Below, piece by piece: positions 1 through 64,000 of a stretch of DNA of 64,000 bases. A program made the translations under genes and the position numbers. Source of the DNA: Thermoanaerobaculia bacterium (GTDB lineage Bacteria > Acidobacteriota > Thermoanaerobaculia > UBA5066); contig JAJVIN010000023.1 of NCBI GenBank assembly GCA_022071945.1, positions 1 to 64,000 on the forward strand, in the 5' to 3' direction. Numbering within the stretch: position 1 is the stretch's first letter; every line of letters begins with the position of its first letter. The notes beneath the pieces were generated by a model. The model saw only the letters and a list, made by a program, of their open reading frames with translations. It was not told the DNA's origin and searched no databases.

Positions 1-1725
1 GCAGGCTCTCGCCCTTCCTTCTGCGGAGGGCGACCGTCCCGCTCTCTTCCGCCCTCAAATCTACCCGACCACGACTCAGCCCGAGACCGCTTCACCCCGC
101 GGTCACGAATCCAAGCGGGACCCTACAGCCAGGGCCTTCCAAGGGGTGCGTTCCGGCGCATCGGAAGTGTTGACCAACGCTGTACCGACGACGACATCGC
201 CACCCTTTACCAAGGTCGGCAGACCGAGACCTACGACGCCCAAGTTGTCGAAGACGCGACGATGGACGATTTCTCGGCGGACGCAATCAAGGACTATCGG
301 CTTGAGCTTTCTGAGGCGAACCCCGGGGCCGAGGCTTTGCGGTGGGGCGATGCGGAACTTCTCAGGGCCTTGAAGGCCGTTCGTCTCGTCAGAGGGGTTC
401 TGACACCCACCGTTGCCGGACTACTTCTCTTTGGATCCCCGCAGGCTCTGCGGCGCTGCTTCCCTATGATGCGCGTGGACTACGTTCGAGTACCCGGAAC
501 CGCTTGGGTCCCCGACCCGGACCGACGTTTCGAGACCATCGAAATGCGCGACCCTCTCTTGCGTCTTATCCGCCGGTCGGTGGCTGCGATTCTCGACGAC
601 CTACCGAAAGCGTTCTGGTTGAAGGACGGTGACCTCCAGCGGACGGAAATTCCGCAAGTTCCAAGAAAGGTCATCCGCGAGGCGGTCGTGAACGCTCTGA
701 TGCACAGGAGCTACCGCGTGCACGGCCCCGTCTTGATGATTCGGTACGCGAACCGCTTGGAGATCCAGAACCCGGGCTTCTCTCTCAAAGGTGTCGAGCA
801 TCTGGGTGAGCCAGGCTCAGAAACGCGGAACTCGGTCATAGCCGCTGTGCTGCACGAGACCCGGCTTGCTGAAACGAAGGGAACCGGGATTCGCGTCATG
901 CGCGACACCATGGAAGCAGCGGGACTCATGCCTCCGGTCTTCGAGTCCGATCGTTCCGCTGACGCCTTCACAGCCAGGTACTTCTTCCATCACTTCCTAG
1001 GCCCAGAAGACGTCGCCTGGCTTGGGCGGTTCAAGGACCTCCACCTCTCAAACGAGGATGCTCGGGCTCTCATCTTCGTCCGTGAGCAAGGAGCCATCAA
1101 TAACGCGACGTATCGCGACATGAACCGTGTCGATACCCTCGGTGCGAGCAAGGCCCTCCGCAAGCTCCGGGATGCCGGACTCTTGGAGCCCAAGGATCGT
1201 GGCGCCGCAACTTACTACGTTCCATCAAAGGTGTTTCTCGGGAGCGCCTCGGAAAGCAGAGCTTCCCTGGAAGTGGACTTGTCTGCCATGCCTGGGCAGA
1301 TACCTGCCATGGGAAGCGCCTTACCTGACATGCCTCAGGCGCGACCGACCGAGGAACCCGGCTTACCTGCCATGGAAGGGACCTTACCTGCCATGGGTGA
1401 AGCCCGAACCTGGGAATCGAGAAACCTCCCCGCCGAGGTGCAAGCGGAAGTAGCGAGGCTCGGACAGCGGTCGATGACGGACAAGCTCCAGAAAGCCATC
1501 CTGACGGTGTGTTCAGTCCGGCCGCACTCCGCGCAGGAGCTTGCAGCGCTGCTAGGCCGGAACCCGAGGTATCTCGTCGGAATGTACCTCCGCCGTCTGC
1601 TCATGGAGGGGCGGCTCGCCTTCACGATTCCAGAAAACCCCAAACACCCGGACCAGGCATACCGGACGGTGGGGATACCGGAGGAATCGGACTCGCGAGA
1701 CGGTCGCGGACGGAAGGATAGGTAG
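1..1725 (+). CDS. AlbA_2/HATPase_c_4 regulator-like protein, 5' end outside window
   Basis: The frame is open from the first base, so the start lies upstream. Residues become family-like from about base 121 (GLPRGAFRRIGSVDQRCT), the tail of a Schlafen-type AlbA_2 DNA-binding domain. A GHKL-like HATPase_c_4 module follows, with IREAVVNALMHRSY and GTGIRVMRDTMEAAG, as in proteins often annotated as RecG-like putative transcription regulators. The C-terminal half has two winged-helix-like segments joined by a linker (about bases 1285-1400) with five or six copies of a P-A/D-M motif. The first ~120 bases read poorly against the family, so an upstream frameshift is possible. Such proteins are common in defence islands, but their molecular role is not established. 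Confidence 0.8.
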   Translation, partial: AGSRPSFCGGRPSRSLPPSNLPDHDSARDRFTPRSRIQAGPYSQGLPRGAFRRIGSVDQRCTDDDIATLYQGRQTETYDAQVVEDATMDDFSADAIKDYRLELSEANPGAEALRWGDAELLRALKAVRLVRGVLTPTVAGLLLFGSPQALRRCFPMMRVDYVRVPGTAWVPDPDRRFETIEMRDPLLRLIRRSVAAILDDLPKAFWLKDGDLQRTEIPQVPRKVIREAVVNALMHRSYRVHGPVLMIRYANRLEIQNPGFSLKGVEHLGEPGSETRNSVIAAVLHETRLAETKGTGIRVMRDTMEAAGLMPPVFESDRSADAFTARYFFHHFLGPEDVAWLGRFKDLHLSNEDARALIFVREQGAINNATYRDMNRVDTLGASKALRKLRDAGLLEPKDRGAATYYVPSKVFLGSASESRASLEVDLSAMPGQIPAMGSALPDMPQARPTEEPGLPAMEGTLPAMGEARTWESRNLPAEVQAEVARLGQRSMTDKLQKAILTVCSVRPHSAQELAALLGRNPRYLVGMYLRRLLMEGRLAFTIPENPKHPDQAYRTVGIPEESDSRDGRGRKDR

Positions 1726-2329
1726 GCAGGGCAACCAGGTATCGGTTCAGATTGCCGCAGGCCCACGCCGCGTGGCGCTTGGCACGGTCGCCGCCAGCCG
1801 CCCCGGTCTGCAGAACCAGATCCGTCCGACGTCACCCCTGCCCCCGTACGTCCGTCGGAGCGTGTCCCCGTCGACCTCGACCACGTGGCCGTCGCCCCCA
1901 GCGACGCCGAGCCGGACGTCCTCGGAGCGAACGCGCTCCCCCGTCACCTTGTCGACGCGCTGCTGGCCCACCGCGGGGTATTCATCCGTCCCAGCGTGAA
2001 CGAACATCCGCCTGCGCAGCGGCCTCATCGCGTGGACCCGGCCGGCGAGGTGCAGGACCATCACGCTCGTTGGCGTGATGAAGAGCTGGAGCGTGAGGCG
2101 CGGCCTACTCGAGGTGCTAAGCCTCGAGCGCGCGGGGCAGTTGGCGTGTGCCGTTTGGCGTGTGCGATTACATTACAAGAAAGAACCGGATTCGTGAAGG
2201 TTCCGCAGCGTCCCGGAGCGACGTGGAAGCGCTTCGGACTCGTCATCCGGCCTGCGCCTGGAGCCACGCGAGAGATGCGCGAGCTACGGAGGTCGCAAGG
2301 TCCCTCGACTCCCTCCTGTACCGTGCAGG
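1726..2329. other. intergenic stretch, no confident gene
   Basis: GC-rich DNA without a recognisable gene. A 105-codon minus-strand frame (1747-2064) has some protein-like composition (VDKVTGERVRSEDVRLGVAG) but no family I recognise; it may be a remnant. A hairpin with 7-bp arms (CTCGAGG/CCTCGAG) sits at 2108-2128. TTGGCGTGTGC occurs twice near 2142-2166. Because the two flanking genes converge here, the hairpin could act in termination, but no T-tract follows it. Confidence 0.4.
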
Positions 2330-3565
2330 TTACGGCTGCGAGCGAAGCGCGAGGCCCAGGAGCGCCAATGCCTCTGAGATCTGGTCACCCGTCGTGAAGA
2401 GCCAGAGGTCCTCACCCACATCGCCGCCGGCGAGACGATCCCGCACCAACGCGAGCGCAGCCGCGAGATCCGTCGGCGTCGCCGTCCGCTCAGCAACTCC
2501 CCAGACGAGGAGCGGCTCGGGGTTCTTCGTGCGCAGGGCGGCGCGGTAGACGCCGAGCTGCCACACCGTGTCTGCGAGGTCCTGCGTCTCGCCGCTCTTG
2601 GCCTCGAGGAGGATGCCGGCGAGCCCGCGGCGTGGCGCCTCGAACTGGAAGAGGAGGTCGATGCGTCTCGGCAACCCGTCGATCACGCGGTGTCGCACGA
2701 GCGCGTCACCGGGTTCCCCGAGACGCCCCGCCGCCTCTCGCACGGCCTCACTGACATCGTGCTGGTAGTACCCACGCACCCCGGAGACTCCGATTCGGTT
2801 CCCACCTTCGCCGGGCCCGCTGCCGAGCCAGCGGACGCCCCGCTCCGCGCCCCCGAGGGCCTGCATCACCCGCTTAGCGCACAGGAGCTCGAAGAGCGCG
2901 TCCCGGTTCGGCGGGAGCGGCAGCGCGTTCAGCTCCTGCATCTCGAAGGTGCAGCGGAGGCTCTCCGCGACGACGTGTCGAAGCAGCGGCCAGCGCGAGC
3001 GTCGGGCGGTGTGCGCCCAGCGCTGGAGGCGGCGCACGTCTGGGGACTCCACGTCGGACGCATCGCCGATCTCGCTCGGGAGCGTCCGCGGGTGCTCGGA
3101 CAGGCCGAAGGCCTCCACATAGCCGGCCCACCGCTGCGCCACCCACGCGCACCAGCCATCTAGCGCCGCAGCCTCCTGGGGCGTCAGCCCGGGCGTGGAG
3201 GCGCGCAGGACGTACTGGGGACGCAGCGCGCCGAGCTGGGCGTGGACGGTCGCCGGCCAGTCGACCTCACCCGCGGCAGACTCGGTCGTCGTCCACCGCG
3301 GCCCCCAGGCGCTCGTGAGTCGCCGGACCTCCGCGGCGACCTCCGTCCAGCTCGACGCCAGCGGTCGGTCGAGCCCCTGGTAGCGCTTCCCCTCGAAGAC
3401 CCACCAGTCGAGGACGCGCGGCACGGCCTCGAGGTCCGCTGCCGCGGGCGCGATCGCGCCGGCGCTCGCACCCCGCGAGACGCGCCCGAGCAGCCAGCGT
3501 CGGATCTCCTGCGCGTAGCTCGCCAGGTCGGGGAGCGTCGCTGCCGTGGGAGCCTCTGCGATCAC
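2330..3565 (-). CDS. McrC-like PD-(D/E)XK nuclease partner of the adjacent McrB-like ATPase
   Basis: Second gene of a two-gene minus-strand operon; its start overlaps the upstream ATPase stop by 4 bp (ATGA), implying translational coupling. Near residue 300 the chain has RRIDLLFQFE followed by ILLEAKSGE, which fits the D...(D/E)xK core of a PD-(D/E)XK nuclease. The N-terminal ~280 residues are rich in Trp and Arg and match no domain I recognise. In McrBC systems McrB translocates on DNA and McrC carries the nuclease, and this arrangement is equivalent. It is not a canonical McrC (411 residues against about 350, different N-terminus). Predicted function: modification-dependent or phage-DNA restriction. 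Confidence 0.7.
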   Translation of the reverse strand: MIAEAPTAATLPDLASYAQEIRRWLLGRVSRGASAGAIAPAAADLEAVPRVLDWWVFEGKRYQGLDRPLASSWTEVAAEVRRLTSAWGPRWTTTESAAGEVDWPATVHAQLGALRPQYVLRASTPGLTPQEAAALDGWCAWVAQRWAGYVEAFGLSEHPRTLPSEIGDASDVESPDVRRLQRWAHTARRSRWPLLRHVVAESLRCTFEMQELNALPLPPNRDALFELLCAKRVMQALGGAERGVRWLGSGPGEGGNRIGVSGVRGYYQHDVSEAVREAAGRLGEPGDALVRHRVIDGLPRRIDLLFQFEAPRRGLAGILLEAKSGETQDLADTVWQLGVYRAALRTKNPEPLLVWGVAERTATPTDLAAALALVRDRLAGGDVGEDLWLFTTGDQISEALALLGLALRSQP

Positions 3566-5847
3566 GACCCGCGGTCAGTCTGGAGGGCCTTGAGGATCGC
3601 GACGACCTTCCGATGCTTCCCGACGGCCGAGAGGCAGACCCGGAGGACGTCTCTGGCGATCACGGAGGTCTCGCGATCGCGGGTGGCGGTGGAGAAGACA
3701 AGCCCGCCGCGGCACCAGGAGCGCAGCGGGCTGAAGTACCCGACCCCGAGCGGGATCCTCCACCCCTCCTCGGCCTCCCGGCCGAACTCCGCCGCGCGCG
3801 CGGCGTCGAAGAGGTGCTCCAGCACGCTCGCGGAAGCCTCCTGCCGCTCCGCAGCTTCAGCGTTCTCTGGGCTGCCAGCCTCGCAGTCGCGAACGAAGTC
3901 CAGCGTCTCGCTGAGCTCCGCCCCCGGCAGCTCGAGCCGGATGAAGCGCCGCGCCAGCCCCTCACTGATCGAGAAGACGATGTCGTCCACCGTCGCGTCG
4001 TTCACCGTCGCGACGATGCGGAATCGCTCGTTGAGGAGGATCGAGCGCACTGCGGGGATGCCTGCCGGGGCCACCCGCTCAACGCTTCTGGTCAGGAGCG
4101 GGTAAAGCTCGCCGATGCAGCGGTCGAGGTCGGCCCGGTTCATCTCGTCGAGGACGAGGCAGCCGTCCAGGAGCCGCCACGCGCCGCCCTCCTCGAAGGC
4201 CGGGTCGATGAAGATCCCGCGGTGCGCGACGAAGCGGCTCGTGCCGTCGGGCACCATGCCGCCGATCGTGTGGAAGGGGGACCACGCCGAGTTCCCGACC
4301 GTGGTCGCGGGCGCCTCCGCCCACGGCAACGTGTCGGCGACCCGCTCGAGCCCGCTGTTCCACGCGTGCGCCACGAACTGGGCCACCGTCGTCTTGCCGG
4401 TGCCGGGCGCCCCAGCGAGGAGGACGTGGTGCCCCGCTCGGAGGTACCCGAGGGCGTCCTGCGCAACGGGCCGGAGCGCGGGAGCAAGCCGGAACGGCGG
4501 GCGCGCTGTGGCAGGGATCGCACTCGGCAGCGCAGGCGCCTCAGGCGGCGCCTCCGCCACGGACGTCGCTCCCAGACGGTCCTCGCGGGCCGGCTTCTCC
4601 GGCACCGTGCGCGACTCCTCGTAGATGACGGAGTCGATCACGAGATGGAGCATCGCCGTCGCAGCCTCGGCGACCGTGAGGCTCGCAACCCTCTCGCGCG
4701 CCCCGGCCTGGAGCTCGGGAGCGAGGAGGGCGTCGGCGAGGGGGGCGTTCCCCGCGAGCGCCGCAGGGTCCTTCTTCCCCTCGATGCCCTCCATGACGAA
4801 CCGCAGGGCGCCGGCGCTCTCCACGCCCTCGCGAAACCAGCGGGCCAGCTGGGGCACGCGTTCGCTGTTCCCCGCGAGGAAGCGTCGCGTCTCCTCCCCG
4901 ATGCGCTCGAGCCGGTCGACGATGCTGGTGTCGCCGGGCTGCGCGTACGCCGCGAACGCGTCCTCCACGACGCTGTTGTGAAACGGGATCCGGTGTAGGT
5001 TGAGGAGCCCGTAGAGCTCGACCACCATGGAGTAGCCGCTCGCGTCGCGCTTCTCGGAGGAGCCCTCGACGAGGAAGCCGGTGTCCCGCGGCTTCTCCCC
5101 AGCCGCCCACCGCTCTGCGAACCCGACGAGGTCGCGCGTGTTGTTGTTCGCGAGGATGGGGCCGAACGTCTGTGCGCCGCCGACTTTGTACGCGTTTGTC
5201 GAGGTGAAGAGGGCGTGGAAGCCGAGGAAGTACCGCTGCCGGTCGAGGAGCTGCTCGAGGTCGGGTAGCCCGAGGTAGGGCAGCCACGGGAGCCGGTTTG
5301 CGAAGCGCGGCTCGACGGACGTGACGTCCTCGAGTTCCTCGAGCTCCGTGAGGAAGGTCAAGAGGTCGTCCCGGAACGTCGGCGCCTTGAGAGTCCGCCA
5401 GTGCGCCCGAAGTCGCTCGTACTCCGGCAGGTCGGGGAGGCGGGTACCCTCGTCGCGCATCGCGCGAACGAATTCCCGCCACGGGTCGTCCCGGAGCTCC
5501 CCTTCACCGTGCTGCCGCTTCGGAGGGAACGCCCCCCGCACCCGGCTCTGGTCGAAGTGGGTGAAGGCCTTCCACGCGAGGGACCGGAGGCCGGCGGCCG
5601 GCAGGTACGACTTCCCGAGCTTCGCGGAGAAGTACGAGACGAGGATCCGCCGCTCCGGGCGGTACCAGTACCCGTCGAGGGGGTCGAAGACGAGCGGGCG
5701 CTTCCTGACGAGGGCCAGTCCGCCGTGGACCGATCTCCAGAGCCCGAGGTTCCCGGACGCGTGCTCGCGGATCTTCGGGTTACGCTCGAAGGCCCCGACG
5801 GCGTCCTCGAAGGTCGGGAGACTGGGCTTGCTCGTGGCGGTAGTCAT
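3562..5847 (-). CDS. McrB-like AAA+ ATPase with large unknown N-terminal domain
   Basis: 761 residues. The C-terminal third is an AAA+ module: Walker A LLAGAPGTGKTTVAQF near residue 480 and Walker B CLVLDEMNRADLDRCIGELY near 565. The DEMNRAD signature is typical of the McrB/dynein-like clade. The segment IVATVNDATVDDIVFSISEGLARRF holds the sensor/arginine-finger region. The first ~430 residues are unassigned and presumably recognise DNA or another trigger. It is the promoter-proximal gene of the pair, and GATAAT lies about 25 bases upstream of the start as a possible -10. Role by analogy: NTP-driven DNA translocation that loads the nuclease. Confidence 0.75.
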   Translation of the reverse strand: MTTATSKPSLPTFEDAVGAFERNPKIREHASGNLGLWRSVHGGLALVRKRPLVFDPLDGYWYRPERRILVSYFSAKLGKSYLPAAGLRSLAWKAFTHFDQSRVRGAFPPKRQHGEGELRDDPWREFVRAMRDEGTRLPDLPEYERLRAHWRTLKAPTFRDDLLTFLTELEELEDVTSVEPRFANRLPWLPYLGLPDLEQLLDRQRYFLGFHALFTSTNAYKVGGAQTFGPILANNNTRDLVGFAERWAAGEKPRDTGFLVEGSSEKRDASGYSMVVELYGLLNLHRIPFHNSVVEDAFAAYAQPGDTSIVDRLERIGEETRRFLAGNSERVPQLARWFREGVESAGALRFVMEGIEGKKDPAALAGNAPLADALLAPELQAGARERVASLTVAEAATAMLHLVIDSVIYEESRTVPEKPAREDRLGATSVAEAPPEAPALPSAIPATARPPFRLAPALRPVAQDALGYLRAGHHVLLAGAPGTGKTTVAQFVAHAWNSGLERVADTLPWAEAPATTVGNSAWSPFHTIGGMVPDGTSRFVAHRGIFIDPAFEEGGAWRLLDGCLVLDEMNRADLDRCIGELYPLLTRSVERVAPAGIPAVRSILLNERFRIVATVNDATVDDIVFSISEGLARRFIRLELPGAELSETLDFVRDCEAGSPENAEAAERQEASASVLEHLFDAARAAEFGREAEEGWRIPLGVGYFSPLRSWCRGGLVFSTATRDRETSVIARDVLRVCLSAVGKHRKVVAILKALQTDRGS

Positions 5848-6496
5848 TTAGTTCTCACTTGGTTAGGGGCATTATCGCTGGGGCGAGGCGGCAGTCGCCT
5901 CCGGGTTGGCGGTGTGTCCGCTCCTGCGCCCGAGATCGTCCTCCGAACGGCCGTGTACGCCGTGAGGGTGAGGTTATGCTCTCGCGAACTTAGCGGCGAT
6001 GGGTATTCTTCACGGTCTTCGACGGCCGTCTTCCGGGGCGCCCAAGTCCGGCGGGAGGGGCACTGAGCGCTGCTTGTCACGGAGTTTCCGCGGCGCGAAC
6101 TTCCTCCACTGGTCGAACTCGGGCGGCAGGATCGAGACGATGTCCTTCCCCGACATTCCGAAGAGGTCGTACGTCAGATCGAGCTGCGACAGCACTGCGA
6201 TGAACCGACGGAGAGAGCCGGGGGACACTGCTGCCACCCTTCGCCTTCTCACCATGGCGGACCAGATCTGTCTTCGGATCGCAATAAAGGAGGGATATCG
6301 CCTCGATCGCCCCCTGTTGAGGAGGAGCTCGCTGCTACCTGTGTCAGGCCTTCCCCAAGTGTCGCTGCGCCCCCTTCAAGGAGGACCCGGCTGCCAACCC
6401 CTGATCTCACAGGGGGATGGCTTGCGCGGGCGCATCGGCCGCTATGCGACTTCCAGCCCCGTTCGACCCCGTCCCACCCCGTCTCACCCGATCCAC
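5848..6496. other. intergenic stretch with a possible minus-strand gene remnant
   Basis: No confident gene. A minus-strand frame at 6010-6255 (81 residues) has protein-like composition (LDLTYDLFGMSGKDIVSILP) and may be the C-terminal remnant of a lost gene. A second fragment near 6321-6395 on the plus strand encodes a Cys-rich tail (CYLCQAFPKCRC) with no start codon. Both look like gene debris between the McrBC-like operon and the J-domain gene. Confidence 0.35.
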
Positions 6497-6918
6497 GTGA
6501 AGCGCCCTGACTACGAGGACGACCTGGAGGCCGGCATCGACTACTACACGCTCCTCGGGGGCGGGGAGATCGCTGCGGACACGGACATCGGCTCCGCCTT
6601 CAAGGCCCGCATCCGCGAGGTCCACCACGACGCGGGCGGCGACCACGACGCGGCAGCCCGCCTCGTGCGGGGGCCACGTGGACGACCGACTCGGTGGACC
6701 CTACGCCGTCGTACATCGACGACGTCGAGCGCCTGCGCGCTGAGACGGCTACGGCCGTGCCTCGCGGCTATGCCGAGACGGACGACTCCTTCCGCCGCGC
6801 CTACGCCGAGGCTGCGGAGGACGCCCGTCGTGCCCGCGCCCAGGTGGCGGAGGACTCGCGCCGTGCTCGCGCCGAGGTGACCGCCGCCCTCCGCCGGGGG
6901 CGCGACCGCGCGCGGTGA
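6497..6918 (+). pseudogene. J-domain (DnaJ-like) protein, apparently frameshifted
   Basis: A GTG start opens a frame with IDYYTLLGGG, then FKARIREVHHDAGGDHDAAA, resembling helix I to helix III of a J domain with HHD in place of HPD. After about base 6670 third-position GC drops in this frame and rises in the next one, which continues as a highly charged Ala/Arg-rich helix (RRARAQVAEDSRRARAEVTA) to a stop at 6918. The change of codon-position signal argues for a single-base frameshift. If genuine, the gene is broken; a sequencing error or programmed shift would give a J-domain protein with a long C-terminal helix. J-domain proteins stimulate Hsp70 ATPases; no partner is nearby. Confidence 0.5.
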
Positions 6919-7023
6919 GTGTCCGTCGGCGATCCAGCGCGTGGGAGATGGATCTCGGGGCGTCGCACCCCGTCAGACCTTAACTTCTCCCGTAATCTCC
7001 GCCGCGAGCGAGGGGGAGAAACA

Positions 7024-7059
7024 CGAAGGGCGCCGGTCACAAGTGACGGGCGCCCTTCG
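7024..7059 (-). terminator. hairpin downstream of the displaced tRNA 3' end
   Basis: A near-perfect inverted repeat with 17-bp arms and one mismatch (CGAAGGGCGCCGGTCAC, loop AA). It begins 9 bases beyond the CCA end of the tRNA fragment when read on the minus strand and is followed there by TGTTTCTCC. It most likely is the original terminator of the tRNA-Met gene, which places native host DNA on the left of the junction. Confidence 0.6.
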
Positions 7060-7068
7060 ATTGAGTCT

Positions 7069-7113
7069 TGGTTGCGGGGGCAGGATTTGAACCTACGACC
7101 TTTGGGTTATGAG
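7069..7113 (-). other. tRNA-Met(CAT) 3'-half: attachment site of an integrated element
   Basis: Read on the minus strand, the sequence gives an anticodon loop CTCATAA, the variable region and T-arm (GGTTCAAATCC) and an acceptor end CCCCCGCAACCA. The bases that should form the D-arm and 5' acceptor strand, to the right of 7113, do not fit a tRNA. It is therefore a displaced 3' fragment, not a working gene. Elements that integrate into the 3' half of a tRNA leave such a fragment with its broken end facing the element, so the element should lie to the right, where a tyrosine integrase starts 192 bp away. The complete tRNA-Met should mark its far end. Confidence 0.75.
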
Positions 7114-7304
7114 TTCGCTGTCACCCCTGAACAGCCGTTTTGACAGCCTTTGACGAAACTCACTGAATTTGGATTAAACAACGATTTTGCATGTTCTTAC
7201 GGCGGGATGACTGGGATGAGTTGTGATCGTCTTTGAATGGCTTTTATCGACCAGACCTTAACGAAGACCTTAATTATTGGTCCGTGCCGTAGTAGAATTT
7301 TGCG

Positions 7305-8459
7305 ATGCCGCGAGGACAGAAACCGGGGTGGCGCGACCGTCTCAGAGCGCCCGTCGAGAAGCCCGACAAACCTGTCAAGAAGGAGACCGGGATCTGGCTC
7401 TACCCGTCCGGAAAGTTTGGCGCCATGCTCTACCGAGGTTCCGAGAGCGTCTTCCTCGGCATGCGCGACACGCTCGAAGCGGCCCGCGAACTCCGGAGTG
7501 CCGCGAAGCTCGAACTCAAGGCCGGCCGAGCGCCAGCGTCTCGCATGGCCATTCGCATCACGCTCGACGCGTTCTTCATGGAGACCTTCGTTCCCGAGGC
7601 GCTCGCGGGTCTCAAGGAGTCGTCGCAGCGTGCCGCGAAGTCGCGATTCAACGCGCACCTCCGTGAGCCGCTCGGCGCGCTCGCGGTCGGCGACGTCACG
7701 TACGCGCGATGCGCGAAGCTGCGGGCAGCTCTGGTCGGCCGCGACGACATCTCTGGCCAGACGAAGCGCGAAGTGCTCCTCCTGCTCAGGCAGCTCCTCG
7801 ACGAAGCCGTACGCCGCGGACTCATTGTGACGAATCCAGCCACGCACCTGAAACTCCCCGAGAAGAACGCCCGGGCGATCACGATTCCAGACTTCGCGGT
7901 TGCCCAGCGTGTCGTCGCGGAAATTCGCGGCCCGGTGCCACGGATGCTCGCCGAGCTGCTCCTCCGCAGCGGGCTCCGCTTGAACGAGGCGACCGCGCTC
8001 CAGTGGGACGACATCGATCAGGAGGCAGGTCGGATCCACGTTCGCCGATCGCTCGACCCGGCCACGGGGAAGCTCACGACGCCGAAGACGGCGGAGTCGT
8101 TCCGCGTCGTCGACGTGCCCGAGAGTCTCGTCGCGCTCCTGAAGGTGTACCAGGAGAAGGTGCCCTCCGTGCTCTGGGTCTTCCCCTCGAAAGGGGACGG
8201 GCCGTTCAACGACCGGAACTTCAATCAGCGCCACTGGGCTCCCGCGCTGAAGCGCGCCGGGGCGCCGCACTTCACGCCCCACGGGCTCCGGCACATCTTC
8301 GCGAGCCACCTCCTCCAGCAGGGGGTCGAGATCCTCTACGTCGCGAACCAGCTTGGCCACACGTCCGCGTCCTTCACGCTGAGGCAGTACGGGCACCTCC
8401 TCAGGGAGACGAGTCCATCGCGGGCGAAGCTCGAGACGGCGTTCCCTCCTGAAGGGTAA
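7305..8459 (+). CDS. tyrosine recombinase/integrase of the tRNA-Met element
   Basis: 384 residues with all catalytic motifs of the phage-integrase family: Arg in SGLRLNEATAL near residue 223, HxxR in PHGLRHIFASHLL near 325, His in QLGHTSASFT and the nucleophile Tyr in RQYGHLL near 361. The N-terminal third holds a SAM-like core-binding region preceded by a short Lys/Arg-rich arm segment. It is the first gene inside the predicted left end and presumably catalyses integration at the adjacent tRNA-Met half-site. No excisionase is next to it; the closest candidate is the AlpA-like protein at 12233-12535. Confidence 0.9.
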   Translation: MPRGQKPGWRDRLRAPVEKPDKPVKKETGIWLYPSGKFGAMLYRGSESVFLGMRDTLEAARELRSAAKLELKAGRAPASRMAIRITLDAFFMETFVPEALAGLKESSQRAAKSRFNAHLREPLGALAVGDVTYARCAKLRAALVGRDDISGQTKREVLLLLRQLLDEAVRRGLIVTNPATHLKLPEKNARAITIPDFAVAQRVVAEIRGPVPRMLAELLLRSGLRLNEATALQWDDIDQEAGRIHVRRSLDPATGKLTTPKTAESFRVVDVPESLVALLKVYQEKVPSVLWVFPSKGDGPFNDRNFNQRHWAPALKRAGAPHFTPHGLRHIFASHLLQQGVEILYVANQLGHTSASFTLRQYGHLLRETSPSRAKLETAFPPEG

Positions 8460-8538
8460 GACCGGACCATTTGACAGGAGTTGGCGCCTTGTTCGAGCGA
8501 TACGCCATTCGAGGCGGCGTCTCGGCTAACATCACTCC

Positions 8539-9708
8539 ATGCCGCTACGGCCATCGAAGAAGAAGGCAGGCGTTCGGCCCGCAGCAACCGACCCACTTCC
8601 TCTCTTTTCGGACTTAGAGGAAGTGGCTAATCAGCACATCACCGCACCGATTCCGCCGGTCACCCCTCCGTCCGCTGGAGCAATCCTTCACGGTCCACAG
8701 ATCCCGCCACAGCAGCGTATCCTTCTGTACTCGCCGGACGAATGGGAAGATTTCGTTCACGAATGGGCGTATTTCTGTCTCAAGCGCCTATACCTTCAGG
8801 TCGAACGCGTCGGCGGCGCTGGCGATCGTGGCATTGACATCATTGGATTTACAGACACTCAGAAGCTTCAAGGGGTCTGGGACAACTATCAATGCAAGCA
8901 CTATGACCATCCCCTTTGGCCGGCCGATGCATCGCCCGAACTCGGCAAGCTTCTCTGGTACACCTTTCAGAAGGCCTACCTCCCGCCACGACACTATTTC
9001 TTCGTTTCCCCGCGGGGTGTTGGTACCACACTTTCGGGACTCCTCAGCGACCCCGCCAAGCTCAAAGACCACCTGGCGACGAACTGGGACAAGCACTGCC
9101 GCAAGACGATCACCCAGACGCGGGAGATAGCCTTGGATGGGTCATTTCTGGAACATGTGATGTCGTTCGACTTCTCCATCTTCAGCGCCAAGACCGGACT
9201 ACAGCTCGTCGAAGATCATCGCTCGAGCCCGCACCACAGCCTGCGATTCGGCGGAGGTCTACCGATGCGGCCCCCAGCCGTGGTACCTCCATCAGATATC
9301 ACGGCCAGCGAGAGTCGGTACGTATCGCAGTTGCTCGGCGCCTACGCTGACCACAAGAAAACTCCCGTGTCGGGCATTGAGGCGCTCCATGGGTGGCCAA
9401 CACTCTTGGGCCACTTTCGACGGCAACGAGAGGCGTTCTATCATGCCGAGTCTCTTCGGGTCTTTGCCCGCGATACCGTTCCGGCTGGCACCTTCGAGTC
9501 TCTTCAAGACGACGTCTACGATGGTGTGATCGACACACACGACGCAGATCATGCGGATGGGTATGCGCGCGTCTGCAAGGTCACCGAGGCTGCGCGAAAC
9601 CTGCACCTCACGGAAAACGCTCTGCTCGGGGCGGCGAGGCCCAAAGACAGGGACGGAATCTGCCACCAACTTGTGAACGCAGACAGGCTCCGATGGACCA
9701 AATCGTAG
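8539..9708 (+). CDS. ABC-three-component (ABC-3C) system effector nuclease
   Basis: 389 residues, first of three overlapping genes. The N-terminal half has GAGDRGIDIIGFT followed about 25 residues later by YQCKHYDHPLW, the D...QxK core of an Mrr-like PD-(D/E)XK restriction domain. A C-terminal helical region probably docks the middle component. The gene order (nuclease, small middle component, ABC ATPase with a CxxC motif in its coiled coil) matches the ABC-3C class described in comparative surveys of ABC ATPases in conflict systems. Its stop lies 16 bp inside the next gene. Predicted role: DNA-cleaving effector released or activated when the ATPase senses invading nucleoprotein. Confidence 0.75.
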   Translation: MPLRPSKKKAGVRPAATDPLPLFSDLEEVANQHITAPIPPVTPPSAGAILHGPQIPPQQRILLYSPDEWEDFVHEWAYFCLKRLYLQVERVGGAGDRGIDIIGFTDTQKLQGVWDNYQCKHYDHPLWPADASPELGKLLWYTFQKAYLPPRHYFFVSPRGVGTTLSGLLSDPAKLKDHLATNWDKHCRKTITQTREIALDGSFLEHVMSFDFSIFSAKTGLQLVEDHRSSPHHSLRFGGGLPMRPPAVVPPSDITASESRYVSQLLGAYADHKKTPVSGIEALHGWPTLLGHFRRQREAFYHAESLRVFARDTVPAGTFESLQDDVYDGVIDTHDADHADGYARVCKVTEAARNLHLTENALLGAARPKDRDGICHQLVNADRLRWTKS

Positions 9709-10196
9709 GGAAGCGGCCTGTCACCACATTCAATGGTCCGCTGGAAGCAGGCATTCGCGCGGTGTCGATCCTCAGCGCAGCCCACCCGCGCGCCCTCGAC
9801 CTTCAGCGTCTGATCGCGTTCGACTACCTGCTGGTACACACTGGTGAGTGTGGCGGTCCGGAGAGTCTCCACCCACCAGCACCTCTCCAGTCAGCGGAGC
9901 TGCTTGTGCGCCGGAAGCTCTTGGAACAATCGCTCCTCCTCATGATGACCCGTCAACTCGTCGCCCGAGATGTGACCGTCACGGGCTTTCTGTATCGTGC
10001 GGGAGAGAACGCCGTCCTCTTTCTCGACTCGATGACATCGGCGTATCTCCAGGCGCTAAAGCATCGGGCTGCGTGGCTCGTGAGCGAGTTCGGCGATCAG
10101 TCAGAGTTGGAGTTTCGGAGCTTCATGCAGACGATTCTCGAGCGGTGGGTAGAGGAGTTCCAGATGGCGGAACGGAGCCTTGGGAGCGACGCGTGA
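9693..10196 (+). CDS. ABC-3C system middle component
   Basis: 167 residues from an ATG that overlaps the preceding effector by 16 bp; it ends in a GTGA overlap with the ATPase. It has no catalytic motif. The conserved opening TFNGPLEAGIRAVSILSA, followed by an LDLQRLIAFDYLLVHTG segment, is typical of the small helical middle components that bridge effector and ATPase in ABC-3C systems; the subtype number cannot be fixed by eye. Strict co-linearity and double overlap support a stoichiometric complex. Confidence 0.7.
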   Translation: MDQIVGKRPVTTFNGPLEAGIRAVSILSAAHPRALDLQRLIAFDYLLVHTGECGGPESLHPPAPLQSAELLVRRKLLEQSLLLMMTRQLVARDVTVTGFLYRAGENAVLFLDSMTSAYLQALKHRAAWLVSEFGDQSELEFRSFMQTILERWVEEFQMAERSLGSDA

Positions 10197-12058
10197 CCGG
10201 CTCGGGGATTCGATTGCGTCATCTTTCCTTTCACGGCACTGCCAAGAGGTTGTCCTCCGTGACGTTCGGAGCTGGGTTGAACGTCATCTTTGGTGCATCC
10301 GATACGGGGAAGTCGTTCGTGGTCGAGGCGATCGACTTCATGCTAGGGGGCAAGTCTGCGCTCCGCGACTTCCCTGAGCGTATCGGCTACGACTCTGTGC
10401 TCCTCGGGCTTGAGACGCTGGACGGGGACTGCTACACGCTCCAGCGCAGCGTCGAAGGAGGTGGATTTCGCGTCTTTGATGGGCTGTACATCGAGCCGCC
10501 CTCTGCCGACATCTCGGCGAGGGTCCTCGCAGATCAGCACAGCGAGAAGAGCAGCGACAACCTTTCCACCTTCCTCCTCGAGCGATGCGGGCTCGCTGGG
10601 AAACGCGTTCGGAGGAACAAGGGGGGCGTGACGAACAGCCTCAGTTTCAGGAACCTCGCCCGCCTAGTTATCGTTGACGAAAATGACATCATCGCGAAGC
10701 GTTCACCTCTTTCCGATGGTAACCCAACAGCGGACACACCGAACTTTGCTACCTTCAAGCTCTTGCTTACTGGGGTCGACGACTCGGCGCTGACGGTGAA
10801 GGATCCCAAGTCGGCGGAGGCTCAGTCGTTCGAGGCGCAGCTGGGACTGTTGGATCAGCTCCTCGGGGACTACCGCAAGCGAATCCGCGAGCTGACGGAC
10901 GATCCCGATAACCTCAGTGACCAGCTCGAGCGCATCGAGACATCGCTAGCGCAGCACGCCGGGCAGTTAGGCGCCACGGAGGTGAGCTATCGCCAGATCG
11001 TCGACCGACGACGGGAGCTTCGGAAGAAACTCGAAGAAGGGCGTGACCGGCGCGCAGAGATCGCTTCACTGATCGAGCGCTTCGAACTCTTGGACCGCCA
11101 CTACCTCTCAGACCTTGATCGGCTGCGCTGCATTCAAGAGGGGGGAACGCTCTTTGCAATCCTGGGTCGAGGCGCTTGCCCTCTGTGCGGCTCCGATCCA
11201 ACTCACCACCGGCTTCATGAAGACTGCGACGCGAACGTCGAGATGGTGGTAGCTGCTGCGAGCGGCGAGATCGCCAAGATCGAACTCTTGCGGAGGGAGC
11301 TGACGGAGACCGTGGTCGGACTGCGGCGTGAAGCGAACAGCTTCGACCGACGCCTACCCGGCGTTGAGGAGGAGTTGAGGAGCGTCGCGAGCGAGGCTGA
11401 GCGGGTCGCCAACCCGTTGGCGCGACTCCGCTCGACGTACGGTCAGTTTGCAGACAAGCGAGGGGAGGTGCGGGAGGCATTGTCGCTGCTGCAGATCATT
11501 CGGGATATCGAGCACCGGCGCAACGTTTTGGAGAACGGTCCTGCTGACAGCACAGAGTCGGCGGTCGCCGACGGGGATCTTCCCTCTGCCGTGGCTGAGG
11601 AGTTCGCTCAACGGATTGAGTCGATCTTGAGCGCGTGGCATTTTCCCCAAGCGCAGCGCGTGTACTTCGATTCGAAGTCGCGGGATATCGTCATCGCAGG
11701 GAAGCATCGTACTGCCAGGGGCAAGGGTCTGCGCGCCATCACTCACGCGGCCTTCAGCATCGGTATCCTAGAGCACTGCCGGATCCGAGGGACCCAGCAC
11801 CCTGGCTTCGTAGTCCTTGACTCACCGCTCCTGGCCTACCGCGAGCCGGAGGGCGCTGAGGACGACCTGAGAGGTACTGATCTGAAAGACCAGTTCTACG
11901 CGTATCTCGCAGCCTTGGCGGACGATCGTCAAGTGTTGATCGTCGAGAACAGCAACCCGCCAACAGCAATCGAGGCGCGTCATCAGGTGACGTTCTTCAG
12001 CGCGAACCCACACAGTGGTCGCTACGGGTTCTTTCCCGTGGCACCTAGCGTCGAGTGA
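10193..12058 (+). CDS. ABC-3C system SMC/Rad50-like ABC ATPase
   Basis: 621 residues from a GTG that overlaps the previous stop (GTGA). Walker A is VIFGASDTGKSFV near residue 32. Long coiled coils flank a CPLCGSDPTHHRLHEDC segment near residue 329, a CxxC zinc-hook-like apex as in Rad50 relatives. The C-terminal head has FVVLDSPLLAYREPE near 541, a Walker B/D-loop where the usual DEP is replaced by DSP, as is common in this clade. Role: nucleotide-driven DNA or nucleoprotein sensing that controls the nuclease. The gene ends the operon, and about 175 bp without a gene follow. Confidence 0.8.
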   Translation: MTGSGIRLRHLSFHGTAKRLSSVTFGAGLNVIFGASDTGKSFVVEAIDFMLGGKSALRDFPERIGYDSVLLGLETLDGDCYTLQRSVEGGGFRVFDGLYIEPPSADISARVLADQHSEKSSDNLSTFLLERCGLAGKRVRRNKGGVTNSLSFRNLARLVIVDENDIIAKRSPLSDGNPTADTPNFATFKLLLTGVDDSALTVKDPKSAEAQSFEAQLGLLDQLLGDYRKRIRELTDDPDNLSDQLERIETSLAQHAGQLGATEVSYRQIVDRRRELRKKLEEGRDRRAEIASLIERFELLDRHYLSDLDRLRCIQEGGTLFAILGRGACPLCGSDPTHHRLHEDCDANVEMVVAAASGEIAKIELLRRELTETVVGLRREANSFDRRLPGVEEELRSVASEAERVANPLARLRSTYGQFADKRGEVREALSLLQIIRDIEHRRNVLENGPADSTESAVADGDLPSAVAEEFAQRIESILSAWHFPQAQRVYFDSKSRDIVIAGKHRTARGKGLRAITHAAFSIGILEHCRIRGTQHPGFVVLDSPLLAYREPEGAEDDLRGTDLKDQFYAYLAALADDRQVLIVENSNPPTAIEARHQVTFFSANPHSGRYGFFPVAPSVE

Positions 12059-12232
12059 GGCTCTGGCCGAGCGCTTGTAGCACCATAGCTGCGTGGGCAA
12101 CGCGCCGAAAGGGCAACCGCAGCCGCAGCGGAGCGACCCGCCAACTTTGGAAACGCCCGCCTGCGGGATCAGACCGAGGCGGGCGCGTGGATGCATCCGG
12201 GGCGAATGGAAATCCGGGGCGAATAGTGACGA

Positions 12233-12535
12233 TTACGAGGCGCGTGTCTTGCGCAGGGGTTCGATGTCCTCTGGTGGCAGTGTCCCGTTGAGCCATCGCG
12301 CGATGGCGCACGCGGACCACCGAGGGTTCCCCGCTCCGTTGCGAAGGGGCTTCGGCAGGATGCCGCCCCGCGAGTGGAAGGTGTAGATGGACGCGGTCGC
12401 GTAGGACGTGGCCTCGCCGACCTCAGCCGGCGTCAAGGCCAGCTTCCTCGCGTGGAGGTGGTTGCAGCTTGGGCAGCACATCAGGTCCGGGGACGCGGAT
12501 GCGGGCGGCAGACCGTCGTTCGCACCCATGGGCAT
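12233..12535 (-). CDS. small AlpA/MerR-like helix-turn-helix protein, possible excisionase
   Basis: 100 residues. A CCPSCNHLHARK motif precedes LTPAEVGEATSYATASIYTF, then NPRWSACAIARWLNGTLPP. The pattern of HTH, aromatic wing and WxxxxIxxWLxG tail is characteristic of AlpA/excisionase-type domains. It is the last gene of the minus-strand operon headed at 18898, 97 bp after the ATPase gene. Excisionases of this family bind att sites and steer integrase towards excision, and some also activate the integrase gene; either role fits an element that has its integrase at 7305. The CxxC pair at the N-terminus is an unusual addition. Confidence 0.6.
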   Translation of the reverse strand: MPMGANDGLPPASASPDLMCCPSCNHLHARKLALTPAEVGEATSYATASIYTFHSRGGILPKPLRNGAGNPRWSACAIARWLNGTLPPEDIEPLRKTRAS

Positions 12536-12632
12536 AGACCCTCCTTTTCCTCGTCGAGCGAAGGGAGCGGACGGCCGTGTCCGGCGGCGGTCGGGTGCGC
12601 GTGGGGCACCCGTCCTCGAAGTGGTGCATGGC

Positions 12633-15600
12633 TCAACTCAGGAGCGCGACGCGCTCGGGACTGTCGGCCGTGCGCCACACGGCGCCGAAGAAGGTCCCAG
12701 CCTTCTGAGCCAGTGCCGCGGCGCGCTCGACGCGCGCGGTCGGCTCCACCTTCGGGTTCACGAGCGGCAGGGTGCTGAACGCGTAGAGGCCTCGGTCGCG
12801 CGGATCGATGGCAGCCAGCGCCGCCGACACCCCGGCGACGAGACGCTCCTCGAGCGCGGGCGTCGCCGCGACGACCAGCACGCGGAAGGGACGCACGCCG
12901 CTGACGCCAAGGTGGGCGAGGGCGTCCGGGAGGACGCGCGATGCCCGGGCGGCGTACGAGCGGAGCGCGTGGGCGTACGCCAGTTCCTCGAAGCCCGTCT
13001 CCTTCCGGCCGGTCTCAACCTCCAGGAGGTACGGCTGGCAGACGGGCTGCCCCGCTACAACGGTGCGAACGACGATGACGCCGTCTGGGCGGAGCCGCAT
13101 CTCCGCCTGGTTGTCCTCCAGGTAGAGGCGCTTGCGGAGCGCGGCGGTCAGGTGGCGCGCGATCGGGGCGACCGCCACATCGAGCACGAACTCCTTGTCG
13201 AAGCGGGTCAGGAGCAGCTCGCCACCGGGGAGGCGTCCCGCGCCGGCGGAGGCGAGGGCGAGCAGGTTCGCGATCGCGAGCTGGTGCTGGAGCTGGCCGA
13301 GTTCGTGGCGCTCGACCGCGACGCGCGTCTTCGCTGTGTTCTCGACCACGCGGAGCAGCGCGGGCTCGTCCTGCCCTGTCGCCGCCAGCGCGTTCGCCCC
13401 GGCACGAGAGAGGAGATAGTAGATGGGGTTCGAGCCGGTGCCGCGGGCAGCGGGCGGCTGCATCTTCGCGAGCAGCCCGCCGTCCGCGAGCGCCTTCACC
13501 CGGTCGGAGACCCCGCTGTAGCCACCGAAACGGTCAGGGTCGAGACGCAGGCTGTCGAGCGCCACGAAGTGCCACGACGCAGCCGCCTGGAGGATCGCGA
13601 CGTCGCGCTCGGAGAGCACGCGCCGCTTGCCGTCCGTCCCGAGCACCTCGCCGAAGGGCGAGCGTGCAGCGGGAGGAATCGCCTCGTCGCTCCCTGTGCT
13701 GTCCGGGCTCGTTTCCGCTGCCACCTCGTCGCTGTCAAACGAGGGAGATGTCGTTTCCACACTCTGGGTCGGAGCCATCTCCGTGGGGGCGACCGAAACT
13801 GTGGCTGACTGCGTCGCAGGCACCGAGTCTTCGACGATCGTGACCGGTGTGGTGGCGGTGGGAACGGGGGCGCCGGACACGTTCGGGCGCTCCTCAACCG
13901 GTGCAGCTGCGGAGGGAGACGCCGGCGCAGACGAAGGAGCTGGCGCTGGGACAACCGTCGGGGTGACGTCGACCGTCACCGCCGTATCGAAGGGAGCGCG
14001 CGGCAGCGTCCAGCTCCGGTAGACCTTCTGCTGGTACGTCCGGGCGTGCTCGGCGACCGGGACGCCGAAGAGCGAGACCGGGTACTCGCGCTGCTTCGCG
14101 AGCGCGATCTGGCGCGTCTTCTCCCCGTAGGTCAGGAAGAGCTGGAAGTCCGGGGTGCGTAGGACGCCCTGCGCGGCGTCGAGCGCCTGCTCCGCCACCG
14201 GGACGAAGTGGAGCTGCTCTGTCCACGCCTCGCCGTTGGTCTTCGCAGTGCTCGATCCCGTCGAGCCGCCGGTGCTCTTCGCCGTCCCCGACGTGTCCTG
14301 CCAGCTCGATCCGTTCGACGACGTTGCGCTGCCGCTTCGCCCCCTCCCGCGAGAGTCCGTCCACGACGGCAGATTCGCGGGGTCGTCTGGTACCGAGGTC
14401 TGGGCGTCCCCAGCCGAGTCGCTCCAGCCGTCGCTCTGCCCGTGCTGCTCGGACTCGCCGGTGCTGCGGGACTCCGAGAGCGTCTCGCCCCACGACTCTC
14501 CGAGGCTCTCGCTCAAGCCTTTGGTTTCCGAGGTCGTGCGCGTCCGGTAGGGGATCTGGAGCCCATCCGGGCGGAACGTCCGGAGCCGGTAGGCGATCTC
14601 GGTTGCGACCTCCACGGTGTCCGGGCGGAACCTCCCTCGCAGCTTCGCGTACGACGCCATGAGGTCGGAGAGGCCGTCCTGGATGTCGTCGAGCTGCCGC
14701 TCGCGCTGGTGGAGGAGCAGCACCGACCACCGCTTGTTCCGCTGCACGGCCCAGTCGCCCGATACCCCCTGGTCGATCCAGAACGGCTCATCGATCACCT
14801 GGAAGCCGTACGCCGTCCTGCGCCGGAGCGGCTCGCGTCCCCGCACCCACGTTCGGAGGATCGAGTCGTACGCGCGGAAGAGCATCGTCGCGAGCGTGAG
14901 GTCTGGGAGCGTGTGCGTGAGGAGCAGCTTTCCGCCGCTTCCGAGCAGGCGCGGCAGGTCGAGGCTCTGCTCGTTCACGTAGTCGGCGCCAGGGGACGTG
15001 TAGAAGTAGTTGAGCGCGTTGTCCGTGCTGTCGGTCGCCTGCAGGAACTGCGCGAGTGGGAGTCGCCGGAGTTCCTCGAAGGCCTGCACTTGGTCGTCGA
15101 AGAAGGACTGCTGCGACGGCTGGATTCCGAGGCGCTGCGCCTCGCGGAGGCAGAACTCGAGGAAGGGGTTCGCGACCGGGCCGTGCTTCGTCCGCTCGGG
15201 CGGGGAGATGAGTCGCTTGTACTCGCGGATCGGGCGCCCTGCGGCTGAGAGGATCGTGAGCACCATCATCGCGACCCGCCGGAAGCGGACCCGCTTGTCC
15301 GCGTCGTCGGCGAAGAGCCGGTTGAAGACCTGGTACGTGCGGGTCGCGACGTGCTCGAGCGTCTCGAGGTCACCGTTCGGCAAAAGCTGGCGACGAAGGA
15401 GGTCGATTGAGATGGCGCGCGACGGATCACCGAAGGTGATGATCGGGTGGCGGAGGAGGAAGCGCTGCGCCTGGCCGAGCGCCTCGGGGAGGATGTCGGC
15501 GTAGGCCATGCGACGCGTCGCGATGCAGGCCACCGCATGGAGCAGGTTCGTCGCGAGCGTCCCGGCCCCGTCGAAGACGGCACCCGGGAGTGGCGCCTTC

Positions 15601-15821
15601 AGCGCCTCGTAGAGCGGGGCGAGCACGTGGTTGCTCTTCCCGATCCCGATCTCCCCGCAGCACCAGTAGCTCGTGAGGAAGAGGCTGAGCGAGGCGCGGA
15701 CCTCCTCCCGCGTGTCGACGTCGACACCGAGGAGGAACTCCCGCTCGAGGATCGGGCGCGGGGGTGCCGTCGCGGGAACGAGATTCCGGCGGAGAGCTGG
15801 TGGCAGGATGAGGGTCGACAC
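12633..15821 (-). CDS. TraG/VirD4-like ATPase fused to a C-terminal replication-relaxation domain
   Basis: 1062 residues, started at a GTG preceded by AAGGAGGT at ideal spacing rather than the longer upstream frame. The N-terminal ATPase has Walker A CGEIGIGKSNH near residue 60 and Walker B FQVIDEPFWID near 343. It is interrupted, as in many conjugative TraG/HerA-like ATPases, by a Ser/Gly-rich insert (about 433-540). A Pro/Thr/Ala-rich linker (about 613-727) leads to a Replic_Relax-type domain: SERDVAILQAAASWHFVALD, a winged helix, IYYLLSRAGANAL, then MRLRPDGVIVV and LEVETGRKE, which resembles a nuclease-like fold. It probably moves or processes element DNA. The fusion is notable because the second module of this window encodes the two parts separately (39551-40984 and 42974-43999). 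Confidence 0.75.
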   Translation of the reverse strand: MSTLILPPALRRNLVPATAPPRPILEREFLLGVDVDTREEVRASLSLFLTSYWCCGEIGIGKSNHVLAPLYEALKAPLPGAVFDGAGTLATNLLHAVACIATRRMAYADILPEALGQAQRFLLRHPIITFGDPSRAISIDLLRRQLLPNGDLETLEHVATRTYQVFNRLFADDADKRVRFRRVAMMVLTILSAAGRPIREYKRLISPPERTKHGPVANPFLEFCLREAQRLGIQPSQQSFFDDQVQAFEELRRLPLAQFLQATDSTDNALNYFYTSPGADYVNEQSLDLPRLLGSGGKLLLTHTLPDLTLATMLFRAYDSILRTWVRGREPLRRRTAYGFQVIDEPFWIDQGVSGDWAVQRNKRWSVLLLHQRERQLDDIQDGLSDLMASYAKLRGRFRPDTVEVATEIAYRLRTFRPDGLQIPYRTRTTSETKGLSESLGESWGETLSESRSTGESEQHGQSDGWSDSAGDAQTSVPDDPANLPSWTDSRGRGRSGSATSSNGSSWQDTSGTAKSTGGSTGSSTAKTNGEAWTEQLHFVPVAEQALDAAQGVLRTPDFQLFLTYGEKTRQIALAKQREYPVSLFGVPVAEHARTYQQKVYRSWTLPRAPFDTAVTVDVTPTVVPAPAPSSAPASPSAAAPVEERPNVSGAPVPTATTPVTIVEDSVPATQSATVSVAPTEMAPTQSVETTSPSFDSDEVAAETSPDSTGSDEAIPPAARSPFGEVLGTDGKRRVLSERDVAILQAAASWHFVALDSLRLDPDRFGGYSGVSDRVKALADGGLLAKMQPPAARGTGSNPIYYLLSRAGANALAATGQDEPALLRVVENTAKTRVAVERHELGQLQHQLAIANLLALASAGAGRLPGGELLLTRFDKEFVLDVAVAPIARHLTAALRKRLYLEDNQAEMRLRPDGVIVVRTVVAGQPVCQPYLLEVETGRKETGFEELAYAHALRSYAARASRVLPDALAHLGVSGVRPFRVLVVAATPALEERLVAGVSAALAAIDPRDRGLYAFSTLPLVNPKVEPTARVERAAALAQKAGTFFGAVWRTADSPERVALLS

Positions 15822-15911
15822 GGGACCTCCTTGCCGGCACGGTGGCCGGCACAGTCGTGGCACGACGTGAAGAGCGGGCTGTGCTGAAGTGGGGTGCGGC
15901 CCGCGTGGGGG

Positions 15912-17000
15912 TCAGAATTTCTGGGGGCGGAGCGGCTCGGTGCCGTCGAACATCGACTCCTCGCGACTCAGCACCTCGCGCAGCCGATCCTTGCGCTGCG
16001 CCTCGATCGCGGCGTTCAGGTCCTGGAGCATCGTCCGCCAGTGCTCGGTGATGTCCTTCGGCCAGCGATCCCGCGGGATCGCGAGCTTCGCCGCCACGAC
16101 GCGCGCCGCCTCTCGCAGGGCGTCGTCGTACGGGACGCCGCGCACCTCCGTCTCGCGCAGGATGACGTAGAAGGCGAGGGGCGCCAGCGGGTGGCTCGTG
16201 ACGTCACCGTGGATGGCGGCGCGGAAGAACTCGCGCAGCTCGCTGCGCACGGCCTCGGTGCCGACGCCGGCGATGATCCGCTCAACCTCGTCCTCGCCGA
16301 GCGGGGCGCTGACGGGGGGTGGCGCCGGACGCGCCGCCGCCGCGCGGTAGTCGGCGTCGTGCAGCTCCTGGCGGGCACGGTCGCGCTCGGTGCGGACGCT
16401 CTGCCGGGTGCGCTCCCGGTCGAGGGCGTCGCGCTCGAAGCTGTCGGCGCGCTCCATGGCGCGGCGGGTCTCGCGGTCGAAGGTCGCCCCCTCGAGGTCG
16501 GCTCGTTCGGCACGGAGCCGCGCGATCGCGGTGCGGGTGCGCTCCTCGCGCGTCGCCTCGCGCAGCCCGGCCTGGTCCTCGAGTTCGCCGATGTCGAAGC
16601 AGATCTTCGCGCGGTGGAACGACGCGTCAGCGAGCACCTTCTGCGTCTCGGCGGCGAGGTCGGCGGCCTGCTTCGCGCAGTGGGCCGCGGCGTTCCGCGC
16701 GTCAGCCATCGAGTGGACGGCCCGCGCGACGTGCGCCCAGCCGCGCGCCACGGACTCCGCCGTCTTCTCGAATCTCCGCGCCTGCCCCGGCGACTGGCTG
16801 AGGGTCGCGAGCGCGCCGTGCGTGATGTCGGTGAACGTCGTCGAGTGGTCGAGCGTGGTCGGCGTCCGCGGGCTGAGCACCTCGGCGCTGAAGACCGAGG
16901 GGCGCGTGAGGCTCGAGGAGGACGGACCGTAGGGACCGCTCGTCCCCTCGTCGAGACGGACGAGCGCCGTAGAGCGTTTCGGCGGCGGCTCGGCCATCAC
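15912..17000 (-). CDS. coiled-coil protein of unknown function in the ATPase operon
   Basis: 362 residues of no family I recognise. The centre (about residues 90-230) is almost entirely charged Ala/Arg/Glu helix with heptad character, predicting a long coiled coil. A globular C-terminal part has LAPLAFYVILRETEVRGVPY and PRDRWPKDITEHW. There is no signal peptide or membrane segment, so it is probably cytoplasmic. Its ATG overlaps the stop of the preceding membrane-protein gene by 4 bp (ATGA), so the two are likely made together and may interact. A scaffold or cytoplasmic partner of the downstream ATPase is plausible but not shown. Confidence 0.55.
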   Translation of the reverse strand: MMAEPPPKRSTALVRLDEGTSGPYGPSSSSLTRPSVFSAEVLSPRTPTTLDHSTTFTDITHGALATLSQSPGQARRFEKTAESVARGWAHVARAVHSMADARNAAAHCAKQAADLAAETQKVLADASFHRAKICFDIGELEDQAGLREATREERTRTAIARLRAERADLEGATFDRETRRAMERADSFERDALDRERTRQSVRTERDRARQELHDADYRAAAARPAPPPVSAPLGEDEVERIIAGVGTEAVRSELREFFRAAIHGDVTSHPLAPLAFYVILRETEVRGVPYDDALREAARVVAAKLAIPRDRWPKDITEHWRTMLQDLNAAIEAQRKDRLREVLSREESMFDGTEPLRPQKF

Positions 17001-17791
17001 AGCTTCCTCGTGATGCCGGCGACCTTGGCGATGAACTTCGACTCCTCGACCTCGACCTCGCGGTTGAGCTGCTCGAGCTTGGCCTTGTCCGCGAGGAGGC
17101 GCTGCCGGAGCGTGGCGGCGGCGCGCTCGTGCTCCGCGTGCGTGATGGTGACCCGCTCGCCGGGCGGGACGCGGGGAGACCGCAGCAGGAGCCAGAGGAG
17201 GAGGAGCGTCACGAAGGCGATCATGGAGCCGATGGCCAGGTCAGGCAGCCCCTCGACGGAGGACCGGGGAGGAAGCGGCGGGAGCGCGGTGGGGGGCGGA
17301 GCGCTGGGGGGCACGGAAGTCGGGGTCACAAGCGGCGCTGTCGCCGCCGTGGCTGCGTCCAGCTGGGGACCCGTGCTCACCTGTTCGACGGGTGTCGGCA
17401 CGGCATCCTCCCCGACGGTCGACGCCGGAGGGGGAGCAGCACCGACCAGGAGGCGGATGAGGGTCGCCACGCCCTCCGCGCAGGCGGCGGCCTCCGCGCA
17501 CGGGCCGACGAGAGTGCCGCGCCACGCGCCCACTTCCTCGTAGGCGCCGCTCTCCGGATCCAGGAGGTACGCGCCCCCGTAGTGGCCCTCATCAGGGTGG
17601 AGCACGAAGCCGATCACCGCCTCGCCGACGGTGATCGTCGAGGTGATCTGATGCTCCCGGACGGAGGCGGCCTCGTCGGCGTCGAAGCGCTCCGGCGGCA
17701 TGGAGGGTGGCACCACGTCCTCGCTGCGACCCGGTGCTGCGAACCCGAGTGCTGCGAGGACGAGGAGCCCGGCGAGGAGGCGCCGCGTCAC
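16997..17791 (-). CDS. exported, single-membrane-span protein of the ATPase operon
   Basis: 264 residues. The N-terminus MTRRLLAGLLVLAALGFAAP is a clear Sec signal peptide. About 150 mostly extracytoplasmic residues follow, with FVLHPDEGHYGGAYLLDPES and two Cys (PCAEAAACAEG). A Pro/Thr-rich stalk, a strong membrane helix (IAFVTLLLLWLLLRS, about residue 205) and a cytoplasmic coiled-coil tail complete it. The topology would link the periplasm or envelope to the cytoplasmic face, next to the coiled-coil protein encoded with a 4-bp overlap. It is a candidate envelope component of a DNA-transfer apparatus; no homologue is recognised. Confidence 0.6.
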   Translation of the reverse strand: MTRRLLAGLLVLAALGFAAPGRSEDVVPPSMPPERFDADEAASVREHQITSTITVGEAVIGFVLHPDEGHYGGAYLLDPESGAYEEVGAWRGTLVGPCAEAAACAEGVATLIRLLVGAAPPPASTVGEDAVPTPVEQVSTGPQLDAATAATAPLVTPTSVPPSAPPPTALPPLPPRSSVEGLPDLAIGSMIAFVTLLLLWLLLRSPRVPPGERVTITHAEHERAAATLRQRLLADKAKLEQLNREVEVEESKFIAKVAGITRKL

Positions 17792-18003
17792 ACGGCACCT
17801 CCGTCGCTAGTCACGGGCCTGCGGGGAGGCCGCCTGGCGGGTGGCTTGGCAGCGTGTTCGGCCTCCTTCTCGCCGAGGAGCGAGCGCAGGTAGGTCTGGA
17901 TGAGGGCGAGCGTCTGGCGGATGCCCTCGGTGTCCGCCGCCGTGTGCTCGGCGGTGAGCGTCAGCCGCGGGGGCGACTCGATCGTGATCTTGATGCTGTC
18001 CAT
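17788..18003 (-). CDS. small conserved-looking protein of the ATPase operon
   Basis: 71 residues opening with MDSIKITIESPPRLTLTAEH, a beta-rich start, then a short helix (IRQTLALIQTYLRSLLGE) and a basic Pro/Arg tail. It overlaps the following exported-protein gene by 4 bp, which supports it being real and co-translated. Function unknown. Confidence 0.5.
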   Translation of the reverse strand: MDSIKITIESPPRLTLTAEHTAADTEGIRQTLALIQTYLRSLLGEKEAEHAAKPPARRPPRRPVTSDGGAV

Positions 18004-18066
18004 ACGAAGTCCTCCGTGTGGTTCTCGCCAGGAGCGGGGGTGAATGGTGGCGCGCGCTCGGAGGCC

Positions 18067-18471
18067 TCAGCCGCCCATCGCGTGCAGCCGTCCGGTCTGG
18101 TACTGGCGCTTGAACTGGGCGATGCCTGCCTCGATCTCGGGTCGCATCGCGATGCGCAGCTCGAGGATGATCCGTTCGGGGTCGTAGCCGTCGTCCTCGA
18201 CGCGCTGCATCACGTCGGCGGCCGCGCTGGCCAGCGCCAGGTTCTCATCCGCGACGTCGGCGACGCTCGACGGGAGCAGCAGCGGGATGCCGTGCCGCAC
18301 CTGCGCATCCATCGCCTCCAGGAAGAACGCGGGGAGCCGGAGCGCCGTGACGGGGTCGATCTCGCCCCAGCGCCGGAGCGTCTCCTCCAGACCCTGAATG
18401 ATGCCGAGGTACGTCCCTCGGGCGGTGTAGGTCACTGGGTTGAACGGTGTCGAGAAGCGGCGTGTGACCAT
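18067..18471 (-). CDS. hypothetical protein, paralogue of the next gene upstream
   Basis: 134 residues; the ATG at 18471 is chosen because it lies 4 bases after the stop of the upstream paralogue. The segment RGTYLGIIQGLEETLRRWGE, followed by IDPVTALRLPAFFLEAMDAQ, aligns without gaps to RGTYADLLEGMQEALRRWDE and IDPVRALELVAYFHEGIEAQ of that paralogue. Both then have a G(I/V)P(L/V)L motif, an Ala-rich helix and a DGYD/SGYD segment before a basic tail. All-helical and cytoplasmic; no family recognised. The pair looks like a tandem duplication whose products could form a heteromer. Confidence 0.6.
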   Translation of the reverse strand: MVTRRFSTPFNPVTYTARGTYLGIIQGLEETLRRWGEIDPVTALRLPAFFLEAMDAQVRHGIPLLLPSSVADVADENLALASAAADVMQRVEDDGYDPERIILELRIAMRPEIEAGIAQFKRQYQTGRLHAMGG

Positions 18472-18475
18472 CGCG

Positions 18476-18898
18476 CTACCTCCCGAAGAGCCGACCGAAG
18501 AGCCCCTTTGGCGTCTGCTGCGCGCGCTGCTGCTCCCGCCGGAGCCGCGGGATGGAGACCTCGATCTCTCCGCGCATGTGGGGTCGCAGCTGGGCCAGGA
18601 TGCCCCTGGCGTCGTAGCCGGAGGCGTCGGCGCGCTTGATGACGTCGACGGCCGTGAGGAGGGTCGCCAGGTGCTCGGCCGCGAGGTCCGACGTCTTGGC
18701 GGCCAGCACCGGGACGCCGTACCGCTCCTGCGCCTCAATCCCCTCGTGGAAGTAGGCGACGAGTTCGAGCGCCCGTACCGGGTCGATCTCGTCCCACCGC
18801 CTGAGCGCCTCCTGCATCCCCTCGAGCAGGTCGGCGTAGGTACCGCGAATGATGTACGTGGGGGGCCAGAACTCTCCTGGCATCCGGGCTGGGTGCAT
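18476..18898 (-). CDS. hypothetical helical protein, first gene of the ATPase operon
   Basis: 140 residues. It shares its central RGTY...RRW(D/G)EIDPV core with its downstream neighbour. Its own tail is Gln/Arg-rich and ends FGRLFGR, a possible amphipathic or membrane-associating end. It heads the minus-strand cluster that continues through the exported protein and the TraG-like ATPase. The start follows CAGGAGGAAGCG, a clear Shine-Dalgarno sequence. Function unknown. Confidence 0.6.
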   Translation of the reverse strand: MHPARMPGEFWPPTYIIRGTYADLLEGMQEALRRWDEIDPVRALELVAYFHEGIEAQERYGVPVLAAKTSDLAAEHLATLLTAVDVIKRADASGYDARGILAQLRPHMRGEIEVSIPRLRREQQRAQQTPKGLFGRLFGR

Positions 18899-18928
18899 CG
18901 CTTCCTCCTGGGGCCGTGCGTCGGGACG

Positions 18929-19052
18929 CCGACCCGCTTCAGGAGATAGAGCGGAAATCAGGGGGTATTTTTCTCACGTCCCCTCCTGATTTCTGCACAT
19001 TTCTTCACTGCAGGGGCTGATCTGGTCAGCTGGCCGGAGTCCTGATCTGGAG
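18929..19052. repeat. dispersed ~125-bp repeat, copy 1
   Basis: Shares CCGACCCGC...GCGGAAATCAGGGG, TTCTCACGTCCCCTCCTGAT, TTTCTGCA, CAGGGGC and AGTCCTGATCTGGAG in the same order with copy 2 at 19831-19955. It contains an inverted repeat (GAAATCAGG/CCTGATTTC). It lies between the ATPase operon start and the 3' end of the methyltransferase gene. Confidence 0.7.
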
Positions 19053-19146
19053 GGGCTGGAGCATCTCGAACGGTCGCGAGCGAGGGGTGGCTCGTGATGG
19101 AGGTCGTGAACAGGCGCCCGCAGTCCGCGGAGGACCCAGCCGGGCG

Positions 19147-19758
19147 TCAGGTGCCGGACGCCGCCGGTGGCACCTGCGGCTTCTCCAAAAGCGCCCCGTG
19201 GCTCCTCGCGAGGATTCGCGCTTCCACCTGGCGGAACCCCACCAGCGTCGAGAGCGCCAACTCCCCGGCGAGCGCCTCGCGAGGGACGTGCCCCTTCGGC
19301 TCGAGGAGGAGCAACCGGCCCCCCGGCCGCAGCGCCACGAACACCTGCTCGAGGAACCGCTGGCGGTCGTCGACCTCGTGGAGGACGTGGATCGCGATCG
19401 CGACGTCGATGTGTCCGGCCCATTGCGCGAGGCCGAGATCCCCGGCGGTGCAGGCGACGGCTTCAATCTGATCGGAGAGCCCCGCGCGCCGGGCGCGCCG
19501 CACCAGGCCCTCGAGCATCTTTGGCTGGATATCGACGGCGACGACCCTCCCCGTCGGGCCGGCTATCCGCGCGATCGGCAGCGTGAAGTACCCCATGCCG
19601 CAGCCCGGCTCGAGGACGGTCATCCCCGGCAGCACGCACCCTTCGATGAGCGTCTCGGGCCGCTCGAAGAGCCGGCGCAGGGGGCAGCAGAGGAGGGGCC
19701 CCGCCCACGCGGGGCAGATGTGTGGGGGCTTCGTACCTGGATGCTCCTTCGGGTGCAT
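19147..19758 (-). CDS. class I SAM-dependent methyltransferase
   Basis: 203 residues. Motif I is TVLEPGCGMGYFTLPIA, then an acidic strand VVAVDIQPKMLEGL, motif IV-like IDVAIAIHVLHEVDD and LRPGGRLLLLEPKGH. The fold is a Rossmann methyltransferase of the UbiE/Methyltransf_11 type; a small-molecule substrate is more likely than DNA because no DPPY or PC motif is present. It is a solitary gene bracketed by two copies of a ~125-bp direct repeat, which suggests it was carried in as a cassette. The N-terminal CPAW...LLCCP is Cys-rich and could bind a metal. Confidence 0.8.
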   Translation of the reverse strand: MHPKEHPGTKPPHICPAWAGPLLCCPLRRLFERPETLIEGCVLPGMTVLEPGCGMGYFTLPIARIAGPTGRVVAVDIQPKMLEGLVRRARRAGLSDQIEAVACTAGDLGLAQWAGHIDVAIAIHVLHEVDDRQRFLEQVFVALRPGGRLLLLEPKGHVPREALAGELALSTLVGFRQVEARILARSHGALLEKPQVPPAASGT

Positions 19759-20108
19759 GCCCAGAACATACGAGCAATCCCTCCTCGTGTCGACTCGCGG
19801 GACAGTCCGAGCGAACGCGGCAGGTGCTCACCGACCCGCGTTCGGAAGATGCAGCGGAAATCAGGGGCGTGTTCTTCTCACGTCCCCTCCTGATTTCTGC
19901 AGAATCCTTCGCTTCAGGGGCCGATCTGAAGAGCGGCCAGTAGTCCTGATCTGGAGAGCCCTAAACTGGGAGTCGATTTCCCATCATCTCTCAAAGACCC
20001 AAGGATCTGCGACGTGCATCACCATTTCCGCTGTAACAGTTCGCTGATCGGGATCGGGCTATACTGCTCCGTGAAGTCGCTACTCCGAATCGGAGATAGG
20101 AGGTGCCC
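19759..20108. other. intergenic region with repeat copy and TIR-gene promoter area
   Basis: No gene seen. Contains repeat copy 2, then an AT-richer stretch leading to the TIR-like gene. TATACT (about 20061-20066) is a plausible -10 without a convincing -35, and AGGAGGT lies directly before the ATG. Confidence 0.5.
19831..19955. repeat. dispersed ~125-bp repeat, copy 2
   Basis: Direct copy of the element at 18929-19052, with roughly one mismatch per six to eight bases. Together they flank the methyltransferase gene. The terminal part GCGGCCAGTAGTCCTGATCT occurs again at the 3' end of the kinase gene (copy 3). Confidence 0.7.
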
Positions 20109-21242
20109 ATGGCTCCATCACTTCGTGTGTTCATCGGCAGCACCTCCGAGAGGCAAGCTCACGTAGAGGAACTCGTCGCGTACATCCAAAGAAACGAAAT
20201 CCTTCATGGTCGAATTGAGCCTGTTCCCTGGTATGGTGCCTGGGGCCAAGGAACACTCACCCTCGAAGGGCTCGAGCAGTGCATTAGTTCGACGGACGGA
20301 GCAATTCTGTTTCTTACGCCTGATGACATCACATCTTCCCGCGGTCAGGAACGACAATCTCCACGCGATAACCTCATCTTCGAGGCGGGACTCTTTCTCG
20401 GCGCACACGGACGCAAGCGGACGAGGCTCCTCGTCCCTCGACCGACACGGCGCCGTCAAGATCCCCAGAAGAATCCATCAGACCTCCTCGGGCTGCACCT
20501 CGAATACTTCACATGGCATTCAGGTGGGGATTTCAGTCAGAGCGACCTGCCGAATGTCGTCCGGAAGGTGTGCGAAGAGCTTCTCAGGTTGGGGCCCAGG
20601 GAAAAGCCTGAGGGGGAAACCCTCCCCAAGCTCCGCGGAACCGAAAGCCACGTTGAGAGAATTGAGACTCTTGTCGGCGACATCGATAAGCTGACCGTCG
20701 ACTGGATACTGCCGTTCCTCCCCACGGCGAAGAAGATCGACCTCGTCAACGCCTATCGGGTCAACGAGAGCATCGTTCGACACCCGCTCTTCCAGGCATT
20801 CAAGGACAGGAAGACCAGCCAACTGCGGGCATGCTTCCTCGATCCGTGGGATGCACCGCTGATCGATATCCATCGCAGAAAGCTCGGGAGGACTCGTACG
20901 ACCAGTTACATCCAAGACGCCTTCAAGGCCTCGATAAACAGGCTGCTCAGCGACGACATCTCCATCACTCACGCTCGAAACAGGACGCGGGTCAAGGTGC
21001 TCTCTGGCAAGCCGCTTGCGGACTTCCAGATATCCGTTACGAACCAACGAATTACCTACACGTACTGCCGGGTCGACAATCGGGCGCTCATCGTTCCGCT
21101 CGACATGAAGAAGAAGCAGGATCCTCGTCCGCTGGCCTGGCTCATCACTACGGACGCTTGTCCGGCGGCATTTCAATACTACCTCTCCGATGTTGGGGCG
21201 CTATTCTCGGATGGAAAGAGTGTCTACAAGTCCCGTCCCTGA
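20109..21242 (+). CDS. TIR-like (CAP12/PF10137-type) nucleotide-binding effector
   Basis: 377 residues from the ATG with AGGAGGT just upstream. The first ~150 residues match the predicted nucleotide-binding TIR-like family: LRVFIGSTSERQAHVEELVA, a W-rich IEPVPWYGAWGQGTLTLEGL segment, DGAILFLTPDD and SPRDNLIFEAGLFLGAHGRK. The last holds the conserved NxxFExGxxxG motif, whose Glu is catalytic in NAD-cleaving relatives of CBASS/STING-type effectors. The C-terminal ~220 residues (TVDWILPFLPTAKKIDLVNA onward) match nothing I recognise and may be the sensor. No cyclase gene is next to it, so this is not a plain CBASS locus. Its 3' end overlaps the exonuclease-like gene, suggesting a two-gene system. 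Confidence 0.75.
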   Translation: MAPSLRVFIGSTSERQAHVEELVAYIQRNEILHGRIEPVPWYGAWGQGTLTLEGLEQCISSTDGAILFLTPDDITSSRGQERQSPRDNLIFEAGLFLGAHGRKRTRLLVPRPTRRRQDPQKNPSDLLGLHLEYFTWHSGGDFSQSDLPNVVRKVCEELLRLGPREKPEGETLPKLRGTESHVERIETLVGDIDKLTVDWILPFLPTAKKIDLVNAYRVNESIVRHPLFQAFKDRKTSQLRACFLDPWDAPLIDIHRRKLGRTRTTSYIQDAFKASINRLLSDDISITHARNRTRVKVLSGKPLADFQISVTNQRITYTYCRVDNRALIVPLDMKKKQDPRPLAWLITTDACPAAFQYYLSDVGALFSDGKSVYKSRP

Positions 21243-21825
21243 TGACCTGAGGTCGTGGGATCTCTGCTTTGTCGACGTGGAAGCGACTGGACACGTCTTC
21301 GGCTTCCACGAGATCATCGAGATCGCCGTCCTCCGCACTTCCCCGGACGGGATGATCGAGCATGCGACCTGGGCGCGGCGTTTGCGCCCAAGATTCCCGG
21401 AGAGGATCACCACGAAGGCGCGAGAGATTACCGGTTTCTCGCAGGAAGGCTGGGCGGGCGCACCGCTGCACGACCTAGCTTTGTGGAACGACTTCGCGAG
21501 GTTCTGCCGCGGCAGTGTTCCCGTCTGCCACAACCCGACGTTCGACCGAGCATTCATCACTCTCGCTGCTGCAGAGTACGGGGTGCTTGACCTTGGTCTC
21601 GACTACCACTGGATCGGCACGGAGTCCCTTTCGTGGCCTCTGTTTCGTCAGGGTCTCATCCCGAGGATGTCGCTCGTCAACCTGTGCGAATACTTCGGTG
21701 TACCGCCTGAACCATTACCGCACGGGGCGATGAATGGCGCCGAGTCGTGCCGGCAGGTCTACGTTCGCCTTCTGCGCCTGCTCCTTTCATCTGCAGCTAA
21801 CCCGCCCATAGATGCCCCTCGCTAA
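21211..21825 (+). CDS. DEDD/RNase T-like exonuclease-fold protein lacking one catalytic Asp
   Basis: About 204 residues; an upstream ATG at 21190 would add seven. ExoI motif is CFVDVEATG (Asp-x-Glu present) and ExoII is VCHNPTFDRAFI (Asp present). The ExoIII position reads PHGAMNGAESC, where DEDDh enzymes have HxAxxDA, so the final Asp is Gly. It may be catalytically dead or use another residue. Its 5' end lies inside the TIR-like gene, so the two are translationally coupled. DnaQ-fold partners accompany several defence effectors; here a nucleic-acid-binding sensor or regulator of the TIR protein is a reasonable guess. Confidence 0.65.
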   Translation: MERVSTSPVPDDLRSWDLCFVDVEATGHVFGFHEIIEIAVLRTSPDGMIEHATWARRLRPRFPERITTKAREITGFSQEGWAGAPLHDLALWNDFARFCRGSVPVCHNPTFDRAFITLAAAEYGVLDLGLDYHWIGTESLSWPLFRQGLIPRMSLVNLCEYFGVPPEPLPHGAMNGAESCRQVYVRLLRLLLSSAANPPIDAPR

Positions 21826-22700
21826 CCGCCAGACCGAAGGAATGATCGGGTGACCGCTTCAACTTGGTCGATGGATAGGCCGGATTCGATCTCATACGCA
21901 GATGCAACCACGACGTCGCGTCCTCCCCATTCCCGCCGAACCTCACTCGATCCGGGCCGTTGGTCTTGGACGTGTGGATCGAGGCTATTGAACAGTGGGA
22001 GCAGGTCGCGAAGGTCAACGTGGCCGTATGATGCTGGCTTGAGGCTGATGCGGAACTTCGTGCCCTTCGGGCGGCCGTCTGGATGCAGCTTCGGAATGGC
22101 GAGAATCTGAAGCTTCCCTCGTACCAATTCCAGGCAATAGAGCGCCTCGACATCGCGATCGACGACAACCACGGCGAGCTGATCATCATTCGCACGGACA
22201 CCGTCCCTCCAGCGTTGTTGGTGCTCGCTTCGTACACGTTCAGCATCGGGATCCTTGAGATCGTCGAGGGTCGGAACGCCAGGTAGCATCGTCCCGCGCA
22301 GCTGGGATCGAATGGCGTGCATGAGGTCACGCGCAAGAAGCGTTGCCACGAGCGAGAGCGTTTCGTCGGAGGGGTCTGGAACGCTTCGACCGTCGGGCGT
22401 CCTTCGATACTCGTTTCGGCGCCTGCAGAGATCCTCCTCAAGTCGGCGCTGCTTGTTCACGATGAAGAGGTGCAGGGCAAGGCCACTCTCTCGTACCACG
22501 TCGTCGGGCTCGTCGCTCTCGAGGAGGTCGCACCATTCCGAGGCGCTGCGGAGTACACGCCGGACGGGATCAGACACGGTGCCGATCCCGCCGAGTCGGG
22601 CCAACACCGCCGAGATGAGGTAGTCGGTGTCGAGCTTGTGCGTTGCGAGCTCGTGACGCCCGAGGCCGGACACCGCCACTGGTACAGCGTCCATGTTCAC
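21822..22700 (-). CDS. hypothetical protein convergent with the TIR/exonuclease pair
   Basis: 292 residues with no recognised family. Features: a helical N-terminal half (WCDLLESDEPDDVVRESGLA), then QQRWRDGVRANDDQLAVVVV, a strand-rich segment resembling an OB or SH3-like fold, and a C-terminal VVASAYEIESGLSIDQVEAV. No signal peptide, membrane helix or catalytic motif. It converges on the exonuclease gene with a 4-bp overlap of stops. Whether it belongs to that system (for example as an antidote) cannot be decided from sequence. Confidence 0.5.
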   Translation of the reverse strand: MNMDAVPVAVSGLGRHELATHKLDTDYLISAVLARLGGIGTVSDPVRRVLRSASEWCDLLESDEPDDVVRESGLALHLFIVNKQRRLEEDLCRRRNEYRRTPDGRSVPDPSDETLSLVATLLARDLMHAIRSQLRGTMLPGVPTLDDLKDPDAERVRSEHQQRWRDGVRANDDQLAVVVVDRDVEALYCLELVRGKLQILAIPKLHPDGRPKGTKFRISLKPASYGHVDLRDLLPLFNSLDPHVQDQRPGSSEVRREWGGRDVVVASAYEIESGLSIDQVEAVTRSFLRSGG

Positions 22701-23017
22701 GCGTTCACCACTACGGTGGTGATCAAAGATCGCCTGTACTGCGGCTGGGGTTTTCGTACTCCCGTCGATGTCGATGACCTTCGCTGTCGGAGGAGGACTC
22801 CCTCGCTGGTATATGCGGAAGACTGGGGGCCGTTTCGGCGTGCCGGGAGGCGGAGCGTCTTGGGAGAAGTCGTTCAGCGTTGAGGAGTGTTATCTGCACC
22901 ATCCACTGTACGAATTCCTGTGCTCGACAGCAAGCTCGACGGCAAGGTCTCAAGTTTGTGGTTTTGCAGAATGTCCTCTGCGGGAGAGAGGAACACCAAG
23001 CGCGACGAGTTGGCCAA
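22701..23017. other. intergenic region before the hypothetical gene and after the kinase gene
   Basis: No credible gene. It must contain the promoter of the leftward hypothetical gene. AT content is moderately raised near 22900-22980. Short overlapping frames exist, but none has a recognisable product. Confidence 0.4.
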
Positions 23018-25690
23018 TCAGCGGCCAGTAGTCCTGATCTGGAGGGCTTTCAGCTGAGAGACGACCTCCGGTTTCGCCTTGAAGGTCGCGAGTCCAGCAT
23101 CGATGCAGGATATCGCCTCGCTCGCGCGCCCTGCCCGCTGGAGCACCGTCGCGAGGAGGACTGTGGCCTCACCTGCAGCGTCGTGGTCCTTCGGGAGCCC
23201 GGCCTTCGGGACTCCATCGAGAACCTCCCGTAGCAGTTTCTCCGCTTCGGCGAGCTTGCCGAGCGCCGCCTCCGTCGATGCGAGGGCGTTCAGGCCCTTC
23301 AGCGCCTGGAGGTTCACCTTGGTGAACGCCGTCCGATCCCGCTTGACGGCGTCCGCCAGGAGGGTCTCCGCCTCGACGTAGTCGCCCCTGTCTCGGTGGA
23401 CCATGCCGAGCTGGGCGAGCACTGCGGCCACGTTGGGGTGGTCGTCCCCGAAGAGCTTCCGCGTGGTCGCGAGGGCTTCGCGGAAGAGCGTCTCGGACTC
23501 ATCGAGCTGGCCCCGCAGCCGGAGGACGTGCGCGAGGTTCCGGAGGGTGACCACGGTGTCGCCGTGCGCGTCGCCGAGAATTTTTCGACGCATGGCGAGC
23601 GCCTCGCGGGCGTGACCCTCCGCCACGTCGAGCTTCCCGTCGGCCGCCTCCGAGACCGCGAGGTTGTTCAGCATGAGTGCGATCTCCGGGTGGGCCGTGC
23701 CGTAGATCGTCCTGTCGAGCGCCAGCGCCTCGGCGTAGTGCTGCTGCGCCTCCGCGTGCTTCCCCGTCTCGTCCTCGGCGTGCGCGAGGTTGTTGAGCGC
23801 GAGCGCCACGTAGGGGTGAGTGGGTCCGAGCATCGCGCGGAGGTCGGTGACGTTCTGCACGTGGAGGGAGAGCGCCCGGTCGTAGCCGCCCCCGCTCTCG
23901 ATGAGGAGGTTCGCGAGGAGATTCCGCGTCTGGAGCACCCCGAACCCCTTCGGGTCGATCGTCTGCTGGATCTGGAGCACGCGGTCGAGGAGGGACGCCG
24001 CCTCGCGGTAGTCCCCGAGGCCCTGGCGCACTTGGGCGAGGTTCGCCAGGTGGGTGGCGACCTCCGCGCTGTCAGGTCCGACGTCACGCGTCCGGAGCGC
24101 CAGCGCCTCCCGGATGAGCGGCTCCGCCTCCGTGAGCTTGTCCTGTCGGACGAGCAGCGTCCCGAGGTTGTTCGCGCTCTCGGCCCGGTCGGCGCGCGAG
24201 CCGCTGGAGCGGAGCGTCACCGCCGTCCGCAGCAGCTTCTCCGCCGTTTCGAGGTCGCCGATGGAGGCGTACGTGACGCCGAGCGTGTCGAGCACGGCGC
24301 CGCGCACGAGCGGCTCGTCCTCGGTGCCCGGCTTCGTGAACTTCTCGGTCGCCTGGTCGAGGAGGTCGCGCACCGTCACGGGGTTCTTCTTCGCCTGTGC
24401 CGGGTCGAAGCCCTTCAGCACGTCGCGGAGTTCGTCCGCGATCCGGGTCGCCCGCGCCCGTTCCCGCTGGAGACGCTGCACGTGGAACGCGCCAAATCCA
24501 GTGGAGAGCACGAGGGCGAGCGCGAGCGTCGCCGACGTCGCCGGGTGCCGCCGCGCCCACCTCCACGACCGATCCGCCACACCCGGTGCCTTCGCGGCGA
24601 CGGGCCGCAGCTCCAGGTGGGCCAAGAGGTCGTCGAGGAAGGCAGCGACGCTCTCGTACCGCCTCGCGGGGTCGCGCTCGAGCGCCTTGAGGACGATCGC
24701 GTCCAGATCGCCACGCAGCTGGCGCGATATCGCCCGTGTACTTCCCGGAACGTCCACGGGACTGGCGAGCACGCGCCGACTCGGCCGCTCGATCTCCCCC
24801 TCCAGGACGTCCCTGCGGCACGCCTCAATGTCGCGCCGGTCGAGCCGGTGCGGGAGCGAGCCCGTGAGCAACTCATAGAGGAGGACTCCGGCAGAGTAGA
24901 TGTCGGTTCGGACGGTGAGCGGCTCGCCGCGGTACTGCTCGGGGCTCGCGTACTCGTACGTGAGCGGGCGCGGGCCGACTGTCACCGAGCCCGATCGCTC
25001 CCAGGAGACCTTCGCGATGCCGAAGTCGATCACGACCGGCGCGCCGTCCCTCCGAACCACGACGTTCGCCGCCGAGAGGTCGCAGTGGATGACGCCGCGC
25101 TCGTGGGCGGAGCGCAGCGCGTCGAGGACGGTGGAGAAGAGGACGATCCGCTCGCGGACGGAGAGTCTCCGCTCCGCGGCCGCCGCAGTGATCGGGAGCG
25201 CCCCGTCCAGGTAGTCGAGGACGAGGAGCGGCTCGTCGCCCGGACCTGCCACGACGTCCACGAGCCCCGCGAGGTTCGGGTGGCGGAGCTGGCTCAGGAT
25301 CGCGATCTCGAGCCGGTAGCGCGCCGCTTCCTCGGCGAACGACCCGCCGAGCGGCACCTTGAGGGCGTACGCCCGCTCCTGATCCTCGAAGGAGCGCGTC
25401 GCGAGGAAAACGCGCGAGAAGCCGCCCCGCGCGAGCAGGCGCTGCACGGTGTAGGGCCCGAAGCGCTGCCCGAGGTAGCGCTGGTCGATGCGATCCTCGA
25501 GGAGCGCCTCCAGCTCAGCGCCAGCACCAGGTGTCGGCGCCCCGAGGTACTGCAGCAGCCCCTCCACCTCGGCGCGCAGAGCCGGGTCATCGCCGCACCG
25601 TTCCGCGAGGAGGCCGGGACGTAGCTCGGCGGACACCGCCGCGCACGCGGCGAGCAGCTCCTGCTTCCTGGCGAGTCGGGCGTCCGTCAC
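23018..25690 (-). CDS. Hanks-type Ser/Thr protein kinase with transmembrane helix and TPR array
   Basis: 890 residues from a GTG that overlaps the sigma-factor stop (GTGA). The kinase domain (about 75-340) has Gly-rich RLLARGGFSRVF, ATP-anchoring YALKVP, catalytic loop VIHCDLSAANVVV, DFG in VIDFGIAKVSW, and SPEQ in place of APE. A single membrane helix (TLALALVLSTGFGAFHV, near residue 390) separates it from about ten TPRs, with repeated LNNLA, YAEALAL and EAEPLIREALALR units. The layout predicts an envelope-anchored kinase with a C-terminal protein-binding array. Pairing with an ECF sigma factor suggests phosphorylation-linked control of transcription. The last codons lie in dispersed repeat copy 3. 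Confidence 0.85.
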   Translation of the reverse strand: MTDARLARKQELLAACAAVSAELRPGLLAERCGDDPALRAEVEGLLQYLGAPTPGAGAELEALLEDRIDQRYLGQRFGPYTVQRLLARGGFSRVFLATRSFEDQERAYALKVPLGGSFAEEAARYRLEIAILSQLRHPNLAGLVDVVAGPGDEPLLVLDYLDGALPITAAAAERRLSVRERIVLFSTVLDALRSAHERGVIHCDLSAANVVVRRDGAPVVIDFGIAKVSWERSGSVTVGPRPLTYEYASPEQYRGEPLTVRTDIYSAGVLLYELLTGSLPHRLDRRDIEACRRDVLEGEIERPSRRVLASPVDVPGSTRAISRQLRGDLDAIVLKALERDPARRYESVAAFLDDLLAHLELRPVAAKAPGVADRSWRWARRHPATSATLALALVLSTGFGAFHVQRLQRERARATRIADELRDVLKGFDPAQAKKNPVTVRDLLDQATEKFTKPGTEDEPLVRGAVLDTLGVTYASIGDLETAEKLLRTAVTLRSSGSRADRAESANNLGTLLVRQDKLTEAEPLIREALALRTRDVGPDSAEVATHLANLAQVRQGLGDYREAASLLDRVLQIQQTIDPKGFGVLQTRNLLANLLIESGGGYDRALSLHVQNVTDLRAMLGPTHPYVALALNNLAHAEDETGKHAEAQQHYAEALALDRTIYGTAHPEIALMLNNLAVSEAADGKLDVAEGHAREALAMRRKILGDAHGDTVVTLRNLAHVLRLRGQLDESETLFREALATTRKLFGDDHPNVAAVLAQLGMVHRDRGDYVEAETLLADAVKRDRTAFTKVNLQALKGLNALASTEAALGKLAEAEKLLREVLDGVPKAGLPKDHDAAGEATVLLATVLQRAGRASEAISCIDAGLATFKAKPEVVSQLKALQIRTTGR
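23021..23046. repeat. dispersed repeat, partial copy 3 at kinase 3' end
   Basis: Matches the terminal 26 bases of copies 1 and 2 (CCAGTAGTCCTGATCTGGAG), here encoding the last residues of the kinase (LQIRTTGR). The rest of the repeat is not seen. Confidence 0.5.
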
Positions 25691-26256
25691 GCGGACAGCT
25701 CCCGCTGGATGAGGGCCTTCGCGTAGATCCACCGCCGGTGGGCGGTCGAGAGGGTCATACCTGTCATGTCTGCTATCTCCTGGAGCGTGAGGTCGGCGAA
25801 CAGCCGTAGGCCCGCGATCTCCGCTGCCTTCGCGTCTTCAGCCGCGAGGTGGTCGAGCGCCACGCTCAGCGCCACGGCCGAGACGACCGAGGCCGCGGTC
25901 TGCCCGGGGACGTCAATGTCGCTAGAGAGCGAGACCGCAGCCGGGACGGCCTGCGCCCGCGACCGGGCGTACTCCGTGAGGACGCGCCGCATCGCGAGGC
26001 ACGCGGCCCGAAGGAAGTGCTGCCGGTCGGTGAAGGCGTGCCCCTGCCACTGCATGAGCGCGGCGACGGCCTCGTTCACGAGCGCGGTGGGCTGGAGCGT
26101 GTGCCCGACGCGCTCGCGGGACATCTTCGCGCGGGCGATCCGGTAGAGTTCGTCGTAGACGAGCGGCAGCGCCTCCTCGAAGGCGGCAGCATCTCCGGCG
26201 GCCCAGCGCCGGAGGAGGTCGGTCACACGGTGCGCAGCGTCGAGAGGCTCAGCCAT
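25687..26256 (-). CDS. ECF-type RNA polymerase sigma factor, kinase-associated subgroup
   Basis: 189 residues; the ATG for MAEPLDAAHRVTDLLR is chosen because the longer frame lacks family similarity. Region 2 contains ALPLVYDELYRIARAKMSRE and the hallmark HTLQPTALVNEAVAALM of the ECF subgroup common in Planctomycetota, Acidobacteriota and Gemmatimonadota. Region 4 has LTLQEIADMTGMTLSTAHRR. It overlaps the kinase gene by 4 bp, so both are translated from one message. No anti-sigma gene is visible; in such pairs the kinase is thought to replace it. Confidence 0.85.
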   Translation of the reverse strand: MAEPLDAAHRVTDLLRRWAAGDAAAFEEALPLVYDELYRIARAKMSRERVGHTLQPTALVNEAVAALMQWQGHAFTDRQHFLRAACLAMRRVLTEYARSRAQAVPAAVSLSSDIDVPGQTAASVVSAVALSVALDHLAAEDAKAAEIAGLRLFADLTLQEIADMTGMTLSTAHRRWIYAKALIQRELSA

Positions 26257-26463
26257 TCCGTTCCGTGAACTCCCAGTTCGATCGGTCGACGGATTAGAGC
26301 AGATTCTCACGGGTGTGTGCACGCGACGCAGAGGCTGCACGGCGGCGAACGCGGAAGATCCGTGCAGCTACCGGCAATGCAGCTCGATTCGCGCACGGGT
26401 GCCGCCGCATGGCGTCGCGTCGTGCGAACCCCTAGACTTGGAACCAGACGGAACACCACCGCT

Positions 26464-26921
26464 ATGCCTGCCTCCACGAACGAACGAATCAGCAAGTTCC
26501 TGAGCCTCGTCCTGCGCTCTTGCGCGAGGTCGTCGAGCTGAATGACAAGCAGCGGTTTCGGTTCTCGGAGGACGGTCACTCGATCCGTGCCAATCAGGGT
26601 CACTCTGTTCACGTCGATTTGAAGCTCAATCCGAAGGTGCCGCCCGCTGTGCTCTTCCATGGCACGGCGGACAGGTTCCTGCCGTCAATTCGGGAGCGAG
26701 GGCTCATCTCGGGTACCCGGCAATACGTCCACCTTTCGAAGGATCGAGAAACAGCGATGATCGTCGGGAAGCGGCATGGAAGACCAGCAGTTCTCGACGT
26801 GCGATCTGGAGCCATGCACGACGCGGGATTCGTCTTCTTCCTCTCGGACAACGGGGTGTGGCTGACCGACTCTGTCCCGGTGGCGTTTCTCACCTTCCCA
26901 TCCGGCGAAGAACCCGGCTGA
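26464..26921 (+). pseudogene. kptA: kptA (RNA 2'-phosphotransferase) with internal N-terminal deletion
   Basis: An ATG opens ERISKFLSLVLR, the canonical start of KptA/Tpt1, but the frame then runs into a stop at about 26541. The rest of the protein resumes in another frame as LLREVVELNDKQRFRFSEDG, then SIRANQGHS, LFHGTADRFLPSIRERGL and YVHLSKDRETA, all conserved in the family. About 35 residues of the N-terminal winged-helix part are missing at a junction where GCGCTCTTGCGCGAG joins the halves. A TTG at 26520 could start a truncated 133-residue protein that keeps the NAD-binding region. KptA removes a 2'-phosphate from RNA using NAD. Confidence 0.75.
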
Positions 26922-27005
26922 ATTCCAACGCTCGCGCGTCGATCAATTCGTGCTTGCTCTCCCGTTTCTCAAGGGAGCTTTCTTGGTCAAACTGAAGGGA
27001 TCCCT

Positions 27006-27491
27006 CTATGGGTTTCGCCCCTCCAGCCACGACAGGTAGAACTCCGCGACCTTGAGGACGTCGCCCGCATTCCCGACTGCGGCGTGTGACGCTGCCGCAG
27101 CCTTCAGCGCGACGCAGGCGAGCATCGAGGATCGGTCCGATGCGGCCTTCACCGGAATTGGCGAACTCGACGGTATGCCGCCACCGCGAGCGGCGCCGTC
27201 CTCGCGATCCAATGGCGCAGCCGCTGCAATCTCGTACTGCTGGAACGCGCGGCCATCTCGGCTTAGGCGCTGGCTCGTGCGGACGGTGAGCTGGGACCCT
27301 CGTCCGAGACGCAGCTTGTCGAGTTCCGCGAACAGAGATCGCGGCGGCAGGAACGTGTGCTCGCTGCCGTCGGGCGTCCGCACGCGATACGCGCGGTACG
27401 GGCCGAAGCGCGTCGAGCCTTCTCGCGGCCGGTCGAAGAGAAGCGTGAGCGGCGTCGTCGTACCGGGCTGGAGGAAATCATTCGAGGCCAT
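27006..27491 (-). CDS. hypothetical protein of the SSB cluster, possible OB-fold
   Basis: 161 residues from ATG MASNDFLQPG. The N-terminal half (LTLLFDRPREGSTRFGPYRAY to SQLTVRTSQRL) alternates strands in a pattern compatible with an OB-like barrel. The Ala-rich C-terminal part (ACVALKAAAASHAAVGNAGD) is helical. It is the last gene of a minus-strand group of SSB-like genes, suggesting a role in single-strand DNA metabolism of the element, but the assignment is weak. Confidence 0.45.
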   Translation of the reverse strand: MASNDFLQPGTTTPLTLLFDRPREGSTRFGPYRAYRVRTPDGSEHTFLPPRSLFAELDKLRLGRGSQLTVRTSQRLSRDGRAFQQYEIAAAAPLDREDGAARGGGIPSSSPIPVKAASDRSSMLACVALKAAAASHAAVGNAGDVLKVAEFYLSWLEGRNP

Positions 27492-27798
27492 GGGTGTGTG
27501 GGGGAATGGAACGGGGAGAAAGACCGCTGAGAGAGGAGACCGCCGAGGGAAGGAGCCCCGGGCTCGCATGTGACGCCGCGCCTGTGGATGTCTGCCGTCC
27601 TATGGAAAACGGCTGGAACGCTCGCGGCGCACCGAGGCCGGTTCCCGCCGTTTCCCACAGGACTTGGAAATCCCTGCGCCGTGCCTCGTGTGCGCTCTCG
27701 ACACATGACGGGATTCCCACAGAAATCCACAGTCCTACGACCGCGAGAATTTTCTATTTATTCTTTCAGGAGACCCGGGATTCCGGAGAGACCGCCGA
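27492..27798. other. non-coding stretch with DnaA-box-like words and an AT-rich block
   Basis: No gene. Contains TGTGGAT (27583), TTTCCCACA (27651), ATTCCCACA (27713) and AAATCCACA (27723), each within one or two bases of a relaxed DnaA box. An AT-rich run (27745-27768, AATTTTCTATTTATTCTTTC) follows. In an element carrying several SSB-like genes this could be a replication origin, although the boxes are imperfect. Confidence 0.3.
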
Positions 27799-28674
27799 TC
27801 AGATGTGGCAGTCGACGATGGCGAGGCGCGTGCCATCACTCCAGCTGTCCCAGAGGCGGCGGAACTCGCGCGCCCACACGTCCGTTGCCTTCTCGTCGGC
27901 AGCGAAGCCGAACCAGCCCATGGAGCCCTTCTCGTGCCACACCCCGTCGTGGAGGACGGCGAACGGGCAGAGCGCGCGGTCACGCTCCCGTCGGACGTAC
28001 GCCGCCTCGCTGCCCGGGAAGTCCTCGGGCTTCGTCCAGATGCCAAGGGCTGAGCGCCGCGCGTTGAACGCCGCCACGCGCGGCTGCTCGTTGTAGTGGC
28101 TCCGCGCGTCCTCGGTGCTGATCTCCCCCGCGTCGATGCGTTGGGCGAAGTGCCTCCACGGCACGTGCTCTGGCGTCCCGGCGATGGCGGTCGCGTACGC
28201 GGCCCACGTCCGGCGCGCCTCGGCCTCGGATGCCGCTTCCATCGCGGCGATGTCCACGTCGCCCTTCAGGATCTCGTCGACGCCAGTGGGTTCGGGGGCC
28301 GCATCTCCGTGCCGGCGCACGAAGGCATCAGGTGTACCCGTGCCGCCGAGGACGCCGCCCTTGCCCGGCTTCGGCGTGAAGAACCCGCGGAACCGCCCGC
28401 CCACCTCCCACCAGTCCCACTTGGCGTCTGGGTTCGAGGTGGAGAGTCCGTAGACGCCGCGGCGATCGACGCCGCCCTCCCGTCCGTTCCAGTCCTCCAT
28501 GTGCGCGACGATCGCTCGGCGATCGTTCGGGTCGAGCCGGTAGTGCGCCGCGATGTCGGCAAGCTCAGTGGTATTGAGGTAGACCTTGCTGGGCTCGGTC
28601 TCGAGGGCTTCATCGAAGGGCGCGAGCTGCGCTTCAATGTTCGGTCCAGTGACGAGGCAGGCGAAGTGCGACAT
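27799..28674 (-). CDS. phage-type conserved protein of unknown function
   Basis: 291 residues. The opening MSHFACLVTGPNIEAQLAPF, the RAIVAHMEDWNGREGGVD segment and the PDAKWDWWEVGGRFRGFF core are hallmarks of a protein family frequently encoded by actinobacterial and other tailed phages and never functionally assigned. A second aromatic block (CPFAVLHDGVWHEKGSMGWF) near the C-terminus may repeat the fold. It sits 75 bp after the SSB gene in the same direction. Its presence points to phage ancestry for this part of the element. Confidence 0.65.
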   Translation of the reverse strand: MSHFACLVTGPNIEAQLAPFDEALETEPSKVYLNTTELADIAAHYRLDPNDRRAIVAHMEDWNGREGGVDRRGVYGLSTSNPDAKWDWWEVGGRFRGFFTPKPGKGGVLGGTGTPDAFVRRHGDAAPEPTGVDEILKGDVDIAAMEAASEAEARRTWAAYATAIAGTPEHVPWRHFAQRIDAGEISTEDARSHYNEQPRVAAFNARRSALGIWTKPEDFPGSEAAYVRRERDRALCPFAVLHDGVWHEKGSMGWFGFAADEKATDVWAREFRRLWDSWSDGTRLAIVDCHI

Positions 28675-28749
28675 AGAGGTTTCAGGGTGAAGGGATGGGG
28701 AATCGGGATTGGCCCGATCCGGCTGGAGGGAGCCCGCATCGACCCCGCG

Positions 28750-29136
28750 CTAATCGGCGGCGGGCGTCGTACCTGGAGACTCGCGGTTGACCACGCTCAC
28801 GCCGTCCTTCTTCTTCCACGTGAGCATGTTGATCTCGTCGGCGCGGATCTCCGTGGTGTAGCGGCGCTCGCCGTTCTTCTCGTACGCGCGGTTCAGGAGT
28901 TCGCCCTCGACGTAGATGCCGGTGCCGCGCACGAGGTGCTTGGCGCAGACCTCGCCGAGCGTTCCCCACGCGACGACGCGGTGGTAGTCGGTGACTTCCT
29001 TCCGGACACCGTCACTCGTGTGCTCGCGGTGCGTTGCCACGGGGAACGTGACGCGGACCTGTCCGCTCTTGGTGTCGATGGCCTCCGGGTCGGCGGCGAG
29101 GTGACCGACGAGGATGATCTTGTTGACGCTGCGCAT
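28750..29136 (-). CDS. ssb: single-stranded DNA-binding protein
   Basis: 128 residues with a full OB-fold SSB domain: VNKIILVGHLAADPEAIDTK, FPVATHREHTSDGVRKEVTD, YHRVVAWGTLGEVCAKHLVR, then GTGIYVEGELLNRAYEKNGE. The acidic C-terminal tail of chromosomal SSBs (DDDIPF) is absent; the chain ends ESPGTTPAAD. It is therefore likely an element-encoded SSB used during element replication or transfer, and may not recruit host partners through the usual tip. A two-hairpin motif ends 43 bases before its start. Confidence 0.9.
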   Translation of the reverse strand: MRSVNKIILVGHLAADPEAIDTKSGQVRVTFPVATHREHTSDGVRKEVTDYHRVVAWGTLGEVCAKHLVRGTGIYVEGELLNRAYEKNGERRYTTEIRADEINMLTWKKKDGVSVVNRESPGTTPAAD

Positions 29137-29178
29137 AGGGGTGAATGGGGGAAGGGGATTGGGAACGGGATGTCGGGC

Positions 29179-29242
29179 TCCTCGGGCGAAGACCTAAGGA
29201 TTCCACCCTCCGTCACGGCCGGCTGTTTCGGACCGGTGACGG
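29179..29242 (-). promoter_or_regulatory. two-hairpin leader motif, copy A
   Basis: Read on the minus strand: a stem CCGTCAC/GTGACGG enclosing CGAAACAGCCGG, then a weaker hairpin CCTTAGGTCTTCGCCCGAGG, 43 bases before the ssb start. The first stem overlaps the 3' end of the upstream OB-fold gene. Its arms differ from copies B and C, yet pairing is kept. Confidence 0.55.
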
Positions 29243-29590
29243 GCGCGCGTGGGAGCCGGAGCCACCGAGCCGGAATGCGAGCGCCACCGCCCGGGCGTGG
29301 AACTCGGTGACGAGTCGGCGTTTGCCGCGCGGATCCTCCACCCGGTGGTGGATCGTTCCCTCGACGACGACGATCCGGCCGGGGTGGAGGAGGCGAAGGC
29401 AGGTCGCGGCGTGGTCACCGCGGACGACTACGAGGTTCTCGCGGGAGGGTTTCCGCGATTGCGGCTCCACCGCGAGGCGGCTCCACGGACGGAGGCGGAA
29501 CTCGACGTGCGGCGATCCGCGCCGCTGGACGACGACGGGGGCTGTCGCGATCCGGCCAACGAGCGTGAAGATCGGGTGAGCAGTACGCAT
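29213..29590 (-). CDS. SSB-like OB-fold protein
   Basis: 125 residues. FTLVGRIATAPVVVQRRGSP, HVEFRLRPWSRLAVEPQSRK, LVVVRGDHAATCLRLLHPGR and IVVVEGTIHHRVEDPRGKRR follow the strand order of an SSB OB-fold, with RIVVVEGTI matching the (Y)VEG motif. Similarity to the neighbouring SSB is low and the aromatic DNA-stacking positions are mostly replaced, so it may be a diverged paralogue with altered binding. It is encoded between the DNA methylase and ssb genes in the same direction, preceded by motif copy B. Confidence 0.65.
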   Translation of the reverse strand: MRTAHPIFTLVGRIATAPVVVQRRGSPHVEFRLRPWSRLAVEPQSRKPSRENLVVVRGDHAATCLRLLHPGRIVVVEGTIHHRVEDPRGKRRLVTEFHARAVALAFRLGGSGSHARPSPVRNSRP

Positions 29591-29619
29591 GGGAGTTGGT
29601 GGGGAAGGAATTGGGAACG

Positions 29620-29684
29620 CTCGGGCGAAAGCCCGAGGACATGAACCTCCCGTCCACGGCCGACTGTTTCGGGCATGGACGGGA
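29620..29684 (-). promoter_or_regulatory. two-hairpin leader motif, copy B
   Basis: On the minus strand: 9-bp stem TCCCGTCCA/TGGACGGGA enclosing CGAAACAGTCGG, then a perfect hairpin CTCGGGC-TTTC-GCCCGAG. It lies between the methylase stop and the start of the SSB-like gene. This is the clearest copy, with both stems fully paired. Confidence 0.65.
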
Positions 29685-29692
29685 GGGGACAG

Positions 29693-30361
29693 TTACGCGG
29701 CGACGGGAATCGGCGCACGCGGTCCGAGCAGCCGCGTGACGGCGGTCTCGTAGTGCAGGGGGCTCAGCTCGACGCCGATCACCTGGCGCTTGAGCGAGCG
29801 CGCCGCGACGAGCGTGGAGCCCGATCCCATGAACGGGTCGAGCACGATCTCGCCCGGGCGCGAGTACGCCTCGATCACCGGCGCGAGCGCCGAGACCGGC
29901 TTCTGCGTCGGGTGGAGGGTGTTGCCCGTGTACTCCCACGGGAGAGTGTCCGGGATGATCTGGTTTGGCGTGGACGCCTGACCGCGCGCGAGCAGGTAGG
30001 CGACCTCGTGCTTGCACTCGGCGAGACGGCGCGACGACGCGTAGCGCTTCAACCAGACGAAGTGCCCGACCGGGAACAGTCCCGCGGCGCGCCACGCCGC
30101 GAGGAAGCGGTCGGCCTGGCTCCAGCCATAGAACGACACGCAGAAGCGCCCGGGTTTCAGCACGCGGCCGACCTCGGCGAACGCCGGGAAGAGCCAGCGG
30201 TCGTTGTCGTCGTTCAGCACGCCCTGCCCGTCGCGCGAGCGGTAGCGGATCAGGTACGGAGGGTCCGTCACGACGAGGTCGACCGACGCGTCCGGCAATC
30301 GCCGGAGCACGCGCGTGCAGTCGCCGCGGTACACGCGGTTAGCGAAGGGAGACGGCGTCAT
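29693..30361 (-). CDS. DNA methyltransferase, beta-group (DPPY)
   Basis: 222 residues. Motif IV VVTDPPYLIRY (residues 31-41) precedes motif I IVLDPFMGSGSTLVAA (172-187), the order of beta-class N6-adenine/N4-cytosine methylases. TLHPTQKPVSALAPVIE is also typical. No restriction gene is adjacent, so it is an orphan methylase, as in many phages and conjugative elements, probably protecting element DNA from host restriction. Its ATG overlaps the upstream OB-fold gene by 4 bp (ATGA). Confidence 0.85.
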   Translation of the reverse strand: MTPSPFANRVYRGDCTRVLRRLPDASVDLVVTDPPYLIRYRSRDGQGVLNDDNDRWLFPAFAEVGRVLKPGRFCVSFYGWSQADRFLAAWRAAGLFPVGHFVWLKRYASSRRLAECKHEVAYLLARGQASTPNQIIPDTLPWEYTGNTLHPTQKPVSALAPVIEAYSRPGEIVLDPFMGSGSTLVAARSLKRQVIGVELSPLHYETAVTRLLGPRAPIPVAA

Positions 30362-30726
30362 ACGACGGGAGCCGTCACGGGCGCGTCGATGAGCGAGGCG
30401 AGCCGGTCGAGTTCCTCCACGGAGGGCGCGATGGCGCGCATGTCGGATCCGTCCGGCACCATTCGGGCGACGCGCATCGCCTGGACGTAGACCTCGCCGG
30501 TCGCCGGATCGAGCGCGAGCCGTCCCTCGGCGCGTAGGATGTTGCCGCGTCGCAGGCAGGCGATCCCAGCCGCCTCGAGACCGAGGCCGGTCACGGTGAT
30601 CTCGGTGCGAGGGAACTCGCAGATTCGGACGGGAACCGAGGCGAACACGGGTCCCTCCCGGCTGAGGCGAATAATCGGCGCTCCGATCGCGCCCTGGACA
30701 ACGACCTCGTTGCGTTCGTGCTGCAT
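30358..30726 (-). CDS. OB-fold SSB-like protein, first gene of the SSB cluster
   Basis: 122 residues from ATG MQHERNEVVVQG. The pattern NEVVVQGAIGAPIIRLSREG, VFASVPVRICEFPRTEITVT, GNILRAEGRLALDPATGEVY and VQAMRVARMVPDG fits an SSB-type OB barrel, followed by a short helical tail. It heads the minus-strand cluster and overlaps the methylase gene by 4 bp. The chosen start is preceded by motif copy C; the longer frame has no support. Confidence 0.6.
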   Translation of the reverse strand: MQHERNEVVVQGAIGAPIIRLSREGPVFASVPVRICEFPRTEITVTGLGLEAAGIACLRRGNILRAEGRLALDPATGEVYVQAMRVARMVPDGSDMRAIAPSVEELDRLASLIDAPVTAPVV

Positions 30727-31151
30727 GGTGGTGTGAGGGGTAGGAAACTCCGGACCCTCGGGCGAAGCCCGAGGAAATCCACCCCTCCACGGCGGTCTGT
30801 TTGACGCGGTGTCTGGACGCCGGGGTACCCGCTGAAGATGATGTCGTGCAGCAGCCTCCACACTCCAAGAAGACCTCGTAAGGCGGGGAGTGAACGGGCC
30901 TCCTGTTCAACCCTGATCTCGGCAGGTCGTTCAGGTCCCTATCTAACTGTGAATGCTGGGGTTTTCTCTGTTCCAGGAGGGACTGAAATGGGGGTCCTGA
31001 TCCCGGTCTTGAGTCCTGAAGTCAGGAATCAGCCCTGTCAGCTCTCTCAGGTCCTTCCGAGTTCAGGCCCCTGTCCGAGAAGCTCACGCGCAAGTGATAC
31101 GTGGTCGGCCCTCTCGAAATCGCTGCGCGCGCTGCGACATCACGTGCCCCC
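30727..31151. other. intergenic region upstream of the SSB cluster
   Basis: No gene. It holds motif copy C and then a lower-GC stretch (30900-31090) with several related words (GTCCTGATC, GAGTCCTGA, GTCAGGAATCAG, TCAGGTCC) in both orientations, which could be a binding-site cluster for an unidentified regulator. The promoter of the SSB cluster should lie here. Confidence 0.4.
30756..30811 (-). promoter_or_regulatory. two-hairpin leader motif, copy C
   Basis: On the minus strand: stem CACCGCG/CGCCGTG (one mismatch) enclosing TCAAACAGAC, then a perfect 8-bp hairpin CCTCGGGC-TTC-GCCCGAGG, 29 bases before the start of the first OB-fold gene. Same order and spacing as copies A and B, although no gene of the cluster lies upstream. 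Confidence 0.6.
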
Positions 31152-31697
31152 TCACTCTCGCCCCGCGTCCCTCCGAGCGCCGTGGATCATTTCAGACGCA
31201 GATTCTCCTGGTGAAATTTGCTCCCGGAGTTTTCGTGCCTCTTCGACGAGCGGCGGGACATCGTGCAGCTCACCCCATTCGGCAAAGGTCCTGCGCTCCC
31301 CGGTGAGTCGCTCCATCACAGCCTCGTAGTGCGCCGCCTTCACCGGGTCACTCGCGACCCGCTCTCGGAGCGAGGGCAGCCCCGTCGGCGGCTGCTTCCG
31401 CTGCTCCTCGGCGAACTTCCGGCTGAACTCGAGCCCGTCCGCCAGGTACGCCGTCACGAAGTCTCGGTGCCGGTGGTAGAAGAGGATCGTGGCGTAGACC
31501 TCTTCGAGCGTGAGCGTCTCCCAGTACCTGGCGATTTCCTCGGGGGTCCAGGCGCGGTAGATGTAGTCGTAGAGCACGGTCTCGATTCCGATGCGGTGCC
31601 CCTTAATGCGGATGTCGTCGGGACGCTGGACGTCGAAGTAGTCTCCCAGGTCTCCGAATATCGGAACTACCAAGTCTGGGTTTGGATCGAAGTTCAC
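31152..31697 (-). CDS. DUF433-domain protein
   Basis: 181 residues. FDVQRPDDIRIKGHRIGIET, WTPEEIARYWETLTLEEVYA and TILFYHRHRDFVTAYL follow the DUF433 winged-helix pattern (IxGxRI, PEEIA, LTxEQVYAAL), a domain of antitoxin-like DNA-binding proteins. The extra ~90-residue C-terminal part is charged and helical (WGELHDVPPLVEEARKLREQ). Stand-alone DUF433 proteins are usually about 75 residues and pair with a PIN toxin; here no partner is directly adjacent, although a PIN gene lies about 1.1 kb away. A regulatory role is likely. Confidence 0.65.
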   Translation of the reverse strand: MNFDPNPDLVVPIFGDLGDYFDVQRPDDIRIKGHRIGIETVLYDYIYRAWTPEEIARYWETLTLEEVYATILFYHRHRDFVTAYLADGLEFSRKFAEEQRKQPPTGLPSLRERVASDPVKAAHYEAVMERLTGERRTFAEWGELHDVPPLVEEARKLREQISPGESASEMIHGARRDAGRE

Positions 31698-31760
31698 GGG
31701 TCACCCCTCGTACCATTTTACGCTGCGGCGGGTGCTAGCATCTGCTGGCAGGAGCAGAGC

Positions 31761-31949
31761 ATGGACGCACCAGACTGGACGGAAGAGACGTGCCCCGAGT
31801 GTGACGGTGGCCTCTGTAACGACTGGGAGGCGCACGGGAAGCTCCGCGTGATCGTCGCAAGTCACCTCCTGATCGTGCATCGAAGGCTCCTCGAACTGCA
31901 GCGAGAGACGCACAGGCTCACCCTGTTTCCTGATGGGCCGATACAGTAA
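31761..31949 (+). CDS. small CxxC protein, hypothetical
   Basis: 62 residues, ATG preceded by AGGAG at suitable distance. MDAPDWTEETCPECDGGLCN gives a CPEC plus Cys pattern that could coordinate zinc, followed by a helix (LRVIVASHLLIVHRRLLELQ). It is the only rightward gene among leftward neighbours. Composition is protein-like, but no family is recognised. Confidence 0.45.
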   Translation: MDAPDWTEETCPECDGGLCNDWEAHGKLRVIVASHLLIVHRRLLELQRETHRLTLFPDGPIQ

Positions 31950-32099
31950 GTGCTGAGCCACCCTGGGAGAGTCACAACATTCCACATCCAACCAGGCCTC
32001 ACCTCCCTCATTTCCTGGGAATCCGCAGTGGTCTCTGACCAGGAACGGTGGGGGCGGTTCCGAAGGGATCGTGACGGACAAGGCTATTGATAGCCGCGC

Positions 32100-32429
32100 T
32101 CAGCCGTCGTCGATCACCATGAACTTGATTCCGTAGACCCCATTCCGCAACTGGTCTTCCTCGCTGTATGTCCTCTGCAGTATCGGGAGGGAGGCTCGCA
32201 CCTCGGGGAAATCCCGCGCCAGGTGCTCGAACGTGAGGTAGTGGACCACCGCGGTGACGCGTCCTTGGATCAGTCGGCTCCGGTCTGTTGCATGGGAGAA
32301 GCGCACCCTTGCCCCGAGTCCCACGTCGGAGAGGCAACAGCAGATGCGCTGCCCCGCCAGCACGCGGTCGAACTCCTCGGAGTCGAGCGTCAAGTGGGAG
32401 ACCTGCTCCGCCTTGCAGACGTACATCAT
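32100..32429 (-). CDS. ASCH/DUF3850-like small protein
   Basis: 109 residues from ATG MMYVCKAEQV. VSHLTLDSEEFDRVLAGQRI, then RFSHATDRSRLIQGRVTAVV and FMVIDD resemble the compact beta-barrel of ASCH/DUF3850-like proteins, thought to bind RNA or nucleotides; some ASCH proteins hydrolyse modified cytidines. The match is by pattern only. It ends a leftward run headed by the XRE-ImmA gene, 103 bp after the DUF2188 gene. Confidence 0.45.
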   Translation of the reverse strand: MMYVCKAEQVSHLTLDSEEFDRVLAGQRICCCLSDVGLGARVRFSHATDRSRLIQGRVTAVVHYLTFEHLARDFPEVRASLPILQRTYSEEDQLRNGVYGIKFMVIDDG

Positions 32430-32532
32430 CGGTGCAGCCTCACGGGCGACCAAGCTCCGTGTCTCCCACGTGTGGGTTCTGTCTCCATCGTCACAAACAC
32501 CTTGCTCGTGGCGGACGTCGGCACATCGGAGA

Positions 32533-32775
32533 TCAGTGTTTCTTGTCCTTCGGAGGATTTGGATCGTTGCCGTAGCTGTCCGCGTCACGGATACGGTTTC
32601 GACGGTCATGAATGATGACCTGCGTTTCGAGACGCTGGGCAATCTGGCGTGCTCGTTCGATTGCCTCTATCTGCGTTGACTTGACGACGGTGTCGCGGCT
32701 ATTTCCGGCACCGAGAACGGCCCAGCCATCGGGTCGGCGTACGACGTGCTGATTCGGGATGGGGCGTTTTGGCAT
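32533..32775 (-). CDS. DUF2188-family protein
   Basis: 80 residues from MPKRPIPNQHVV. HVVRRPDGWAVLGAGNSRDT, TQIEAIERARQIAQRLETQV, then IIHDRRNRIRDADSYGNDP match the DUF2188 family closely, including the terminal DSYGxDPxPPKD signature. The family is a small beta-alpha fold of unknown function, common in phage and mobile-element neighbourhoods. It follows the PIN gene by 11 bp. Confidence 0.8.
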   Translation of the reverse strand: MPKRPIPNQHVVRRPDGWAVLGAGNSRDTVVKSTQIEAIERARQIAQRLETQVIIHDRRNRIRDADSYGNDPNPPKDKKH

Positions 32776-32786
32776 CTGGGATCCTT

Positions 32787-33320
32787 TCATAGCTGTTTGC
32801 CGCGAGGTCGGCGAGTGACGGCCTGGACGGTCTTGGTGAAGCGGTCGAGGATGTCGACTGTGATGTGCCGGGGGTTATCACGGCGGATTGCTGCGGCTGT
32901 GCTGAGAGCGGCTTCGGCGCTGAGTTCCTGCCGTGTGACCAGCTCGACCATCAGCTGCAGACCCCAGAGGATGGAGACCCCGCCACTCTCGCACTCGCGC
33001 CGCAGAGCCTTATCATTCGTCACGCAGGTAAACCCGCCGCGTTGCGCCATGAGCAGGCAGAGGTGATCCTCGAACGAGAGAGAGCCCCGCTGGCTCGCTG
33101 CAGTCATCAGGTCTGCAGCCTCCGGCTCGAGGAGCGTGAGCCCGAGGCGACGGCAGTCTGCTTCGGTCAGCTGCTCGACTTCCGCGAGGATCGGGACTGG
33201 AACGTGCAGCGGTCCGATGTGGTGGACGACGAGTGTGAGGACGGATCGATCTGCGAGGGCGTAGTCGATGAGGACGTTGGCGTCGATGATGAGCAGCTGC
33301 GCTGGCAGAGGAGGGTGCAT
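32787..33320 (-). CDS. PIN-domain ribonuclease (toxin-like)
   Basis: About 177 residues from MHPPLPAQLLIIDANVLIDY. The PIN acidic cluster is present: IDANVLIDY (Asp), PVPILAEVEQL (Glu), GSLSFEDHLCLLMAQ (Asp) and CVTNDKALRREC (Asp). It starts 4 bp after the XRE-ImmA/IrrE gene. XRE-Zn-peptidase genes paired with PIN genes are a predicted toxin-antitoxin arrangement in comparative surveys, with the XRE-peptidase as antitoxin and repressor. The C-terminal ~60 residues beyond the PIN core are helical and unassigned. Confidence 0.8.
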   Translation of the reverse strand: MHPPLPAQLLIIDANVLIDYALADRSVLTLVVHHIGPLHVPVPILAEVEQLTEADCRRLGLTLLEPEAADLMTAASQRGSLSFEDHLCLLMAQRGGFTCVTNDKALRRECESGGVSILWGLQLMVELVTRQELSAEAALSTAAAIRRDNPRHITVDILDRFTKTVQAVTRRPRGKQL

Positions 33321-33324
33321 CAGG

Positions 33325-34482
33325 CTACTCGACCCATGAGGAGGCGAGGGCGCGCATCTCTCGGAGGTGCAGCCCGAGGATCTCCCCGCCACGTCCGAGC
33401 GAGATCAGGTCGCGCTCCACCGCGTGCCGGACCAGCAGCTGGAGACGATCCTCCGTGAAGTCGGTCGGCGAGAGGCTATCTGGTTCCTCCGCAGCCCGCG
33501 TTGACGCCGCACGGAAAGCCTCGACCCCGAGAGCCTCTGGTTCATCGGCCTTCTGGAGGCTCCGTCCGAAGCGGCGGGTGTACTCGGCCTGGAAGCGTCC
33601 CCAGACCTGCTTCCCGAGTGCAGAAGTTTCAGAGAGGCGGTAGAGAACCGTCTTGTAACTCACGCGGAACATGCGCTTCAGCTTCAGGACACGATCTACG
33701 AAGCTCGAACCCGCGCTGGCCGCCCACTCCTTGCGGAAGGCACCCTCAGGAAGGAGGAAGTGGGCGGCGAACGTATCCGCCTCTTTCTCCTCGTTCGGGC
33801 GCTCGTCGCTGTCACTCGCGTTGTAGGCATCCAGGTGCAGGAGCAGGTGGCCGAGTTCGTGGGCGGCCGTGAAGATCCACCGCTCGACGGCAATTCGTTC
33901 CCACGTATTCACGACGACCGCCGGGCCGCCGTCCTCGCGTCCGACCGAGAGGCCGAAGAACGCGTCGCTCGCGACGGAGATCCGGTAGACCTTCACGCCG
34001 GCCGACTCCAGGAGGCCGCAGATGTCGCGGATCGGCTCGACCTCGCCGAGGCCGAGCAGCGCCCGCACTTCCCGCGCCAACTCGGCAGGCCCAAGCGGTT
34101 CGGCGGATGCGCGGAGGCGACGGATCTTCTCGTCCAGATCGAAGGTCTTCAGGTCGCCGAGGAGCTGCTCGAGCTGGGAGAAGTTAGTGAGCCAGTCGCC
34201 GACGTCCGCCAAGACCTGCTCCCTGGAGTTCAGCCGCTTGAGCGAGCGGAAGCGAACCTGCGAGAGCAGCGTCACCGGCCGGAGCAGCGCCGCGAGGTTG
34301 ACCTCAAGCGCCTGTGCCAGCGCCTGCAACGTGCTGGCGCGCGGCACAGCCTTCCCCGTCTCGATGTTGCGGTAGCCAACGCGGGTCAGATCCGCCTTCT
34401 CTGCCAGCTGCGCCTGGGTCCAGCCCCGGGATTCACGGAGGCGTCGGAGATTCGCTGGGAGCGTGGTGCTGAGGGGTTCCAT
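33325..34482 (-). CDS. XRE-family regulator fused to ImmA/IrrE metallopeptidase
   Basis: 385 residues. N-terminal HTH: NLRRLRESRGWTQAQLAEKA, then LTRVGYRNIETGKAVPRAST. The centre has the ImmA/IrrE zinc site WIFTAAHELGHLLLHLDAY (HExxH near residue 205) and the downstream acidic NEEKEADTFAAHFLLPEGAF. The C-terminus has a winged-helix-like segment (FRVSYKTVLYRLSETSALG). Such proteins repress their own operon and can be relieved by proteolysis. It is the first gene of a stack with PIN, DUF2188 and ASCH-like genes. Its promoter overlaps a pair of direct repeats (see separate entry). Confidence 0.9.
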   Translation of the reverse strand: MEPLSTTLPANLRRLRESRGWTQAQLAEKADLTRVGYRNIETGKAVPRASTLQALAQALEVNLAALLRPVTLLSQVRFRSLKRLNSREQVLADVGDWLTNFSQLEQLLGDLKTFDLDEKIRRLRASAEPLGPAELAREVRALLGLGEVEPIRDICGLLESAGVKVYRISVASDAFFGLSVGREDGGPAVVVNTWERIAVERWIFTAAHELGHLLLHLDAYNASDSDERPNEEKEADTFAAHFLLPEGAFRKEWAASAGSSFVDRVLKLKRMFRVSYKTVLYRLSETSALGKQVWGRFQAEYTRRFGRSLQKADEPEALGVEAFRAASTRAAEEPDSLSPTDFTEDRLQLLVRHAVERDLISLGRGGEILGLHLREMRALASSWVE

Positions 34483-34488
34483 GTCCTA

Positions 34489-34517
34489 AAACTACTCTCC
34501 AATACATACGATGTCAA
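34489..34517 (-). promoter_or_regulatory. promoter of the XRE-ImmA/IrrE operon, likely leaderless
   Basis: On the minus strand: TTGACA (perfect -35), 17-bp spacer and TAGTTT as -10. The -10 ends 6 bases before the ATG, so the message should be almost leaderless. Two direct copies of ATCGTAT flank and overlap the -35, a plausible operator for autoregulation by the encoded HTH. Confidence 0.65.
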
Positions 34518-34833
34518 TACGATAAGTTGACGAGAGAAATCCGTCGGTGAGTCTCCAGTCTGATGGGAGGAAAACCGAGCAGCCCATTTCGAAGCCGTAC
34601 CCGATGGAACACTCGTTGGGTTGTCATGCGATGCTGGCGCCGACGGCGGCGCGCATTTGCAATACTCTCGTCGTCAAGCTACAAAGGCAGCACCCCACCG
34701 CACTTTCCCATGCCCGGTAGCGCTGCTGCCGGATGACCACCCTGCACGAGTGCAGCTGGTCAGACGGAGGTGGAGAACGACGATCTCTCCGCTTCTGGAT
34801 GCGAAATTGATGCTTCGGAACCACTACGGCTGG

Positions 34834-34877
34834 TTTGCAAGCAGGAGGTGACCGGTTCGAGCCCGGTAGCCTCCACA
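34834..34877 (+). other. tRNA-Ala(TGC) 3'-half: second attachment-site fragment
   Basis: TTTGCAAGCAGGAGG matches the anticodon loop and 3' stem of tRNA-Ala(TGC). ACCGGTTCGAGCCCGGT (T-arm) and GCCTCCA (acceptor) follow. Upstream bases (GCTGG) cannot pair with the GCAGG stem, so the 5' half is absent. The broken end faces left, which by the usual logic puts the integrated element to the left. The CCA is degenerate (CAT). Not a functional tRNA. Confidence 0.7.
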
Positions 34878-35017
34878 TCTCGCAGCCAGAAGCCATGAAC
34901 GGGTACTCGCCGTTCGTGGTCCACCCCTCCCGATGACCACCTGCCTGTATCGTGCAGGGGTCGTCCGGTTGTCTCCTCGCCGATGGCGTGGGAAAGCGGT
35001 TTAACCCCCCTTTCCCC

Positions 35018-36058
35018 ATGGTTTCCTCCCAGCCGAAAACACCTCCTGCTTTTCCTGCAACTCGACGGAACCACACGCACCCAAGTCGACGGGCTGATGC
35101 TCGAACACCGCGTCAGGACGCCGCAGAATCCCTCACGGATCTCTCGCTTGACCGGCTCGACCTCTGGCACGCGGCATTCTGCGAAGAATCGCGGCACCTG
35201 GAGGGGAAGAGCCCGATGACGGTCGCGGGATACGACTGTGCGTACCGGTCCTTCCGCCGGTTCCTCCTCGAGGCGGTACCCCGGACGAACGGTGCCATTG
35301 GGACGCGGCTCTCAGAGGTGGAGGCCTGGCTCATGTGGCTCCGAAAGCGGGGCGTCGGTCCGGTCTCGTGCAACACCTACTGGCGGGGACTCGTGCCGTT
35401 CTTCCAGTACCTCGAGCGCACCCGGAGCGTCCCGAACCCGTTCGATGGGCTGCGCGCTCCAGGACTCCCGCAGCGTGTACCGAAGGCGCTCAGTCCCGAC
35501 GAGTGCCGACGCCTCATCGAGTCTGCGCAGCACTTCCCGTGGCCGACGCTGTTCGAACGTACCCGCGCGGTGGCCGTCGTGGCGATCCTCCTCTACACCG
35601 GGCTCCGTCGCGGAGAGCTGCTCCGCTTGAAGTACGCGGATGTCGACCTTAACGACGGGAGCCTCCGCGTCGAGAAGGGGAAAGGGCGGTACGGCGGGAA
35701 GGACCGCGTCTGTGTTCTCCCGCCGGAACTCATCTTCTTCTTGAAGGCCTACCTGCGAGAACGCGCGCGCTGCCAGATCGTGTGCCCGGAGGTCTTCGCC
35801 TCCCATCGCCAGCAGGGACTCTCCGAGACGCAGCTGCGGCGCATCCTCGGCGCGGTGAAGCGGGCGGCGGGCATCCAGTTCAGCCCGCACGCGCTCCGCC
35901 ACAGCTTCATCTCGATGGCACTTCGCGCTGGGACGCCGATCCACGTCGTCCAGGCGCTGGCGGGACATGCCTCGATCCAGTCGACGATCCCGTACATCCG
36001 CGTGTTCGACGAGGAGCGTCGGGCTGCCGCGCAGAAGTTCACGATCATGGGACTGTGA
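35018..36058 (+). CDS. tyrosine recombinase (second integrase)
   Basis: About 346 residues from MVSSQPKTPP; an upstream GTG would add 22. Catalytic motifs: Arg in YTGLRRGELLRLKY, HxxR in PHALRHSFISMAL, His in ALAGHASIQST and Tyr in PYIRVFDEE. The SAM-like N-terminal part has LEGKSPMTVAGYDCAYRSFR. The compact architecture is XerC/D- or Tn554-like rather than lambda-like. It starts about 140 bp right of the tRNA-Ala fragment. Its last ~80 bases are duplicated at 38158-38239, suggesting that recombination or an insertion has involved this gene end. Confidence 0.9.
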   Translation: MVSSQPKTPPAFPATRRNHTHPSRRADARTPRQDAAESLTDLSLDRLDLWHAAFCEESRHLEGKSPMTVAGYDCAYRSFRRFLLEAVPRTNGAIGTRLSEVEAWLMWLRKRGVGPVSCNTYWRGLVPFFQYLERTRSVPNPFDGLRAPGLPQRVPKALSPDECRRLIESAQHFPWPTLFERTRAVAVVAILLYTGLRRGELLRLKYADVDLNDGSLRVEKGKGRYGGKDRVCVLPPELIFFLKAYLRERARCQIVCPEVFASHRQQGLSETQLRRILGAVKRAAGIQFSPHALRHSFISMALRAGTPIHVVQALAGHASIQSTIPYIRVFDEERRAAAQKFTIMGL

Positions 36059-36185
36059 GCTTGGTGGCGAAGCAGTCACACGCTCGCGGGGCCCGATGGT
36101 TCTCGTGGCTCTTCGTTCCTATGATCGTCACCGATGCAGCGAGCACGACGGATGCAGCTCGTATCTGCTGAGACAACCACTCCCC

Positions 36186-36692
36186 TCACTTAGGGGACTG
36201 TTTGTGATCCTCTTGGCCAGAACCGTCGTCCTCACTGACGCGCAGGTCGCCGATGACCTCTTCGACGTGAATCTTCTGAATGATCTGAGTCACTTCAATA
36301 TTCGTAACACTCTGATTCGCCGGCTTTTGGCTCAGATGACTCATTAGCTCCAGAATCACCGCGATCCATGCTGCTGCCTTCTTCGGACTATTCGGGAGCC
36401 ACTTCTTGATTGCTGCGTGCCTGCCTGTGGGCTTCTCGCCTGCCCGAACCTTTTCGAGTTCCTCAAGAATCAGACCCAGCTCTTGGCGTGGGTTCTTCGC
36501 CTCATTTAAGAGCACCACGAAGCCATTCACAGTCCCCCTAAAAGAAGTGGGAGGTACTGGGTTGAAATGCCCACAGTACGGGCACTGAATGCCCTTTGAA
36601 ACCGAGAGAGTTAACGTAGCCCCTTCGCCCACGAATATCCCGGGGTCGTATACCCGGTGGCACTTCTTGCAGACAAACTTTACGTCTCCCAT
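36186..36692 (-). CDS. zinc-ribbon hypothetical protein
   Basis: 168 residues from MGDVKFVCKKCHRVYDPGIF. CKKC and CPYCGHF form a four-Cys zinc ribbon in the first 45 residues. A helical middle (ELGLILEELEKVRAGEKPTG) and a hydrophobic segment (AAAWIAVILELMSHLS) follow, with an Asp/Glu-rich tail. Codon use is clearly AT-richer than the neighbours, marking it as recently acquired. It lies between an integrase and an IS481-family element; its target DNA is where that element inserted. Function unknown. Confidence 0.55.
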   Translation of the reverse strand: MGDVKFVCKKCHRVYDPGIFVGEGATLTLSVSKGIQCPYCGHFNPVPPTSFRGTVNGFVVLLNEAKNPRQELGLILEELEKVRAGEKPTGRHAAIKKWLPNSPKKAAAWIAVILELMSHLSQKPANQSVTNIEVTQIIQKIHVEEVIGDLRVSEDDGSGQEDHKQSPK

Positions 36693-37674
36693 AACTATCG
36701 GGGTTACTTTCAATGGATTCTACGCCCAGGCTGGAGGATAGTCCATCTTTGTACTGTTGCAGAGATAAGGTTACACCCGGGCTCGTCGCTGTGCTTGCGA
36801 TCTGGGTTGTGAGCGTGTCTACAAGTTTCTGCCTCGGCGTCCTGCCATCCATCCCGAGACCCGTGTGGTGACGGCGGGCGTTGTAGTGCGCCATCCAGAG
36901 CCGGTAGCGGTACTGGAGCTCATCGAAGGTCATATCGGGGCGGCACTGGGAGAAGCACTCGTGCTTGAGCGTGCGGTGCCAGCGCTCCACCTTCCCGTTC
37001 TGCTCCGGGCTGTAGGCGTCGTTGTAGACCACCTCGATCCCCAGCGCCGCGCAGGCTTCGCGGAACACGCGACCGAAGCCGTTGTCGACGCGGATGCGCC
37101 GGATGCGGAACGGGCAGCGCGCCACGATCTTCCGCAGCGCCGCAGCAGCGGCCGCGTCGCCGCCCCAACTCTCGACGAGCTCCCCGTCCGCCCAGCGGCT
37201 GCAGTCGTCCACGCAGTCGAAGGAGACGAGCTGCCGCGACCGCCCGTAGGGGAAGCACGCGTCGAACTGCACCTCCTGGCCTGGCTCCTCCAGGCAGTAG
37301 AGCTGGGGCGCCGCGACCCACCGGCAGTACCCCTGCGTGTAGCGCACCTTGCGACGCTTGAGGATGCGCCAGACGGTCGTGGCGTGGAGGTGGCGCCCCA
37401 GCTCCTCTTCGAGCGCAACGGCGATGCCCACCGGCTCCTTGGCGGGCTCCAGCGCTGCGATGCGGCAGACGGCATCCTGGACGTCGTCGGGGGTACGGTT
37501 GCGACACCAGCCGGGCTTGGGTCCTGGCTTCTTCGGGAGGATGCCATCCACCCCGTGGCGCTCGTAGCGCGCCTTCAGGTGGTGGAACTGCTTGCGGGAG
37601 ATATCGAGGAGCTCCGCCGCCTTCGTCGCGGTCATCTGCTTCGTGAGGGTCTCTCGAATGAGGCGCTCTCTCAT
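36538..37674 (-). CDS. IS481-family transposase with read-through C-terminus
   Basis: 378 residues from MRERLIRETLTKQ. An N-terminal HTH (MTATKAAELLDISRKQFHHL) is followed by a GILPKKPGPKPGW linker and an rve DDE core: Asp in VQFDACFPYG, Asp in IRRIRVDNGFG and Glu in SPEQNGKVERWHRTLK. The insertion sequence has no stop codon of its own: the frame crosses the left inverted repeat at LQQYK and ends 212 bases into target DNA, adding about 70 foreign residues that overlap the zinc-ribbon gene in another frame. Confidence 0.85.
   Translation of the reverse strand: MRERLIRETLTKQMTATKAAELLDISRKQFHHLKARYERHGVDGILPKKPGPKPGWCRNRTPDDVQDAVCRIAALEPAKEPVGIAVALEEELGRHLHATTVWRILKRRKVRYTQGYCRWVAAPQLYCLEEPGQEVQFDACFPYGRSRQLVSFDCVDDCSRWADGELVESWGGDAAAAAALRKIVARCPFRIRRIRVDNGFGRVFREACAALGIEVVYNDAYSPEQNGKVERWHRTLKHECFSQCRPDMTFDELQYRYRLWMAHYNARRHHTGLGMDGRTPRQKLVDTLTTQIASTATSPGVTLSLQQYKDGLSSSLGVESIESNPDSYGRRKVCLQEVPPGIRPRDIRGRRGYVNSLGFKGHSVPVLWAFQPSTSHFF
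36735..36749. repeat. 15-bp target-site duplication, left copy
   Basis: AGGATAGTCCATCTT, identical to 37805-37819. IS481 elements make duplications of about 4-15 bp, so this defines the insertion exactly and indicates a recent event. Confidence 0.85.
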
Positions 37675-37804
37675 GGCCGTGAGGGGTTCGGTGCGTCGTC
37701 GAGGAGGTGAGAAATTTCGCACGGGGCAGTGTGGGGTAGTGCACTACCCCACACTGCCCCACTCCTCCTACCGATGTGTAACCCTAATTGCTGCAATTGG
37801 AACA
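36750..37804 (-). mobile_element. IS481-family insertion sequence
   Basis: 1055 bp, ends 5'-TGT...ACA-3'. The imperfect ~33-bp terminal repeats share TTGCA and GGTTACAC at matching distances. Bounded by identical 15-bp duplications. It contains the transposase gene and a 38-bp palindrome between the right end and the transposase start. Length and termini are typical of the family. Confidence 0.9.
37723..37760. repeat. 38-bp perfect palindrome inside the IS481 element
   Basis: GGGGCAGTGTGGGGTAGTG followed directly by its reverse complement, with no spacer. It sits between the right inverted repeat and the transposase start, where its RNA hairpin would lie in the leader of any transcript entering from outside. 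Confidence 0.9.
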
Positions 37805-37819
37805 AGGATAGTCCATCTT
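37805..37819. repeat. 15-bp target-site duplication, right copy
   Basis: AGGATAGTCCATCTT, identical to the left copy; followed by TGTCCATTGTCC of the original target. Confidence 0.85.
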
Positions 37820-38157
37820 TGTCCATTGTCCATCTCCCCTCGTCGGAACACACTGGATCAATTACCTGCCAGGCCAAATGCCCCGTCGAACTCCTGCCGA
37901 CATCGATGGCTGAAACCTCCACTTTGGGCTCGTTGATGCTGGCTGTATCTGGATCAATTTTCGCTCGCGCTGATCGACGTCGCTAATGGCTCATCCGGAC
38001 ACAACATCCTCAGCTTTCGCCTTCGATCAGCAGACCACAACTCCTATAAGTAAGGGTGTTGATAGTGAACGAGCCCTTCCTCCATAATCTGAAGGTGCGG
38101 TTCAAGTGAACTGAGAGGATGACTGACGTAGCCATTGCAATCGGGAAGATCCTCGCG
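37820..38157. other. non-coding, lower-GC stretch right of the IS
   Basis: No gene found in either direction. The base composition matches the AT-richer zinc-ribbon region on the other side of the insertion sequence, so both were probably one acquired segment before the IS inserted. Confidence 0.4.
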
Positions 38158-38239
38158 CCAGTCGACGACCCCGTTAATCCGCGTGTTCGATGAGGAGCGT
38201 CGGGCTGCCGCGCAGAAGTTCACGATCATGGGACTGTGA
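38158..38239 (+). pseudogene. fragment duplicating the 3' end of the second integrase
   Basis: About 82 bp nearly identical to the last codons of the integrase ending at 36058. It encodes CQSTTPLIRVFDEERR and onward to the same stop (KFTIMGL). The nucleophile Tyr codon (TAC) reads TTA here. No upstream integrase sequence is present. The ~2.1-kb segment between the copies is thus flanked by direct repeats of an integrase end. Confidence 0.75.
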
Positions 38240-38262
38240 GTGCCGCGGCGTGGTTCCGGCGC

Positions 38263-39567
38263 TCAGCCGTCGAGGTGGTGCACGTCGAGCTTGGACATCG
38301 CCCGCCGGAGGTCGTCGTCGGAGACGGACGAGTAGTAGAGCGTCATCGAGAGGTGCTTGTGGCCGAGCTGGCGCTGGATGACGGGCAGCGGCACGCCGGC
38401 CTCACGCCAGAGATCCGCTGCCGTCCGTCGCAGCATGTGGGGGGTGACGTGCGTGCCGAGGCTCTGGCTGACTATGCGCAGAATGCGGCGCACCGACACT
38501 TCGCCGATGCCCCCATTGCGCGTCGTCGAGACAATGAACTCATCGTCGGTTCGTCCCGCATCTCGCTTCGCGCCGATGTACCGCGTGAAGACCTCGACCG
38601 CTGTCGGACAGCAGACGAGGCGACGCTTCCCGCCGCTCGGTCCCTTGCCGATGACGTGGAGGTCGCCGTTGTCGCGATTTACGTCCCCATTCTTCAGCGT
38701 GAGTGCCTCATCTCGGCGGAGTCCTCCGAGGACGTAGAGGCGCACCAGGCAGCTGTTCCGCGCTGCCTCCAGTTCGGAGCCCCAGGGGAAGTGATCTACC
38801 TTCTCGAGGAGCGCCGGGACGAGCCCGACCAGGAGACGTGGCCGCTCTGGGTCTCCCTGCTTCGGTGTTGCAATCCCCTGGAATGGACTGAAGGCACCGT
38901 CCTGGGCGGCGAGGTGAACGACGACCGTCCGGACAGCGCGGAAGTACCCGTGGATACTGCGACGGCTCATGAGTCCGGATCGCGTCGGTCGCTGCCGGAG
39001 CCACGCCAGCCACTCTTTGATCACGCGCGCCTGCTCCCGCCAGTCTCCTCCGATCCAGGCTCGCTCGAGGTTGTTCGCCCGGACGAACCGAGCGAACGAG
39101 CGGAGCCCATCACGCCGCCAGTTCGCGGTGGTGCGAGCTTTCCCCTCTACGCGGACTTCCTCGTCGACACGGGCCAGGAACCGTCGTTCAAACTCGAGGA
39201 GGGAGTCCATCGCGAACGGGCGACCCGGCACACTGCTCTGGGAGGGGCTTCCGCCCGCAACACCTGTTGCGAAACCCGCGTAGAGCTGACCCACGAGGAG
39301 CTGGATGCGTGGATGAGCCAGCAGTGCCTCCGTACTCAAGTGGTCCAGAGGCAGTTCGCCAGCTGGAAGGAGCGCTTGGCTCGGTGTGCCGCCAGTCCGC
39401 TCATCGCCTCCCCTGTCGGTGGGGAGTGAACCACTCCCTGCGATGGACGAATCCGCCACCGGTACAGAGACCGGGGCGCTCGGCGAATCACGAGGAGATA
39501 GGGGGCGTCTCATGGAACCGGCAAGGAGGGAATCGCTCATCGGGTCGGGGCTACGAACTGTAGTCAT
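38263..39567 (-). CDS. tyrosine recombinase (third integrase)
   Basis: About 434 residues; the start is uncertain because ATGs at 39567 and 39540 both lack a good ribosome site. Catalytic motifs: Arg in VLGGLRRDEALTLK, HxxR in TPHMLRRTAADLW, His in QLGHKHLSMTL and Tyr in LYYSSVSDDDLR. The N-terminal ~120 residues are low-complexity Ser/Pro. It overlaps the 3' end of the TraG-like ATPase gene and runs in the same direction, as if part of that operon; the integrase fragment lies 24 bp beyond its stop. It probably serves the right-hand module. Confidence 0.85.
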   Translation of the reverse strand: MTTVRSPDPMSDSLLAGSMRRPLSPRDSPSAPVSVPVADSSIAGSGSLPTDRGGDERTGGTPSQALLPAGELPLDHLSTEALLAHPRIQLLVGQLYAGFATGVAGGSPSQSSVPGRPFAMDSLLEFERRFLARVDEEVRVEGKARTTANWRRDGLRSFARFVRANNLERAWIGGDWREQARVIKEWLAWLRQRPTRSGLMSRRSIHGYFRAVRTVVVHLAAQDGAFSPFQGIATPKQGDPERPRLLVGLVPALLEKVDHFPWGSELEAARNSCLVRLYVLGGLRRDEALTLKNGDVNRDNGDLHVIGKGPSGGKRRLVCCPTAVEVFTRYIGAKRDAGRTDDEFIVSTTRNGGIGEVSVRRILRIVSQSLGTHVTPHMLRRTAADLWREAGVPLPVIQRQLGHKHLSMTLYYSSVSDDDLRRAMSKLDVHHLDG

Positions 39568-40984
39568 CAATCACCAAGCCCGTCGGAACCGGCTCCATCC
39601 GGGTCTTCGGCATCTTCTGCGGGCGATCGAGCCGGATGCGTCGAGCGCGAAACGTTCGTCCCCGGATCGCCCAATAGCACGCACCGCGCGGGAGGTCGGT
39701 GATCTCGCGAATGCGTGACGCGATCTCCTCAGCCGGTGTCAGGAGCGGGTCCGTGATCTCGTCGTAGTGCCGGACGCGCTGCCGGGGCATCGTGCCGAGC
39801 GGCTCCAGGATGTCGGGTCCGAGGAGCCGGGCTTCCTGGAGTGGGAGCCGAAACAGGAACTGCCGCGCCGTGTTCCCCGTGAGGAGCGGTCGGAGCTTGG
39901 CCGGGAACAGCGAGAGCCCCTGCGAGGCCAGCGCGAGCGAGACCTTGTACTTCCGTCCGGTCACGAGCAAATCTGGGAGACCACCATCTTCGGCGGCGAA
40001 GCTGTGGGCTTCGTCGAGCAGGATGGAGAACGGCCGCCGCGTCTCCGGCACCTGCTGCTCCCGACGGAGCGCGCCAAGCAGTAGGCTGTTCAGGAGGAGC
40101 CGCCCCAGCACATCGGACGCCGCGCCGAGGGCGCCGCGGGCGAGGTTCACGATCACAGCCACCGGCTGATCCATCACCGAGAGGACATCCAAGTCTGCGA
40201 CGCCTTTCCCGAGGAACTTCTGGACGGACTCCGATCCTGTGAGCGGCGAGAGCTTGTTGATGACCGCCGACGCGTACATCTGCTCGGCGGCACCGAACCG
40301 CTCCGTGAAGTACGTCTGCGCCTGGGCTCCCGCCGTCTGGAGGACCGAGAGCCGGAAGTCCCGATCGAGGAGGAAGCGCTCGAGGTCGAGCAGCGTGACC
40401 GGCACCTCGCTCTCGATCGCCGCACGCAGACTCGCCGTCAGGATCTCTGACACCTTCACGCCGAACGCCCAGGAGGTCGCGCGCTCGTTCGTGTAGAGCT
40501 TCTTCAACACGGAGAGGAGGAGATCGACCTGGCGACCCGGTTCAACGCCGTCCATCTTTGCGAGCGGATTCCACGACGGGAGCGTCTCCGGCCGGGTGAA
40601 GTCGAGGTCGATGACCTTGAGGTTCCGCGTCGCGAGCGCCCAGGTGGCCACGCGCCTGGCGAGGTCTCCGTGTGGGTCGATGAGGCAGAACGCCTGCGCG
40701 TTTGCGAGCCGCGCCCGGGCGATGGCCTCGAGGAGCGACGACTTCCCGCTCCCTGTAGTTCCCAGGATGAGGGCGTGTTGGCGGAGATCCTCTGGCGTCA
40801 GGACGCACGGGACATCCGACCCGTCCGGCGACCGGTAGACCCCGAAGGGAGTGCCCTTCTCCTGGCGCTTCAGCATCTCGTGGAGGAAGCGATCCTTGGC
40901 GCAATAGAACTCGCGAGCGCGGAACCAGTCGCGGCTCTGCCGGGTCTGAAACGAGAGTTCGAGGACGGAGTCGAACGACATCAT
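39551..40984 (-). CDS. TraG/VirD4-like DNA-transfer ATPase
   Basis: 477 residues. Walker A ALILGTTGSGKSSLLEAIAR near residue 75 and LIDPHGDLARRVATWAL follow the HerA/TraG pattern. Walker B is PFSILLDEAHSFAAEDGG near 320, followed by TGRKYKVSLALASQGLSLFP and NTARQFLFRLP. No membrane helices are visible, so it is a soluble coupling-type motor. It overlaps the wHTH/membrane gene by 4 bp. Its role is the counterpart of the N-terminal half of the fused protein at 12633-15821. Confidence 0.85.
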   Translation of the reverse strand: MMSFDSVLELSFQTRQSRDWFRAREFYCAKDRFLHEMLKRQEKGTPFGVYRSPDGSDVPCVLTPEDLRQHALILGTTGSGKSSLLEAIARARLANAQAFCLIDPHGDLARRVATWALATRNLKVIDLDFTRPETLPSWNPLAKMDGVEPGRQVDLLLSVLKKLYTNERATSWAFGVKVSEILTASLRAAIESEVPVTLLDLERFLLDRDFRLSVLQTAGAQAQTYFTERFGAAEQMYASAVINKLSPLTGSESVQKFLGKGVADLDVLSVMDQPVAVIVNLARGALGAASDVLGRLLLNSLLLGALRREQQVPETRRPFSILLDEAHSFAAEDGGLPDLLVTGRKYKVSLALASQGLSLFPAKLRPLLTGNTARQFLFRLPLQEARLLGPDILEPLGTMPRQRVRHYDEITDPLLTPAEEIASRIREITDLPRGACYWAIRGRTFRARRIRLDRPQKMPKTRMEPVPTGLVIDDYSS

Positions 40985-41757
40985 CGGTGGAGGAGGGACA
41001 GGAGCCAGGCGAGGACGGCCACGGGCGCAAGGAGCATGAAGGCGAGCACGATGCGCCCTCGGCCAGTGACCGGGAGCGTGCCCGAGGCCAGCAGCGCGAG
41101 GTAGCGCCGCTGGAATTGGGTGAGCGGCTGCGGGTCAGCGAGGATGAACTGCCCGTGCCTGCCTGCGGGCACGACCAGCCCATGTCGTCCGAGGCGGGAG
41201 AGCGAGAGATGCAGCGCGAGGCCGCTCCTGATCCCGCACGCCCGGGCGATGGAGCCGAGCGTGAGCGGTGCCGTGAGTCCCGATGCCCGCTCGTGGCTCC
41301 GGAGGAACAGGTAGACGAGGAGTGCCCGCCGCCCGACGAGTGGCAGCGTGCGGATGAACCAGTGCGTCGGCAGGACGTGCGTGACGCCCGGGTGATCGTC
41401 GGGGGCGAACAGGGTCCGCTCGATCTCGGGGCGCTCGATCTCGGGGCGCGCGATCTCGATCGTGATCGCACTCCCGCGCGCGTGCCACACGGCGAGTCCA
41501 GACCGCTCCAGGGCTTCGAGCCAGCGGAAGATATTTCCAGTCGTGGCTCCGAGCATCCACGAGAGATCCGTGAGCTGAACTGCAACGTCGTCCCGGAGCG
41601 CGAGCGCCCGAACCGTGAGGAGCAGGAGAGCCGCGTCCGGTCCGACGTCTCTGGTCGTTGCGATGAATGCACCGAGGTCGACTCGGAGGGCATTCACCCC
41701 CACCGGGCGCTCTGCCCGGAGAGCCAGGAGCCGCAGTGTCCGGGGTGCGTCAGCCAT
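40981..41757 (-). CDS. winged-helix protein with C-terminal membrane anchor
   Basis: 258 residues. Two wHTH-like modules: LGATTGNIFRWLEALERSGL with AVWHARG, and IRSGLALHLSLSRLGRHGLV with VPAGRHGQF. The last ~25 residues form one hydrophobic helix (IVLAFMLLAPVAVLAWLLSL), predicting tail anchoring. A membrane-tethered DNA-binding protein would suit docking of element DNA at the transfer machinery or replication control. A short in-frame tandem repeat (ARPEIERPEIER) reflects three 15-bp DNA repeats. It overlaps both flanking genes. Confidence 0.6.
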   Translation of the reverse strand: MADAPRTLRLLALRAERPVGVNALRVDLGAFIATTRDVGPDAALLLLTVRALALRDDVAVQLTDLSWMLGATTGNIFRWLEALERSGLAVWHARGSAITIEIARPEIERPEIERTLFAPDDHPGVTHVLPTHWFIRTLPLVGRRALLVYLFLRSHERASGLTAPLTLGSIARACGIRSGLALHLSLSRLGRHGLVVPAGRHGQFILADPQPLTQFQRRYLALLASGTLPVTGRGRIVLAFMLLAPVAVLAWLLSLLHR

Positions 41758-42454
41758 GGGATGCAGCTGGGAGTGTCACGGTTTCGCAGTGCGCTTGGAG
41801 GGCACGCGCCAGCACCTCGCCGAGACTTGGTACGAGATCAGCCGTAGCCGTCGTGATCGCGACCGGGAGGAGCCGCTGGAGCCGGACGGCCAGCAGCGCT
41901 CGCGCAGGTGGCTTCGCGAAGTCCACCCGCTCCAGCACCAGGAGCCGGGCGCGATCCAGGTTGGGCATCTCAGAGGAGTGGATCGGGTCTGTCGCGAGGC
42001 GGCGGGCGACGCCCACTTCCGCCGAGGTGAGCGCGGTCTCAACCAGCGACGCTGCCTCGGACAGTGTCCGGCTCTCACCAGCCACGACGATGAGTCCCCG
42101 TCCCTCTACGAACCGGGTCGGGAACGCCCGCACGTAGCCGAGGAGCTGATCGCGCTCCCGCTCCGGGAGCGTGGACGCTGGTTCATCGCACGAGGGGAGG
42201 ATCCCGTTCTCCTCTGACCCGAGGGGGATCTCGTACCGCACGTAGTCCCAGAAGAGATCCTTCAGCTCAGGAACCTCCGGCAGGGCGCGGCAAATCCTCG
42301 CGATGGCCTGGGTGGTGAGCACCCGGCGTCCAGCCGCCGCGTGGACGAAGGTCGACCGGTGGAGGCCGACGTACGTCGCCAACTTGGCTCGCGTCCAGCC
42401 GCGCTCTCTTGCGAGGCGGTCGAGCGTCCGGAGGAGGTCAGTGGAACGGTGCAC
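41750..42454 (-). CDS. XRE-like HTH regulator with unassigned C-terminal domain
   Basis: 234 residues from a GTG. N-terminal HTH: LDRLARERGWTRAKLATYVG, then LHRSTFVHAAAGRRVLTTQA. The C-terminal ~140 residues (FVEGRGLIVVAGESRTLSEA, ARLLVLERVDFAKPPARALL) resemble a NACHT/AAA-like or periplasmic-binding-like alpha/beta fold without a P-loop; I cannot name it. First gene of the leftward run with the wHTH protein, TraG-like ATPase and integrase. Three 15-bp palindromes lie 14-147 bp upstream of its start, making it the likely regulator that binds them. Confidence 0.65.
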   Translation of the reverse strand: MHRSTDLLRTLDRLARERGWTRAKLATYVGLHRSTFVHAAAGRRVLTTQAIARICRALPEVPELKDLFWDYVRYEIPLGSEENGILPSCDEPASTLPERERDQLLGYVRAFPTRFVEGRGLIVVAGESRTLSEAASLVETALTSAEVGVARRLATDPIHSSEMPNLDRARLLVLERVDFAKPPARALLAVRLQRLLPVAITTATADLVPSLGEVLARALQAHCETVTLPAASHG

Positions 42455-42467
42455 GGCTCGTGGGGGA

Positions 42468-42482
42468 GTGACGGGACGCCAC
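42468..42482. promoter_or_regulatory. palindromic operator site 1
   Basis: GTGACGGGACGCCAC: GTGACG-N3-CGTCAC with one mismatch; 14 bp upstream of the XRE regulator start, overlapping its ribosome-site region. Confidence 0.5.
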
Positions 42483-42530
42483 GATCATCGCTGTGGTTCA
42501 CGCATCGCCGCGAGGTCTCGGGGTGCGAAT

Positions 42531-42545
42531 GGGACGGGCCGTCAC
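42531..42545. promoter_or_regulatory. palindromic operator site 2
   Basis: GGGACGGGCCGTCAC: GGGACG-N3-CGTCAC, arms matching except at one position; 63 bp from site 1. Confidence 0.5.
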
Positions 42546-42586
42546 GCCGCTTGCGGATCCTGGCCGCTTTCCCCTGCAAACGAGGT

Positions 42587-42601
42587 GTGACGCTCCGTCA
42601 C
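42587..42601. promoter_or_regulatory. palindromic operator site 3
   Basis: GTGACGCTCCGTCAC: perfect 6-bp arms around a 3-bp centre; 56 bp from site 2. Confidence 0.6.
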
Positions 42602-42880
42602 GCGCAAAGGTACGAAGCAATAAAGTCAGCGTACGAGATAGGGGAGTAAAGACACACCTCTTTCATGACATGGAATCCACGAAGCGTCCAGATCCGAGCG
42701 CTGGACAGCGGTTTGAGTCTCACGTCTTCGATGGTCTGCTCGGGCGACGGATCGAGTACCCGACTGCGGCGAACTCGCCTTGACCACGGGCAGGTCTTTC
42801 TGAGGTATCACCCCCAGGAGATCAGAACGTGGACAGCCGCTTGATACGCGCAATCAAGAGAGCACGACGGTGTGCGCACT

Positions 42881-42895
42881 GGGACGGTACGTCCC
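42881..42895. promoter_or_regulatory. palindromic operator site 4
   Basis: GGGACGGTACGTCCC: perfect 6-bp arms; about 80 bp upstream of the replication-relaxation gene. Confidence 0.6.
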
Positions 42896-42973
42896 AAGTG
42901 GACGTCGATCTCTCGCGAACGCGGATCGGCCGCGTCACGCTCACTGCGCCGCCATTCCTGAACCCATCTCGCC

Positions 42974-43999
42974 ATGCCTCAAGACCTGCAGCTCTCGACA
43001 CTAGAAGGGGAAGCGTCGACAGACGCAATTGATCGCCTGTCGGCGGAACCAAGAAACGCGCAGCCAGAAGCGATTCCTCCGCCCGAAACTCGCACACCTA
43101 GCCGCGCGACCCCGAGACCGATCCGTGTGCGAGGCCGGAGAGACAACGAACCAGCACTGGGGGTCGCACACGGAGTCGCACAGACCCCCGCACACGGACC
43201 TGCCCTTCCACGGGATCGAGCCATCTTGATCCGGCTTGCCAAGATGCGGCTCCTCTCCCTCCCCCAGCTCCAGAGGCTCGTCTTCGCTGGCCGCCACAGG
43301 ACCCGCCTCAGCTACCGGCTCTCAGCCCTGGCGCGTCAGGGGTGGATTCGTCTCTGGGAAGAGCCCTTGATCCGGGGCGGACGGCCCCGCTACGTCGTCC
43401 CGACGCTTGCCGGTCTCAGGTTCGGGCTCGCGCAGCTCGAGCGGTCCCAGCAGCCCTTCCGGCACGCCCAGCTTCTCGCGACGATGCTCCGGAACGACCG
43501 GCGTCTTCCGATCCCGCTCACCGACGGCGTGACGCCGGCCTTCCTGAACCACCAACGGGAAGTGAACGACATCCTCATCTCCCTTGGATCCTCCCAGGGA
43601 AGCACAGTCACGTGGGCGTCGAGCTGGCACCGGCCATTTCCGAATAGTTTCCACGGGCTTCGTCTCCCACAGCCGGACTTCGTGGTGGTCGTCGCCGAAG
43701 GGGACGAACGCAGCCTCATCCTTGGCGAACATGATCGCGGCCACGAATCCCTCGCCCACTTCGCCGAAGCGAAGATTACACGGTACCGCGACCTCGCGCG
43801 GCAAGCGGCGGTCCTGAAAGAACTGACAGGCTTCGACGCCTTCACGGTGCTCGTGACCGTGAACGATGCGCTGGCGAAGAACTCAGAGGCTCGCATCGAG
43901 AAGCTGCGAAGAGCAGCGCTCGAGGGGTTCGCAGCGAATCTCTTCAGCTTCGCGTCGTCATTGCCATCAACCCTTGGTTTCCTTGCAAATCTCAAATAG
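42974..43999 (+). CDS. replication-relaxation family protein
   Basis: 341 residues. After a ~75-residue Pro/Arg-rich lead comes the family core: LPRDRAILIRLAKMRLLSLP, then LQRLVFAGRHRTRLSYRLSA, LARQGWIRLWEEPLIRGG and RPRYVVPTLAGLRFG, a winged helix with a C-terminal strand pair. FLNHQREVNDILISLG, LPQPDFVVVVAEGDERSLIL and GEHDRGHESLAHFAEAKITR follow, similar to a nuclease-like fold. Replic_Relax proteins are linked to plasmid and conjugative-element DNA handling. It is transcribed divergently from the TraG-like ATPase operon, whereas both domains are fused at 12633-15821. Confidence 0.75.
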   Translation: MPQDLQLSTLEGEASTDAIDRLSAEPRNAQPEAIPPPETRTPSRATPRPIRVRGRRDNEPALGVAHGVAQTPAHGPALPRDRAILIRLAKMRLLSLPQLQRLVFAGRHRTRLSYRLSALARQGWIRLWEEPLIRGGRPRYVVPTLAGLRFGLAQLERSQQPFRHAQLLATMLRNDRRLPIPLTDGVTPAFLNHQREVNDILISLGSSQGSTVTWASSWHRPFPNSFHGLRLPQPDFVVVVAEGDERSLILGEHDRGHESLAHFAEAKITRYRDLARQAAVLKELTGFDAFTVLVTVNDALAKNSEARIEKLRRAALEGFAANLFSFASSLPSTLGFLANLK

Positions 44000-44405
44000 T
44001 GCGAGGGGGCATCATTTCCGGAGTCGACCCGAAGCTCCGAGGTCAGCCCTCGAACACGTTGCATCGGACTCCTGATTGCGGGGCACGTCGCCCCAGGAGA
44101 ATGACGAGCAGGAGCCATCAGCTTCTTGAAAAGCGGGACGGTCCGTCCCGAAGTCGCCACTTGCTCTGCCGGAAGACACCCTTTCCGCGCTTCACTGAGG
44201 GCGTCTCGCACCCGAGCGCCCATTCACATCCCGGATCGTCATCGCCTCCAACTCGAGTGAGGTCTCCGCGAGGACCCTCTCTGGCGGTCGGTGCGGCGCC
44301 AACCGCGGACCCGCACTTCCGGGTTCCGCAGCGGCTCTGTGCCGTCCCGCGCGCGCCGATCGCCCGAGGGCGCCTCGCCCTGATTTCACCCGATCGGAGG
44401 TCGAC
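44000..44405. other. intergenic region upstream of the ardC operon
   Basis: No gene. Contains palindrome site 5 and an inverted repeat GGGGC-ACGTC-GCCCC (about 44085-44100), followed by about 250 bp of GC-rich DNA. GGAGGT lies just before the ATG of the ardC-like gene. Confidence 0.5.
44135..44149. promoter_or_regulatory. palindromic operator site 5
   Basis: GGGACGGTCCGTCCC: perfect arms; with flanking C and G the repeat extends to 8 bp each side. Upstream of the ardC-like gene, putting that operon in the same putative regulon. Confidence 0.6.
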
Positions 44406-45215
44406 ATGACGAAACCTTCCAACCCCAGATGGTCCGAGCTGCTCATCGAAGCGGTCGAGCAGCCGGGACTCATCCTCGAGGCCTATAGCCGCTTCCACGG
44501 CTTCAGCCTCGGCAACCAGATCGCGGCCCTGTGCCAGTGCCTCGGCCGCAAGATTCAGCCCGGTCCCATCGCCACGCTCCGCAAGTGGAACGAACTCGGC
44601 CGCTCGGTGAAGGCCGGACAGCATGCGATCTCACTCTGCATGCCGGTCACAGTGACGCCCACGACACCGAGGAAATCAACACCCACCTGCAAGGACGATG
44701 ACTCCATCACGATCTTTATGTGGAAGCCGCGATGGTTCGTCCTCGCGCAGACGGACGGTGACGCCGAGGTTCCACCGCTCGAGATTCCCTCGTGGGACAA
44801 GGCGACGGCGCTCGAGTCGCTCGGGATCCAGGAGGTTGCCTTCACCCACCCAGACGGCAACGTCCAGGGCTACGCCGAGCGCCGCACGATCGCCATCAGC
44901 CCGCTCGCCCAGCTCCCTGCCAAGACGCTCTTCCACGAACTCGCGCACATCCAACTCGGCCACGTGGCCGAGCGCGGAACGGATCGGACGGACCTCCCGA
45001 AGAACCTCACGGAAGCGGAGGCCGAGGCGGTGGCGCTCCTGTGCCTCGAAGCATTGAGCTTGCCAGGAGCCGAGTACGCCCGCGGCTACATCCAGTCCTG
45101 GTACGGACGTGGAACCCCGATCCCGGATCCGTCCGCGCAGCGCATCTTCAAAGCCGCAAACCGGATCCTCCGCGCAGGCGAGTTGAAGGAGTCCCGCCAT
45201 GAACGCGCCGCCTGA
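44406..45215 (+). CDS. ardC: ArdC-like antirestriction protein (ssDNA-binding domain plus zincin)
   Basis: 269 residues. The N-terminal domain (WSELLIEAVEQPGLILEAYS, RFHGFSLGNQIAALCQCLG, LRKWNELGRSVKAGQHAISL) is the ArdC ssDNA-binding fold. The C-terminal half is a minimal metallopeptidase with KTLFHELAHIQLGH near residue 177 and a downstream Glu-rich NLTEAEAEAVALLCLEALS. Plasmid ArdC protects incoming single-stranded DNA from restriction and belongs to leading regions transferred first. It heads a rightward operon that continues through several small genes into the methylase-helicase gene. Confidence 0.85.
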   Translation: MTKPSNPRWSELLIEAVEQPGLILEAYSRFHGFSLGNQIAALCQCLGRKIQPGPIATLRKWNELGRSVKAGQHAISLCMPVTVTPTTPRKSTPTCKDDDSITIFMWKPRWFVLAQTDGDAEVPPLEIPSWDKATALESLGIQEVAFTHPDGNVQGYAERRTIAISPLAQLPAKTLFHELAHIQLGHVAERGTDRTDLPKNLTEAEAEAVALLCLEALSLPGAEYARGYIQSWYGRGTPIPDPSAQRIFKAANRILRAGELKESRHERAA

Positions 45216-45438
45216 TCCAACCTGCGACGGGTGCGGAACCCAGCTTTCTCCGGTCGAAGCCATGTCCTGGCACGTCTGCCTCCCGTGTACGAGAGCCCGT
45301 CACAAGGCCGTGCTCGCCGGGCACTGCGTCTGTGGGCGGAGACGGAGGCCAGGGCCACTGGCCCAGCAGGCGGGCCGGACGTGGACGCCGTGCCTCCGCT
45401 GCCTCGGCGCCATCCAGGCATCTCGTCGGAAACCGTAA
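45199..45438 (+). CDS. small multi-Cys protein of the ardC operon
   Basis: 79 residues overlapping ardC by 17 bp. CDGCGTQL, HVCLPCTRARHK, GHCVCGRR and CLRCLGAI give four CxxC-type pairs, enough for two zinc sites. It resembles small zinc-binding proteins of actinobacterial and phage elements; function unknown, probably nucleic-acid binding. Confidence 0.6.
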   Translation: MNAPPDPTCDGCGTQLSPVEAMSWHVCLPCTRARHKAVLAGHCVCGRRRRPGPLAQQAGRTWTPCLRCLGAIQASRRKP

Positions 45439-45452
45439 ACGCGAGGCCACCC

Positions 45453-45962
45453 ATGCACCTCGTCACGATCGCGAACCGTCCCTACGCGGTCATCAACGGG
45501 AAGGACTACGCGGTCTGCCGCTGGTTCTCCCACCACCGCCAGGGGCCGCTCTTCCTCCAGCTCGCCGGCCGCACCCCGCTCTCGAAAGAAGACCTGCCGC
45601 AGAATGACTGGGTCGTCCAGACCATCCGCGATGGTCAACGCAGAATCTCCACCACCTGGCGTCAGCCGTGGTTCGATCACCGGATGGACGCGAGCCGCAA
45701 GCTTGCCTTCCTGGGAGCGTCCACGGCAGGCTCTCTCTTCCTCGCGCTGCGCTACATCGCAAGTCGCTTCGGTGTCGCGGCTGAACCCTCTGTACTGAGA
45801 GCCAGGGCCGACCAGCTCACTGCCAACTGGAACGCCCCGTGGATCCGGGTCCTCGAGCGCGTCAGAGACAGCGGCATGACTGAGAACGTGCTGATCGTCC
45901 TCGACCTCCCGTCCCACTTCGACGCTGGGGACGCGGCGTCTCTGCTCGACATTCCCTCGTAA
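45453..45962 (+). CDS. hypothetical protein of the ardC operon
   Basis: 169 residues from ATG MHLVTIANRPYAVINGKDYA. A compact beta-rich N-terminus is followed by RISTTWRQPWFDHRMDASRK and a hydrophobic stretch AFLGASTAGSLFLALRYIAS that could be a buried helix or a single membrane pass. No family recognised. It starts 14 bp after the Cys-rich gene. Confidence 0.5.
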   Translation: MHLVTIANRPYAVINGKDYAVCRWFSHHRQGPLFLQLAGRTPLSKEDLPQNDWVVQTIRDGQRRISTTWRQPWFDHRMDASRKLAFLGASTAGSLFLALRYIASRFGVAAEPSVLRARADQLTANWNAPWIRVLERVRDSGMTENVLIVLDLPSHFDAGDAASLLDIPS

Positions 45963-45991
45963 GTTACGACAACCCAAACAGGGAGGCACAC

Positions 45992-46273
45992 ATGACCGTC
46001 ACGCTTGATCTCGACACCCTGCGGCCGCGTGGAACCGAGGTCGATGCCGCTCCCGAGAGCTGGCTCCATGCCTCTGTCGCAATCGACGGCGTACTGTTCA
46101 ACCTCGACGCGATCGCCGTCCACTGCTACCGCGGACTCCAGCACGTTGAGGCGGAGGCGTTCGAAGACGCGCTCGATTCCATCGGCATCATGACTGCCGC
46201 CGACAAGCCCTTCGTCACGATTCGGCTGAACACGCGGAACTACGTACTCCTGCTGACGCCCTCGAGCGTCTGA
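45992..46273 (+). CDS. small hypothetical protein of the ardC operon
   Basis: 93 residues, ATG preceded by AGGGAGG. LDLDTLRPRGTEVDAAPESW, LHASVAIDGVLFNLDAIAVH and KPFVTIRLNTRNYVLLLTP suggest a small alpha/beta domain. Closely spaced with its neighbours and followed by a strong terminator. Function unknown. Confidence 0.5.
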   Translation: MTVTLDLDTLRPRGTEVDAAPESWLHASVAIDGVLFNLDAIAVHCYRGLQHVEAEAFEDALDSIGIMTAADKPFVTIRLNTRNYVLLLTPSSV

Positions 46274-46308
46274 CTCCACACACCGCCAACATTCTCGTTT
46301 TTCTACCT

Positions 46309-46344
46309 ACGGGCGCCGGGAAGGACTCCTCCTCCGGCGCCCGT
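46309..46344 (+). terminator. intrinsic terminator after the ardC operon
   Basis: 11-bp perfect stem ACGGGCGCCGG/CCGGCGCCCGT with a 14-base loop, then TTTCGTTTCG. The hairpin ends 36 bases before the methylase-helicase start, so that gene may depend on read-through or its own promoter. Confidence 0.75.
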
Positions 46345-46380
46345 TTTCGTTTCGCCGACTCCGGCGAGAAAGGACTCCCC

Positions 46381-49300
46381 ATGCCCGAAACAGAACTCGC
46401 CCTCGGCGCTGCCTACAGTGGCCGCGAGGCGAATCACGCGCTCAGCTTTCGCCAGTTCAACAAGAGCAAGCACGCCCAGTACTTCACTCCTGTCTGGCTC
46501 GCAGATCTGCTCTTCGAGCTGCTGCGATGCCTCCTCCCAGATGAGGACGCGAGCAAGGTCTCTGTCCTCGATCCCACCTGCGGCTCCGGGCGGCTCCTCG
46601 CTCCGTGGGTCGCCGCCGGTGCCACCGTGCTCGGCATCGAACTCGACGAGCTGGCCGCCACGCACGCGAAGAAGGCGATCGGCTCGACGAACGTCCGGAC
46701 CGGAGACCTCCTCGACTACCGGAGTCTCCTGTCAGGCTTCTCGCTCGTCCTCACGAACCCGCCCTACGGCATCTGGTGGAACCCGCCAGACGCGGGAGAA
46801 GTCTGGTCTTGCGAGACTTCCGGCGGACTCCTCGAGAGCCAGGGCGCCACGCTCGAGATCTGCACCCGTGCACTCGACTACGGCGGGCTGCTCGTCGCTC
46901 TCATCCCGACGTCCGCGTTCCAGAACGCCAAGGATCGTTCCCTCCGCGACGTCCTCTACTCGAACTTCGAGGGGATCCTCCAGGTCACCATCCCGAAGCC
47001 CTTCGTGGACGAGTACCACATCACGCTCGACTGTGACCTCGTGGTCGCTCGCCGGGTCTACAGCTCACGCGCCTCCGACTGGGAGCCGTGCCGGGACACC
47101 ATCGATCCGGATCGGCCCGAAGCATCCCTCCGAGCCGCCTTTCGCGTCGTACAGAACGAGAGAGCGCTTCCCGCCAGCCGTCACGTGCCTGTTCCAGTCC
47201 TCTCGCGGCTCGTCTCCATTCAGCCCTCCGTACATGCCCGGATCACGCCGCGGGGCGTCACCGGAAGCGGGGACGTCACGGGACTCCTCGGATTCCTGAA
47301 CCACACCGTCACGGCGTTCGATCCCGTCTCTGGCATCGAGCGCGGCATCGTGGACGCCGTTCTCTCTCCGTCGTCGCTCATCACGCTCGGGCCCGCCGCA
47401 GCCGAAGAGACGCTCGCGAGTCTCGGCTTCGCTCCCGCGATCGCCGAGAAGGACGCGAAACGGATCACCCGTCTCCAGGAGAAGTTCTCGCTCCTTCGGA
47501 CCCCGCTCTTCTCCCCGCAGGCGCACCAGCGCCTCGCCTACCTCGAAGACCGCGCCTACCCCGCCAAGAACACCATCACAGACGCAGGCCAGCCGCTCTT
47601 CATGGAAGGGAAGACCTACCACCTCCGACCCTCCTGGGTCAGGAACCGCGAAGTGGCCAAGGTCGAGACCGTCTGGGACGCCCGGCTCGAGCGCGAGATC
47701 CAGCTGACCACGACCGTCGACAGAGGCTACTTGTCCATCACCGTCGTCACAGACAGTGGATCCCGCGTGTTCCGCGAAGTCGCCATCGACGATGTCCGGA
47801 TCCTCACGGACGCCTTCGAGCTACCGGTCGTCTCGGACCTCGAGGCGGTCGCACCGCGTTCGGTGGAGCGCAACCGTCGGATCGTCGCCAAACGCGCCCC
47901 GTTCCTGTTCCCGTTCCAGCGCGAGGATGTCGCCCGCATGGCTGTGAAGCCCTTCGGCTACCTCGGCTACGAGCAGGGTGGCGGCAAGACCGTAACAGCT
48001 GCCGCGTGGGCGGCTGTCCGAGGATTTCGCCGCGTCCTCGTCGTCTGCCAGTCCTCGCTCGTGGAGAACTGGCTCAACGAACTCACGCAGTTCGGCTTCC
48101 CCGCCTCGCGTCTCACCACCCACGCCTCGGTCACTCGCCTCCAGGCGGAGAAGCGGACCGGGGAGAAACCAAAAGAAACCACCTTCTTCGTCACGAGCTA
48201 CGAGTTCCTCTCGCTCTCAGGACAGAAGGTCTATGACGCCTGGGCGTGCCGCTCGTTCGACAAAGACGGCACTGTGGCGCACGAATCTCTCGACAACAGG
48301 AAAGCCTCGTGCTCCGTCTGCAAGCGCGCGTACGAAGACGTCATCACCGCCTGCCCGAAGTGCAGCGATGTCCCCGCATGGACGGGCGGCTTCTGCGGCG
48401 CCTGCGGGTACCGCGCCTGGACCGCCTCTGGTGACGCGCGCCAGTGGCCCGCCTACAAGCGACTCACCAAACTCTTTGGAGCGGTCCTCGTCGACGAGGC
48501 CCAGGTCGCGAAGTCCAAGAACACCCTCCGTGGTCGCGCCGTCCGAGCCTTTCGCTCGAAGGGTCGCCTGATCCTCACCGGCACCCTCATGAAGGGCTAC
48601 CCGATCGACGTCTTCTGGAACGTCTCGTGGCTGCTCGGCTTCGACACCCCGCTCTTCCCCTACGCCTACCGCGGCGGCTCGAAGCGCTTCCTCGACGAGT
48701 TCGGGACGTACGAGTACGTCACGCGCCAGTTCGAGGAGAGCCTCCACGAGGGTCGCGCGAAGCTCCTCCCGGAAGTCTCCAACCTCAACCGCTTCTGGCG
48801 CCTCATGGCCGCCTTCGCCGTCCGCCGCCGCAAAGACGACGTCTTCGAACTCCCCGAGAAGCGGCGCCGGATCGTGCTCCTCGACCTCCACAAGGAGCAC
48901 CGCGAGCTGTACGACGCGTACGGCGAGTGGGCAAAGGCGGAGATCCAGAAAGCCCTCCGCCAGAACGACGGCAACCCGAACATGGGCGTCATCTCAAACG
49001 CCCTCTGGCGGCTCCGGTACGCGGCGACGTGTCCCGTGGCCGTCGACTACCTCGACCGCGGCGTGCTCAATGCCACCACCTGGAACAAGCTCGACGCCAT
49101 CGTGAACCTTGTGCGCGCTGCGTTCGACAAGGGCGAGAAGACCATCGTGTTCTCGGGACTCCGGGTCATGGTGGCTGCCATCGCAAAGAGATTCAGAGAC
49201 CTGGGGCTCAAGTTTCTCCCCATCACGGCAGACGTCCCAGCGGCCAAGCGCTTCGAACTCATTCAAGACTTCTCGCGGGATCCTGAGATGTCCGCCATCG

Positions 49301-49899
49301 TCGCGGGGCTCAACTGCCTCAACCGCGGATTCACCATCACAGCTGCGAACCACGTCGTCCTGGTCGACCTCGAGTACTCGCCCGAGGCGACCGAGCAGGC
49401 CGAAGACCGCGTCCACCGTCCCGGTCAGACGAAGCCGGTCGAGATCACCTACCTCCTCTCCCGCGACACGATCGACCAGGTCATGCACGAGATCCTGCTG
49501 CAGAAGGCGGAGGCCATCCGGCACGCCATCGACGGCCGGGCTCGCTTCACTGACGTGGCTGATCTCCTGAAGCGCGTCACAGGAGACATTCAGGTCGAGA
49601 TCGCCCGTCGCATATCGCTCTTGCCGTCACCAGCGCCCGTCATCGACCTCGTCCCACTCCCGGAACCGGAGATTGTCACTCCGCCCATCGAGCTGCCCTC
49701 AAACGTCATCGCGTTTCCCGTTCCCGAGGTTCCGATCACCGTCCTTCCGATCCCGGCCATCGACCCCGAGGAAGAAGCCCGCCGCCGGGCCTTCTGGGAG
49801 CGGGTGGCTGCCGAGCGGAAAGCCGTGGTCATCCTCCGGCGCCCAACCCGGGTAGCCGCACAGGCTGCCGCGGCGCTCCAACTCTCCCTCTTCGACTGA
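46381..49899 (+). CDS. N6-adenine methyltransferase fused to SNF2-type helicase
   Basis: 1172 residues. N-terminal methylase: VLDPTCGSGRLLAPW (motif I, near 62) and LVLTNPPYGIWWNPP (motif IV, near 125), the order of HsdM-like N6-adenine enzymes. C-terminal helicase: GYLGYEQGGGKTVTAAAW (Walker A, near 530), AVLVDEAQVAKSKNTLRG (motif II, near 703), LILTGTLMKG and EQAEDRVHRPGQTKPVEITY (motif VI, near 1005). A zinc-binding insert (CSVCKRAYEDVITACPKC, then CGACG) lies at about 644-676. No target-recognition domain or nuclease is obvious. Methylase-helicase fusions on conjugative elements and phages may modify or remodel incoming DNA against host defence. Confidence 0.8.
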   Translation: MPETELALGAAYSGREANHALSFRQFNKSKHAQYFTPVWLADLLFELLRCLLPDEDASKVSVLDPTCGSGRLLAPWVAAGATVLGIELDELAATHAKKAIGSTNVRTGDLLDYRSLLSGFSLVLTNPPYGIWWNPPDAGEVWSCETSGGLLESQGATLEICTRALDYGGLLVALIPTSAFQNAKDRSLRDVLYSNFEGILQVTIPKPFVDEYHITLDCDLVVARRVYSSRASDWEPCRDTIDPDRPEASLRAAFRVVQNERALPASRHVPVPVLSRLVSIQPSVHARITPRGVTGSGDVTGLLGFLNHTVTAFDPVSGIERGIVDAVLSPSSLITLGPAAAEETLASLGFAPAIAEKDAKRITRLQEKFSLLRTPLFSPQAHQRLAYLEDRAYPAKNTITDAGQPLFMEGKTYHLRPSWVRNREVAKVETVWDARLEREIQLTTTVDRGYLSITVVTDSGSRVFREVAIDDVRILTDAFELPVVSDLEAVAPRSVERNRRIVAKRAPFLFPFQREDVARMAVKPFGYLGYEQGGGKTVTAAAWAAVRGFRRVLVVCQSSLVENWLNELTQFGFPASRLTTHASVTRLQAEKRTGEKPKETTFFVTSYEFLSLSGQKVYDAWACRSFDKDGTVAHESLDNRKASCSVCKRAYEDVITACPKCSDVPAWTGGFCGACGYRAWTASGDARQWPAYKRLTKLFGAVLVDEAQVAKSKNTLRGRAVRAFRSKGRLILTGTLMKGYPIDVFWNVSWLLGFDTPLFPYAYRGGSKRFLDEFGTYEYVTRQFEESLHEGRAKLLPEVSNLNRFWRLMAAFAVRRRKDDVFELPEKRRRIVLLDLHKEHRELYDAYGEWAKAEIQKALRQNDGNPNMGVISNALWRLRYAATCPVAVDYLDRGVLNATTWNKLDAIVNLVRAAFDKGEKTIVFSGLRVMVAAIAKRFRDLGLKFLPITADVPAAKRFELIQDFSRDPEMSAIVAGLNCLNRGFTITAANHVVLVDLEYSPEATEQAEDRVHRPGQTKPVEITYLLSRDTIDQVMHEILLQKAEAIRHAIDGRARFTDVADLLKRVTGDIQVEIARRISLLPSPAPVIDLVPLPEPEIVTPPIELPSNVIAFPVPEVPITVLPIPAIDPEEEARRRAFWERVAAERKAVVILRRPTRVAAQAAAALQLSLFD

Positions 49900-50207
49900 A
49901 CGTTTCCATCGTTTTCTTCCCGGCGGGGTGGCGTGTGCTGCTCCGCCGGGTTTTTTCTTTGTTGGCGATTATTCCCATGAGGTATGGAGGCTGGATCACA
50001 GCCATTGACTATTCGGCATTCTATAGCATAGTATGAGTAGAACCTACCGACACTTATCTGTCCACCCACATAGCGGATACAGCGACAGCACCCGACCTCC
50101 GTACTGAGTCAGTAGCGGCTGTTTCCCGGCAGCTTGCGGCTGAGGGAGGGGTCACCAGGCCAAGTGAACTTTACTATGGTGACAATCTGACCATCTTACG
50201 TCGATAC
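49900..50207. other. short intergenic region with terminator and unclear methylase start
   Basis: Holds a terminator and then AT-richer DNA. From about 50037 the frame of the next gene is open and protein-like (SELYYGDNLTILRRYV) but has no ATG, GTG or TTG before 50208. Confidence 0.5.
49919..49956 (+). terminator. intrinsic terminator after the methylase-helicase gene
   Basis: 8-bp stem CCCGGCGG/CCGCCGGG followed by six T residues, 20 bases after the stop codon. Confidence 0.8.
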
Positions 50208-51638
50208 GTGAAGGACGAGAGCGTTGATTTGGTGTATCTCGACCCACCGTTCAACTCGCAGAAGAACTACAACATGCTGTTCAAGGACAAAACGGGGAAG
50301 AGGGCCGCAGCGCAGATCAAGACATTCAAGGACACATGGGGATGGGACGAAGGGGCAGAGCGTGCGTACGTCGAGACTGTGGAGGCTGGCGGCACTGTCG
50401 CGGAAACGCTCGTGGCCTTCCGCTCATTCCTGAAGCAGAAGGACATGATGGCGTATCTCTCGATGATGGCTCCGCGTCTCGTGGAACTCCGTCGGGCGAT
50501 GAAGCCCACCGCGAGCCTCTTCCTTCACTGTGACCCTACAGCGAGCCACTACCTCAAGGTGCTCCTGGACGCGGTGTTCGGTGCAGGGAACTTCGTGAAC
50601 GAAATCGCGTGGTGCTATGACACGGGCGGTAGGTCGAAGACGTATTTTCCAAGGAAGCACGACACAATCTTCTGGTACTCGAAAACCTGCAAGGGATTCG
50701 CGTTCCACTACGACCAGGTTGCGATTGCGCGCGACCCATCCACCATGCACGAGTCGGTGCTGACAGACGAAATGGGACGCTCCTACCAGCGGAACATGAA
50801 GAACGGCAGGGAGTACCGCTATTACCTCGATAAGGGGGTGCTTCCGAATGACTGGTGGACGGATATACCCGCTCTTAATCCCGCGGCGAAGGAACGCCTC
50901 GACTACCCGACACAGAAACCCGTGGCACTGCTTGAGCGGATCATCAACTCGGTGACGCTGCGCGGTGAAATCGTCCTTGACCCGTTCTGTGGTTGCGGCA
51001 CGTCAGTTGATGCTGCGCAGAAGCTGGGGCGTACGTGGATCGGAATTGACATTACTGCTCTATCCATCGACGTGATCACGCGCCGTCTCTCGGATGGCTA
51101 CGGCGCGGACATTTCACGCAGTTATCGGCTCGTCGGTGAGCCAACGACGGTGCAGGAGGCTGAGGCGCTTGCGAAGAACAATAAGTACCAGTTCCAGTTC
51201 TGGGCGATCCGACGCGTGGGCGCCTCCCCCGCATCGGGTACGGAGAAAAAGGGTGCTGACGGCGGGATCGACGGTCGTAAGTTCTTCCACGATGGTCTCG
51301 GCGGTGTCATTAAGCAGATCATCCTCTCGGTGAAGGGAGGAAAGCTCAAGATGGACGACGTGAGATCCCTTGCGTACGTCGTGGAAAGGGAGAAGGCAGT
51401 TATCGGTGTCCTCATCAGTAGTGGCGAGCCAACGCCGACGATGCGGGCCGATGCTGCGGCGGCGGGCTTCTACACAGCGACGTCAGGCGAGAAGTATCCC
51501 CGCATTCAGCTCCTGAGCGTTGGCCAGCTCCTTAACGATCCACCTGCTCGTATCGAGTATCCGCACGCGCTCGACGTGACGCATGAGCGCGCACCGAGAG
51601 TTCTTCTTCCTTCCGCCGAGCAGACGTCGCTTATGTAG
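50208..51638 (+). CDS. DNA methyltransferase fused to an Mrr-like nuclease domain
   Basis: At least 476 residues from GTG. Beta-class methylase: LVYLDPPFNSQKNYNMLF (motif IV), LDYPTQKPVALLERI and IVLDPFCGCGTSVDAA (motif I). The C-terminal ~130 residues contain KKGADGGIDGRKFF and QIILSVKGGKLKMDDVR, compatible with an Mrr-type restriction fold (Asp...xVK). The conserved YYGDNLTILRRYVKDESVDL element begins 12 codons before this GTG without any normal start codon, so the true start may be CTG 50058, or a frameshift joins it to an ATG near 50033. A single-chain restriction-modification enzyme is likely. Confidence 0.75.
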   Translation: MKDESVDLVYLDPPFNSQKNYNMLFKDKTGKRAAAQIKTFKDTWGWDEGAERAYVETVEAGGTVAETLVAFRSFLKQKDMMAYLSMMAPRLVELRRAMKPTASLFLHCDPTASHYLKVLLDAVFGAGNFVNEIAWCYDTGGRSKTYFPRKHDTIFWYSKTCKGFAFHYDQVAIARDPSTMHESVLTDEMGRSYQRNMKNGREYRYYLDKGVLPNDWWTDIPALNPAAKERLDYPTQKPVALLERIINSVTLRGEIVLDPFCGCGTSVDAAQKLGRTWIGIDITALSIDVITRRLSDGYGADISRSYRLVGEPTTVQEAEALAKNNKYQFQFWAIRRVGASPASGTEKKGADGGIDGRKFFHDGLGGVIKQIILSVKGGKLKMDDVRSLAYVVEREKAVIGVLISSGEPTPTMRADAAAAGFYTATSGEKYPRIQLLSVGQLLNDPPARIEYPHALDVTHERAPRVLLPSAEQTSLM

Positions 51639-51759
51639 CACTCATGCCGCATCGCCGAATGCCGTACAGACGTGGCACACAGAACGAGGCTAGGAATTCG
51701 AAGGGGTGCGGATATGCGGACGACGTCACGCCGCCGATTGATTCTGAGTGGTATCCGCG

Positions 51760-51972
51760 TTAACGGCCGGCTTTTTCGTTTGTGAGCTGATCGCGATCGC
51801 AGAGCCCCGTCGCGGGGCCGATCTCATACCCAGCGTCGGTCTTCCCAAAGGGAGGGTTCGTCACCTCCCAAATGCACTCGTGGACCCTCAGGAGGAAGCT
51901 GCCCGTTCCGCAGGCTGGGTCGATGGTCTGGATGAGTCGCCTGGGCGTGAAGTAGGTGCCGCTCTGGTTCAT
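51760..51972 (-). pseudogene. remnant of a type I or related N6-adenine methylase (hsdM-like)
   Basis: A 70-residue frame reads GTYFTPRRLIQTIDPACGTG, then SFLLRVHECIWEVTNPPFGK. It contains the YFTP entry, motif I DPACGTGSF and motif IV NPPF of HsdM, but only 16 residues separate motifs I and IV where intact enzymes have more than 60. Both ends and the interior are missing, so this is a decayed gene. Confidence 0.7.
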
Positions 51973-52073
51973 TTCGTTCCTTTCTGTCCCATTCGGATCC
52001 GTCGAGCCAGATGTATAGCACCAAGAAAAGGTCAGGGGCTCCCGTAGGAAAGGAAACGGCATGAATTGGCTCT

Positions 52074-52077
52074 CTAG
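52074..52077. repeat. CTAG target duplication, left copy (IS5)
   Basis: CTAG before GGAAACTCTG, repeated at 53279-53282 after GAGGTTCC. It fits the YTAR-type 4-bp duplication of IS5 elements. Confidence 0.7.
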
Positions 52078-52177
52078 GGAAACTCTGAAAAAGGTGCAGC
52101 ATTTTGTGGACAACTCGCGTGATCTTCCTCGGTGAATCGGGGAGAATGTGGGCGTCACCTTCCTCCCCCTCGCCCCC

Positions 52178-53140
52178 ATGCCGCTCCGCCACCACTCGCG
52201 CCAGGTCTCGCTCCTCGCCGCGTCAACCATGAAGGACCTCAAGGTTGACCGCTTCCTCGCGGAGATGGACGCGGTCGTCCCGTGGACGGCCTTCGCCGCG
52301 GAGGTCGCACCGTTCTACACGGTGGCGGCGGTCGGTCGACCCCGCTTCGACATCGAGCTGCTGCTCCGGATCCACGTCCTCCAGCAGTGCTACGACCTGA
52401 GTGACCCCGGCGCCGAGGAGGCCATCCACGACCGGCTGTCCTTCCAGCGCTTCCTCGGGATCGACCCCGCCCGGGACACCGTCCCCGACGAGTCGACCAT
52501 CCTCCACTTCCGCCACCTCCTCGAGAAGCACCGCCTGGCGGAGCGCTTCTTCGCGCTCGTGAACGCGTCGCTCGCGGCGAAGGGGCTCCTGCTCAAGGTC
52601 GGATCCATCGTCGACGCCACGACGCTGCACGCCCCGCCCAGCACGAAGAATCGCGCCAAGGCGCGCGACCCCGAGATGCACCAGACGAAGAAGGGCAACC
52701 AGTGGTACTTCGGCATGAAGGCGCACATCGCCGTCGACGTCCAGCACGGGCTCGTCCACCACCTCGTCACCACGGCGGCCAACGTCCACGACCGGGACGT
52801 GCTGTCCCTCCTCCTCCACGGCACGGAGCAGGTGCTCCTCGGGGACAGCGCCTACGGGAAGCAGGAAGACAAGCGTGCCTGGCGGAAGGAGGGGAAGCAC
52901 TTCCTCGTGAACGACAAGGCCTCTCGCAGCCACCCGCTCTCGTCGTCCCAGCGGAGGCGCAACCGCAAGAAGTCTGGCGTGCGCGCCAAAGTGGAGCACC
53001 CCTTCCGGGTGCTCAAGCGCCAGTTTCACCAGGAGCGCACCCGCTACCGCGGGCTCTTCAAGAACACGCAGCGGCTCTTCACCGCCTTCACCCTCGCAAA
53101 CCTCTTCCGCGTCCGACGACTCCTGCCCACGCTGGTGTAG
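52178..53140 (+). CDS. IS5-family transposase
   Basis: 320 residues from MPLRHHSRQVSLL. N-terminal IS5 domain: GRPRFDIELLLRIHVLQQCY, LSDPGAEEAIHDRLSFQRFL. DDE residues: Asp in SIVDATTLHAP, Asp in VLLGDSAYGKQ and Glu in RAKVEHPFRVLKRQF. FGMKAHIAVD and the YRGLFKNTQRLFTAFTLANL tail are typical. Full-length without frameshift, so probably active. Confidence 0.95.
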   Translation: MPLRHHSRQVSLLAASTMKDLKVDRFLAEMDAVVPWTAFAAEVAPFYTVAAVGRPRFDIELLLRIHVLQQCYDLSDPGAEEAIHDRLSFQRFLGIDPARDTVPDESTILHFRHLLEKHRLAERFFALVNASLAAKGLLLKVGSIVDATTLHAPPSTKNRAKARDPEMHQTKKGNQWYFGMKAHIAVDVQHGLVHHLVTTAANVHDRDVLSLLLHGTEQVLLGDSAYGKQEDKRAWRKEGKHFLVNDKASRSHPLSSSQRRRNRKKSGVRAKVEHPFRVLKRQFHQERTRYRGLFKNTQRLFTAFTLANLFRVRRLLPTLV

Positions 53141-53226
53141 CACGAGGGGTCACTGTGCCCGAAGGGGCACTGGAGCGGGAGCAACGGGGAGTGGCGAGGA
53201 GGGAGCGACACCGTCGGGCACGAAAA

Positions 53227-53263
53227 AACACCCCTCAGGTCGCCCACAGAGGGGTGAGGGGTG
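53227..53263 (-). terminator. terminator hairpin at the IS5 right end
   Basis: Stem AACACCCCTCA/TGAGGGGTGTT; on the minus strand it is followed by a T-run (TTTTTTCG). It would stop transcription entering the element from the right. Confidence 0.6.
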
Positions 53264-53401
53264 TTGCGCAGAGGTTCCCTAGACGCTCGCGGAGATTCGC
53301 GAGGAATCGCACCCCATGATGCGCCGAAGGATGCTCTGCCCCCGATAATGGCGTATCGTGGAAGAGATCACCCTGAACCCCGGTACCACCTCTCAGCCGT
53401 C

Positions 53402-56400
53402 ATGAAGATCTTCGACTACCGAGAGAATCTCGTTCGAGATTACGAAACCTACGTCAAGAGCTTCATCTCTATCGCTGATGAGCGCATCCGCTCCTACGTA
53501 GATGAGACGCTCCAGAAGGGGTTGCTCTGGCCCGAACCACTCATCCAGATGAACCCCGCTTTCGAGCCAGGTGACTGGATCGATGAACTCGCCGAAGCTG
53601 GGACACTCCATCCAGAATGCGCAAAGATCTTCCGCCGCGAGAAGGCGAAGCAAGATGGCACGGGCCCAGGGTTCCCACTGCGGCTCCACCGGCACCAAGC
53701 CGACGCCATCCGCGCTGCTCAGACCGGCAAGAGCTACGTCCTGACGACCGGAACGGGTTCGGGAAAGAGCCTCTCGTACATCGTTCCCATCGTCGATCAC
53801 GTGCTACGGCGAGGCTCCGGGAAAGGCATCCAGGCCATCATCGTCTATCCGATGAACGCGCTGGCGAACAGCCAGATCGGGGAACTCCAGAAGTTCCTCT
53901 GCGAGGGGTATCCGGACCGGAAGCCCCCCGTCACCTTCGCCCTCTACACGGGCCAGCAGAAGGACGACGATCGCGAGCGGATCATCGGGGATCCGCCAGA
54001 CATCCTGCTCACGAACTACGTGATGCTGGAACTCCTCCTGACCCGGCCGAAGGAAGACAACCTCATCAAGGCCGCGAAGGGCATGCGGTTCCTCGTGCTC
54101 GATGAACTCCATACGTATCGGGGGCGCCAGGGAGCAGATGTTGCCATGCTCGTCCGACGCGTCCGGAATCGCATGGAGTCTCCGAACCTCCAGTGCGTCG
54201 GAACGTCGGCCACGCTTGCCAGTTCAGGAGACACCGCGACTCAGAAGGAAGAGGTGGCCCGGGTGGCCTCGATCCTCTTCGGGAACGAGGTGCCACCAGA
54301 GAACGTCATCGGGGAGACGCTCCGGCGGGCGACGAAGCCCTTTGACTTCTCGGTTCCGAAGAACCTGACGCTTCTGCGCGAGCGAGTCTCTGATCCGGCG
54401 AAGAATCCTCCTGCAGCCTACGCCGAGTTCCTTGCGGATCCGCTCTCGTCCTGGATCGAATCGACCTTCGGCGTCACCGAAGAATCTGGCACCGATCGGC
54501 TCATCCGCGTGAAGTCTCCGAAACCCGTAGGCGGGGACGGAGGAGCGGCGAAGGATCTGAGCAACCTGATCGGCGTCCCCGAGGAGCGGTGTGCGAGCAC
54601 CATTCGCGAGACGCTCCTCGCGGGGTACGAACTCGCCCGTCACCCCGAGACGAATTCCCCGGCGTTCGCGTTTCGTCTCCACCAGTTCATTAGCCGTGGT
54701 GACACGGTGTACGCCTCGGTCGAACCGGAGGCTGAGCGCTACATCACCGTCCACGGGCAACAGTTTGTCCCAGGTGATCGGGAGAAGGTTCTCTTACCCC
54801 TCGTCTTCTGCCGCGAGTGCGGCCAGGAGTACTACTGCGTCCGCGAGAAGAGCGACAAGCAGAAGGGTGGCACGTCCTTCCTGCCGAGAGAACTCTCGGA
54901 CCGCTTCCCGAGCCCAGACGGCGATCCAGGGTTCCTCTTCCGCTCTGAAGAAGAGAATGTTGCCTGGCCGGATGACCTCGACGCCATCATGGAGCGCATC
55001 CCCGAAGACTGGCTCGAAGAGCGCAAGGGGAAGACCGTCATTCGGAGTAATCGGAAGAAGCAACTCCCCGTCGCCGTCACCGTCGGATCCAATGGGGCGG
55101 TATCGAAGGACGGAACGGTTTTTCACTTCATCCCTGCGCCCTTCCGCTTCTGCCTCCGCTGCGGAATCTCATACGGGGGCCGCCAGATTGCAGACTTCGG
55201 GAAGCTCGGCTCCCTCGGGACCGAAGGCCGGAGCACGGCGACGACGATCCTGGCACTCTCTGCCATCCGGCACCTCAGGAACCAAGACCTGCCGGAGACC
55301 GCCCGCAAGCTCCTCTCGTTCACCGATAACCGTCAGGATGCCTCACTCCAGGCTGGTCACTTCAACGACTTCGTCGAGGTCGGCATCCTCCGTGCGGGCC
55401 TCTTCAAAGCGGCCGAGAAAGCGGGATCCGAGGGGCTCTCGCACGACGTGCTTCCGCAGCGGGTTTTTGAAGCCATGAACCTGCCGCTCGACCTCTACGC
55501 CGCAGACCCCGCTGTCCGGTACCAGCAACTCAACGAGACGCACAAGGCGTTCCGGAGCGTCCTCGGCTACCGGATCTACCGCGACCTGAAACGGGGATGG
55601 CGCATCACGGCCCCGAACCTCGAGCAGTGTGGAATGCTGGAGATTCGCTACCGCTCTCTCCAGGAGCTGTGCCACGAAGAAGCGGACTGGCGAACGCTCC
55701 ATCCGGTGCTCTCTGGCGCTTCACCCGAGCTGCGCGCCGAAGTCTCGAAGACGCTCCTCGACCACATGCGGCGCGAGCTGGCGATCAAGGTCGACTTCCT
55801 GACGCCAACCTTCCAGGAGAGCATCCGGCAGCAGAGCAGCCAGCGGCTCCGCAGCCCTTTCGCACTCGACGAGAACGAGACCGATCGGATGGAGACCTCC
55901 TCCATCATGAAGCCGTGCAAGCGGCCCGAGCACGTCGAGTCCGAACTGGTGCGCTACCTGACGGGACGAGGCGGGTTCGGCCAGTACCTACGGAGAAAAC
56001 TCCCGTTCGAGCCCCAGAAGAAGGTGGAGCAGACAGACATTGTCATCCGCGAGCTTCTCGCGACGCTGAAGATTGCGGGCCTCGTCGAGATCGTCGAAGA
56101 GCCCCGTTCCAAAGACGACGTGCCGGGCTACCAGATCCCTGCATCGAGCCTGCAGTGGGTCGCCGGTGATGGCACGAAGTCCTTCCACGACCCGATCCGC
56201 GTCCCGAGGGAGCCTGTCGACGGTGGCCGGACGAACCCGTTCTTCGTCCAGTTCTACCGCGCGATCGCCGGGGAGACGCAGGGTCTCGAAGCCCGCGAAC
56301 ATACGGCTCAGGTTCCATCCCAGCTTCGAGAGAAGCGAGAGAGCGACTTCCGGAATGCCGCTCTCCCCATCCTCTTCTGCTCGCCGACGATGGAACTCGG

Positions 56401-58945
56401 GGTCGACATCTCGGAACTCAACGTCGTGAACCTGCGGAACATCCCGCCCACGCCCGCGAACTACGCCCAGCGAAGCGGACGCGCCGGGCGCAACGGCCAA
56501 CCCGCCATGGTCTTCTCCTACTGTGCGGTTGGGAACAACCACGACCAGTACTTCTTCAAGCGTCCCGAGCAGATGGTCGCGGGGTCCGTGATGCCGCCAC
56601 GGCTCGACCTCACGAACGAAGACCTCATCCGGGCGCACGTCCACTCCATCTGGCTTGCTGAGACAAAGGTCGACCTCAAGGGTTCCTTGAAGGACATCCT
56701 CGACGTCATTGGCGAGGAGCCGACGCTGGCGCTCCAGGGGAACGTCCAGATGGGGCTCGCGAGTCTTCCGGCGAAAGAGCGCGCCAGGAAGCGGGCGAAA
56801 GCCGTCCTCGACTCCATGGCGGACGAACTCGTGAACGCCCCGTGGTACACGCCCGACTGGCTTGACCGCGAACTCGATCAGGTCCTCCTCCGATTCGACC
56901 GGGCCTGCGACCGCTGGCGCGGTCTCTACCGCTCGGCGCTCGACCAGCAGAAGACGCAGAGCAAGATCGTCCGCGACGCCTCTCGCACCGACATGGACAA
57001 GCAGCAGGCCAAGCGCCTACGCGCGGAGGCCGAAGCGCAGTTGAAGCTCCTGACCGAGGTGGACTCCCTCGCGCAGTCCGACTTCTTCAGCTACCGCTAC
57101 TTCGCGAGCGAGGGATTCCTTCCGGGGTACAGCTTCCCACGCCTGCCGCTCTCGGCGTTCATCCCGGGGCGGAAGAGCAAGCAGGGGGACGAATTCCTCC
57201 AGCGGCCTCGCTTCCTCGCCATCTCCGAGTTCGGCCCGCGCGCGTTCATCTACCACGAGGGATCCCGCTACCTCATCAACCGGGTGATGCTGCCGGTGGG
57301 AGAGGAAAACGCCATCACAGAGCGGCGGGCGAAGATCTGCCCCGAGTGCGGGTACCTCCACGAGCTGAAAGACGCAGGCGGCCCCGACCTCTGCGAGAAC
57401 TGCACGTCGGCTCTCACGGGTCCCACGACGCTCATGACCGGCCTCCTGCGCCTGCAGAACGTCTCGACACGCCGGCAAGACAAGATCAACTCCGACGAGG
57501 AAGAGCGCTTCCGCATGGGGTACGACCTCCAGGCGACGGTACGGTTCTCAGACTTCGGCGGTGTCCCGACCCGCACGGCCTCCGCCACCATCGACGGCAA
57601 GGAGTTCCTGAATCTCCGCTACGGGCAAGCTGCAACCATCTGGCGGATCAACCTCGGCTGGAGCCGCCGGAAGGACAAGGGAATCTTCGGCTTCGTCCTC
57701 GACCGCGAGCGCGGCGTCTGGGGGCGGAACGATCTCATCGAGGATAAGGACCAGGAAGATCCGATGTCTGCCGCCCAGATCCGCGTCATCCCGTTCGTCG
57801 AGGACCGCCGGAACTGCCTGCTTCTGAAGCCGGCGCTGCCCTTGCCCGTGGACGTCATGGCGAGCCTCCAGTACGCCATCAAGAACGCAATCCAGGTCGA
57901 GTACCAGCTCGAAGACAACGAACTCGCCGTGGAGCCGCTGCCGAACGTTGAGAGCCGGAATCTCATGCTGCTCTACGAGTCTGCCGAAGGCGGGGCGGGC
58001 GTCCTGCGTCGTCTCGTCGAGGAGCCCGCAGCCCTCCCCAGGGTGGCTCGCAAGGCGCTCGAACTCTGCCACTTCGATCCCGTCACCGGCGAAGACCAAG
58101 GCCAGGCTCCAAAGGCGCACGAACGCTGCGAGTCCGCCTGCTACGACTGCCTCCTGAGTTACGGCAACCAGCGCGATCACCGTCTGCTCGACCGGAACCT
58201 CATTCGCGAGACGCTCCTCTCCCTCGCGTCTGCGCCCATCGAGGCATCCGCTTCCGCGAGGACGCGAACCGAGCACCTGGAGATGCTCCTGCGGCAAGCC
58301 GAGTCGAACCTCGAACGCCAGTGGCTCGAGTACCTCGAGGAGTGGCAGCTCCGCCTGCCCTCGCGTGCCCAGAAACTCCTCCCGGCCTTCAGCACGCGGC
58401 CGGACTTCACCTACGAGGATGACCAGACCGTCATCTACGTCGACGGTCCGCACCACGATTTCCCCGAGCGACAGAAGCGTGACCGGGAGCAGGAGGCCAA
58501 TCTCGACGATGCCGGGTTCACGGTGATCCGGTTCGGACTTCGTGACGACTGGGATGCCATTGTGAAGAAGTTCCCGGACGTCTTCGGAACTCCGAACCAC
58601 AGGCCCGGGACACCGGCCCGGAAGCAGCCTGCTTCCCCGCAAGCGCCGAAGGGCTTCGATCCCGACCTCTTCCCCGACAAGTGGGTGCCCGTACTCCAGG
58701 GCGTCTCGACGGATACCGGTGTCCGGATCGAACCGGGGACGGACATCGAAGATGGGGGGCGGGTGATCGGGAGCGTCACGGCAACCATCGTGAAAGACGG
58801 CGTCACCCTCCACGTCATCGACACGAGCCTTGATACCGCGAGCGATGTCGAAGCCGTGCTGAAGAAGCGCGGCGAGCGCAGTCTTCAATCGTCCCCGGAA
58901 ACGGCAGCAGACCTCATTCGCTCTGTACTCTCAAAACCCCTATGA
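53402..58945 (+). CDS. giant DEAD/DEAH helicase with DUF1998 and C-terminal nuclease-like domain
   Basis: 1847 residues from MKIFDYRENLVRDYETYVKS. Superfamily 2 helicase: Walker A VLTTGTGSGKSLSYIVP (near 120), FLVLDELHTYRGRQGADVAM (motif II, DELH), ELGVDISELNVVNLRNIPP and AQRSGRAGRNGQPAMV (motif VI, near 1020). Cys clusters ICPECGYLHELKDAGGPDLC (near 1312) and CESACYDCLLSYGNQRDHR (near 1575) mark the DUF1998 part. The C-terminus has PDFTYEDDQTVIYVDGPHHD, then DDAGFTVIRFG, like a Vsr/DUF559 endonuclease fold. First of four genes joined by 4-bp overlaps. Related helicase-DUF1998 proteins occur in DISARM and other helicase-rich defence systems; there the two parts are usually separate. Confidence 0.8.
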   Translation: MKIFDYRENLVRDYETYVKSFISIADERIRSYVDETLQKGLLWPEPLIQMNPAFEPGDWIDELAEAGTLHPECAKIFRREKAKQDGTGPGFPLRLHRHQADAIRAAQTGKSYVLTTGTGSGKSLSYIVPIVDHVLRRGSGKGIQAIIVYPMNALANSQIGELQKFLCEGYPDRKPPVTFALYTGQQKDDDRERIIGDPPDILLTNYVMLELLLTRPKEDNLIKAAKGMRFLVLDELHTYRGRQGADVAMLVRRVRNRMESPNLQCVGTSATLASSGDTATQKEEVARVASILFGNEVPPENVIGETLRRATKPFDFSVPKNLTLLRERVSDPAKNPPAAYAEFLADPLSSWIESTFGVTEESGTDRLIRVKSPKPVGGDGGAAKDLSNLIGVPEERCASTIRETLLAGYELARHPETNSPAFAFRLHQFISRGDTVYASVEPEAERYITVHGQQFVPGDREKVLLPLVFCRECGQEYYCVREKSDKQKGGTSFLPRELSDRFPSPDGDPGFLFRSEEENVAWPDDLDAIMERIPEDWLEERKGKTVIRSNRKKQLPVAVTVGSNGAVSKDGTVFHFIPAPFRFCLRCGISYGGRQIADFGKLGSLGTEGRSTATTILALSAIRHLRNQDLPETARKLLSFTDNRQDASLQAGHFNDFVEVGILRAGLFKAAEKAGSEGLSHDVLPQRVFEAMNLPLDLYAADPAVRYQQLNETHKAFRSVLGYRIYRDLKRGWRITAPNLEQCGMLEIRYRSLQELCHEEADWRTLHPVLSGASPELRAEVSKTLLDHMRRELAIKVDFLTPTFQESIRQQSSQRLRSPFALDENETDRMETSSIMKPCKRPEHVESELVRYLTGRGGFGQYLRRKLPFEPQKKVEQTDIVIRELLATLKIAGLVEIVEEPRSKDDVPGYQIPASSLQWVAGDGTKSFHDPIRVPREPVDGGRTNPFFVQFYRAIAGETQGLEAREHTAQVPSQLREKRESDFRNAALPILFCSPTMELGVDISELNVVNLRNIPPTPANYAQRSGRAGRNGQPAMVFSYCAVGNNHDQYFFKRPEQMVAGSVMPPRLDLTNEDLIRAHVHSIWLAETKVDLKGSLKDILDVIGEEPTLALQGNVQMGLASLPAKERARKRAKAVLDSMADELVNAPWYTPDWLDRELDQVLLRFDRACDRWRGLYRSALDQQKTQSKIVRDASRTDMDKQQAKRLRAEAEAQLKLLTEVDSLAQSDFFSYRYFASEGFLPGYSFPRLPLSAFIPGRKSKQGDEFLQRPRFLAISEFGPRAFIYHEGSRYLINRVMLPVGEENAITERRAKICPECGYLHELKDAGGPDLCENCTSALTGPTTLMTGLLRLQNVSTRRQDKINSDEEERFRMGYDLQATVRFSDFGGVPTRTASATIDGKEFLNLRYGQAATIWRINLGWSRRKDKGIFGFVLDRERGVWGRNDLIEDKDQEDPMSAAQIRVIPFVEDRRNCLLLKPALPLPVDVMASLQYAIKNAIQVEYQLEDNELAVEPLPNVESRNLMLLYESAEGGAGVLRRLVEEPAALPRVARKALELCHFDPVTGEDQGQAPKAHERCESACYDCLLSYGNQRDHRLLDRNLIRETLLSLASAPIEASASARTRTEHLEMLLRQAESNLERQWLEYLEEWQLRLPSRAQKLLPAFSTRPDFTYEDDQTVIYVDGPHHDFPERQKRDREQEANLDDAGFTVIRFGLRDDWDAIVKKFPDVFGTPNHRPGTPARKQPASPQAPKGFDPDLFPDKWVPVLQGVSTDTGVRIEPGTDIEDGGRVIGSVTATIVKDGVTLHVIDTSLDTASDVEAVLKKRGERSLQSSPETAADLIRSVLSKPL

Positions 58946-61002
58946 CCGTCGCTTTCGCCCGCACCTTCATGGAATCTGCGAACCAGCTCACGCTCCCGGA
59001 GCGGGGGCGGGTGTTCGACTTCATGACGAAGTACCAGCAGAACGCCGCACACCCGAGCCTCAGCCTCGAGCGGATCTCAAACGCGGACAAGAGCCTCTGG
59101 TCGGCACGGATTACCCAGGGACTCCGCGCCATCCTCGTGAAGGATGGTGACCAGTCGATCTTCCTCTACGCGAGCCACCATGACGATGCGTACACCTGGG
59201 CCGAGCGGCGGCGGTTCGAGAATCACCCAGTGACCGGCGCCGTCCAGGTGGTCGAAGTGGCGTCGGCCGTCCGGGAGGAGGTGGACTGGCAGACGAGCCC
59301 TGGGAAGCCGAGCCTCTTCGCGACGCGGAAAGACGAGTACCTCTCGAGCCTCGGCGTCCCCCTCGACTGGCTCCCGCTCCTGCACGAGGTGCAGACGGAG
59401 GAGCAGCTCCTCTCGATCATCGACCGGCTCCCCGAGGAAGTCGCCGAGCGCCTGCTGCGCCTGGCCTCGGGAGAACTCGTCGCGCCGCCAGCCCCCGTCT
59501 CACCCGGCGCACCGCTCTCGGCCAATCCGGACAACCTCCGCCGCTTCCGCGTGATCGAGAGCGAAGCGGAGTTGCAGGAAGTCCTCTCGAAGCCACTCTC
59601 TGCCTGGCTCCACTTCCTCCACCCCTCGCAGCGCGACCTCGTGACCGCCACCTTCAAGGGGCCCGTCAAGGTGACAGGTGGCGCGGGCACGGGGAAGACT
59701 GTCGTCGCGCTCCACCGGGCACGGCACCTCGCCAAGCCGGGGAAGAAGGTCCTTCTCACGAGCTTCGTCGGTACCCTCTGCCGGAACTTCGAGCGGAGCC
59801 TCGACATCCTCTGCTCGGGTGACGAGCGCAAGCGAATCACCGCCGCCACCGTCACGTCGGTGGCGCTCGACCTCCTGAAGACGAACGACAGCAAGCTCAT
59901 CTTCGCTGACGAGCAGGGAGAGAAAGCCGAACTCAAGGTGTGCGCCTCGTTCGCCGAGGAGTACGGCGACGTCAAGTTCCTGTGGACCGAATGGCGGAAG
60001 GTCATCTCGCCGCAGGGCATCACCACGTGGGCCGAGTACCGGGACGCCCAGCGCACCGGCCGCGGCAAGCCCCTCACGGTCGCAGCGCGCAAGAAGATCT
60101 GGCAAGCATTCGCAGAGGTGATCGAACGGCTCGAAACGAAGAAGCGCTTCCCTGAGTTCCTCGCCGCGAAGAAGGCCACCCTCGCGCTGGAAGCCGGGAC
60201 GCTGGTCTCTCCGTTCGACGCGGTCCTCGTGGATGAAGTCCAGGATCTCACCCCCGTCGCCCTGCGCTTGATCGCCGCGCTCGGGAAGAAGACGCCGGAG
60301 AATCTGCTCGTCGTCGGTGACGCAGGACAGCGCATCTACCCCCGGGGCTTCAGCCTTCGCGCCCTCGGAATCGACGTCCGGGGCCGCTCGCGCATTCTCA
60401 AGTTCAACTACCGCACCACGAAGCAGATTCAAGCCGCGGCGGAAGCGGTCCTGAGCGGTGACGTGGACGACCTCGACGGAGAGACCGAGACCCGAAAGGA
60501 CGTCCAGTCGATTCTCAGCGGCCCCGTCCCGGTTCTCTCCGGCTTCGAGACCCCGCGCGAGCAGGACGCATTCATCGTCTCCGAGATCGAGCGCTTGAAG
60601 GCCAACGGATTCCAGCTCTCGGAGATTGCGGTCTTCGCACGGACGAACGACCTCGCGCGGTCGATCCAGAACGCGCTCCACAAAGCTGGCATCGAGAGCG
60701 GCCTCATCGACCGCTCGACCGATGGCACGGAAACGGGCGTGCAGATCGGGACGATGCACCGCGCCAAGGGGCTCGAGTTCAAGGCCGTCATCATTTCGAA
60801 CTGCCAGGAAGGCTGCCTGCCGTCACCGGCTGCACTCAAGGAGGCCGACAGTCCGGCGGAACGGGAGATCCTGCTCGCGCTCGAGCGCCAGCTCCTCTAC
60901 GTCAGCCTCACGCGCGCCCGGGACGAGGCGATCGTCACCTGGTGCGGGGAGCCTTCGCCGTTCCTCTCCGCGCTTCTCCAGACTCAGAGGACTGCCCCAT
61001 GA
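58942..61002 (+). CDS. UvrD-like helicase with RelE-like N-terminal domain
   Basis: 686 residues; starts in an ATGA overlap. The first ~90 residues (LTLPERGRVFDFMTKYQQNA, then SARITQGLRAILVKDGDQSI and LYASHHDDAYTWAERRRFE) follow a RelE/ParE toxin-like fold. Superfamily 1 helicase: VKVTGGAGTGKTVVALHRA (Walker A, near 244), AVLVDEVQDLTPVALRLI (motif II, near 429), GDAGQRIYPRGFSL, IGTMHRAKGLEFKAVIIS and LLYVSLTRARDEAIVTW. The insert between motifs I and II is short. It may process DNA exposed by its neighbours; the RelE-like part could bind RNA or be autoregulatory. Confidence 0.8.
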   Translation: MTVAFARTFMESANQLTLPERGRVFDFMTKYQQNAAHPSLSLERISNADKSLWSARITQGLRAILVKDGDQSIFLYASHHDDAYTWAERRRFENHPVTGAVQVVEVASAVREEVDWQTSPGKPSLFATRKDEYLSSLGVPLDWLPLLHEVQTEEQLLSIIDRLPEEVAERLLRLASGELVAPPAPVSPGAPLSANPDNLRRFRVIESEAELQEVLSKPLSAWLHFLHPSQRDLVTATFKGPVKVTGGAGTGKTVVALHRARHLAKPGKKVLLTSFVGTLCRNFERSLDILCSGDERKRITAATVTSVALDLLKTNDSKLIFADEQGEKAELKVCASFAEEYGDVKFLWTEWRKVISPQGITTWAEYRDAQRTGRGKPLTVAARKKIWQAFAEVIERLETKKRFPEFLAAKKATLALEAGTLVSPFDAVLVDEVQDLTPVALRLIAALGKKTPENLLVVGDAGQRIYPRGFSLRALGIDVRGRSRILKFNYRTTKQIQAAAEAVLSGDVDDLDGETETRKDVQSILSGPVPVLSGFETPREQDAFIVSEIERLKANGFQLSEIAVFARTNDLARSIQNALHKAGIESGLIDRSTDGTETGVQIGTMHRAKGLEFKAVIISNCQEGCLPSPAALKEADSPAEREILLALERQLLYVSLTRARDEAIVTWCGEPSPFLSALLQTQRTAP

Positions 61003-63839
61003 ACTTCACCATCGGAAGCCTCGTCAATGCGCGCCACCGGGAGTGGGTTGTCCTCCCGGGATCCACCGATGAGGCGCTTCTCGTGCGACCCCTCGGCGGG
61101 ACTGAGGCCGAGACCACGGCCCTGCTACCAGCGCTCGAGTCCGTGGTGTCCACCCAGTTCTCACCACCTGACCCCACCCGGCCGGGGGATGACCGGTCTT
61201 GCCGGTTGCTGCGAGACGCCGTCCGCCTCGGCTTCCGATCGAGTGCCGGACCGTTCCGATCCTTCGCGCGCATCAACGTCGAGCCGCGGCCCTACCAGCT
61301 CGTGCCGCTCCTGATGGCGCTCCGGCTCGATCCCGTTCGGATCCTCATCGCCGATGACGTTGGAATTGGGAAGACCATCGAAGCGGGGCTCATCGCGCGT
61401 GAACTCCTGGACCGTGGCGAAGTCGAGCGGATGGCCGTTCTCTGCCCACCACACCTGGCCGAGCAGTGGCAACGCGAACTCCACGAGAAGTTCCACGTCG
61501 AGGCGGATCTCGTCCTCCCGAGCACGGTCGCGCGGCTCGAGCGGCCCTGCAACATCGGGGAGTCGCTCTTCGAGTACCCGGGCCGCCGCTTCTTCATCGT
61601 CTCGACCGACTTCATCAAGTCCGACCGCCGCCGCGAGGAGTTTCAGCGAGCCTGCCCGGAACTCGTCATCATCGATGAGGCGCACACCTGCGTCTCATCG
61701 ACCCAGGGCGCCCACCAGCGGTACAAGCTCGTGCGCGGACTCGTCGAGAGATCCGACACGCGCCACATCATCCTCGTCACGGCGACGCCGCACAGCGGGA
61801 AGGAAGAGGCTTTTCGCGATCTCCTCACGCTGCTGAATCCTGAATTCCAGGATCTTCCGGCGGATCTGACGGGACCACAGAACGAGCCCAATAGGCGGCG
61901 CGTTGCCGCGCACCTCGTCCAGCGGCGGCGTGGCGACATCCTGCAGTACCTGGATGCCCGCACGGACTTCCCCCGGCGGGACGTCCTCAAAGACGTCACC
62001 TACAAGCTGTCCCCCGAGTACAAGCGGCTCTTCGATCGCGTCCTCTCCTACGCCCGCGAGGTGGTTCACGACCCCGCGCAGGGGACCCGGCACCGTCAGC
62101 GGATTCGCTGGTGGTCGATGCTGGCCCTGCTGCGGTCGCTCGCATCGAGCCCGCGCGCTGCGGCTCAGACGCTGCACACGCGATCCGGCACCGCGGATAC
62201 CGAGACGGAGGAGCAGGCCAACGAGGTCGGGAAGCAGTCGCTCTTCGACCTTTCCGAGAGCGAGGCGGCCGACGGCTTCGACAACGCTCCCGGCGCTGAC
62301 GCTGGTGAGGAATCGGCCGAAGAGGGCAAGGTTCGCAAACGGCTCGAGGAAATGTCCCGTGACGCCGCGAAACTCGAAGGGGCGAACGACCAGAAGCTCC
62401 AGACCGCGATCGCCTTCATCAAGAAGGAACTGCTCGGCGCCGGGTTCAACCCGATCATCTTCTGCCGCTTCATCCCGACCGCCGAGTACGTGGCGGAGGC
62501 GCTACGAAAGGCGCTCCCTGCCGACATCGAAGTCCAGGCGGTGACCGGGGCACTCCCTCCAGAGGAGCGCGAACTCCGGGTGCTCGAACTCGGGAAGGCG
62601 AAGCGCCGCGTCCTCGTCGCCACCGACTGCTTGAGTGAAGGGATCAACCTGCAAGAGTACTTCGACGCGGTGTTCCACTACGACCTCTCATGGAACCCGA
62701 CGCGCCACGAGCAGCGCGAGGGCCGCGTCGACCGGTACGGCCAGAAAGGCGTGAGGGACGAGACCGGGCAGGGAGCCATCCGAACCGCGACGTACTACGG
62801 CATCGACAACTACATCGACGCCATCGTCGTCAGGGTGTTGCTCAAGCGGCACAAGACGATCCAGGGGACGCTCGGCGTCTCGGTTCCCGTTCCGTTCAAT
62901 CCGGATGAGGTGATCGAAGCCGTCTTCGAGGGGCTCCTGCTCCACGAGAAGCAGGGGGAACTCTTCGAGGACTTCTTCCAGCCCAAGCAGCGCGAACTCG
63001 ACTTCAAGTGGAAGGAAGCCGAGGACCGGGAGACGCGCTCGCGGACCATGTTCGCCCAGCTCTCGATCAAGGTGGAAGACGTGGCGCGAGAGCTGACCGA
63101 GATTCGTGCCGCGATTGGCGCCGGGGCGGATGTGAGGAGCTTCATGCGTGAGGCGCTGTCAGCCTATGGCTCGGCCGTCTCGCAGAAGAACGGTCTCCTG
63201 AACGCCGACCTGATGGGGACGCCTCGCGCGCTCCAGGAGGCGCTGGCGCTCGAGAAGATGGACCTCCATGCCCGCTTCGAGAAACCCGTCGACGACGATG
63301 AGGTCTACCTGACTCGAACGCACCCAATCGTCGAAGGACTCTCGGCGTTCGTCTTCTCCCACGCGCTCGACGAAGCCTCGATCGAAGGAAAACCCGCCGC
63401 GAGAAGGTCCGGTGTCATCTACACGGACCAGGTACAGAGGAAGACGACGCTGCTCCTCGTCCGCTACCGGTTTCAGATCTCGAGCAGGAAGCCGGATGGC
63501 TCCCCCAGTTCAACCCTCGCCGAAGACATCGGACTGCTGGCCTTCGAAGGGTCGCCTTCGAGCCCCGTCTGGATCCCAAGCGAGCGCGCCGTGGACATCC
63601 TTCATGCCAAGCCTGGCAAGAACATCGGGGCGGACCGGGCCACATACTTCCTCGAACGCGTGATCCCAGATCTCCCTCACCTAGCACCACACTTCGAAGA
63701 GCGGGCGCGGCAGCTCGCCGAGCAGCTCCACGCATCACACACCCGGGTTCGTCCCCGGACCACGCGCCGCTATCGCGTCGAGCCGTACCTGCCGGTCGAT
63801 GTCCTGGGCGTCTACCTCTACTTCCCGGTGCAGCCATGA
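60999..63839 (+). CDS. SNF2-family helicase, DrmD-like
   Basis: 946 residues from MNFTIGSLVNARHREWVVLP, an opening typical of helicases next to phage-defence methylases. RILIADDVGIGKTIEAGLIA (Walker A, near 117), LVIIDEAHTCVSSTQGAHQR (DEAH, near 223), ILVTATPHSGKEEAF, LVATDCLSEGINLQEYFDAV and HEQREGRVDRYGQKGV (motif VI, near 570). A charged insert follows about residue 400. The size, motifs and placement directly before an Eco57I-like methylase match DrmD of class 1 DISARM. It overlaps both neighbours by 4 bp. Confidence 0.8.
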   Translation: MNFTIGSLVNARHREWVVLPGSTDEALLVRPLGGTEAETTALLPALESVVSTQFSPPDPTRPGDDRSCRLLRDAVRLGFRSSAGPFRSFARINVEPRPYQLVPLLMALRLDPVRILIADDVGIGKTIEAGLIARELLDRGEVERMAVLCPPHLAEQWQRELHEKFHVEADLVLPSTVARLERPCNIGESLFEYPGRRFFIVSTDFIKSDRRREEFQRACPELVIIDEAHTCVSSTQGAHQRYKLVRGLVERSDTRHIILVTATPHSGKEEAFRDLLTLLNPEFQDLPADLTGPQNEPNRRRVAAHLVQRRRGDILQYLDARTDFPRRDVLKDVTYKLSPEYKRLFDRVLSYAREVVHDPAQGTRHRQRIRWWSMLALLRSLASSPRAAAQTLHTRSGTADTETEEQANEVGKQSLFDLSESEAADGFDNAPGADAGEESAEEGKVRKRLEEMSRDAAKLEGANDQKLQTAIAFIKKELLGAGFNPIIFCRFIPTAEYVAEALRKALPADIEVQAVTGALPPEERELRVLELGKAKRRVLVATDCLSEGINLQEYFDAVFHYDLSWNPTRHEQREGRVDRYGQKGVRDETGQGAIRTATYYGIDNYIDAIVVRVLLKRHKTIQGTLGVSVPVPFNPDEVIEAVFEGLLLHEKQGELFEDFFQPKQRELDFKWKEAEDRETRSRTMFAQLSIKVEDVARELTEIRAAIGAGADVRSFMREALSAYGSAVSQKNGLLNADLMGTPRALQEALALEKMDLHARFEKPVDDDEVYLTRTHPIVEGLSAFVFSHALDEASIEGKPAARRSGVIYTDQVQRKTTLLLVRYRFQISSRKPDGSPSSTLAEDIGLLAFEGSPSSPVWIPSERAVDILHAKPGKNIGADRATYFLERVIPDLPHLAPHFEERARQLAEQLHASHTRVRPRTTRRYRVEPYLPVDVLGVYLYFPVQP

Positions 63840-64000
63840 AACGTCAGAACTTCGGATTCACAGCGGTCACGACCGAGGGTGCACTCCTGCCGCCGGATCT
63901 CCTGAAGCGAATCTCGGAAACCGACGAAGGGCTGAAGGGGCTCAAGCCCACGGACTACCACCTCGTCCCCGGAGAGCGTCTGAACGAGACGATCAACCGG
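63836..64000 (+). CDS. start of an Eco57I/PglX-like DNA methylase, cut by window end
   Basis: 55 residues are visible: MKRQNFGFTAVTTEGALLPP, LKGLKPTDYHLVPGERLNE and on. The opening G(F)TxVxTEGALLPPDLL and YHLxPGERLNEAIxRSW pattern is characteristic of the large N6-adenine methylases with Eco57I domains encoded beside DrmD-like helicases. It starts inside the helicase stop (ATGA). Catalytic motifs lie outside the window. It would be the modification or host-marking part of the operon. Confidence 0.7.
   Translation, partial: MKRQNFGFTAVTTEGALLPPDLLKRISETDEGLKGLKPTDYHLVPGERLNETINR

Follow-up and report, generated by a model that had tools for sequence, protein, structure and literature searches.

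Three copies of a two-hairpin repeat, each ahead of a small gene, are found in a cluster of SSB-type genes in the window, i.e., the whole stretch of 64,000 nucleotides analysed here. The repeat is real, locus-specific and gene-linked. It had been proposed in a preliminary description of this DNA, and the motif itself was borne out: three minus-strand copies share an invariant core and a GC-rich hairpin 2 ending in TTCGCCCGAG. The repeat looks like a control element, and a putative leader function is plausible. By analogy with gene 32 of phage T4, the copies may tentatively be considered a translational operator autoregulated by SSB-type proteins.

The repeat and its genes

Six co-directional genes on the minus strand (27006-30726) encode a 122-aa protein, a DNA methyltransferase (MTase), SSB1, SSB2 and the proteins D and E. 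Copies A (30756-30811), B (29620-29686) and C (29179-29242) lie on the same strand, each ahead of the ATG of a small gene. The features, in the direction of reading, are the following.

30788..30811, minus strand: hairpin 1 of copy A, irregular, with CAC/GUG and inner pairs; AAACAG at 30797-30802
30756..30774, minus strand: hairpin 2 of copy A, CCTCGGGC-TTC-GCCCGAGG
30727..30755, minus strand: copy A leader to the ATG, pyrimidine-rich, without a Shine-Dalgarno (SD) sequence close to the ATG
30358..30726, minus strand: gene of the 122-aa protein, after copy A; SSB-like by a weak collinear alignment only
29693..30361, minus strand: N6/N4 DNA methyltransferase, sharing 52% identity with the one MTase that is annotated for plasmid pBCJ2315
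29646..29686, minus strand: hairpin 1 of copy B, 17 pairs, starting directly 3' of the MTase stop codon
29620..29637, minus strand: hairpin 2 of copy B, CTCGGGC-TTTC-GCCCGAG
29591..29619, minus strand: copy B leader to the ATG, G-poor, without SD; the surroundings of the start are predicted to be 94% unpaired
29213..29590, minus strand: SSB1, a divergent SSB family protein; stop codon within hairpin 1 of copy C
29210..29242, minus strand: hairpin 1 of copy C, 12 pairs, containing the SSB1 stop codon
29179..29200, minus strand: hairpin 2 of copy C, weaker, with U-G pairs and one A-C mismatch
29137..29178, minus strand: copy C leader to the ATG, longer than those of A and B, 3' part G-poor, without SD
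28750..29136, minus strand: SSB2, a clear SSB family protein
28675..28720, minus strand: leader before gene D, similarly G-poor, with one hairpin (28700-28720) and without the AAACAG hairpin
27799..28674, minus strand: gene D, a phage-type protein (phrog_10079) with no assigned function
27006..27491, minus strand: gene E, with a predicted OB-fold and two helices at the C-terminus; G-poor leader directly before the ATG

Hairpin 2 is separated from the ATG by 29 nt in copies A and B and by 43 nt in copy C. Copy A sits within a 425-nt gap after a different gene. Hairpin 1 has AAACAG at the loop and the GCCGTG side in common in all copies, the invariant core being AAACAG-N-C-N-GCCGTG. The core pattern AAACAGNNNGCCGTG has three exact matches in the window; with up to two mismatches, 12 matches were found versus 4.9 expected. 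Local alignment of the leaders gave scores of 57 (A/B), 48 (A/C) and 44 (B/C) against shuffle maxima of 33, 31 and 29, and the score was reached by 0 of 1000 shuffles for each of the three pairs. The coding DNA of SSB1 and SSB2, in contrast, shows no likeness above chance (154 of 300 shuffles score as well). The gene of the 122-aa protein is slightly similar to SSB1 at this level, with 4 of 300 shuffles as good, and has no clear likeness to SSB2 (56 of 300). Since the leaders are alike far beyond shuffles while the SSB1 and SSB2 coding DNA is not, the leader was kept, or copied, as the genes diverged. The data support a gene-linked leader element retained ahead of SSB-type genes.

Pfam SSB matches were obtained for two of the genes (E 8.7e-26 and 8.9e-08). 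These are SSB1 and SSB2, whose products are paralogous at the protein level with 26% identity. The 122-aa protein had no Pfam match, its alignment with SSB was collinear and non-significant, and its structure prediction failed (pLDDT 37). The earlier statement that each copy precedes an SSB/OB-fold gene holds for SSB1 and SSB2 and is unproven for the gene at 30358-30726. Phage relatives of gene D were found in 48 records. For gene E, the fold from a single-sequence model (pLDDT 69.8) gave a best Foldseek E of 0.02 and a best Z of 6.9.

Start regions and predicted folds

Right before the ATG of five genes of the cluster (122-aa protein, SSB1, SSB2, D and E) there is a G-poor, pyrimidine-rich stretch, and no SD sequence was found near any of these ATGs. 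The MTase start, outside this set, overlaps the preceding gene. The genome itself uses SD: SD-like words occur at 110 of 275 first starts, most often at -8 to -15, versus 40 of 275 in the control window. Among open frames of at least 90 codons in 484 kb, nine starts passed a filter for G-poverty, five of them from the cluster. A second filter applied to 1.284 Mb was passed by 15 of 868 called genes, including four of the cluster (the gene of copy A fails), and most of the passing genes outside the cluster are internal ATGs within longer frames; both filters were set after the leaders had been seen, so that these counts are a description and not a blind test. SD-less, G-poor pyrimidine leaders are a newly noted feature of the cluster and are rare elsewhere in this SD-using genome. 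The gene calls behind the SD, second-filter, hairpin-density, upstream-folding and neighbourhood analyses came from a simple script based on GC position, not from a gene finder. SD-less starts generally go with a local absence of structure, according to an excerpt of PMC3121790. The predicted unpaired fraction of the start region is 0.94 in copy B, 0.83 in copy C and only 0.43 in copy A.

In the predicted folds, hairpin 1 forms 17 pairs in copy B, 12 in copy C and only 10, with mismatches and bulges, in copy A. Compared with 200 shuffles, z values of hairpin 1 are -6.95 for B, -2.29 (moderate) for C and -1.00 for A, which is no better than the shuffles. For hairpin 2, they are -4.23 (A), -3.70 (B) and -1.37 (C, weak). 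When 110-nt upstream regions were ranked by folding (n = 513, a background that also includes starts from the same cluster), copy B was first, i.e., the most structured, A was 36th and C 122nd. Unusually strong predicted folding is a property of copy B alone.

The preliminary description had considered a conserved loop plus compensating changes in the stems of hairpin 1 to be the signature of a structured RNA. The compensation was overstated. The hand count on the predicted folds of the three copies gave no clean two-sided substitution in a shared stem pair; it gave one coordinated extra C-G pair (B versus C), one-sided C-to-U changes and broken pairs. The apparent compensation consists mainly of arms differing in length and register. 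With three copies from a single locus, no others found, and changes that are mostly one-sided or disruptive, covariation does not serve as evidence of a structured RNA at this locus. The antisense strands of the hairpins fold about equally well; folding energy therefore cannot tell RNA from ssDNA, nor one strand from the other.

Additional elements considered in the leaders were rejected. Of 500 shuffled leaders, 44 (A), 389 (B) and 333 (C) paired with the G-rich spacer as well as the real leader did. A pseudoknot between AAACAG and the leader did not go beyond composition, 233, 170 and 85 of 500 shuffles being as good for A, B and C. A small upstream ORF after GGGAGG was seen by eye in copy B, and its start is absent in A and C.

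Distribution of the element and its probable mobile-element setting

The covariance model R1 was built from the three copies with their hairpin arms set imperfectly in register, which makes it mainly a sequence model. The real copies score 71.5-84.4 bits and the next match in the same genome 26.7 bits (C8). In 396 genomes of the phylum (395 others), the model at E 5e-4 with stricter filters gave a match in its own genome only; within the family, where 14 genomes were searched, matches outside the own genome score up to 29.2 bits. The 26.7-bit match and the family matches of up to 29.2 bits were rejected as copies, some of them, inspected by eye, reading like coding DNA. Sixty viral stretches with GAAACAGNCGGCCGTG were taken as chance matches, as were two viral and 101 genome stretches with a two-part DNA pattern. 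Preselected pattern loci rescored with R1 reached at most 24.3 and 24.8 bits, far from the values of the real copies; for the two-part pattern the rescoring covered 82 stretches, two viral and 80 of the 101 from genomes. Similarity searches with single copies in viral, plasmid and phage collections, which left out copy A against plasmids and copy C against phages, gave nothing below E 0.9.

The lack of further copies in covariance-model searches had been named beforehand as an outcome that would speak against the structured-RNA reading, and this is the outcome for the own genome, the 395 other genomes of the phylum and the viral, plasmid and phage collections. The model does not match generic terminators either, which would have been another such outcome. 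At gathering score, the proposed comparison with Rfam was negative throughout the window. Two sub-threshold Rfam matches (E 0.2-0.3) in 28650-30900 are on the other strand and far under the gathering scores of their families.

SSB1 had no relatives beyond its own genome in viral, phage, phylum and plasmid searches, and the 122-aa protein had none in plasmid and viral searches. No SSB2 relatives were found in viral contigs, and the plasmid search with SSB2 returned ssb genes in general. The 52% identity of the MTase with its pBCJ2315 counterpart extends over 202 residues; pBCJ2315 belongs to B. cenocepacia J2315 and has no other annotated MTase. A plasmid-borne single-strand-specific MTase, M.BceJIII, has been reported for this strain in the consulted part of PMC7736820, and the two are presumably the same protein. 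Relatives with 46-53% identity occur in 8 of the 395 other phylum genomes at E 1e-30. Eleven neighbourhoods of MTase relatives were fetched and genes were listed for four (L286, L287, L288 and L291). A row of genes resembling a T4SS follows the MTase in L287, L288 and L291, and not in L286. Pfam, applied to L287 and L288, identified TrbE/VirB in both and, in L287, additionally TrbC, CagX, TrbI and an integrase. SSB1, SSB2 and the 122-aa protein were absent by tblastn at 0.01 from the 11 neighbourhoods and from the plasmid loci L262-L264, and the covariance model had no match in any of them. In the window itself, the following genes of mobile-element type are present.

34952-36058: integrase gene
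38263-39567: integrase gene
39551-40984: HerA/T4SS-type ATPase
12633-15863: Replic_Relax protein (weak)
42974-43999: Replic_Relax protein

SSB and MTase genes are among the groups enriched in plasmid leading regions, as an excerpt of PMC11541004 states. From its gene content, the cluster may be read as plasmid- or ICE-derived cargo of the establishment type, in a genome that has no match to the VirB4-type gene PF03135.

Proposed autoregulation, rival explanations and known systems

The copies would be leader modules of an SSB-type operon carried by a cluster of plasmid or ICE origin. At the mRNA level, the 5' part would be a folded block made up of hairpin 1, with its conserved AAACAG loop, and hairpin 2; an unstructured, G-poor stretch with the SD-less start codon would come next. 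SSB-type proteins would bind the folded block and then spread along the single-stranded leader; once ssDNA is saturated, they would stop their own translation in the manner of gp32 in phage T4. The MTase stop lies immediately ahead of hairpin 1 of copy B, and that of SSB1 is inside hairpin 1 of copy C, so that ribosomes finishing the preceding gene would probably disturb both hairpins and might so couple the genes. The repeat, its placement before starts, the missing SD, the G-poverty and the gene contents were established directly; action as RNA, SSB binding and translational repression are inferred. SSB-type autoregulation is favoured by a folded block and a single-stranded start region ahead of ssb, as in the T4 gene 32 operator. 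This arrangement is predicted for copy B, partly for C and weakly for A. Further points in favour are leaders that stay alike where the SSB1 and SSB2 DNA has diverged, the near-fixed distance to the ATG, the folding ranks of copies B and A, the concentration of G-poor SD-less starts in this one cluster, the mostly unpaired start regions predicted for B and C, and the membership of SSB1 and SSB2 in the SSB family. Against it stand the lack of homologous copies, the ordinary folding of copy C, the strand-symmetric folds, the low unpaired fraction at the start of copy A, the spacer pairing and the loop-leader pseudoknot, both within what composition gives, the leader filters set after inspection, and the 122-aa gene, which is not proven to encode an SSB. 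It is doubtful that the copies represent a new class of SSB-responsive leader, a shared tag on the genes of an establishment module through which SSB translation would track entering ssDNA on SD-less, G-poor starts.

Rather unlikely is a role of the hairpins in ssDNA during transfer or replication of a mobile element, as a site at which priming occurs, proteins load or the entering strand is transcribed, in the way of Frpo/ssi sequences in plasmid leading regions. Such a role agrees with the equal folding of both strands, with the enrichment of SSB and MTase gene groups in leading regions, with the likeness of the MTase to that of pBCJ2315, whose host strain has been studied for M.BceJIII, and with the T4SS genes found by Pfam beside MTase relatives in both loci tested. 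However, a promoter scan of 26900-32000 with the sigma-70-type consensus gave 0 sites with -35/-10 elements. Stems of 7-17 pairs are also short for a promoter-spanning stem, the own genome lacks the VirB4-type gene, and the near-fixed distance to the ATG is more in keeping with a gene leader than with priming. Hairpins that process or stabilise the mRNA between cistrons, splitting the operon transcript and setting the dosage of each gene, would suit copies B and C, both flanked by genes that run the same way: B follows the MTase stop immediately, and C overlaps the stop of SSB1. The gap in which copy A lies is not a junction of tightly linked cistrons, and the conserved AAACAG and GCCGTG call for a further reason; this explanation is unlikely.

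A relic of duplication is about as improbable, or slightly more so. It would explain the likeness by a tandem-duplicated unit of leader and SSB gene, or by leaders homogenised through gene conversion, with no present function. Three copies inside 1.7 kb that are found nowhere else and the paralogy of the SSB1 and SSB2 proteins speak for it; yet the leaders retain a likeness that the coding DNA of these genes has lost, and the invariant core is common to all three copies. The lowest probability, a very small one, belongs to hairpin 2 as a transcription terminator, with hairpin 1 as an operator or incidental. The GC-rich stem of 7-8 bp and the short loop are of a suitable kind, and in C13 and the examined stretch of C1 the density of perfect 7-bp hairpins is about two times higher in intergenic than in genic DNA. 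However, no T-run follows hairpin 2, and termination there would cut off the gene starting 29-43 nt further on. The terminator scan of 26900-32000 found none at the copies and one in all (27727-27746) versus 2.5 expected. Termination is the sole rival disfavoured by a direct test.

If autoregulation is true, the control that SSB exerts on itself through an mRNA leader in phage T4 would extend to cargo of the plasmid type, and several SSB-like proteins would be under one shared element. It would also provide a defined handle on the choice and control of SD-less, pyrimidine-rich starts in an otherwise SD-using genome.

Among known elements, integron attC sites have the paired ends RYYYAAC ... 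GTTRRRY. No such ends were seen by eye in copies A-C, and integron cassettes were rejected. The copies likewise gave no match to STAXI, to Frpo promoters in the scan for the sigma-70-type consensus or to intrinsic terminators. In the open-access literature, no SSB-linked leader of this sort was recognised beyond gene 32 and STAXI. The start-associated sequence of cluster K mycobacteriophages (SAS/ESAS) is a formal parallel only: an excerpt of PMC3203893 describes a repeated element just ahead of several starts, about half of them with an upstream inverted repeat. The SAS consists of GGGATAGGAGCCC, and its purine core is SD-like, whereas the leaders here are pyrimidine-rich and G-poor. Frpo/ssi elements are likewise stem-loops that precede ssb and other leading genes in more than one copy (PMC9849209, PMC11541004, both in part). 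Frpo promoters carry -35/-10 boxes according to the former source; copies A-C have no such elements and shorter stems, and their genome has no T4SS ATPase PF03135. By gene company, no described motif comes nearer than STAXI (RF01728). In the relevant part of PMC2864571, its structures occur in two or three copies close to genes for SSB, integrase and antirestriction proteins, have UUCG loops and are undecided between RNA and ssDNA. Its model had no match at the locus, either in the window at gathering score or in 28650-30900 at E up to 2, and the best score in the own genome was 13.6 bits, on another contig, compared to a gathering score of 40.5. STAXI is a tandem pseudoknot repeat, and here there is one hairpin unit per gene.

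The operator of gene 32 in T4 and RB69 has a folded 5' element and then a stretch with less structure that extends to the start, as given in an excerpt of PMC535899. The present leaders are predicted to resemble it, copy B most and copy A least, in combining both parts ahead of an SSB-type gene. The T4 element has a pseudoknot of about 28 nt, UUAAA repeats and an ordinary ribosome-binding site. Copies A-C differ from it: each has two hairpins and a leader that is rich in pyrimidines and lacks SD, and three genes of one cluster carry the element.

Regions upstream of gene E and beyond the window

When gene E, which encodes a predicted OB-fold protein, is read as its longer frame, the 110 nt lying 5' of that frame are located at 27570-27679 on the minus strand and fold strongly, at -58.2 kcal/mol (z -4.3), ranking 6th among the 513 upstream regions. 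A long inverted repeat was noted by eye within this region at about 27600-27665. Beyond the window, a 138-codon frame on the minus strand of L024, starting near 9341 (C13:73341), is preceded by a G-poor, SD-less pyrimidine leader of the same kind as those of the cluster.

Likely defence genes, and an HTH/M78 gene with its neighbour

7305-12058: integrase, then a pair of ABC-3C type with CTD6 and AAA_23 domains
20103-21242: CAP12/Pycsar-type TIR protein
32787-34482 (-): gene with HTH and M78 metallopeptidase (ImmA/IrrE type), adjoining the gene for a 201-aa protein

The ABC-3C-type pair and the TIR protein are likely defence genes. The 201-aa protein had no match in the Pfam search and, judged by eye, is taken for a PIN-like toxin.

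Relatives of gene D and of the MTase

A phage-type relative of gene D is carried by a 106-kb IMG/VR contig (L137), in which a promoter-like leader recurs before several neighbours of this relative; the contig represents another route to repeated gene leaders. Directly 3' of relatives of the cluster MTase, trb/VirB-type genes were observed in L287, L288 and L291, which are integrated elements from the same phylum as the source genome.

Follow-up and report, generated by a model that had tools for sequence, protein, structure and literature searches.

The four genes at the right-hand end of the DNA analysed here form an operon of the ARMADA family that belongs to the type I clade and carries an armD module. 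The window, that is, the whole 64,000-nucleotide stretch from a Thermoanaerobaculia bacterium, makes up the initial 64 kb of a contig that is 163,960 bp long (G000:C13), and our reading was extended rightward along that contig. The four genes do form an intact operon, and motifs for helicase, nuclease and methylase are retained in the four ARMADA proteins. We consider it probable, though well short of certain, that the operon is an intact anti-phage ARMADA of the type I clade with the armD module, in which ArmD is coupled to ArmC through a C-terminal tail of ArmC.

All four genes lie on the forward strand in the order C-D-A-B, with armD between armC and armA, and ATGA overlaps join them at three of three junctions (armC-armD, armD-armA and armA-armB). 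The armC gene (53402..58945, +) encodes a YprA-family SF2 helicase of 1847 aa, which the tree places in the type I ARMADA clade; it matches Pfam DEAD, Helicase_C, MZB and DUF559, and its best PADLOC family is DruE. Its MZB/DUF1998 zinc-binding domain lies at 57866..58153 (+; PF09369, E 2.0e-11); its Vsr-type PD-(D/E)xK nuclease domain at 58298..58588 (+; DUF559, E 1.2e-6, and a predicted model compared with Vsr 1cw0_A); and its C-terminal tail, a putative degenerate PD-(D/E)xK-like domain by comparison of its model with VRR-NUC 4qbn_A, at 58664..58942 (+). The armD gene (58942..61002, +) encodes a RelE-like domain fused to a UvrD/GajB-like SF1 helicase, 686 aa in total (UvrD_C, UvrD-helicase and GajB profiles); the RelE/YafQ-like domain comprises residues 1-85 (58942..59196, +; predicted model with pLDDT 89, compared with YafQ 4mmj). 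The armA gene (60999..63839, +) encodes a BrxHII/RapA-like SNF2 helicase (SNF2-rel_dom, Helicase_C; PADLOC PDLC02853). The armB gene (+) has its first 55 codons in the window (63836..64000) and runs on to contig position 67738; the whole ORF on the extended contig (L004:836-4738) encodes a PglX/Eco57I-like methyltransferase of 1300 aa (Eco57I, E 7.9e-18; N6_Mtase; DrmMI profile). The armC start at ATG 53402 gives an N-terminus, MKIFDYREN, that matches its relatives in the alignment. For armA, the mechanical ORF opens at GTG 60942; ATG 60999 (MNFTIGSLV) was chosen instead, because it results in an ATGA overlap and agrees with the relatives. A gene for an IS5-family transposase (window 52148-53140) ends about 260 bp upstream of the armC start and may affect the armC promoter.

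An earlier, sequence-only reading of this DNA had described four ATGA-joined genes: a DUF1998 helicase-nuclease of 1847 residues on one chain, a UvrD helicase with a RelE-like N-terminus, an SNF2-type helicase and an Eco57I-like methylase. The junctions were verified on the sequence and the Pfam matches bear out all four descriptions; the RelE-like N-terminus was too weak for sequence profiles, and the predicted fold confirms it. That reading also took the genes for a multi-helicase defence operon related to DISARM yet distinct from it, and wondered whether related clusters were catalogued under another name. Both ideas were well placed: all four proteins match ARMADA, the same four components of which are described in a preprint (PMC12458937), and composition as a novelty falls for the same reason. 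In the search of profile sets that it proposed, the PADLOC names point to four different systems. It missed the type I clade of ArmC, the position of armD, the co-variation of armD with the tail, and a fifth, Ppl-like gene.

In the description by Bell et al. (2025 preprint, PMC12458937), ArmA is BrxHII-like, ArmB PglX-like, ArmC YprA-like with a Vsr nuclease, and ArmD GajB-like with a RelE-like N-terminus; as a rule, though not strictly, the order in type I is C-A-B, and the main text gives this type without ArmD, whereas type II is strictly A-B-C-D and includes ArmD. According to the same text, phage protection is demonstrated for the E. coli type II system only, in which all four genes are required and protection is non-abortive (PMC12458937). 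ARMADA membership is borne out here by a YprA helicase that belongs to the ARMADA clade in a tree with WP_000937974.1 and has a C-terminal Vsr nuclease by its fold. Neither published type fits cleanly, as ArmC is of the type I clade, yet armD is present. With type I, as described in PMC12458937, the locus shares a YprA ArmC of the same clade, one Vsr domain, and ArmA and ArmB following in the same direction with tight coupling; it differs from the main-text description in the armD that interrupts C-A-B and in the extra C-terminal tail of ArmC. With type II (E. coli NCTC 12900, PMC12458937), it shares the four kinds of protein, including the RelE-UvrD ArmD, and a homologous, apparently inactive nuclease tail on ArmC; it differs in gene order (C-D-A-B, not A-B-C-D), in the clades of ArmC and ArmD, in the distance of ArmA and ArmB, and in lacking the stretch that type II ArmC has between the Vsr domain and the tail.

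The trees place the locus more precisely. The comparison set combined 80 ArmC loci from named genomes with type II references taken from plasmids and from E. coli, WP_000937974.1 among them. WP_000937974.1 is the E. coli type II ArmC reference and WP_108720193.1 the type I reference (PMC12458937); the type I clade was recognised by its C-A-B order and its separation from type II, not through WP_108720193.1. In the ArmC core tree, a quick tree that excludes the tail columns and places long branches (Haematobacter, outgroups) unsurely, the window ArmC groups inside type I (100, starred) beside G009 and G005 (99, starred), and type II lies far off. Among relatives of the same class, G005, G067, G108 and G001 are C-A-B and G009 is C-D-A-B. 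The sequence-only reading had proposed to ask whether the four-gene order recurs, and it does so in nine other genomes from several phyla, making ten C-D-A-B loci: the window, G009, L051 (an Olavius spirochete symbiont), L064 (a Proteobacteria MAG), L092 (an Obscuribacterales MAG), L098 (a Myxococcales MAG), G345 (L142), G507, G789 and G528. In G009 a contig break falls midway through armD, so that the locus lies on two contigs; L051 is cut by a contig end within armA, and armC of G528 is split over two contigs; several of the loci are MAGs, but they come from separate assemblies. In the ArmD tree, in which six of the ten loci are represented, the C-D-A-B armDs group in a single clade (98/97) that is separate from type II armD. 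On the ArmC tree the C-D-A-B state requires nine changes, at least six of them on starred branches, and a single ArmC clade of C-D-A-B systems is therefore rejected, even though the armDs from those six loci group together. In Mycobacterium sp. shizuoka-1 (L112:22110-24215) the arrangement is different: the order is C-A-B-D, ArmC lacks the tail and armD is type II-like.

The tail and armD behave like a single module, which C-A-B systems appear to acquire or shed together. When a type I ArmC is followed by armA, its chain ends right after the Vsr domain; when it is followed by armD, it extends further by about 95-160 residues, with a tail of about 95 residues, in 10 of 10 cases. The gene that follows armC can be identified in 87 type I loci, of which 10 have both tail and armD, 76 have neither, one has the tail only, and none has armD directly after a tailless ArmC, so that armD adjoins 10 of the 11 tails; in L070, whose ArmC is of the tailless type, an unrelated extension stands in place of the tail. 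Fisher's test gives p 2.7e-12, a statistic that ignores relatedness. In five independent starred pairs, armD goes with the tail in 4.7 on average and the opposite way in none; the corresponding sign test on starred branches has a median p of 0.0625, a level of 0.05 being out of reach with five pairs. The first seven tails were used to build the tail profile; G507, G789 and G528 came later, through ArmC searches. The closest comparison is that of G009, with tail and armD, and G005, with neither: their ArmCs are 84% and their ArmAs 82% identical, and G005 has a stop and a short spacer instead. Such joint gain and loss across many bacteria suggests that the tail may be the way in which ArmD connects to ArmC.

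The one tail followed directly by armA belongs to G785, where the VDG...H part of the Vsr domain is lost, and that domain or locus looks decayed. G785 also has (L206:4760-10726) a RelE-UvrD protein in a 1989-aa open frame that runs into a second helicase/nuclease-like region matched by DpdJ/MkoA profiles. Some ArmD-like proteins have no tail beside them: they follow type III-like restriction genes (L018, L020, L042-L044, L144 and L149), adjoin a kinase-like gene (L143) or belong to the C-A-B-D locus L112. In the type III-like restriction loci of the initial set, neither the methylase nor the restriction protein beside armD matched the tail profile. The tail is therefore not required by all ArmDs, and its binding to ArmD is putative; because BrxL and ZorE also carry it, as described below, its partner need not be ArmD alone.

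Structure prediction gives two PD-(D/E)xK-like domains at the ArmC C-terminus (pLDDT 88), with an uncertain relative orientation (pTM 0.49). Model residues 36-132 resemble Vsr (1cw0_A, Z 8.2, rmsd 2.7 over 91 residues; 3r3p_A, Z 9.3), and this Vsr domain keeps RPDF...YVDGPHHD. The tail, model residues 158-250, resembles VRR-NUC 4qbn_A (Z 7.8, rmsd 3.4 over 85 residues) and, with Z 5-7, Holliday-junction resolvases. A PD-(D/E)xK-like fold of the tail is thus likely from the model, though not certain, because middling Z scores of such size are common; for type II ArmC, Bell et al. predict an inactivated domain of the Vsr family (PMC12458937), with which this fold is in agreement. The ArmD N-terminus is modelled with pLDDT 89 and pTM 0.83 and resembles YafQ (4mmj, Z 10.3, rmsd 2.0 over 85 residues) as well as many RelE-family toxins. 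His80 and Tyr84 of ArmD are invariant in 19 ArmDs from several contexts, and by position offset His80 would lie near YafQ His87.

Homologous tails are found beyond the type I clade. The profiles of type I and type II ArmC tails align in register (hhalign probability 91%, E 1e-6), although in single-profile searches the type I tail profile alone gave no direct match to type II or ZorE tails. Trained on seven ArmCs, a type II tail profile also picks up the tail in loci outside its training set, on proteins encoded immediately upstream of armD, among them a DruE-like helicase next to armD (L148, E 1.8e-15). The same profile matches a BrxL in Allomeiothermus (E 3.7e-7). This BrxL of Allomeiothermus silvanus (L015:195-1682) has the tail-like stretch at its C-terminus, stands just upstream of armA, and is a BREX-type Lon protein joined to ARMADA. 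The profile also matches ZorE in the E. coli island that combines Zorya II, Druantia III and ARMADA II (E 1.4e-13, or 5.8e-12 with E. coli excluded from the profile), and the PADLOC ZorE2 profile gives matches down to E 3.8e-15. The C-terminal extension of Zorya type II ZorE (PMC13192584) is therefore homologous to type II ArmC tails; it differs from the ArmC case in being carried by an HNH nickase of another system. The presence of this extension is linked to synergy between Druantia III and Zorya II in PMC13192584, and we did not find its homology to ArmC tails stated in the main text of either PMC12458937 or PMC13192584. It is possible, and we put it forward tentatively from these profile matches, that an inactive nuclease-like tail serves as a portable adaptor that recruits ArmD or a shared partner to ArmC of both types, to DruE-like helicases, to ZorE and to a BrxL.

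The operon is part of a 67.5-kb island that has integrated into a tRNA-Met gene. A 45-bp perfect direct repeat of the 3' part of this tRNA gene marks one island end as an attachment-site copy (7069..7113); the tRNA-Met gene itself is at contig 74583-74659 (L004:11583-11659), with its copy of the repeat at contig 74583-74627, and a tyrosine integrase is encoded just inside the repeat of the window (7305..8459, +; PF00589, E 1.1e-25). Mobile, tRNA-inserted islands are the setting of ARMADA described by Bell et al. (PMC12458937), and this island fits that description. Its cargo comprises LmuA/LmuB-like genes, a TIR protein, relaxase-like and coupling-protein-like genes, methylases, ARMADA and Ppl. 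The LmuA/LmuB-like pair (Lamassu-type; window 8539-12058; PADLOC E 1.9e-126 and 1.6e-189) stands next to the integrase, and the TIR-domain, effector-like protein is encoded at window 20103-21242. Two more integrases (34952-36058 and 38263-39570) suggest nested or composite elements. Just upstream of ARMADA (window 46381-51638), an SNF2 helicase fused behind a methylase-like N-terminus (1172 aa) is followed by a DNA methylase with an Mrr-like C-terminus, a possible restriction or defence pair. On the other side, a Ppl-like PHP-AAA gene (contig 67748-70432, L004:4748-7432) starts 9 bp past the armB end and is probably in one transcript with armB. As a conserved part of ARMADA this fifth gene is rejected: no Ppl homologue lies within reach of the other ARMADA loci examined; four whole genomes with ARMADA loci also gave none, in a scan where no positive control gave a signal.

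We propose the following working, by analogy with described systems as regards the function of this copy, the order of steps and the physical contact between tail and ArmD. ArmB, the methylase, and ArmA, the SNF2 translocase, would mark or inspect DNA to tell self from phage and then load the machinery, in line with proposals made for DISARM and BREX relatives. ArmC, as a YprA-family helicase, would track on single-stranded stretches and cut through its Vsr nuclease domain. ArmD, with its SF1 helicase and RelE-like domain, would be held to ArmC by the inactive nuclease-like tail and would extend nucleic acid processing by further unwinding, degradation or cleavage; C-A-B systems would gain or lose this capacity as one module.

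The main rival to a connecting role is that tail and armD travel together merely as one recombination block, the tail being a passenger without a role of its own. They are DNA neighbours that a single event can move or delete together, as G005 and G009 illustrate, and ArmD homologues do adjoin other, tailless genes; this gives the passenger account an appreciable, if minority, share of our belief. A neutral tail, however, would be expected to decay at random while armD stays, and in none of the 87 loci does armD directly follow a type I ArmC that lacks the tail; moreover, the tail keeps a common core across phyla, and homologous tails precede armD on type II ArmC and DruE-like helicases. RelE-family toxins are commonly held by a partner protein, and ArmD could accordingly be mainly a toxin, a RelE-like RNase freed on infection, with the ArmC tail as its antitoxin-like holder. 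The RelE/YafQ fold, the invariant His80 and Tyr84 in 19 ArmDs and the putative position of His80 near YafQ His87 speak for such a toxin, but no likeness to an antitoxin was found for the tail, which is nuclease-like in its predicted fold, and E. coli ARMADA II is described as protecting without cell death or metabolic shutdown (PMC12458937); we regard the toxin account as unlikely.

Alternatives to the identity itself fare worse than the coupling of ArmD to ArmC in a type I system. A type II ARMADA with rearranged genes would explain armD and the ArmC tail, both of them type II features; however, ArmC, ArmA and ArmB are mostly 40-60% identical to those of C-A-B systems and about 22-37% to those of A-B-C-D systems, ArmC goes to type I in its tree (100, starred), and armD falls outside the type II armD clade. 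The trees thereby refute rearrangement, unless ArmC is a recombinant hidden from these trees, and we hold it very improbable. The profile names would instead make the operon a variant of DISARM or Druantia, to which we give next to no credence. PADLOC 2.0.0 assigns the four genes to families of four different systems (armC to DruE, armD to GajB-like, armA to DpdE and armB to DrmMI/IIG), and a DrmD profile matches as well. DISARM class 1 does contain common relatives, in DrmA/B (helicase and DUF1998), DrmD and DrmMI, but the NCBIfam DrmD score is 305.5 bits against a cut-off of 610; DUF1998 is here fused to the helicase chain and not separate, ArmD is extra, and neither drmA, drmB or drmC nor a PLD gene such as that for DrmC occurs in the operon or in the next genes scanned rightward, where armB is followed by the Ppl-like gene, as the sequence-only reading expected of a system other than DISARM. 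Druantia type III supplies the nearest PADLOC match of ArmC, its DruE-like helicase, but the four-gene operon and the next genes scanned rightward hold no DruH, and ArmC ends in a Vsr nuclease in place of PLD. ArmA matches PDLC02853, labelled DpdE, with 871.6 bits over nearly its full length; the label is misleading. No 7-deazapurine insertion genes were found among the operon neighbours scanned, and Dpd is rejected. Gabija is likewise rejected, as that identity rests on profile names only.

In conclusion, we place this operon in the ARMADA family as a type I system with an armD module. As the PADLOC 2.0.0 labels name four other systems, annotation will probably miss such ARMADA loci or give them a wrong name, and the DpdE label of PDLC02853 on ArmA means that they may be listed under Dpd. 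ARMADA has been described only recently; since armD, its RelE-UvrD helicase gene, is gained and lost together with a single small domain of ArmC, that domain points to the way in which ArmD is built into the system. ZorE bears this domain too, which suggests that systems sharing an island are physically linked. If the tail is a portable adaptor, it would provide a common physical basis for assembling and synergising the defence systems of one island.
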